IMG/VR virus record: IMGVR_UViG_3300020442_001473
Location: 1-23,908 of that record
Source of the DNA: a virus
Reading direction: 5' to 3' (one strand)
Length of the DNA stretch: 23,908 nt
Position numbers and translations under genes: made by a program. The notes beneath the pieces are model-generated. The model was given only the letters and a program-made list of their open reading frames with translations. It searched no databases and was not told the origin of the DNA. Positions 1-23,908 of this stretch are shown piece after piece. Within the stretch, counting starts at the first letter, position 1. Every line of letters starts with the position of its first letter.

Positions 1-174
1 CGTGGTGCTGTAAATGGTGACTTCTTCCTGGATGTGAAGAATCCGAAACTTCTCAAAAAGGTCCGTCGTTATTATGAGAACAATGGACTCGTCTTCTCCG
101 GCGATCCGCTTGATGATTATGATATTTTGATGGAACAAGTTGCTATTGATCTTGAGTCTGTGGAGGTTGCGTGA
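1..174 (+). CDS. C-terminal fragment of an unidentified protein (5' end outside window)
   Basis: The first reading frame is open from base 1 and ends at TGA 172-174, giving the last 57 residues of a protein that starts upstream. The fragment is acidic (DPLDDYD and a DLESVEVA end) with a basic patch (KLLKKVRRYYEN). I do not recognise the family. Its stop overlaps the GTG start of the next gene (GTGA, 171-174), the coupling typical of co-transcribed phage genes. It presumably belongs to the phage region bordering the sugar block, but that is inference. Confidence 0.7.
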   Translation, partial: RGAVNGDFFLDVKNPKLLKKVRRYYENNGLVFSGDPLDDYDILMEQVAIDLESVEVA

Positions 175-404
175 AAATTCTCCTAGAGCGTTTTCCCTAT
201 CGTTATGTTGATGCTGGTGTACTAGAAAATGGTATGCCAGACTATCGCATTCAAAAAGCAAACAGTTGGACTAAACGATACAGTGACATGTATCTGCTAG
301 ACAATCAAATGCAACTTATGACTGCGATTGATGATTTTGAGTACACCAAATGGCTTGATCCTGAAGGTGTACCTTGTTATATTAAAGACTCGGTAAGTCG
401 TTAA
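171..404 (+). CDS. Small hypothetical protein, GTG start
   Basis: A 77-residue soluble protein with no signal peptide or membrane segment, rich in Tyr, Asp and Met, with an N-terminus MKILLERFPYRY. The family is not recognised. The GTG start at 171 overlaps the previous stop by four bases, and GGAGG at 162-166 lies just upstream as a ribosome-binding site, so GTG is the likely initiation codon. The last codons lie inside the first copy of the degenerate repeat described at 395-437, so the repeat series begins in coding sequence here. Confidence 0.7.
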   Translation: MKILLERFPYRYVDAGVLENGMPDYRIQKANSWTKRYSDMYLLDNQMQLMTAIDDFEYTKWLDPEGVPCYIKDSVSR

Positions 405-437
405 ACTAGCCCTGGTCGGGATAGTCATTAAGACCCC
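395..437 (+). repeat. Degenerate hairpin repeat, copy 0
   Basis: An imperfect hairpin CTAGCCC (406-412), loop TGGTC, GGGATAG (418-424) with one G/A mismatch, followed by GTCATTAAGACCCC (424-437). The stretch from AGTCGTTAAACTA to the GTCAT..AAGACCC tail aligns loosely with copy 1 at 441-483 (AGTTCGTAAAACTA, TGGT, GGA, GTCATAAGACCC). This is the most diverged copy and its membership is tentative. It overlaps the end of the 171-404 gene. Confidence 0.4.
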
Positions 438-440
438 TGC

Positions 441-483
441 GTTTCTTAGTTCGTAAAACTAAGTGGTGGAGTCATAAGACCCT
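441..483 (+). repeat. Degenerate hairpin repeat, copy 1
   Basis: GTTTCTTAGTT, loop CGTAA, AACTAAGTGG: a perfect 7-base-pair stem CTTAGTT/AACTAAG flanked by GTTT on the left and TGG on the right, followed by GTCATAAGACCCT. The same order (GTTTCTT, stem, AAGTGG, then CAT and a C-rich tail) recurs at 748-802 and 803-846. There is no T-run after the stem, so it is not a simple terminator. Processing site, structured RNA or protein-binding site are all possible. Confidence 0.6.
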
Positions 484-489
484 CTAAAA

Positions 490-496
490 CTAAATA
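490..496 (+). promoter_or_regulatory. T4-type late promoter candidate (CTAAATA)
   Basis: CTAAATAA at 490-497 resembles the T4 late promoter octamer TATAAATA and the variants seen in cyanomyoviruses. It lies 25 bases upstream of the ATG at 522, a suitable distance for a late transcript of that gene. It is a single short motif, so support is positional only. Confidence 0.55.
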
Positions 497-521
497 ATGT
501 CAGAGTTAATTATTCAAAACA

Positions 522-746
522 ATGGCAACAAAAGGAACAGCAGCAAAGTCTGCAAGTGGTGCAGCGATGTCAAAGTATGATGTCGAAGTCGAATCAAGAT
601 TAAAAGCTCTTGAAGCGAAAGCACACACTCCATGTGGAGGAGGTAGTAATGAAAGACTTGCAGTACTAGAAGCAAAGTACACAGCTCTTCTTGAAGAGTT
701 GAAAGCAACTAGACTCAATCTAGATTTTAATGATCTCGCTCTCTGA
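522..746 (+). CDS. Small coiled-coil protein, probably late-expressed
   Basis: A 74-residue protein with an Ala/Ser/Thr/Lys-rich N-terminus, then two heptad-like helical stretches (about residues 20-35 and 43-68: ESRLKALEAKA and LAVLEAKYTALLEELKA) separated by a short CGGG linker. This suggests a small coiled-coil oligomer. I see no enzyme motif. A late-promoter-like CTAAATA lies just upstream and copies of the hairpin repeat flank the gene on both sides. No clear ribosome-binding site precedes the ATG. A minor structural or scaffolding role is possible but unproven. Confidence 0.7.
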   Translation: MATKGTAAKSASGAAMSKYDVEVESRLKALEAKAHTPCGGGSNERLAVLEAKYTALLEELKATRLNLDFNDLAL

Positions 747-747
747 G

Positions 748-802
748 GTTTCTTGCTTTTCCTAAGAGCAAGTGGTGCGGATGGGGTTCATACTCCCGCC
801 CT
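748..802 (+). repeat. Degenerate hairpin repeat, copy 2
   Basis: GTTTCTTGCT, a loop, then AGCAAGTGGT: stem CTTGCT/AGCAAG with the same GTTT and TGG flanks as copy 1. It is followed by a second hairpin, GGATGGGG, loop TTCATAC, TCCCGCCC. The second hairpin superficially looks like a tRNA T-arm, but no acceptor or anticodon arm can be built around it. Confidence 0.6.
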
Positions 803-846
803 GTTTCTTGCTTCAGGATAAAGAGCAAGTGGCGTGCATGAAAGAC
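803..846 (+). repeat. Degenerate hairpin repeat, copy 3
   Basis: GTTTCTTGCTTCAGGATAAA followed by GAGCAAGTGG: stem CTTGCT/AGCAAG, nearly identical to copy 2 in the stem but with a different loop, followed by GCATGAAAGACC. It lies directly next to copy 2 and just before the terminator at 849-879. Confidence 0.6.
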
Positions 847-848
847 CT

Positions 849-879
849 AAAAGGGTGGTTGCATAAACCACCCTTTTTT
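849..879 (+). terminator. Strong intrinsic terminator whose loop carries a promoter -35
   Basis: A perfect 10-base-pair stem AAGGGTGGTT (851-860) / AACCACCCTT (866-875) with a five-base loop GCATA, followed by a T-run through 879. It ends transcription from the upstream region before the sugar block. The bases TTGCAT (859-864), spanning stem end and loop, are spaced correctly to be the -35 of the next promoter. Confidence 0.9.
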
Positions 880-887
880 AGTATAAT
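859..887 (+). promoter_or_regulatory. Sigma70-type early promoter for the sugar block
   Basis: TTGCAT (859-864), a 17-base spacer, then a perfect TATAAT (882-887). Start of transcription is expected near 894, about 15 bases before the ATG at 909. The -35 sits in the loop of the terminator 849-879. It is the only strong promoter seen before 17790, so it probably drives the whole 22-gene block. Confidence 0.75.
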
Positions 888-908
888 TTTTATAGAATAA
901 TATCTGTA

Positions 909-1412
909 ATGAAGATTGGATTTAACTGTAGTTCCTTTGACTTGTTTCATGCTGGGCATGTAACGATGTTGAAAATGGAAAAAGACTTGTGTGATTGGTT
1001 GATTGTAGCCTTGCAAGTCGATCCAACTATTGATAGACCTGGTATCAAAAATAAACCTACGCAAAGTGTTTATGAGAGATACGTACAAGTACAGGGATGT
1101 AAGTATGTTGATGAGATTCTTGTTTATGAAACAGAAGAAGATCTTCTGAATATGATCAAGACGCAGAAGATTGACATCAGATTTCTAAGCGAGGAATATA
1201 AAGACAGAGATTTTACAGGTAGACAGTATTGTATCGATAATGATATTGAGATTCATTATCACAAGAGACAACACAAATACTCTTCCACCGAACTTCGTAA
1301 TAGAGTTTATACTCTAGAAAAACTGAAGAGGGATCAACTTAAAGAGAGCCCTGAAGTTAGAGAATCTGCACAATATTCACCTACACTATTGGAGAAGTAC
1401 AATCAAAAATGA
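909..1412 (+). CDS. Cytidylyltransferase-family nucleotidyltransferase (TagD-like)
   Basis: A 167-residue protein with the nucleotidyltransferase HxGH signature HAGH at residues 14-17 after an FDLFHAGH strand-loop, an internal YERYVQVQGCKYVDEI stretch matching the segment after the nucleotide-binding loop, and a late YSSTELR motif corresponding to the (S)TT..I/R nucleotide-binding motif. The family activates phosphorylated polyols or sugars with CTP or ATP (glycerol-3-phosphate cytidylyltransferase, HldE C-domain). It is longer than TagD by some 35 residues, as a charged helical tail. Substrate cannot be told from sequence; glycerol-3-phosphate or a sugar phosphate are the main options. First gene after the early promoter; its stop overlaps the next start (ATGA). 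Confidence 0.85.
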   Translation: MKIGFNCSSFDLFHAGHVTMLKMEKDLCDWLIVALQVDPTIDRPGIKNKPTQSVYERYVQVQGCKYVDEILVYETEEDLLNMIKTQKIDIRFLSEEYKDRDFTGRQYCIDNDIEIHYHKRQHKYSSTELRNRVYTLEKLKRDQLKESPEVRESAQYSPTLLEKYNQK

Positions 1413-2341
1413 CAATCTTAGTAACTGGTGGTGCAGGTTTTATTGGAAGTAATCTTCTGCATACTTTGTCTGAACAATATGGACATGTTGTCTGCTTGGA
1501 TAGTTTAAGTTATGCAGCAGACATCAATAACATGCCTAAGAACTCTAGAAAGTTCTGTCTTGAATTCTATGAGGGTGATATCTGCGATAAAGAATTCGTA
1601 ACATCTGCCTTTATGAAATTTGCTCCAAGGTATGTAATGCACCTTGCTGCAGAGAGTCATGTTGACAATTCAATTAAAGATTGTCGTCCATTTGTATATT
1701 CAAATGTTCTTGGTACAGTCAATCTTCTTGAACATGCTTTGAAATTTGAAGTGGAGAAGTTCTTACATGTCTCGACTGATGAAGTCTATGGTTCTATTGA
1801 TGAGGGATCATTCACAGAGGAAACAATTTACAATCCAAGAAATCCTTACTCTGCATCAAAAGCATCGAGTGATCACTTTGTAAATGCCTTTCATCATACC
1901 TATGGTCTTCCTACAGTTATTACTAACTGCTCAAATAATTATGGCCCTAGACAATACAAGGAGAAGTTGATTCCTCAGACAATCTTGAATCTAATTCAAG
2001 GTAAGAAAGTTCCTGTCTATGGTGATGGTCAACAAATTAGAGACTGGTTGTTTGTTACTGATCATTGTGAGGCTTTGATTGAAGTTCTAAACAATGGAAA
2101 GGTTGGAGAGAAGTATAATATTGGTGGAGAGTGTGAAGTACAAAACATTGATCTTGTTAAAAAAATCATTGAATTGATGGGTAAGGACGAATCTATGATA
2201 GAATATGTGAAAGATCGACCTGGACATGATCGAAGGTACTCCACTAGTATTGAAAAAATTTCCAATGAATTGAATTGGAAACCCAGATTTAATTTAGAAG
2301 AAGGTCTCGCACAAACAATTAAGTGGTATGAAAATTATTGA
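1409..2341 (+). CDS. rfbB: dTDP-glucose 4,6-dehydratase
   Basis: A 310-residue extended short-chain dehydrogenase. The NAD-binding GGAGFIG is at residues 7-13, the catalytic Thr-Asp-Glu of the dehydratase subfamily lies in STDEVYG (residues 122-128), and the YxxxK pair is Tyr147/Lys151 in YSASK. The enzyme converts dTDP-glucose to dTDP-4-keto-6-deoxyglucose in the cytoplasm, the branch point to rhamnose and other 6-deoxyhexoses. Slightly shorter than typical RfbB (about 350). It is followed, with a 14-base overlap, by the 3,5-epimerase gene. No thymidylyltransferase (RfbA) is present in the window, so dTDP-glucose must come from the host or from elsewhere in the phage. A GDP- or CDP-linked substrate is less likely given the RfbC partner. 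Confidence 0.93.
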   Translation: MTILVTGGAGFIGSNLLHTLSEQYGHVVCLDSLSYAADINNMPKNSRKFCLEFYEGDICDKEFVTSAFMKFAPRYVMHLAAESHVDNSIKDCRPFVYSNVLGTVNLLEHALKFEVEKFLHVSTDEVYGSIDEGSFTEETIYNPRNPYSASKASSDHFVNAFHHTYGLPTVITNCSNNYGPRQYKEKLIPQTILNLIQGKKVPVYGDGQQIRDWLFVTDHCEALIEVLNNGKVGEKYNIGGECEVQNIDLVKKIIELMGKDESMIEYVKDRPGHDRRYSTSIEKISNELNWKPRFNLEEGLAQTIKWYENY

Positions 2342-2852
2342 CATTGGTCTTAAAGACGCACTTCTGATTGAAGTTGACAAATATGTTGACAGTAGAGGAT
2401 TCTTTATGGAATCTTTCAATCAGAAAAAGTTTGGAATTGAATATGACTTCGTTCAGGACAATCACTCTATGTCTCATAGGGGAGTTCTGAGGGGACTTCA
2501 TTATCAAATCAAACATCCTCAAGGTAAACTTGTTCGCTGTATTAGGGGAACTGTTTATGATGTGATCGTTGACCTTCGTGAATCATCAGAAACTTTTGGT
2601 GAGTGGTATGGTGTTGAACTGAATAGGCCAGAACTTCAACTATGGGTTCCTCCTGGATTTGCTCATGGTTTCTATACTCTGAGTGAAGCAGCACATATCA
2701 CATACAAAACGACAGACTTCTACTATCCAAAGTATGATAGAACACTTCTTTGGAATTCTCTAGATATTAATTGGCACAATACTGGAGATCCTATTCTATC
2801 TGAAAAAGATATGAAAGGTAAAACATTTATCAGGTGTGATAAGTATGAATGA
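2328..2852 (+). CDS. rfbC: dTDP-4-dehydrorhamnose 3,5-epimerase
   Basis: A 174-residue cupin-fold epimerase of normal length. Diagnostic motifs are RGFFMESF (23-30), VLRGLHYQ with the catalytic His58, PQGKLVRC (64-71), VYDVIVDLR (77-84) and VPPGFAHGF (107-115). Tyr and Asp residues expected for catalysis lie near 126-146. It epimerises dTDP-4-keto-6-deoxyglucose at C3 and C5 to dTDP-4-keto-L-rhamnose. It starts inside the end of rfbB, so translation is probably coupled. The usual final enzyme, RfbD reductase, is not clearly present, though the next gene is an unassigned dehydrogenase of the same superfamily. Confidence 0.94.
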   Translation: MKIIDIGLKDALLIEVDKYVDSRGFFMESFNQKKFGIEYDFVQDNHSMSHRGVLRGLHYQIKHPQGKLVRCIRGTVYDVIVDLRESSETFGEWYGVELNRPELQLWVPPGFAHGFYTLSEAAHITYKTTDFYYPKYDRTLLWNSLDINWHNTGDPILSEKDMKGKTFIRCDKYE

Positions 2853-3672
2853 TATTTCTGTATTTGGTTCTACTGGATATATTGGAAGTACATTTTGTAG
2901 AATGTATCCAGATAAAATAACTCCAGTTCCTAGAGAAGAAAAGAATTTCTCAACAGATCAAGCTTTATATTTCATCAGTACAACTACAAATCAAAGTGTC
3001 TTTAAAGACCTACACGTAGATATTGATACAAACTTATCTCTTTTTATTGACATCCTATCTAATTGTAGAGACAGGGATGTCATTTTTAATTTTATTAGTT
3101 CTGGATTTGTGTATGGAAATGACGTTCTTGACTACAAAGAATGGTACAGTTGCAATCCAACAGGATTTTATTCCATCACAAAACGAACTGCAGAACAACT
3201 TTTGATTTCATATTGCAAGACTTTTGGAATCAAATATAGAATTCTAAGAATTGGTAATGTGTATGGTTTAGATAAGACAGTTGCTCCAGGAAAGAATGTT
3301 CTTGGATATATGATTAGTCTTCTTAAGAAGAACAAACAAATCAAGTTGTTTGATGGAGGAGACTATCTCAAGGATTATATGTCAGTCAATGATGTCTGTA
3401 GGGCCATTGATCTGGTTATCGAAAAGGGAGAAGTAAACGAGATCTATAATATTGCATCTGGAACTTCTCAGTCTTTTAGATCTATCATTACAACTGCTAG
3501 AGATATTCTTGGAAGTAAAAGTGAATTGATTGATGTACCAATGCCTGAAAATCAAAAGCATATTCAGGTTAAAAATATGACACTAAATACTGAGAAGTTG
3601 CGAGACCTTGGGTTCTCATGTGAGATGAGTTTCTACCAAGGTTTGCAAACTCTTTGTCATATGATAGAATAA
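2845..3672 (+). CDS. NAD-dependent epimerase/dehydratase family protein
   Basis: A 275-residue extended SDR protein. The cofactor loop GSTGYIG lies near residues 8-14 and a YSITK active-site pair sits around residue 110, with FISSGFVYG upstream in the position of the catalytic Ser/Thr strand. It reduces, epimerises or dehydrates a nucleotide sugar. The order rfbB-rfbC-this gene suggests it may finish the 6-deoxyhexose, acting in place of RfbD, but the sequence more resembles general NAD epimerases. I place the start at ATG 2845, which overlaps rfbC by eight bases. GTG 2836 in frame would add three residues. SD-like AGG lies ten bases before 2845. Confidence 0.85.
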   Translation: MNDISVFGSTGYIGSTFCRMYPDKITPVPREEKNFSTDQALYFISTTTNQSVFKDLHVDIDTNLSLFIDILSNCRDRDVIFNFISSGFVYGNDVLDYKEWYSCNPTGFYSITKRTAEQLLISYCKTFGIKYRILRIGNVYGLDKTVAPGKNVLGYMISLLKKNKQIKLFDGGDYLKDYMSVNDVCRAIDLVIEKGEVNEIYNIASGTSQSFRSIITTARDILGSKSELIDVPMPENQKHIQVKNMTLNTEKLRDLGFSCEMSFYQGLQTLCHMIE

Positions 3673-3691
3673 ACAAAAGTATATTGAGTTG

Positions 3692-4429
3692 ATGTTGACA
3701 AAAACGCTTGTAGTGAGTAATCATGCCAACCATGATTTGGAATGGCTAAAGATGACTTACGCTTATGGATTTTCTCCTAGTAATACAGTAATCTATGATA
3801 GAACTCCAGATTATTTTGAAGGTAAATCAAAAATAGATCATCTTGGTAAAGTTATTCCATCACCCAATGTTGGATCTAATCCATACGATATTGGTAGATA
3901 CATTGTAGATCATTATGATAACCTTCCTGACATGATGATTCATGTCAAAGGAAATCTACTACAAAAGAAATACACTACAGAAGAAAGGTTTATATACGCA
4001 CTTCAATCCAATTGGTTTGTTCCTCTTGATCGAGGAAGTGTTTGTCAAAACTTCTTCCCAAATATCATCAATGATCAATGGTTCTCTCATCCTATGGAAT
4101 GGTATGATAGTGGACCTAACTATTTTTTTGGTGAAGAACATATCAAGAACATGAAGATTCATTCTAGAATTCCTACCTTTAGGGCATTCTTACATGATCT
4201 TTTTGATATTGAGGATTCTGAGATTCCCAAGTTTGTTGCATTTGCTCCTGGTGCAAATTATGCTGTTCCCAAAAACTGTATCTTGAAGTATAGTAAGAAC
4301 TTCTACAAGAAGATTATGGACTATACTGACTATAATAATAATCCTGTTGAAGCACACTGGTTTGAAAGAGTATTCCAACTAGCTTGGCAAGGTTGCCTAA
4401 AAGAAAACTTTTCATACATTGTAGACTAA
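3692..4429 (+). CDS. DUF3431-like protein, putative glycosyltransferase-related
   Basis: A 245-residue soluble protein. Segments resemble the DUF3431 family: an N-terminal VVSNHANHDLEWLK strand-helix, an IYDRTP strand, PNVGSNPYDIGRYIVDHYDNLPD (in pieces, residues 58-80), and a C-terminal block with FAPGANYAVPK, FYKKIMDY and HWFERVFQLAW. This family is common in glycan gene clusters and is presumed to be transferase-like, but its activity is not established. ATG 3692 is preferred; an in-frame TTG at 3689 adds one residue. A small gap of 19 bases before it is the largest inside the sugar block. Confidence 0.75.
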   Translation: MLTKTLVVSNHANHDLEWLKMTYAYGFSPSNTVIYDRTPDYFEGKSKIDHLGKVIPSPNVGSNPYDIGRYIVDHYDNLPDMMIHVKGNLLQKKYTTEERFIYALQSNWFVPLDRGSVCQNFFPNIINDQWFSHPMEWYDSGPNYFFGEEHIKNMKIHSRIPTFRAFLHDLFDIEDSEIPKFVAFAPGANYAVPKNCILKYSKNFYKKIMDYTDYNNNPVEAHWFERVFQLAWQGCLKENFSYIVD

Positions 4430-4430
4430 A

Positions 4431-5729
4431 ATGAAAGAGCAGATTAAAGGATTCATTGATAATCTTTTTGAGACAGAGGAAGATTTCTTTCCATATCTGT
4501 ACAACAAAGATTATGTAAAAGGAGAAAGTAATATTTTCTACTCTGGTCCTTACTGGGACAATCAAGAAGTAGAAGTTGCTATGAAGACTTTCCTTACAGG
4601 AAAGTGGTTATCTTCTGGTGAGAACGTAAACAAGTTTGAACGAGAGTTCTCTAAGAAGTTCAATCTTGAACATTCTGTCATGGTCAACTCAGGTTCTTCT
4701 GCGAACCTTGTGATGATTGCAGCACTCAAGAAATATTTTGGGTGGGTTGATGGTGATGAAATTATTGTATCTGTTTGTGGTTTCCCTACAACTCTAAATC
4801 CTATTATTCAGAATGGATTGAAGCCTGTCTTTGTTGATATTGATTACTCTGATCTCAACTGGGATATTGATCAAATCTATAAGAAAATTACTCCAAGAAC
4901 TAAAGCATTATTCTCCTCGCCTGTTCTTGCTAATCCATACAACTATGATGACATTCTGGATATTTGTGATAAGTTTGGATTGGAACTAATTGCAGATAAC
5001 TGTGATAGTCTTGGAAGTAAGTGGAAAGGACATTATCTAACAGATCATGCTGTTGCTGCATCATGTTCTTTCTATCCTGCTCACCACATTACTACCATTG
5101 AAGGTGGTATGGTTTCTTCTAACATCAAAGAGATTGTTGACCTTGCACGTAGTTTTGCATGGTGGGGAAGAGACTGTTACTGCGTGGGTTCACAGAACCT
5201 TCTGAGTTGTGGAACTTGTGGTAAGCGATTTGATAAGTGGCTTACTGGATATGATAAGGTTGTAGATCACAAGTATGTGTTTGGTCAGATTGGATATAAT
5301 CTAAAACCAATTGATATGCTTGGCTCTATTGGATCTGTTCAACTCAAGAAGTTTGATGAGATTCATAAGAAGCGTCGATCTAACAAAGAAAAACTACATA
5401 AGATCTTTGAAAGCATTCCTGGAGTTCGTGTCGTTGACGAACATCCTAATGCTGAGACGAGTTGGTTTGGTGTTCCTATTATTTGTGATGGGGATAAAAC
5501 TGAACTTGTTCAATTCTTAGAAAAGAACAAAATCCAAACTAGAAATTACTTTGCAGGTAATCTTTTGATACATCCTGCATATCGACACTTGGAGTCTGCA
5601 TTCAACTATCCAAACGCAATGAAAGTTTTGGATAATGTATTTTTTGTTGGATGCTCTCCTGTTATCACCGATTCTATGATAGAATATATAGAAGAGGTTA
5701 TCAATTTGTACAAAGCGAATTTATCATGA
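4431..5729 (+). CDS. rfbH: RfbH-like PMP-dependent sugar 3-dehydratase (DegT/DnrJ/EryC1 family)
   Basis: A 432-residue aminotransferase-fold protein. The place of the usual Schiff-base lysine holds histidines (SFYPAHHIT, residues 213-221), which defines the 3-dehydratase branch (RfbH/E1) rather than transaminases. Cys249, Cys251, Cys260 and Cys263 in the RDCYC and SCGTCGKRF segments match the region supplying [2Fe-2S] ligands in RfbH. Asp189 in IADNCD is the cofactor-ring aspartate. RfbH removes the C3 hydroxyl of CDP-4-keto-6-deoxyglucose with electrons from an iron-sulfur partner. CDP-glucose synthesis genes (RfbF, RfbG) are not in the window, so the nucleotide carrier is uncertain. The stop overlaps the next start (ATGA). 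Confidence 0.88.
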   Translation: MKEQIKGFIDNLFETEEDFFPYLYNKDYVKGESNIFYSGPYWDNQEVEVAMKTFLTGKWLSSGENVNKFEREFSKKFNLEHSVMVNSGSSANLVMIAALKKYFGWVDGDEIIVSVCGFPTTLNPIIQNGLKPVFVDIDYSDLNWDIDQIYKKITPRTKALFSSPVLANPYNYDDILDICDKFGLELIADNCDSLGSKWKGHYLTDHAVAASCSFYPAHHITTIEGGMVSSNIKEIVDLARSFAWWGRDCYCVGSQNLLSCGTCGKRFDKWLTGYDKVVDHKYVFGQIGYNLKPIDMLGSIGSVQLKKFDEIHKKRRSNKEKLHKIFESIPGVRVVDEHPNAETSWFGVPIICDGDKTELVQFLEKNKIQTRNYFAGNLLIHPAYRHLESAFNYPNAMKVLDNVFFVGCSPVITDSMIEYIEEVINLYKANLS

Positions 5730-6772
5730 GTGAATATAAGAAGACTGCACTAGTGCTTGGTGCAGGTGGCTTTATTGGTAGTCATATGGTGAAACGCCTA
5801 CGCGCAGAAGGATACTGGGTGCGTGGTGTTGACCTAAAGCATACTGAGTTTTCTAAATCAGAAGCGAATGAATTTGTCACTGGAGATCTGCGTGACGTAG
5901 AATTCGTTCGTCGTGTTATTCGATTCAAAGGAGATCAGGGAAACTTCTATAACTCTGTCCCTGATAGGTATCATCTTCCTTTTGATGAGATTTATCAGTT
6001 CGCTGCTGATATGGGTGGTGCAGGTTTCGTTTTCACTGGAGAGAACGATGCAGACATCATGCACAACTCTGTGTCTATCAACCTGAACGTTCTTGAGGAA
6101 CAACGTAAGTTCAATGAGACTGTAGGAAATAAGACTAAGATTTTCTATTCTGGATCGGCATGTATGTATCCAGAACACAACCAACTTGACCCTGATAACC
6201 CTGACTGTCGTGAAGAATCAGCATACCCAGCAGCACCAGACTCAGAATACGGATGGGAAAAACTTTTTAGTGAGCGTTTGTACTTTGCTTACAATCGTAA
6301 TCATGGGATCCCTGTTAGAGTTGCTCGCTATCACAACATTTTTGGACCAGAAGGAACCTGGGATGGAGGAAGAGAAAAAGCTCCAGCAGCAATCTGTCGT
6401 AAGGTCGCTTACCTCCCAGCAGAGGGTGGTGCTATTGAGGTGTGGGGCGATGGAGAACAAACAAGATCCTTCTTGTTCATCGATGAGTGTATTGAAGCAA
6501 CTAGACGATTAATGGATAGTGACTTTATGGGTCCTGTGAACATTGGATCTGAAGAGATGGTAACTATCAATCAACTGGTAGATACTGCTGCTAAAGTTTC
6601 TGGTAAAACAGTTCATAAGATTCACATTGATGGCCCTCTTGGTGTTCGTGGTCGTAATTCTAATAATGATCTGATTCGCGAAAAACTGGGATGGGATTAT
6701 TCTCAGACCCTTGAAGAAGGAATCGATAAGACATATAATTGGATTGTGGAGCAAATTAATGGCAAAGCATAA
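5726..6772 (+). CDS. gme: GDP-mannose 3,5-epimerase
   Basis: A 348-residue extended SDR closely matching plant and bacterial GDP-mannose 3,5-epimerase: GAGGFIGSH (12-20), AADMGGAGFV (93-102), the SGSACMYPE block with Cys146, YxxxK as Tyr175/Lys179, GGREKAPAA with Lys218, QTRSF, and GVRGRNS with Arg308. These correspond to the Cys145, Tyr174, Lys178, Lys217 and Arg306 used by the Arabidopsis enzyme. It makes GDP-L-galactose (and GDP-L-gulose) from GDP-D-mannose. The ATG at 5726 overlaps the previous stop; a longer in-frame extension to 5651 is unlikely because it runs through the rfbH-like gene. Codon use here looks more G/C-rich than the surrounding transferases. Confidence 0.92.
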   Translation: MSEYKKTALVLGAGGFIGSHMVKRLRAEGYWVRGVDLKHTEFSKSEANEFVTGDLRDVEFVRRVIRFKGDQGNFYNSVPDRYHLPFDEIYQFAADMGGAGFVFTGENDADIMHNSVSINLNVLEEQRKFNETVGNKTKIFYSGSACMYPEHNQLDPDNPDCREESAYPAAPDSEYGWEKLFSERLYFAYNRNHGIPVRVARYHNIFGPEGTWDGGREKAPAAICRKVAYLPAEGGAIEVWGDGEQTRSFLFIDECIEATRRLMDSDFMGPVNIGSEEMVTINQLVDTAAKVSGKTVHKIHIDGPLGVRGRNSNNDLIREKLGWDYSQTLEEGIDKTYNWIVEQINGKA

Positions 6773-7565
6773 GTTTAATCTTGTAGGAGATACGTTCAAT
6801 TATATTGACGCTCCCAGATGCTCAGTAGCAGGAAAAGAATCTAAACTTACTGAATGGGTTGATCAAGGTGGTGATGGTACATTCTATGTGGATGCTGCCA
6901 TTGGACTTGGCCTTCAGGACAGTATGCCAGGTCCTAAGTATGCATGGATTCTTGAGTCTGCTGCTATTCTTCCACAAATCACAGACTTTGTGAAAGGTGG
7001 TGGATGGAAACAAATGGTTGAATCGTTTGATTTGATTTTCACTCATAATCAAGAACTCATCAACATTGATCCAACTAAGTTCAAGTGGGTTCCTGCACAA
7101 GGTACATGGATTAAAGAACCTAAGGTCTATGATAAGACCAAGATGATCTCGATGATTGCATCAAACAAGAACATGTGTGATGGCCATCGTAAGCGTCTTG
7201 AATGGGTAGAACGATTCAGAGATCAGGTTGATTTCTTTGGTAGAGGATTCTCTACTGAAATTGCCAAGAAGGAAGAAGGTCTGTGTGATTACATGTTCTC
7301 TATTGCAATTGAGAATGCATCATATGAAACCTATTTTACCGAGAAACTATTAGATTGTTTTGCAACAGGAACTATTCCTGTTTACTATGGTGCTCCAAAT
7401 ATTGGAGATGTTTTCAATAGGGATGGCATCATTGATCTATCAGAAGAGTTTGATGTATCCGAAGAAATCTACTATAGTAAGATGGATGCAATCAAAGAGA
7501 ACTTAGAAATTACTAAGTCCATGGAAATACTAGAAGACTTTATTTGGGAGACCTATTTTAAATGA
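6759..7565 (+). CDS. GT10-family fucosyltransferase-like enzyme
   Basis: A 268-residue protein with the alpha-1,3/4-fucosyltransferase (GT10) donor-binding block: YMFSIAIENASYETYFTEK (178-196) followed by LLDCFATGTIPVYYGAP (197-213), plus the preceding KMISMIASNKN strand (128-138) and DFFGRG (158-163). GT10 enzymes use GDP-L-fucose, and GDP-L-galactose differs only at C6. The gene overlaps the epimerase gene by 14 bases, so donor synthesis and transfer look linked. ATG 6759 is chosen; the upstream in-frame extension lies inside the epimerase gene. No membrane anchor, consistent with cytoplasmic action. Confidence 0.85.
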   Translation: MAKHKFNLVGDTFNYIDAPRCSVAGKESKLTEWVDQGGDGTFYVDAAIGLGLQDSMPGPKYAWILESAAILPQITDFVKGGGWKQMVESFDLIFTHNQELINIDPTKFKWVPAQGTWIKEPKVYDKTKMISMIASNKNMCDGHRKRLEWVERFRDQVDFFGRGFSTEIAKKEEGLCDYMFSIAIENASYETYFTEKLLDCFATGTIPVYYGAPNIGDVFNRDGIIDLSEEFDVSEEIYYSKMDAIKENLEITKSMEILEDFIWETYFK

Positions 7566-8104
7566 GCAGAGAACTTTACAACAGAGCGGCCGCAGAGGGA
7601 AAGAATCCCATGCACTACATTTACGAAGACCTTGGAATTAAACGAGACTGTAAGTATTTTGTAGAAACTGGCACTCACCTTGGTGGTAGTGTTGATGTTG
7701 CACTAGAACTTGGATTTGATAAAATCTTTAGTTGTGAGATTATGACAGATCGTTATAATCATTGCATGAATAAGTATGAGAGTAATGATAATGTTTATCT
7801 TTGGAATGGAACTTCTTTAGATTGTTTCCCTGACATTGTAAAACAACTTGATCAGAAATCTTTGTTCTGGCTTGATGCTCATGGAGAAGGTGGTGGTGTA
7901 CCTACCTTTGAAGAACTTGATATCATTGCAACATCCCCAATCAAGAATCACAGTATTTTGATTGATGATGTGCCTGTTTATTTTTCACAAAACAAGCAAG
8001 AACTAAAAGATAAGATTCTTTCTGTAAATCCAGATTATACGATTGTTGAATATCAAACAATCAACGAACATAAAGATTATGTGATTGGAGCATTTGTTGA
8101 ATGA
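7562..8104 (+). CDS. Putative SAM-dependent methyltransferase
   Basis: A 180-residue Rossmann-like protein. A motif I-like loop FVETGTHLGGS (around residues 33-43) is followed by an acidic strand end (FSCEI), an NGTSLD segment, then FWLDAH and SILIDDV strands, an arrangement seen in class I methyltransferases of glycan clusters. Substrate is unknown; O-methylation of a sugar is the likeliest role from context. Both ends overlap neighbours by four bases (ATGA). An in-frame NotI-like GCGGCCGC at 7586 encodes Ala residues and looks like chance. Confidence 0.65.
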   Translation: MSRELYNRAAAEGKNPMHYIYEDLGIKRDCKYFVETGTHLGGSVDVALELGFDKIFSCEIMTDRYNHCMNKYESNDNVYLWNGTSLDCFPDIVKQLDQKSLFWLDAHGEGGGVPTFEELDIIATSPIKNHSILIDDVPVYFSQNKQELKDKILSVNPDYTIVEYQTINEHKDYVIGAFVE

Positions 8105-8856
8105 GTGACAAAGTTTGTGTAATTAAACAACCAGCAGGAATTGGTGATATTTTCTTCTGTCAAAAAATTGCACAGTCTGTTTTGTCAGGAACTGATTGTA
8201 CGAAAGTTATCTGGCCTGTAGCATCAACGTATTCTTATCTGAAAGATTATATGATCGCAGATAATGTAGAGTTTGTTGATGAGAGTTCTGACTTTGCTTA
8301 CAAGAGTGTCTACAACTCAAACAGTATCTACATGGTAAATACTGAGCAGTTTTTATTTGTACCTCTTCAGACAGCAGACTACGTTCAGAAGACTTCTAAG
8401 CGTCACAATAATCCACTAGGCCATGGTCACATGAAGTATGACTTCTGTGGTGTTGACTATGATGATTGGAAGGAGTACTTTAATTTCTCTCGTAATGATG
8501 AAAGAGAAAATGCTTTGATTGAAAAGATTGGTCTTGACATTACAAAACCATATAATCTAATCAACAATAATTGTGGCACCTATCCTAATTTTGGTAAGAG
8601 AGAAGATATCAAAACTAATAATGAATATCCAAATGTATACATGGATTTCTATGAAGGTGTAACCTTATTTGATTGGGTCAAGATTTTTGAAAATGCTGAA
8701 GAAATTCATACAGTAGAAACGTCAGTATATTATATTCTAGAGAAACTAAATTTGGAAAAGGTTTACATCTATGCTAAACCAACTCCAGAAAATAGAGCAA
8801 ATGACTTTTCGTACATGAAAGAACATTGCAGTAATAAATGGACATACATTAATTAA
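8101..8856 (+). CDS. Putative GT-B-type glycosyltransferase with GIGD motif
   Basis: A 251-residue protein starting with a beta strand and Gly-rich loop, KQPAGIGDIFF (9-19), as in heptosyltransferase/GT9-like GT-B proteins. A late EIHTVETSVYYILEKL helix resembles the nucleotide-binding segment before the C-terminal strand of those enzymes. No signal or membrane segments. The sequence is too diverged for a family call. A similar GIGD-starting gene lies at 11079-11921. Confidence 0.55.
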   Translation: MSDKVCVIKQPAGIGDIFFCQKIAQSVLSGTDCTKVIWPVASTYSYLKDYMIADNVEFVDESSDFAYKSVYNSNSIYMVNTEQFLFVPLQTADYVQKTSKRHNNPLGHGHMKYDFCGVDYDDWKEYFNFSRNDERENALIEKIGLDITKPYNLINNNCGTYPNFGKREDIKTNNEYPNVYMDFYEGVTLFDWVKIFENAEEIHTVETSVYYILEKLNLEKVYIYAKPTPENRANDFSYMKEHCSNKWTYIN

Positions 8857-8857
8857 A

Positions 8858-9880
8858 ATGAAAGCAGCAGTATTAGAAAAGATTAATTCACCTCTGTCAG
8901 TCAGAGACGATGTAGAGTTGAGTGAACTCGAAGTTGGACAAGTCCTAGTAAAGGTTCTTGTCAGTGGTCTCTGTGGAGCACAACTTCATGAGATTCGTGG
9001 CCATAAAGGTAATGAGAAGTTTCTTCCTCACATGATGGGTCATGAAGGATGTGGAATCGTGGAGGAAGTTGGACCAGGTGTCACCACTGTAAAGGTTGGT
9101 GATAAAGTGGTTATGCACTGGCGACCTGGAAGTGGTATTGAATCCCCATTCCCCAAGTACCTGATGGATGATAAATGGATGACGAGTGGTAAGTGTACCA
9201 CTCTTAGTGAGTATTCAATCGTTTCTGAGAATCGAGTTACTACTGTCCCTCATGACACTCCTCCAGATCTCTGTGCTATTCTTGGATGTGCCCTTACAAC
9301 TGCTATGGGTATCATTGATAATGAAGCAGATCTGAAGTTTGGTGAAAGCATTGCTGTCGTTGGATGTGGTGGTGTTGGCCTGAATATTCTTCAGGGTGCA
9401 GCATTAAAGAGTGCATGTCCAATCTATGCAATTGATAATAATTCAAATAAAAGAGATCTTTGCTTTACTGCAGGAGCATCTATCTTTGTAGAAAGTATTT
9501 CAGATATCAATGAAAAACTTGATGTGATTATTGATACTACTGGTATCCCAGAAGTCATCAGTGCCTGCGTGTCTAAATTATCAGGTACGGGTCGTATGAT
9601 TCTGGTTGGCCAACCTGCGCCTGGAAGAGGCATAGAGGTCATGAATGCAGTTAATCTGTTCAGTGGTATGGGTCAAACCATCAAGGCAACTCAGGGAGGC
9701 AAGACAAACCCTGCAGAGGATATTCCTCGCTATGTCAAAATGCATCAGGAAGGCATTCTTGATGTTCACCAGTTCGTCACCCATACATTTAAACTAGACC
9801 AAGTAAACGAAGCATTTGACTTGCTTAGAAGCGGAAATGCTGGTAGAATTATTATTGAAATAGGAGAAACAAACGCATGA
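8858..9880 (+). CDS. Zinc-type medium-chain alcohol dehydrogenase family protein
   Basis: A 340-residue MDR protein. Catalytic zinc ligands are apparent: Cys39 in GLCG, His62-Glu63 in MGHEGCG, and Cys144 in LGCALTTAMG. The NAD(P)-binding loop is VVGCGGVG (167-174). The four-cysteine structural zinc lobe found in many family members is absent; the corresponding region (about 88-115) has only one Cys. It oxidises or reduces an alcohol/ketone, here most likely on a sugar-derived substrate. It directly precedes and overlaps (ATGA) the thiamine-diphosphate enzyme gene, hinting at a shared pathway. Confidence 0.88.
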   Translation: MKAAVLEKINSPLSVRDDVELSELEVGQVLVKVLVSGLCGAQLHEIRGHKGNEKFLPHMMGHEGCGIVEEVGPGVTTVKVGDKVVMHWRPGSGIESPFPKYLMDDKWMTSGKCTTLSEYSIVSENRVTTVPHDTPPDLCAILGCALTTAMGIIDNEADLKFGESIAVVGCGGVGLNILQGAALKSACPIYAIDNNSNKRDLCFTAGASIFVESISDINEKLDVIIDTTGIPEVISACVSKLSGTGRMILVGQPAPGRGIEVMNAVNLFSGMGQTIKATQGGKTNPAEDIPRYVKMHQEGILDVHQFVTHTFKLDQVNEAFDLLRSGNAGRIIIEIGETNA

Positions 9881-11079
9881 GAGGCACTGAATGGACGCCG
9901 GAGAAACTAAGTGAGTTTTCAGATCATATTGCAGAAGTGCATGATTCTGGATATCTTCCCTTCACAGTTCACCTATGTGGTGGCAATGAGCAGCAACTAA
10001 TCGATATCTTTGCTGACATTAATGAAGGTGACTATGTTCTCTCTACTCATAGAAACTCTTATCATGCACTTCTTCATGGAATTCCTCCTGAAGAAGTAGA
10101 ACAGAAGATGCGTGATGGTCGTAGCATGTTCATGTTTGATCGTGAACGTAACTTCTATGTGTCTGCAATCATTGGTGGTACTCCTGGTATTGCTGTTGGT
10201 ATTGGTTGGGCTCTGAAACGAAAGAAGTCTGATCAACGTGTGTGGTGCTTCGTTGGCGATGGTATTGAAGATACTGGTCACTTTGCAGAAGCAGTTCGAT
10301 ATGTTGATGGATGGAATCTTCCTGTCACCTTTGTCATTGAAGATGATGGTATGGCAGTGAATGCATCTAAGGCATCACGTTGGGGTACAGACAAAGATCT
10401 TGAATGGCCTGATTGCGTTGTTCGTTATCACTATACTAAGAATCGTCCACACATTCGCACAGGAAACTTTGCTCCCCTGGATGTGATGAAGTCTGTCATG
10501 AAGACTGATGAAGAGTATTTCCCTCTTCTCGAAGAACGTTCTACAGATCTGGATATCAAAGAAGCAGGTCTCTCATTCAAAGACTCTGTGTCTCTAGCAA
10601 TGACTGAGATGGGTGATCAAGGAGATATCTTCATTGGTTACAGTATTGTCCCTGGAGACGCGATGGGAACACTTGAAAGTGTGAACCTTGATCAGAAGAT
10701 TGAAACACCTGTTGCAGAGAACCTAATGGTTGGTCTTGCAATTGGTATGGCATTTGAAGGATTCAGGCCTGTGGTTTACTTTGAACGACATGACTTTATG
10801 CTTGTTGCTGCAGATGCTATCGTTAATCATGTAGATAAGATTGAACGAATTTCTCATGGTGAGTTCAAATGTCCTGTGATCTTCAAAACTGTTGTTGATG
10901 ACAGCACCCTCTTCTATTCTGGTCCTACACATGAACAGGACTTTACTAATGGTTTCCGTCACCTTGTAGACTTCCCTGTGTTTGATCCTCAAACTCCTGA
11001 TGAAGTCCTTGCTGCATATCGTTATGCACAAGAAAGTGATAGACCTTGTATGATTGTTGAACACAAAAAATTCTTCTGA
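9877..11079 (+). CDS. Thiamine-diphosphate E1-like enzyme, fused alpha and beta domains
   Basis: A 400-residue protein joining an E1-alpha-like PP domain (residues about 1-225) to an E1-beta-like pyrimidine domain (about 230-400). The PP domain shows THRNSYHALLHG, SMFMFDRERNFY, an IGGTPGIAVGIGWAL helix and the ThDP motif GDG at about residue 127 that ends in EDDG where most E1 proteins have (E)NNG. The beta part has TPVAENLMVGLAIGMA, carrying the expected catalytic Glu, and YFERHDFMLVAADAIVNHVDKI (in pieces). The transketolase C-terminal domain of normal E1-beta is missing. No E2 or E3 is nearby, so it is not an ordinary 2-oxoacid dehydrogenase. A carboligase or decarboxylase role in sugar modification is an inference. 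Confidence 0.82.
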   Translation: MRGTEWTPEKLSEFSDHIAEVHDSGYLPFTVHLCGGNEQQLIDIFADINEGDYVLSTHRNSYHALLHGIPPEEVEQKMRDGRSMFMFDRERNFYVSAIIGGTPGIAVGIGWALKRKKSDQRVWCFVGDGIEDTGHFAEAVRYVDGWNLPVTFVIEDDGMAVNASKASRWGTDKDLEWPDCVVRYHYTKNRPHIRTGNFAPLDVMKSVMKTDEEYFPLLEERSTDLDIKEAGLSFKDSVSLAMTEMGDQGDIFIGYSIVPGDAMGTLESVNLDQKIETPVAENLMVGLAIGMAFEGFRPVVYFERHDFMLVAADAIVNHVDKIERISHGEFKCPVIFKTVVDDSTLFYSGPTHEQDFTNGFRHLVDFPVFDPQTPDEVLAAYRYAQESDRPCMIVEHKKFF

Positions 11080-11921
11080 TGAAAACATATCTTTCTGTGG
11101 GAATTGGAGACATGCTGTGTCTCGATTCCCTTCTCGTTAATGAAGAACGAGAGAGCATCACTGAGATTTACTGGGCATGTAGATTTGGTACTGTCTTAGC
11201 CCCACTCTTTAAAAATAATCCATCATACCCTAACGTCACTACACAATACTTTATTGACGATGAGGTGGGAGCAAATGCAATGAGGAGTCTTGATCCCAAT
11301 GCTGCTCCCTTTTGGCATTTTAGGCCTGACTTTCCCAGAAACTTTAATATAGGTCTGAGTCTATTTGATTTAAGTGCAAATGATGTTCAGGCAATTGATG
11401 TTGCTGGAACTTTTGCTGAAGTGTGTGATGATGTTAGAAATGGAACTGCAGAGTTTCATGGATCTTCTTTTCTAAAGAATGCTAAGGATCCTGGGTATAG
11501 TGATTACATTCTGTTCCACTATCCAACATCAACTCGACCAAGGCAAGACATTGCTAGCATCACAGAATCTGATTGGCAGTTTGTAGAGGATCTGTCTCAG
11601 GAAACTGGTAAGCAAGTTATCATTGTTGCTGATCGTGAGATTGATGTTCCACTTACAAACTTTGAACTTCTAGTAAATCCTGATATTCAACATATCATTA
11701 ATCTTGTAGCATATTGTGATTACTATGCTGGATGTGATTCTTTCTGTGCTATACTTTCTGCAAAGAGACTTCCAAAAGAAAATCTATTTGTGAAGACTCA
11801 TGATCAGAATATCAAATCTAATCTATTGAGTGGAAACTCTGGATTCATGTATGCATACTTTAATCCACATCCACCAGAAGATATTGCATATTTCTATAAG
11901 CCTTATATTGGTAATCCATGA
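11079..11921 (+). CDS. Putative GT-B/GT9-like glycosyltransferase
   Basis: A 280-residue protein with an N-terminal LSVGIGDML loop (5-13) and a C-terminal segment, IINLVAYCDYYAGCDSF, that resembles the acceptor/donor-binding region of heptosyltransferase-like GT-B enzymes where a GxDSG-type loop follows a hydrophobic helix. It stands immediately before the ADP-heptose genes, so heptosyl transfer is a reasonable guess, no more. TGATG junction with the preceding gene and ATGA overlap with the next. Confidence 0.55.
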   Translation: MKTYLSVGIGDMLCLDSLLVNEERESITEIYWACRFGTVLAPLFKNNPSYPNVTTQYFIDDEVGANAMRSLDPNAAPFWHFRPDFPRNFNIGLSLFDLSANDVQAIDVAGTFAEVCDDVRNGTAEFHGSSFLKNAKDPGYSDYILFHYPTSTRPRQDIASITESDWQFVEDLSQETGKQVIIVADREIDVPLTNFELLVNPDIQHIINLVAYCDYYAGCDSFCAILSAKRLPKENLFVKTHDQNIKSNLLSGNSGFMYAYFNPHPPEDIAYFYKPYIGNP

Positions 11922-12649
11922 GTGGAATCTTAGTCATTGGCGAGACTTGCAGAGACGTATTTGTTTACTGTGATTCTAATAGATTGTGTCCTGAAGCACC
12001 TGTTCCTGTATTAAACATTGTTGACCAGAGGGAGAACCCTGGCATGGCTGGCAATGTTCGTAGGAATATTGAGAGTTTGTTAGGTGATGCAATTGATATC
12101 AACACCAACACAAACTGGTATGAGATTGCCAAGACCAGATATGTTCACAAAGAAAGCAATCACATGTTCTTTCGTGTGGATACAACTCAATCAATACCAA
12201 GAATTAATATCAAAGATATTGACTTTGGTTATGACTTGATTGTCATCTCTGATTATAATAAGGGATTCTTATTGGAAGAAGACATTGAATATATTTGTAC
12301 TAATCATTCAAATGTTTTTATCGATACTAAGAAAATTCTTGGTCCTTGGGTAAAAGATGCACGATATATCAAGATCAATGACTATGAATATCGTAATTCT
12401 GAACCATATCTAACTGAAGATATTAAGTATAAGATTATTCATACCATGGGTGGAAAGGGTTGTGAGTTTGCAGAGAGAAAATATCCCACTAAAAAGGTTG
12501 AAGTAAAGGATCTTTCTGGTGCAGGAGATACATTTATGGCTGGATTAGTGGTAAAATATATTGAAACCGAAGACATTGAGAAGAGTATTAAGTTTGCCAA
12601 TCAGTGTGCATCGAAAGTTGTAGCACAAAAAGGAGTTGCTGTATTATGA
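11918..12649 (+). CDS. PfkB-family kinase, heptose-7-phosphate kinase type
   Basis: A 243-residue ribokinase-fold protein like the N-terminal domain of HldE/RfaE. Features: LVIGETCRDVFVY, the diagnostic RLCPEAPVPV (22-31), NPGMAGNVRRN (40-50), ISDYNKG (110-116) and the catalytic anion-hole/base motif GAGDTF (201-206, Asp204). The family phosphorylates D-glycero-D-manno-heptose 7-phosphate at O1. It is about 70 residues shorter than the HldE kinase domain, mostly by loss in the middle. The adenylyltransferase half is a separate gene at 13431, so this is the split arrangement. An AGGAG at 12631 inside its end serves the next gene. Confidence 0.88.
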   Translation: MSGILVIGETCRDVFVYCDSNRLCPEAPVPVLNIVDQRENPGMAGNVRRNIESLLGDAIDINTNTNWYEIAKTRYVHKESNHMFFRVDTTQSIPRINIKDIDFGYDLIVISDYNKGFLLEEDIEYICTNHSNVFIDTKKILGPWVKDARYIKINDYEYRNSEPYLTEDIKYKIIHTMGGKGCEFAERKYPTKKVEVKDLSGAGDTFMAGLVVKYIETEDIEKSIKFANQCASKVVAQKGVAVL

Positions 12650-13434
12650 TTATTCTGACTGGATCTCAAGGATTCATTGGTAAAAAGTTTCTCAAGGCAC
12701 TACAAGATGCTGGTAAAGAAGTTATTGAAGTAGAGAAGAACGATAGTTGGCACTGGAGAAAAAACTTTTACAACTGGAAAGATGTAGAGTGTATTATTCA
12801 CCAAGGTGCAATGTCATCTACAACTAATACAAATTTAAAACAGATATTCACATACAATATCGAATACAGTGAATGGTTGTTTGAGCAAGCAGCAAAGAAT
12901 GATATTCCTGTTAAGTATGCATCTTCTGCATCTGTCTATGGCAATCAGCAAGGTATTATCAATCCACTGAATTACTATGCTCTATCTAAAGTAACCACTG
13001 ACTATTGGGTACAAGATCATATAGATGAGTTTCCTCTCATTCAAGGATTCAGGTACTTCAACGTCTATGGTGATGGGGAAGATGATAAAGGAGATCAAGC
13101 AAGCCCAGTTAGTAAGTTTACAAAGCAAGTTCAAGAGACTGGTAAACTTAAATTGTTTGAAGGATCTGATAAGTTCTTAAGAGATTTTATTTGCGTTGAT
13201 GATATTGTTGATCTAGTTCTCAATAATAAAAAGAAGTCTGGTATCTACGATCTTGGCACTAGTAAACCTGTAAGTTTCCAACATGTTGCAGAATGCGTGG
13301 CAAAGAAGTATAATGGAGAGATTGAATACATTCCATTCCCAGATCACTTGAAAGGGAAGTATCAAGATTACACCTGTGCAAAACCAACATGGGGTGATTA
13401 TAAATTTACTACTGTAGAGGATTATCTTAAATGA
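12646..13434 (+). CDS. hldD: ADP-L-glycero-D-manno-heptose 6-epimerase
   Basis: A 262-residue extended SDR with strong HldD features: GSQGFIG (6-12), HQGAMSSTT (52-60), KYASSASVYG (90-99), YxxxK as Tyr111/Lys115, GFRYFNVYG, KLFEGSDKFLRDFICVDDI (in pieces) and IEYIPFPDHLKGKYQ. It interconverts the D,D and L,D forms of ADP-heptose, the donor for LPS inner-core heptosyl transfer. Typical HldD is about 310 residues; this one is trimmed in the N-terminal loops. ATG 12646 overlaps the kinase stop and has AGGAG ten bases upstream, which fixes the start over the upstream in-frame extension. Confidence 0.93.
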   Translation: MIILTGSQGFIGKKFLKALQDAGKEVIEVEKNDSWHWRKNFYNWKDVECIIHQGAMSSTTNTNLKQIFTYNIEYSEWLFEQAAKNDIPVKYASSASVYGNQQGIINPLNYYALSKVTTDYWVQDHIDEFPLIQGFRYFNVYGDGEDDKGDQASPVSKFTKQVQETGKLKLFEGSDKFLRDFICVDDIVDLVLNNKKKSGIYDLGTSKPVSFQHVAECVAKKYNGEIEYIPFPDHLKGKYQDYTCAKPTWGDYKFTTVEDYLK

Positions 13435-13829
13435 AGACCATCTGGACAAATGGATGCTTTGACATTCTTCACCCAGGACACATTGAACTGTTCAGAGCAT
13501 GTAAGGCTCTTGGAGATCGTTTGATTGTTGGCATCGATACTGATGAGAAGGTAAAAAGGGATAAAGGTTATTCTAGACCTGTCAATGACATCTGCTTCAG
13601 ATATACGATGCTGCAAGGTATTAAGTACATTGACGATATTCATATCTTTGATAGTCGCACAGAGTTGGAAGAGTTGATTCAATTCTATACTCCTGATGTT
13701 CTAGTTGTTGGTGGCGATTGGAGAGATGGAGATGTTGTTGGTCGTGAATATGCAAAAGAAGTAAGATTCTTTAATCGCGTTGGTGGTTATTCTTCCACAA
13801 AAATTATTAATAAAATTCAAAACTCATGA
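13431..13829 (+). CDS. Heptose 1-phosphate adenylyltransferase (HldE C-domain type)
   Basis: A 132-residue nucleotidyltransferase matching the C-terminal domain of HldE: TNGCFDILHPGH with HxGH at 14-17, GDRLIVGIDTDEKVKRDKG (28-46) and RPVND, PDVLVVGGDWRDGDVVG, and the closing YSSTKIINKI motif (120-129). It joins AMP to heptose 1-phosphate giving ADP-heptose. It overlaps hldD and the HAD phosphatase gene by ATGA junctions, completing a kinase-epimerase-adenylyltransferase-phosphatase order. It shares fold and end motif with the 909-1412 protein but is the better match to the heptose family. Confidence 0.9.
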   Translation: MKTIWTNGCFDILHPGHIELFRACKALGDRLIVGIDTDEKVKRDKGYSRPVNDICFRYTMLQGIKYIDDIHIFDSRTELEELIQFYTPDVLVVGGDWRDGDVVGREYAKEVRFFNRVGGYSSTKIINKIQNS

Positions 13830-14164
13830 GATACGTTGTTGATATTGATGGAACTATCTGTACCCCTGGAGAAACAGAGGAGACAAGGTATACACAAGCC
13901 TTGCCAATTCAAGATAGAATTGATAAAATAAATAGGTTGTACGATGAAGGACATACAATCGTATATCTTACTGCCAGAGGAATGGGTAGGCATAAGAACA
14001 ATGCAGACAAAGCAAAAGAAGAATTTTACGAACTTACAGAGATACAATTAAGTTTGTGGGGATGTAGGTATCATCAATTGTTTCTTGGTAAACCTTCTGG
14101 AGATTATTACATCGATGACAAAGGGGTAAACGATAATGACTTCTTCAAGACCGAAGCAGACTGA
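13826..14164 (+). CDS. HAD-family phosphatase
   Basis: A 112-residue minimal HAD phosphatase: VVDIDGT (4-10) with nucleophile Asp6 and Asp8, IVYLTARG with Thr49, LGKPSGDYYIDDKG with Lys89 and Asp97/Asp98. All four HAD motifs are present without a cap domain. Position after the three heptose genes makes it a candidate for the GmhB step (removing the C7 phosphate of heptose 1,7-bisphosphate), though GmhB proteins are larger and have zinc-binding cysteines not seen here. A general sugar-phosphate phosphatase is the alternative. Confidence 0.8.
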   Translation: MRYVVDIDGTICTPGETEETRYTQALPIQDRIDKINRLYDEGHTIVYLTARGMGRHKNNADKAKEEFYELTEIQLSLWGCRYHQLFLGKPSGDYYIDDKGVNDNDFFKTEAD

Positions 14165-14510
14165 TGCAATTCAATTAGTCCCTAAAGGATGGGGCTATGA
14201 AAAATGGATTGTGAATTGTGATCAGTACTGTGGAAAAATTCTGCATATGGTAAAAGGTAAGCGTTGCTCCTGGCATATGCATAAGATTAAAGATGAAGTA
14301 TTTTATGTCCAAAGTGGGAAGATTAAAATCTACTATGGGTGGAGTGATATGCTTGACATGGCTTCTGTTGCAACTTTAGAAAAGGGAGACAAGTTTCATA
14401 TCCCCACTGGAATGCGTCACCAGATGATTGCTCTAGAAGATACTGAATTGTTTGAATTTTCTACAGAGCATTTTGACGAAGATAGTTATAGACTTATCAA
14501 AGGGGATTGA
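14136..14510 (+). CDS. Cupin-domain protein, possibly a sugar-phosphate isomerase
   Basis: A 124-residue single-domain cupin. The metal-ligand set is intact: His47 and His49 in WHMH, Glu54 in DEVFYV and His95 in GMRHQM, within the usual beta-barrel motifs. The N-terminal KGWGYEKWIV resembles mannose-6-phosphate isomerase type cupins. Activity cannot be assigned. The ATG at 14136 lies inside the phosphatase gene, a 29-base overlap; the next in-frame Met would remove the first barrel strand, so the early start is kept. A good AGGGG site near its end serves the following gene. Confidence 0.75.
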   Translation: MTSSRPKQTDAIQLVPKGWGYEKWIVNCDQYCGKILHMVKGKRCSWHMHKIKDEVFYVQSGKIKIYYGWSDMLDMASVATLEKGDKFHIPTGMRHQMIALEDTELFEFSTEHFDEDSYRLIKGD

Positions 14511-14512
14511 AT

Positions 14513-15370
14513 ATGATTGGGATGAATAAACTGGGGACCAAGGGTAGACTTGGTAACCAGATGTTTCAGTATGCGTCGTTAGTAGGCATTGCTAAGAATC
14601 TGGGATACGATCATTGTATTCCAGATCATTCTGATGCGACATGGTTTCATAAACATGTTGGTGACAATATCGTTACGGTAAATCATCATTTACAACATTT
14701 GTTTGAACTCAATCATCTTAATGGTAGATTTGGTTTAGTTGATGGATATGATGTTGATGTGCATCAGCATGAATTCTGCGAAGAACTATTCAATGAGTGT
14801 CCAGACAATGCAAGTCTTCATGGCCACTTTGAGAGTTATAAGTATTTTGAGAACGCAGAAGAAGAGGTAAAGAAAGACTTTACCTTCAAGGAGAGTTACT
14901 TAGAAACTGCAGAAGCATTTCATAAGAAACACAATACAGATAATCCAGTGTGTCTAAACATTAGACGTGGTAAGGACTTTATCAGAGTTCAGGATTATCA
15001 TGCTATTTGTACAGAAGAATACTATAAAGGATGTATTGATGACCTTGGAAAAGATCGTCAATATATTGTCATATCTGATGATATTGAATGGTGTAAAACT
15101 ATTTTTACAGGTAGCAACTTTATTTTCAATGATGAAGAAAGAGAAGAGAATGCGAAGGCTCACCATGATATGTGTCTGGGTGCTTCTTGTTCAGACTTCA
15201 TCATTGCCAACAGTACATTCTCCTGGTGGATGGCATACCTAGGAAAAAGTAAAGATAAGAAAGTCTATATTCCAGATCCTTGGTTTGGTCCTGCGCTGAA
15301 TCACCTAGATACATCTGGTTACTATTTTCCTGGAACTGTAAGAGTTAATCGTGAGGTCGTTAGAGTATGA
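14513..15370 (+). CDS. GT11-family fucosyltransferase-like enzyme (first copy)
   Basis: A 285-residue protein with alpha-1,2-fucosyltransferase (GT11) signatures: GRLGNQMFQYA (11-21), HGHFESYKYF (103-112) and IIANSTFSWWMAYL (230-243). The family's donor-site HxRRGDY is NIRRGKD here (149-155), retaining both arginines but changing the flanking His and Asp. I start it at ATG 14513, seven bases after AGGGG (14501-14505); an in-frame TTG at 14507 adds two residues. It is paralogous to 16170-16985. Confidence 0.88.
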   Translation: MIGMNKLGTKGRLGNQMFQYASLVGIAKNLGYDHCIPDHSDATWFHKHVGDNIVTVNHHLQHLFELNHLNGRFGLVDGYDVDVHQHEFCEELFNECPDNASLHGHFESYKYFENAEEEVKKDFTFKESYLETAEAFHKKHNTDNPVCLNIRRGKDFIRVQDYHAICTEEYYKGCIDDLGKDRQYIVISDDIEWCKTIFTGSNFIFNDEEREENAKAHHDMCLGASCSDFIIANSTFSWWMAYLGKSKDKKVYIPDPWFGPALNHLDTSGYYFPGTVRVNREVVRV

Positions 15371-16173
15371 TGGATTTGACATTTCTCATTCCTGCAAGGA
15401 TTGAGACTGAAGATAGACTTAGGAATATAATTTCATCAGTAACTTACTTGCTCAGGAATGTTCCTGCTAAAGTTATTGTAAAAGAAGTATCCAATAGATC
15501 ACTGTTTAAGTTCAGGGCTCTACCTGAAATTAAGAAGTATGCAAACGTAGATAACCTTACGCACATTTTTGAGGAGAATCACGAACCCTTATTCTGTAAG
15601 AGTAAAGTATTAAATGATCTTATCATTGCATCAGACACAAAAGTCGTTGCAAACTATGATGCTGATTGCATTTTACCAATCAGTTCTTATCATGAAGCTT
15701 ACAGTTTGATTAATGATGGACATGCAGATGTAGTGTACCCATACCAGTCTGGTATCTACCAGTGGTGTGCAGACTATGATATGCAAATCTATAATGAGTT
15801 TATCAATAAACTTGATGTGTCAGTTCTTGATAAGAAAAAGAGACTATCTAATTCAACAATTGGATGGACTCAGTTTGTAAATCGTCAGAAGTATATTGAC
15901 AGTTTTATGATGAATGAGAACTTCGTTTCATGGGGATGTGAAGACGATGAATTCTATTATCGTATGAGTGTTCTTGGTAATCGTATTAAGAGAGTCAATG
16001 ATTATGTTTATCATTTAGAGCACTCCAGGACACATAACTCTTGGTTCAGCAATCCCAACTTTAATAACAACTATCAACTGTGGCATAAGATCAAAACGTT
16101 TGACAGAAAGCAGCTGGTAAGTTATTATGAAAACCAGGAGTATCTACAAAGAAGAAAGGCACAACTGAAATGA
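15367..16173 (+). CDS. GT-A type glycosyltransferase (GT2/galactosyltransferase-like)
   Basis: A 268-residue protein with an N-terminal FLIPAR strand, a DxD-type metal site NYDADC (Asp98, Asp100) and a C-terminal SWGCEDDEFYYRM motif typical of the C-terminal galactosyltransferase (Glyco_transf_7C-like) domain. This indicates a GT-A enzyme using a UDP- or GDP-sugar. The donor and acceptor are unknown. It lies between two GT11 paralogues with ATGA overlaps on both sides, so all three probably build one oligosaccharide. Confidence 0.82.
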   Translation: MMDLTFLIPARIETEDRLRNIISSVTYLLRNVPAKVIVKEVSNRSLFKFRALPEIKKYANVDNLTHIFEENHEPLFCKSKVLNDLIIASDTKVVANYDADCILPISSYHEAYSLINDGHADVVYPYQSGIYQWCADYDMQIYNEFINKLDVSVLDKKKRLSNSTIGWTQFVNRQKYIDSFMMNENFVSWGCEDDEFYYRMSVLGNRIKRVNDYVYHLEHSRTHNSWFSNPNFNNNYQLWHKIKTFDRKQLVSYYENQEYLQRRKAQLK

Positions 16174-16985
16174 TAGGTTTTAATGCTCTGGGGCGAATGG
16201 GAAGATTCGCCAATCAAATGTTCCAGTATGCAGCACTAAAAGGCATTGCAAGAAATACTGGAGTAGATTTCTGTATTCCATATCATGAACAACCAGTTGA
16301 TGATGGTCTTGGGAATATGGTTAGGTCAGAACTATTTGATTCTTTTGATCTGAAAGTTAATACTGGCTTTCTTAATAATGGACATGCTCCATCTGTAAAA
16401 GAAAGATTCTTTCACTTTGATGAAGAACTTTTTAAGTTGTGCCCTGATCATGTAAGTCTAATTGGATACTTCCAATCAGAAAAATACTTCAAGCATATTG
16501 AAGATGAAATCCGTGAGGACTTTACTTTCAAGGATGATATTCTAAATCCTTGCAAAGAAATGATTGCTTCTGTAGATAATCCTATTGCACTACATGTTCG
16601 TCGCACTGATTATATAACGAACAGTGTTAATCATCCTCCTTGTACTCTTGAATACTATGAGGCTGCACTGAAGCACTTTGATGATGATCGAAATGTAATT
16701 GTGTTCTCTGATGACCCTGCATGGTGTAGTGAGCAAGAGTTGTTCTCTGATGATCGATTCATGATCTCTGAGAACACTGACAATAGGGTTGATCTGTGTC
16801 TAATGACCCTTTGTGATGATTTTATCATTGCCAACTCTTCCTTCTCTTGGTGGGGCGCATGGCTATCTTCTAACAAAGATAAGAAAGTTATTGCACCATC
16901 TCGATGGTTTGGTGAGGAAGGATATACTAAAAACAACGATACCAAAGATTTAATTCCCGATGGCTGGACAAGAATTACTGCTTGA
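16170..16985 (+). CDS. GT11-family fucosyltransferase-like enzyme (second copy)
   Basis: A 271-residue GT11 protein: GRFANQMFQYAALKGIA (11-27), LIGYFQSEKYF (97-107), a near-canonical donor motif HVRRTDY (142-148), and IIANSSFSWWGAWL with the conserved Trp pair. It shares the overall layout of the 14513 protein but has the better-preserved active site. Family members transfer L-fucose in alpha-1,2 linkage from GDP-fucose. The next gene begins inside its end (26-base overlap). Confidence 0.9.
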   Translation: MIGFNALGRMGRFANQMFQYAALKGIARNTGVDFCIPYHEQPVDDGLGNMVRSELFDSFDLKVNTGFLNNGHAPSVKERFFHFDEELFKLCPDHVSLIGYFQSEKYFKHIEDEIREDFTFKDDILNPCKEMIASVDNPIALHVRRTDYITNSVNHPPCTLEYYEAALKHFDDDRNVIVFSDDPAWCSEQELFSDDRFMISENTDNRVDLCLMTLCDDFIIANSSFSWWGAWLSSNKDKKVIAPSRWFGEEGYTKNNDTKDLIPDGWTRITA

Positions 16986-17793
16986 CAAAAATAAGTCTGC
17001 ATTTAAATTAAAAAACTTTCCACATGTCTATTGGTTGAATCTTGATAGTGATACTGATAGACGAACATATATGGAGAACCAATTTAAGTATTGGGAAATT
17101 CCTAACCATACTAGAATCTCAGGATATGATGCCAGAGGTGACAATGATGTTTCATGTCATCTCAAAGGTAGAATTCCTGACAATGTCAATCAGAATGAAC
17201 TTGGTTGCTGCATGTCGCATCTAAAAGCAATCAAGCATTTTTATGAAGAAACAAATGATGAGTATTGCATTATCGTAGAAGATGATGTAAATTTAGACAT
17301 AGCAAAGTATTGGAATTTTACATGGACTGATGTCTTTTCCCTTCTTCCATATGATTGGGACTGCATTCAGTTGACCACTATTTGCACTGGTGATATTCAT
17401 GTAAAACTTCATCATAAGTTTATCAATGATTTTTCTGCTGCCATTTACTTGATCAATAGGCATCATGCTGCTAAAATCATGAAGCATCACATTCGTGGTG
17501 ACAAGTATAAACTTGATAATGGAGTCAAACCAAGAGCTGTGTCTGAGGATGTTGTTCTAGAGAGTGGGAAGACATATACGATTCCTTTGTTCTTGTATAA
17601 TCTTGCATTTCAATCAACGATTCATCAAGAACACATCAGCATCTTTCATCAGGCACCTCACGATGCTTTGCTCAACTGGTGGCAACAGTCTGGTGCAAGT
17701 ATTGACATCAAGGACCATATGAACTATGATCCTTACCTGGGTCGAATCACTGAACCTTCATCACAGAAGAGAGAGGAAACCCAACCTACTTGA
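16960..17793 (+). CDS. GT25-family glycosyltransferase
   Basis: A 277-residue protein of the LPS-biosynthesis GT25 family: VYWLNLDSDTDRR (23-35), a NELGCCMSHLKAIKHF segment (79-94) and the acidic metal/donor site IVEDDV (105-110), with DWDCIQL after it. Family members commonly transfer beta-linked galactose or glucose to lipooligosaccharide. The Asn-Leu-Asp-X-X-X-Asp-Arg signature is intact. It is the last gene of the block. Its stop codon sits within a TTGACA promoter element (17790-17795). Confidence 0.88.
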   Translation: MAGQELLLDKNKSAFKLKNFPHVYWLNLDSDTDRRTYMENQFKYWEIPNHTRISGYDARGDNDVSCHLKGRIPDNVNQNELGCCMSHLKAIKHFYEETNDEYCIIVEDDVNLDIAKYWNFTWTDVFSLLPYDWDCIQLTTICTGDIHVKLHHKFINDFSAAIYLINRHHAAKIMKHHIRGDKYKLDNGVKPRAVSEDVVLESGKTYTIPLFLYNLAFQSTIHQEHISIFHQAPHDALLNWWQQSGASIDIKDHMNYDPYLGRITEPSSQKREETQPT

Positions 17794-17823
17794 CAAGATC
17801 TTAAGATTTTGTTAGTATAAATA
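17790..17823 (+). promoter_or_regulatory. Composite early/late promoter
   Basis: TTGACA (17790-17795), a 17-base spacer and TAGTAT (17813-17818) form a fair sigma70-type promoter. A perfect T4 late octamer TATAAATA overlaps the latter (17816-17823). The late element is the stronger call. It drives the secreted-protein gene at 17927 through a leader of about 95 bases. Confidence 0.75.
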
Positions 17824-17827
17824 CTTA

Positions 17828-17903
17828 ACCTTTTGTCATAATTTAGGCAAAGGTATAACGGGGAGTTGTCGATTCCCTTCCATCTGCGGGTAACCATTCC
17901 GCA
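17828..17903 (+). promoter_or_regulatory. Structured 5' leader with three consecutive hairpins
   Basis: Three stems follow each other in the leader of the 17927 gene: ACCTTTTG/CAAAGGT (17828-17854, one bulged T), GGGGA/TCCCT (17860-17878) and TGCGG/CCGCA (17885-17903). They end nine bases before AAGAGG (17912-17917), the ribosome-binding site. No intrinsic-terminator T-run follows. This may be a cis-regulatory or mRNA-stabilising leader; comparison with the wcaG and PhotoRC cyanophage RNA motifs would be informative. Confidence 0.5.
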
Positions 17904-17926
17904 AGTAAACTAAGAGGTAAAAACAA

Positions 17927-18292
17927 ATGATCAAATCTGTATTCGCAGCAACTGCTGCTCTGTCCATGTCTGCTGGTGCTGCTTTTGCAGGGCCTTACGT
18001 TAACGTAGAAACCAATGCTGGTTGGACTGGAGACGATTACACCGGAGCAACCACAGATATCCACGTAGGCTATGAGGGTACTATTGGTGCTGCTTCCTAC
18101 TACGTCCAAGGTGGCCCTGCAGTTGTTGCTGCTGATGGTGCAGATACCGAGACTGAGTTCTCTGGTAAGGCAGGTATTGGACTGCCTGTTTCCGATGCTA
18201 TCGGGGTCTATGGTGAGGTTTCTTTCCTGACCGCAGAAGACGATGACGACTTTGGTGTCGGTGGTAAACTGGGTGTGAAGTATAACTTCTGA
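17927..18292 (+). CDS. Secreted beta-barrel-like outer-membrane protein
   Basis: A 121-residue protein with a classical signal peptide (Lys3, hydrophobic Ala-rich core, predicted cleavage after AFA at residue 21). The mature part of about 100 residues alternates polar and nonpolar residues in short beta-strand-like stretches (PYVNVETN, TDIHVGYEG, ASYYVQGG, GVYGEVSFL, GGKLGVKYNF) and ends in Phe, the C-terminal signature used by the outer-membrane barrel assembly machine. Length would suit a small barrel or half-barrel. It follows a late promoter and a structured leader, and is closed by a terminator, so it is a stand-alone late unit. Function unknown; altering the host surface is one idea. 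Confidence 0.82.
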   Translation: MIKSVFAATAALSMSAGAAFAGPYVNVETNAGWTGDDYTGATTDIHVGYEGTIGAASYYVQGGPAVVAADGADTETEFSGKAGIGLPVSDAIGVYGEVSFLTAEDDDDFGVGGKLGVKYNF

Positions 18293-18328
18293 TTGTAGAG
18301 TAGACATATAAACATCTAGGTGTTATGA

Positions 18329-18354
18329 TGGGGGTGCGACGGCACCCCTTTTTT
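18329..18354 (+). terminator. Intrinsic terminator
   Basis: Stem GGGGTGC (18331-18337), loop GACG, GCACCCC (18342-18348), followed by six T. It closes the transcript of the secreted-protein gene. The next gene's ATG is only two bases past the T-run. Confidence 0.92.
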
Positions 18355-18355
18355 A

Positions 18356-18547
18356 ATGTTCAAAAGGATTCTACTTTCTCCTGTCACCCACTTCAATATC
18401 TTAATTGTAGGATTTTTTATTCTTGTTGGTGTGATGCACAATAACTATCATCATCGTATGGATGAAGATGTTCATGGTTATGTGAGACAATTTTGTGAGA
18501 AAAATCTTGAGAAATGTCAGGATATCGTAGAAGGAGATGACTACTAA
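18356..18547 (+). CDS. Small single-pass membrane protein
   Basis: A 63-residue protein with one hydrophobic segment (about residues 13-27, FNILIVGFFILVGVM), a His-rich stretch (HNNYHHRMDEDVH) and a C-terminal tail with two Cys (FCEKNLEKC). The topology and Cys pair suggest the tail may be exported. No family recognised. The start follows a terminator T-run directly and has no evident ribosome-binding site, so expression would depend on read-through; treat as probable rather than certain. Confidence 0.6.
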   Translation: MFKRILLSPVTHFNILIVGFFILVGVMHNNYHHRMDEDVHGYVRQFCEKNLEKCQDIVEGDDY

Positions 18548-18563
18548 GTATAAATCACTACAG

Positions 18564-18590
18564 AGGAACCCTTGACAGGGTTCCTTTTTT
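18564..18590 (+). terminator. Intrinsic terminator whose loop is a perfect -35 box
   Basis: A perfect 8-base-pair stem AGGAACCC (18564-18571) / GGGTTCCT (18578-18585) followed by T's to 18590. The six-base loop is exactly TTGACA, the sigma70 consensus -35 of the downstream hli promoter. Same design as at 849-887. Confidence 0.93.
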
Positions 18591-18600
18591 ACTATATAAT
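18572..18600 (+). promoter_or_regulatory. Consensus sigma70-type promoter for the hli operon
   Basis: TTGACA (18572-18577), 17-base spacer, TATAAT (18595-18600): full consensus in both boxes with ideal spacing. Transcription should start near 18607, about 20 bases before the hli ATG at 18627. Its -35 is the loop of the preceding terminator. Host RNA polymerase would read it as a strong early promoter. Confidence 0.9.
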
Positions 18601-18626
18601 ATGTAAAGATTTGCAACATAAAGTAA

Positions 18627-18830
18627 ATGACTGTAACGACGAACGAATTTGGTCAACAGAATCTGTTCGCCAAAGAACCCCAAATGGTAGTAGAATCCTA
18701 CAACCGCAAGGGTCTTGAATCCCCACAGCAATATGCTGAGACCTATAATGGTCGTTGGGCAATGATGGGAATCGTTTCTGGTTTCATCTCCTATGCCTTC
18801 ACTGGCAACTTCTTCTTCGGTATCTTCTGA
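18627..18830 (+). CDS. hli: High-light-inducible protein
   Basis: A 67-residue Hli protein. The chlorophyll a/b-binding motif ExxNGRxAMxG is complete (AETYNGRWAMMG, residues 37-48), followed by one transmembrane helix (about 43-62). The N-terminal 36 residues are polar and face the cytoplasmic side of the thylakoid. Hli proteins bind chlorophyll and carotenoid and protect photosystem II during stress; cyanophages carry them to keep host photosynthesis running. It is first in an early micro-operon and its stop overlaps the next start as TGATG. Confidence 0.95.
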   Translation: MTVTTNEFGQQNLFAKEPQMVVESYNRKGLESPQQYAETYNGRWAMMGIVSGFISYAFTGNFFFGIF

Positions 18831-18916
18831 TGACTGAAGCAATTTTCACCGTAACTTCGGTTGCGTTCTTCGTCCTTCTGAGTTACTCCGTACAACAACT
18901 TTCTGAGACTTACTGA
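18830..18916 (+). CDS. 28-residue single-pass membrane peptide
   Basis: The sequence MTEAIFTVTSVAFFVLLSYS followed by VQQLSETY forms one hydrophobic helix (about residues 4-20) with short polar ends. It is coupled by TGATG junctions to hli upstream and to 18916 downstream, which supports it as real despite its size. The size and topology resemble small photosystem subunits, but no specific match to PsbT, PsbM, PetN or similar is apparent. Confidence 0.6.
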   Translation: MTEAIFTVTSVAFFVLLSYSVQQLSETY

Positions 18917-19104
18917 TGCCTGACTTGATTGAACTCCTGACTTATTATGTGATCGTTCTGCTTCTCTTTGTAGGAGCACCAGGAGTATTCTTCTTTATTG
19001 TGTTCATGCCCGCACTTCAAAATACTAAGGGTCGTATGGTAGGATACAAAGACCATAAAACCTATGGTGATTCTACTATATACGAAGTAAACAGAACTAT
19101 TTGA
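18916..19104 (+). CDS. Small membrane protein
   Basis: A 62-residue protein with a long hydrophobic stretch (residues about 7-34, LTYYVIVLLLFVGAPG then VFFFIVFMPAL), long enough for one long or two short passes, and a polar C-terminal tail of about 27 residues (NTKGRMVGYKDHKTYGD). No known family. It is translationally coupled to the preceding peptide and part of the hli micro-operon, so a thylakoid or membrane role alongside Hli is likely but unproven. Confidence 0.7.
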   Translation: MPDLIELLTYYVIVLLLFVGAPGVFFFIVFMPALQNTKGRMVGYKDHKTYGDSTIYEVNRTI

Positions 19105-19105
19105 T

Positions 19106-19255
19106 ATGCCGGACCCAGACGCACTTTGGAAGGATATCCAGAAACTCGACGATATGTATGAAGAACTTCTGTGGCATCCTGACGACGAATTACAATTCTC
19201 TCATGATGGAGAGAAAATTATAATCACAAACAAAACTTTGGAGAATAGAAAATGA
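19106..19255 (+). CDS. 49-residue acidic protein
   Basis: Starts at ATG 19106, one base after the previous stop, and ends at TGA 19253-19255, overlapping the next start (ATGA). It is acidic and soluble: MPDPDALWKDIQKLDDMYEE, then a WHPDDELQFSHDG segment and IIITNKTLENRK. The central Asp/Glu pattern is helical. No function recognised. Being the only soluble member among membrane peptides, it could be an accessory or regulatory factor. Confidence 0.6.
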   Translation: MPDPDALWKDIQKLDDMYEELLWHPDDELQFSHDGEKIIITNKTLENRK

Positions 19256-19359
19256 ACGAAAAAGCAGAACGCATTAATGGATGGGCAGCAATGATTGGCG
19301 TCGTTGCAGCAATGGGATCATATGCAACAACAGGTCAAATCATCCCAGGTTTATGGTGA
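19252..19359 (+). CDS. Very short Hli-like protein (35 residues)
   Basis: Begins MNEKAERINGWAAMIGVVAA and ends GQIIPGLW. It carries the chlorophyll-binding pattern ExxNGxxAMxG (Glu6, Asn9, Gly10, Met14, Gly16) with Trp in the place of the usual Arg, followed by a single helix and a TTGQIIPG end typical of short cyanobacterial Hli proteins. Hli proteins of roughly this size are essentially a bare chlorophyll-binding helix. It is the second such gene in the operon after the 18627 gene. Confidence 0.8.
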   Translation: MNEKAERINGWAAMIGVVAAMGSYATTGQIIPGLW

Positions 19360-19493
19360 ACGACGTGTTAGTCATTGCAGCATCCATGATAGGAGGGTTT
19401 ATCTTTGCAGCCCTGTTGAGTGATGGAGATGTAGATGATGATGATCACTTTGATGGTGGGATGATGATCCCAGCATCAGTTCCCGCCCCTTGA
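19353..19493 (+). CDS. 46-residue membrane protein with acidic tail
   Basis: Starts at ATG 19353, overlapping the end of the short Hli gene, and ends at TGA 19491-19493. One transmembrane helix (about residues 4-22, VLVIAASMIGGFIFAALL) is followed by an Asp-rich tail (DGDVDDDDHFDGG) and a Pro/Ala end. No function recognised. An in-frame ATG at 19281 would extend it through the Hli-like gene and is unlikely. Last gene of the hli micro-operon; its end overlaps the -35 of the next promoter. Confidence 0.65.
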   Translation: MVNDVLVIAASMIGGFIFAALLSDGDVDDDDHFDGGMMIPASVPAP

Positions 19494-19518
19494 CAAACTC
19501 AATTAAATAAGATATGAT
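19490..19518 (+). promoter_or_regulatory. Sigma70-type early promoter
   Basis: TTGACA (19490-19495), 17-base spacer, TATGAT (19513-19518). The -35 overlaps the stop region of the preceding gene. Transcription should start around 19525, inside the hairpin 19520-19540, so promoter transcripts lack its left arm while upstream read-through transcripts contain it all. Confidence 0.8.
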
Positions 19519-19933
19519 AAGGGAGCAAATACTGTTCCCTATTTTTATGCTCGCACTTATTCTGGCACTCAGTGCCGTTGATTACGATCATCTTGCTAGG
19601 ACTGTTCAGGTTGAGGCTGCAAAGGGGACCATGGACGAATACTGTGTTGCAGTCTCTGTATTGAATCGAGTAAAGAGTCCACATTTTCCAAACACTGTTG
19701 CTGATGTAGTATATGCTCCTGGTCAATATCAGGGATTTGATTTTCATAGACCTGTAGCAGATCCTAAAGTTGTTGCTCGACTAAAGGACAATAGTAAGAT
19801 GCTCGCAGCATATGACATCATTGGAAATCGAACAGACTTCAAAGGTCAAAGTCAACTCAAATACAGAGTTGTATCCGAAGATCCAATGTGTAGCACTAAA
19901 GGAAACTTCTACCACTATTTTTGGCAGACATGA
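19514..19933 (+). CDS. SleB-type cell-wall hydrolase, candidate endolysin
   Basis: A 139-residue protein of the Hydrolase_2/SleB family: LARTVQVEAAKG with the catalytic Glu34, VAVSVLNRVKSPHFPNT (in the 45-61 region), and DVVYAPGQYQGF. These enzymes cleave peptidoglycan glycan strands. The N-terminus has a short hydrophobic segment (residues 6-21) that could be a signal-anchor. Start is uncertain: ATG 19514 falls inside the -10 box of the promoter just upstream, so transcripts from that promoter would use ATG 19547 (128 residues). The longer start would need read-through from the hli operon. Likely the lysis enzyme or a virion-associated hydrolase. Confidence 0.85.
   Translation: MIREQILFPIFMLALILALSAVDYDHLARTVQVEAAKGTMDEYCVAVSVLNRVKSPHFPNTVADVVYAPGQYQGFDFHRPVADPKVVARLKDNSKMLAAYDIIGNRTDFKGQSQLKYRVVSEDPMCSTKGNFYHYFWQT
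19520..19546 (+). terminator. Probable terminator overlapping a promoter
   Basis: Stem AGGGAGC (19520-19526) / GTTCCCT (19534-19540) with one G-T pair, a seven-base loop and ATTTTT after it. It would stop transcripts arriving from the hli operon. It lies just downstream of the -10 at 19513-19518, and ATG 19547 follows its T-run directly. It also sits inside the reading frame if translation begins at 19514. Confidence 0.65.
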
Positions 19934-20346
19934 ATATCAAAGCAATCAAAGAATCGATTCAAATTTTTTCAAGAAAAGCGGTTACAAAAATTAATTGGCC
20001 ACTTACAGATAAAGAAATTGAGTGTGCCATTGATGATAATATTGTAGAGTGTTCTGAAATGGATTCTCCACCATACACTGGTATTCCTGCACCAGCAGTT
20101 CTTCAAGATGATTCTTGGTTTGGATCTGCTCCTGATCTAACTGAGAAACAAAAAGAATATCAACAAAAACAACAAGAAGCAACAGAAAGATTGCATGAAG
20201 ATATTCGCAGTGAAACTAAAGAATCTGAAGATATTCACCAAGTGATGTATGATATGGCAACTCAGAATGCTGCCACTACTCTTCAACTTGATCCTATTGG
20301 TGGATCTGAGAACTTCCAAGGAGGATCAGAGAATGTCCATCGATGA
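19930..20346 (+). CDS. Hypothetical Gln/Lys/Glu-rich protein
   Basis: A 138-residue protein with an N-terminal helical part (NIKAIKESIQIFSRKAVTKI), a Pro-containing middle (SPPYTGIPAPAV), a strongly helical QKEYQQKQQEATERLHEDI region suited to a coiled coil, and a C-terminal GGSENFQGGSEN duplication. No enzyme motif. Start is ATG 19930, overlapping the hydrolase stop; an in-frame TTG at 19921 is possible. The DNA of the duplicated GGSEN end also carries the ribosome-binding site of the next gene. Confidence 0.7.
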   Translation: MNIKAIKESIQIFSRKAVTKINWPLTDKEIECAIDDNIVECSEMDSPPYTGIPAPAVLQDDSWFGSAPDLTEKQKEYQQKQQEATERLHEDIRSETKESEDIHQVMYDMATQNAATTLQLDPIGGSENFQGGSENVHR

Positions 20347-20554
20347 TTGGCGATATAGCGATCATAAAATGAAAGTCAGAGAACAATCACTCAAAGTTTT
20401 GCTTTCTAGGTTCGGTGGAGAAATGGAAGGAGTATGTCCTAAATACACCAGTCAATCAATCTACGAATGTGTTCATGATTGGGTATCTCAAGGAAATATG
20501 AACACCGCAGGGATTGTAAAATATTACGAGGCTTATTATGCAAAAGGTAATTAA
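20333..20554 (+). CDS. Small hypothetical protein
   Basis: A 73-residue soluble protein beginning MSIDDWRYSDHKMKVREQSL with two Cys further on and an aromatic C-terminus (VKYYEAYYAKGN). ATG 20333 is strongly supported by AAGGAGG (20318-20324) eight bases upstream, against the longer upstream in-frame start at 20249. It overlaps the preceding gene by 14 bases and the next by 17. Family not recognised. Confidence 0.75.
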   Translation: MSIDDWRYSDHKMKVREQSLKVLLSRFGGEMEGVCPKYTSQSIYECVHDWVSQGNMNTAGIVKYYEAYYAKGN

Positions 20555-20783
20555 CGTTTTAGCAGTTCTATCATTCTTAGGAACTGCTGGTATTATCGGT
20601 GGAGGAACATTTGTTTATCTTCGTCGTGATGCAATTGCTGAGAGAGTAAAAGATAACATTGCTAATGCAGCAGTGGAAGCAATTTCAGAAGCACTTCCTG
20701 GTATGATGAATGCTGCCATGCCAGAACTACCTAGCACTACTGGCGGTGCTATTCCCCCCACTACAGTATTTCCTACTAAATGA
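20538..20783 (+). CDS. Small membrane-anchored protein
   Basis: An 81-residue protein with one N-terminal transmembrane helix (about residues 5-27, VLAVLSFLGTAGIIGGGTFVY), a basic patch (LRRDAIAERVK) directly after it, an amphipathic Ala/Met-rich helix and a Pro/Thr-rich C-terminus. The positive flank suggests the body lies in the cytoplasm. No family recognised. Neighbours on both sides overlap it (the next by ATGA), so it belongs to the same transcript as the hydrolase and the secreted HExxH protein. Confidence 0.75.
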   Translation: MQKVINVLAVLSFLGTAGIIGGGTFVYLRRDAIAERVKDNIANAAVEAISEALPGMMNAAMPELPSTTGGAIPPTTVFPTK

Positions 20784-21457
20784 AAAAAATTATTATGAGT
20801 TTGTTGGCTGCAGCATCACTGTCTGCTCCAGCACTGGCTGATAACTCTAAGATCACCAAGGGTTACCATACTATGGATGCTATGGGGTGTATGCTACTTC
20901 GAGAGTGTACAGATGGAGTCGATAAAGTCGAAAGTATCGCAAGTATTGCTAGTGAGTATCCCGATAGTAATTTTGATCCTGTTGCTAACGAATTCAACAC
21001 AATGCTCGTCGCTCTTGAGCAGGTCGGAGTTGGGGTGTTTCTAGCAGACTCCAAGTATTTTCCTGTTGGACATCGTGGTGTTTATCACACTGTTGGCAAC
21101 AACTTCTTCCTTAATCGTACCTTTATGCATCGACCACATACTCTCATGAGTGTGATGCGTCATGAAGGATGGCACGCCGCACAAGACTGTATGGCAGGAA
21201 CTATCAAGAATAGTATGATTGCCATCATCAAGAATGAAGAAGATGTACCTAAGATCTGGCAAGAGATTGCTTCTAAAACATATGAGGATATGCCACATGC
21301 AATTCCTTGGGAGAAAGAAGCAACTTGGGCAGGTAAAACTGAAGATATGACGATGAAAGCACTTCAGTCCTGTGCTGCAGGAACTATGTGGAGTGATTAT
21401 GAGCCCACACCTCTGACACGCCAATGGTTAGTTGAAAACGGTTACCTCTCTAAATAA
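20780..21457 (+). CDS. Secreted HExxH zinc-metallopeptidase-like protein
   Basis: A 225-residue exported protein. A signal peptide (KK, hydrophobic core, cleavage after ALA at residue 20) is followed by a domain with VMRHEGWHAAQD, giving HExxH at 128-132, and a later PWEKEATWAG segment with Glu178 and Glu180 in the place of a third zinc ligand. Several Cys residues (37, 43, 137, 198) could form disulfides in the periplasm. This is the zincin active-site layout, but the overall fold is unrecognised, so 'peptidase-like' is the safe call. Position among lysis and membrane genes suggests cleavage of an envelope protein or peptide. The stop codon is within a CTAAATA late-promoter-like motif. Confidence 0.78.
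   Translation: MKKIIMSLLAAASLSAPALADNSKITKGYHTMDAMGCMLLRECTDGVDKVESIASIASEYPDSNFDPVANEFNTMLVALEQVGVGVFLADSKYFPVGHRGVYHTVGNNFFLNRTFMHRPHTLMSVMRHEGWHAAQDCMAGTIKNSMIAIIKNEEDVPKIWQEIASKTYEDMPHAIPWEKEATWAGKTEDMTMKALQSCAAGTMWSDYEPTPLTRQWLVENGYLSK
21450..21456 (+). promoter_or_regulatory. T4-type late promoter candidate (CTAAATA)
   Basis: CTAAATAA (21450-21457) overlaps the stop codon of the HExxH gene, 21 bases before the ATG at 21478. Same form as the element at 490-496. It would give the downstream membrane and nuclease genes a late start. Confidence 0.55.
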
Positions 21458-21477
21458 AGTTGCCTTACCCTAATTCA

Positions 21478-21765
21478 ATGGAATCAAATCCAAAGAAGAA
21501 GGAGGAAACCAAACAGAATAAGTTTGACTGGGCAGATGAAGGTCTGTCGGCATTGGTGCGCGTTGTTATTCTTTCGTGGTCTGCAGCAATACTCACTTTA
21601 AATTATGTGACTATTCCTGGTGTTCCTCAAAAGAATATCGATCCCACATTTATAGCCAGTGTCTTCACCGGAACTTTAGCCACTTTCGGAGTTGTTCCTG
21701 CAAAGAAGGATAAGAAAGAAGAAAAAGATAAACCTGAATTGGAGAAAAAAGAAAAAATAAACTAA
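21478..21765 (+). CDS. Two-pass membrane protein, holin candidate
   Basis: A 95-residue protein with a charged N-terminus, two hydrophobic segments (about residues 27-47, LVRVVILSWSAAILTLNYV, and 57-76, TFIASVFTGTLATFGVVPA) and a highly charged Lys/Glu C-terminus (KKDKKEEKDKPELEKKEK). Size, two passes and charged tail fit a class II holin, which would release the SleB-type hydrolase encoded at 19514. This is inference from architecture. ATG 21478 is preferred over an in-frame TTG at 21460. Confidence 0.7.
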   Translation: MESNPKKKEETKQNKFDWADEGLSALVRVVILSWSAAILTLNYVTIPGVPQKNIDPTFIASVFTGTLATFGVVPAKKDKKEEKDKPELEKKEKIN

Positions 21766-21778
21766 TTGAGGTTAGTCA

Positions 21779-22417
21779 ATGAACTTATCAAAATCATCTT
21801 CACAAGAACCACAAAAACCACAAGAACCATCAGCATCAAAGCATAGTCCATTCAAATGGATTGCTCTTGGTGTTGGTGGTCTTTTTGCTGTAGCACACAT
21901 TGGAGTTCTTGGGCACCTTTTAAAAAAAGAACCACCAGTTCAATCAGTACCTACAATCAATCTACCTAGAGGCCCCTACTCTTCCTACAGGATTAAGGCA
22001 GGAAAGGATGGATATGAAATTGAGTATCGTGCTAATGATCCTAAGATTTTAGAGTCTGAAAGATCACTTGACTTGGACAAAGAAAAGAGAGGTCTTTTTG
22101 GTGGTGGAACTGAGCAACGCACAGAGTATCGTCGTGATCAATACACTATGGAAGGCACCCGTAATATGGGGTCAGGAGGTGCCGTAGCAAACGGTGAGGG
22201 AAAGAGTGCAAAAGACGTAGAGTGTTTGATCGCGGACGCTGGAGCACGATCACAAGGTGCAATGGCAGGGACCGCAATTAGCACTGGAGTTCTTGTTCCT
22301 GCAGTAATGAACATTCCATATATTGGATGGTTGGCAGCAGGATGGGCCACTCTTCTAGGAAATCAAGTAGGAGAATCTATTGGTTCAGAAGTTGGTTCTG
22401 TATTTAATGATTGCTGA
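21779..22417 (+). CDS. Membrane-anchored protein with glycine-rich hydrophobic C-terminus
   Basis: A 212-residue protein. A polar Gln/Pro/Ser N-terminus is followed by a membrane helix (about residues 27-48, WIALGVGGLFAVAHIGVLG), a charged middle region (YRIKAGKDGYEIEYR; SERSLDLDKEKRG), and a C-terminal hydrophobic Gly/Ala region (about 153-205) resembling a glycine-zipper hairpin (GAMAGTAISTGVLVPAVM; LAAGWATLLGN). Two Cys near the end of the middle and at the last residue. Glycine-zipper proteins insert in or bend membranes, so an envelope or virion membrane-interaction role is possible. GAGG lies nine bases before the ATG. Confidence 0.75.
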   Translation: MNLSKSSSQEPQKPQEPSASKHSPFKWIALGVGGLFAVAHIGVLGHLLKKEPPVQSVPTINLPRGPYSSYRIKAGKDGYEIEYRANDPKILESERSLDLDKEKRGLFGGGTEQRTEYRRDQYTMEGTRNMGSGGAVANGEGKSAKDVECLIADAGARSQGAMAGTAISTGVLVPAVMNIPYIGWLAAGWATLLGNQVGESIGSEVGSVFNDC

Positions 22418-22623
22418 TGAATCTCTTCTTGAGACCACTTGTGGATGTTAATGATATAACTTGGAGTATTGTTGTTTCTCTGATAATACTTCTTGCTGGC
22501 GTTTCGTATTACATATATACAATTATGAGTTATGCTTTTGAGGAGTTAGCAGATGCCGGATCAAATCAACAAAAAGGACGCAGATCAGGATCAGATGATA
22601 GCACTGTTGGAACACAGGATTGA
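22417..22623 (+). CDS. Small single-pass membrane protein
   Basis: A 68-residue protein with one transmembrane helix (about residues 15-37, WSIVVSLIILLAGVSYYIYTI) and a Ser/Asp/Gly-rich tail (KGRRSGSDDSTVG). TGATG junction with the preceding stop. Its last 71 bases overlap the next gene in another frame; the tail's low complexity suggests the neighbour's frame is the constrained one there. No family recognised. Confidence 0.65.
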   Translation: MNLFLRPLVDVNDITWSIVVSLIILLAGVSYYIYTIMSYAFEELADAGSNQQKGRRSGSDDSTVGTQD

Positions 22624-22819
22624 AGATACTGAAAAAATGGCAGAAGAACTTCGTGATCGTGTTCGTAAATTAGAACGCTGGGTCTGGGGTGCTGGTGCTG
22701 TAATTACTGCTCTTATAACTATAGTTGGACTAGTCGAAGCAGTAGATTCAAAGGAGATCGATTATGGGCGCAATGGTTCCACCCAGCAGGAAGTCGTGTT
22801 ACAACTTTCGCGTAGTTGA
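22553..22819 (+). CDS. XhlA-like coiled-coil membrane protein
   Basis: An 88-residue protein with an N-terminal coiled coil (about residues 12-42, ALLEHRIEDTEKMAEELRD then RVRKLERWVWG) and one transmembrane helix (about 46-62, GAVITALITIVGLVEAV). This is the layout of XhlA/hemolysin-like proteins that accompany phage holins. ATG 22553 has AGGAG (22541-22545) seven bases upstream, supporting a real gene in spite of the overlap with its predecessor. Its last 56 bases overlap the nuclease gene. Confidence 0.7.
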   Translation: MPDQINKKDADQDQMIALLEHRIEDTEKMAEELRDRVRKLERWVWGAGAVITALITIVGLVEAVDSKEIDYGRNGSTQQEVVLQLSRS

Positions 22820-23225
22820 GATCAATAGAGTTCTTGATGGTGACACAATTGATGTCACCATTGATTTAGGATTTGATCTTTATAAGAAAGAAAGAGTTAG
22901 AGTCGCAGGTGTTGATACACCAGAAAAACGCACCAGAGACTTAGAAGAAAAAGCATTAGGTTATGATGCAACTAACTGGCTCAAGGAGAAACTGGAAGGT
23001 GCTATTTCTGGAGACGATGAGCTCGCAGTTAGAACTGAACTTGTTGGTGGTGTGGGTAAGTATGGTCGCCTTCTTGGTTGGTTATATATTGGAGATGCAG
23101 AAGTATCATTGAATGAACAGATGATTGAAGAAGGTTATGCCTGGGCATATGATGGTGGAACTAAACAAAAAGATTTTGAGGAGTTAAGAGAGATCAGGAG
23201 AGCACATGGCACCCTAGTCGAGTAA
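22764..23225 (+). CDS. Staphylococcal-nuclease-like thermonuclease
   Basis: A 153-residue SNase-fold nuclease: VLDGDTIDV with calcium-site Asp25, RVRVAGVDTPE with Arg46, Asp51 and Glu54, and KYGRLLGWLY with Arg102. These match Asp21, Arg35, Asp40, Glu43 and Arg87 of staphylococcal nuclease, so the full active site is conserved. It hydrolyses DNA and RNA with calcium. No signal peptide is visible, so it acts in the host cell or in the virion, perhaps in host DNA breakdown. ATG 22764 has AAGGAG seven bases upstream. SD-supported start lies within the preceding gene. Confidence 0.92.
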   Translation: MGAMVPPSRKSCYNFRVVEINRVLDGDTIDVTIDLGFDLYKKERVRVAGVDTPEKRTRDLEEKALGYDATNWLKEKLEGAISGDDELAVRTELVGGVGKYGRLLGWLYIGDAEVSLNEQMIEEGYAWAYDGGTKQKDFEELREIRRAHGTLVE

Positions 23226-23228
23226 TTT

Positions 23229-23908
23229 ATGCCACAGATTAATAATATTGATATTGATAACTTAAATATTAGACCACTGAATGTATACGTTCCTTCTAGA
23301 TTAGTACGTGATCCTCCAGTGGCACTTCCCATTTACCCACCTGTAACATCGCAGGTGGGTGTTCCTATTGTCAACATGCCTGGATGTGTAGAGGCTCATA
23401 TTGATAGTGGAGAAAACCAAACTCTCAAAGATGAAGATCCTAAGAACGTTAGGACATTTTGTGATGCAGGAACTCCATCATTCAGTCCAATTGATTATGA
23501 TGCAAATAAATTGGAGTATGAGCATGAGGCACCAGAACCTCCACCAATTGCCCCACCCCAAAAACCTGATGCGCCAGAAGCAAACACACAGACACCTGAA
23601 GTACCCAAGACAGAGGAAAAAGTACCAGAGTGTCCTAGTAGAGCACAGCAATTAAAAAACCCCATAGGGAAGATCCTAGAGGGCAATAAGAAAATTGTTA
23701 ATTATGAGATGGTTGGTAAAGAATGTCTTCCAGTATTTGAGACACTTTCTATTCCTGATCAGATTGTTCAAAACATACCATCAGCAGGTATGGTGACTAC
23801 TACGGCATCAATCGCCGTGGTGGCAACTTCGTCGGCACTGCTTGCAAAACCTCTTGCTGATCTTTTGTTAAAAGTGGTGAAACCGACTGTGAAGAAGGTA
23901 ATGAAGAA
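23229..23908 (+). CDS. Proline-rich protein, probably a virion component (3' end outside window)
   Basis: An open frame from ATG 23229, three bases after the nuclease stop, continues past the window end (226 codons visible). The N-terminal part is mixed (PQINNIDIDNLNIRPLNVYV), the middle is Pro/Glu-rich and disordered-looking (EAPEPPPIAPPQKPDAPEA; TPEVPKTEEKVPECP), and the visible end has an Ala/Val-rich segment (TASIAVVATSSALLAKPLAD) before a Lys-rich stretch. No enzyme motif. Structural role is a guess from composition and position. Confidence 0.8.
   Translation, partial: MPQINNIDIDNLNIRPLNVYVPSRLVRDPPVALPIYPPVTSQVGVPIVNMPGCVEAHIDSGENQTLKDEDPKNVRTFCDAGTPSFSPIDYDANKLEYEHEAPEPPPIAPPQKPDAPEANTQTPEVPKTEEKVPECPSRAQQLKNPIGKILEGNKKIVNYEMVGKECLPVFETLSIPDQIVQNIPSAGMVTTTASIAVVATSSALLAKPLADLLLKVVKPTVKKVMK

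Follow-up and report, generated by a model that had tools for sequence, protein, structure and literature searches.

How can some 40 bp of phage DNA stop one transcript and start the next, when a single run of bases would have to serve as both hairpin loop and promoter box? The question is raised by positions 18564-18600 of a 23,908-nucleotide stretch (hereafter the window) from a 24-kb virus record, IMG/VR IMGVR_UViG_3300020442_001473, whose best relatives are two T4-like cyanophages, Bellamy (genus Bellamyvirus) and S-SM2 (genus Nilusvirus). Over the 93 bp spanning the element, Bellamy shows no difference and S-SM2 is 96.8% identical. Our preferred reading, to which we assign a probability of about 0.86, is that one strand encodes a dual-role element, acting as a terminator in RNA and as a promoter in duplex DNA.

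Terminator and promoter signals within the same 37 bp

Read directly, the + strand at 18564-18600 is AGGAACCC-TTGACA-GGGTTCCT-TTTTT-ACTA-TATAAT (Table 1), which confirms the parts named in the initial annotation: an 8-bp perfect stem, TTGACA, a 17-base spacer containing the closing arm and T-run, and TATAAT. The two boxes match the sigma-70-type consensus at 12/12 positions with a spacer of exactly 17, an arrangement conserved across hli loci; this is the sole 12/12 promoter of that type in the scanned part of the window (10000-23908), and no other TTGACA-N16..18-TATAAT occurs anywhere in the record. The claim that a full-consensus promoter precedes hli is likewise borne out, as the ORF that begins 26 bp after the end of TATAAT belongs to phrog_178. 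On the other side, the transcript that this terminator would end is that of the 63-aa ORF.

Table 1. Coordinates of the element and its neighbors in the window.
Feature	Position	Strand	Remarks
Upstream 63-aa ORF	18356..18547	+	phrog_2587, function unknown; stop codon 24 nt before TTGACA
5' arm of terminator hairpin	18562..18571	+	core AGGAACCC at 18564-18571, plus two outer pairs; from fold and covariation
TTGACA, -35 box and hairpin loop	18572..18577	+	T18572-A18577 closes TGAC tetraloop
3' arm of hairpin	18578..18587	+	core GGGTTCCT at 18578-18585; within promoter spacer; from covariation
Terminator T-run	18585..18590	+	within promoter spacer; first bases able to pair with outer 5' arm
TATAAT, -10 box	18595..18600	+	17 bp after TTGACA
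hli transcription start, predicted	18607..18608	+	placed by distance from -10
hli, high light inducible protein, 67 aa	18627..18830	+	phrog_178, E = 5.6e-32

As RNA, the region is predicted to fold into a hairpin of 11 bp capped by a TGAC tetraloop (-16.1 kcal/mol, z -3.4); as DNA, it forms 9 bp and again a TGAC loop (-9.2 kcal/mol). The description of the loop as exactly TTGACA thus holds if the closing T-A pair is disregarded, but the loop predicted by both folds is TGAC. A stable, GC-rich RNA hairpin with T6 right after the stem has the form of an intrinsic terminator. However, a simple terminator scan of the region (10000-23908) found 10 candidates against 7.7 ± 2.9 in shuffles, which by itself is not above chance, and the reality of the element rests on the comparative evidence below. 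Rfam returned no match at the element site; elsewhere in the window, a wcaG RNA lies at 744-843 (RF01761, 93.8 bits), ahead of a nucleotide-sugar gene cluster. As a separate observation, the sequence GTATAAATCACTACA (18548-18562) is conserved between the stop codons of differing upstream genes and the hairpin, and it includes TATAAAT, reminiscent of T4 late promoters.

Covariation of the stem and the level of selection

In nearly all of 80 hli loci sampled from public viral contigs, the -35 reads TTGAC(A/G) or a close variant, the spacer measures 17-18 bp, and the -10 reads TATA(A/C)T. The stem occurs in many versions, all of them paired: GGAACCC/GGGTTCC, GCACCCC/GGGGTGC, GAGGGCC/GGCCCTC, GGACCTC/GAGGTCC, GCAACCC/GGGTTGC, and GGGGGC-TTGAC-GCCCCC. 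Among 23 distinct aligned elements, pairing holds in 97.3% of cells, and both sides have changed at seven of the eight pairs; these two-sided changes occupy 40 cells, compared to 11.5 ± 2.4 in shuffles (a value reached in 0 of 500) and 6-10 in slid controls, a shuffle-based comparison that is inflated by kinship, as the hli loci are non-independent events. Because the aligned hli elements show up to four pair types per stem position and the slid controls stay low, an account that dispenses with structure is very unlikely. TTGAC, the core of the T-run, and TATA-T are invariant across 24 aligned loci. Aligning hli-upstream regions, the check that the initial annotation had put forward, therefore finds loop and stem conserved together by compensatory change.

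Whether selection sees this hairpin as RNA or as DNA can be judged from what accompanies it. Stem length is bimodal in 51 unique hli upstream contexts (at least seven pairs in 22, at most five in 29), and a spacer T-run of four or more occurs in 21 of the 22 contexts with a hairpin vs. one of the 29 without (Fisher 4e-12). Interior non-Watson-Crick pairs in 64 nested elements from the fetched contigs comprise 13 G.U, no A.C, and three others. A DNA hairpin would treat G.T and A.C alike, whereas a hairpin in the + strand RNA tolerates G.U only. Since the T-run is tied to the hairpin and wobbles are G.U but never A.C, selection appears to act on the transcribed RNA, i.e., on a terminator, which favors termination and disfavors extrusion.

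The initial annotation had instead suggested that supercoiling could extrude the inverted repeat as a cruciform, leaving the -35 single-stranded and thereby regulating the hli promoter. The repeat does fold as single-stranded DNA, with the energy given above, and phage N4 offers a precedent for promoter hairpins that are extruded, but a cruciform needs neither a T-run nor a preference for G.U over A.C; moreover, the stem is short and the promoter is retained at loci that have no hairpin. Extrusion would also place most of the -35 in the loop, and sigma region 4 reads the -35 as duplex. We therefore give this proposal almost no credence and favor a terminator selected as RNA.

The hairpin is optional for the promoter, and the terminator not essential, because 29 of the 51 unique hli contexts keep the promoter without it. 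Such loci had been named in advance as evidence against a terminator-promoter module; they do exist, but nesting stands wherever the hairpin is present. In 10 hairpin-less contexts (L023, L029, L030, L039, L042, L056, L060, L070, L071, and L072), the TGA within TTGACA is the stop codon of an upstream ORF, so that any 5' arm would run into coding sequence, whereas at loci with a hairpin the upstream stop codon lies 15-40 nt before TTGACA. A stop codon within the -35 box is another form of base sharing. An ordinary terminator lies farther upstream at some of the hairpin-less loci. A rule by which the hairpin is absent when the upstream gene is far was dropped, as better ORF calling placed the upstream gene directly next to many loci that have no hairpin; the 15-40 nt rule for loci with a hairpin stands.

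Between the -10 and the ATG, 48 of 52 hli promoters carry TGTAA/TTACA half-sites (about 6 expected from shuffles), which lie at 18602-18615 in the window. The half-sites resemble those of HLR1, the host high-light element bound by RpaB (PMC6331805), but are inverted rather than direct. Judged by eye, the dyad suits neither an NtcA site nor a classic HLR1 in spacing or orientation.

Distribution of the nested arrangement

A scan of viral contigs for CCTTGACAGG-N15-TATAAT returned at least 115 unique contexts with bimodal stems; among the matches listed, 39 stems reached 6 bp or more, and 38 of these were followed by a T-run. In the spacing-15 control scan of viral contigs, no stem exceeded 4 bp among the matches listed (18 contexts), while at spacing 19, eight of the 19 matches listed had stems of at least 6 bp. 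Some of these spacing-19 stems probably belong to genuine terminators whose -10 is displaced, so T-run scans taken by themselves carry less weight than covariation and a scan blind to the -10. This last scan, the cleanest test, sought only CCC-TTGACA-GGG-N4-T5 and disregarded the -10, keeping hairpins of at least 6 bp: among the matches listed, a TATAAT-like box (at least 5/6) lay at spacing 17 in 48 of 89 unique hairpins, each other spacing had 0-10 such boxes, and all 19 perfect TATAAT hexamers stood at spacing 17.

These results bear on whether terminator and promoter overlap by chance or through plain shared ancestry, the nesting itself being unselected. The near-chance outcome of the terminator scan would suit such an account, as would the nested share of terminators in Bellamy (1/23) and Syn9 (0/17), most of which are not nested. 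However, it would have to accommodate stem covariation around a fixed loop, the -10 peak at spacing 17 in loop terminators and the absence of long stems at spacing 15 (both among the matches listed), and the many unrelated stems and genes involved, and we judge it very improbable. The view that a compact terminator-promoter module uses its loop as the -35 gains from the compensatory stem changes and from how widespread the design is.

Nested elements with a -10 number at least 112 and precede at least about 33 downstream gene families, of which the hli family holds 33 elements among the matches listed; other downstream genes resemble ThyX (by eye), glutaredoxin, GIY-YIG endonuclease, AAA ATPase, cytidylyltransferase, and asparagine synthase. 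The design occurs mostly in cyanophages among the matches listed. When sampled loci were compared with named phages, three of four matched cyanophages and one matched Enterococcus phage BC611; for one further sampled nested locus, no match was found. Four Saphexavirus Enterococcus phages carry a nested element, and Pseudomonas phage JG004 has one whose stem is bulged and whose -10, TATTCT, is weaker, and which, by its sequence, probably belongs to the same design; the JG004 paper lists that terminator and no promoter there (PMC3120641). About 85,000 genomes of bacteria and archaea were scanned with a similar pattern; of the 43 unique contexts recovered, just four had a stem of at least 6 bp, which makes the nested design very rare in bacterial genomes. 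Copies within a phage are few: the approximately 193 kb of Bellamy that were read hold one, and the window has no second nested copy besides 18564-18600.

The genes that precede the module differ from locus to locus. Proteins upstream of hli loci with a hairpin fall into unrelated groups, including a phosphate-binding PstS-like protein (eight loci; identified by eye and from its place in Bellamy), the family of the 63-aa ORF, an outer-membrane protein of cyanophages akin to the one at window 17927-18292 (PF24653), and several others. Points of homologous exchange between phages is the role proposed for the PeSL (promoter-early stem-loop) cassettes of T4-like phages, and a module that follows unrelated upstream genes in different phages could similarly be a mobile recombination cassette, kept mainly for exchange with transcription control secondary. 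Yet stem sequences vary widely between loci, making them poor substrates for homologous exchange, and Bellamy has a single nested copy; a primary role in recombination thus seems quite unlikely.

Across 1142 promoters in the fetched DNA, hairpin-promoter distances cluster near -36, 0, and +22 to +46, with the zero-distance class enriched by the scans themselves. A third arrangement, seen in 17 cases at -36 to -41 from the loop center, places the -10 directly before a terminator-like hairpin (window 18301-18349 and 19490-19540; 23039-23095 in L116, Bellamy; L117, S-SM2; L496, Syn9). The start site of such a promoter would fall in the 5' arm, and its transcript could therefore not form the terminator.

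Proposed working and comparison with known systems

Under the dual-role reading, the upstream transcript would fold into a hairpin of 8-11 bp followed by U6, and host RNA polymerase would stop at approximately 18586-18590. As duplex DNA, the same stretch would be a consensus host sigma-70-type promoter bound by free holoenzyme, with its -35 in the hairpin loop and the 3' arm and T-run inside its 17-bp spacer. Transcription of hli, presumably early, would begin near 18607, and because this start lies downstream of the hairpin, the hli transcript would be immune to the terminator. The likely purpose would be compaction and insulation: read-through would be halted and hli given its own promoter, all in about 40 bp.

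Alternatively, the polymerase freed at the T-run, already positioned on the promoter, might keep or regain sigma and restart at hli, coupling hli to upstream transcription. In vitro, polymerase can remain on the DNA after termination, retain sigma, and diffuse or slide to reinitiate at nearby promoters (PMC6978380, PMC11347151), and the stop site here lies inside a promoter. However, both studies report no sighting of this in vivo, and a stalled polymerase might equally block the promoter, so we consider such a relay unlikely at this locus. Its extension, in which nested terminator-promoters would be a general phage device that hands polymerase between units and couples downstream initiation to upstream transcription, is similarly doubtful.

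With or without recycling, the dual-role element would be one short sequence read twice, as RNA hairpin and as duplex promoter, with comparative evidence for selection on both, and built from unrelated stems before at least about 33 downstream families, in phages whose hosts belong to at least two groups and probably to three. We offer a TTGACA loop, a T-run, and TATAAT at 17 as an annotation rule. Genetic design could also borrow the element as a compact unit of insulator plus promoter, and its zero distance offers a natural setting for testing whether polymerase recycles after termination.

In the literature, we found no description of a -35 within a terminator loop, which is weak evidence as most subscription journals lay outside the search, and the exact nesting could have been described elsewhere. 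Among related systems, an ordinary terminator with a tandem promoter likewise combines a GC-rich hairpin, a T-run, and a promoter for the next gene, but sets the signals side by side, whereas here both occupy the same 37 bp. In phage N4, promoters function as DNA hairpins that are extruded, carry a 3-nt loop, and are recognized by a polymerase of the phage. They share with our element an inverted repeat that overlaps a promoter; in contrast, our promoter is of the host sigma-70 type with its hexamers 17 bp apart, the predicted loop is the four-base TGAC, and G.U wobbles without A.C point to a hairpin selected as RNA. The recycling systems resemble it in having a terminator near the next promoter, which would favor reinitiation, but were studied with separate promoters or at genome-wide distances (PMC6978380, PMC11347151), whereas the distance here is zero and reinitiation would be putative.

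The closest likeness is to the PeSL cassettes, reportedly described by Arbiol et al. in 2010 and Comeau et al. in 2014. PeSLs are terminator-promoter composites in T4-like phages (PMC4503421). The element resembles them in that a terminator-like stem-loop and a presumably early sigma-70-type promoter share a single short intergenic motif, in a T4-like phage, and that the flanking genes vary. PeSLs are also credited with marking the boundaries of gene exchange, a role that at hli would be putative; unrelated upstream genes precede the same hli module. Order and spacing differ. Of the 35 terminators in phage RB49 (150 kb), none is nested and 13 belong to composites; in 11 of these composites, the -35 lies +29 to +46 from the loop center. 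The 50 kb of T4 yield three composites, at distances of about +29 to +43; KVP40 contributes one doubtful near-nested case. Composites in RB49 (L489, L497, and L615) fall into two spacing classes, approximately +30 and +42 to +46 from loop center to -35. In RB49 the promoter thus follows the hairpin, whereas here the offset is 0 and the -35 is the loop itself, and the dozen or so composites of RB49 contrast with a single nested copy in Bellamy and in the window. Judged by its sequence, the element is PeSL-like as a composite and unlike PeSLs in order and spacing.
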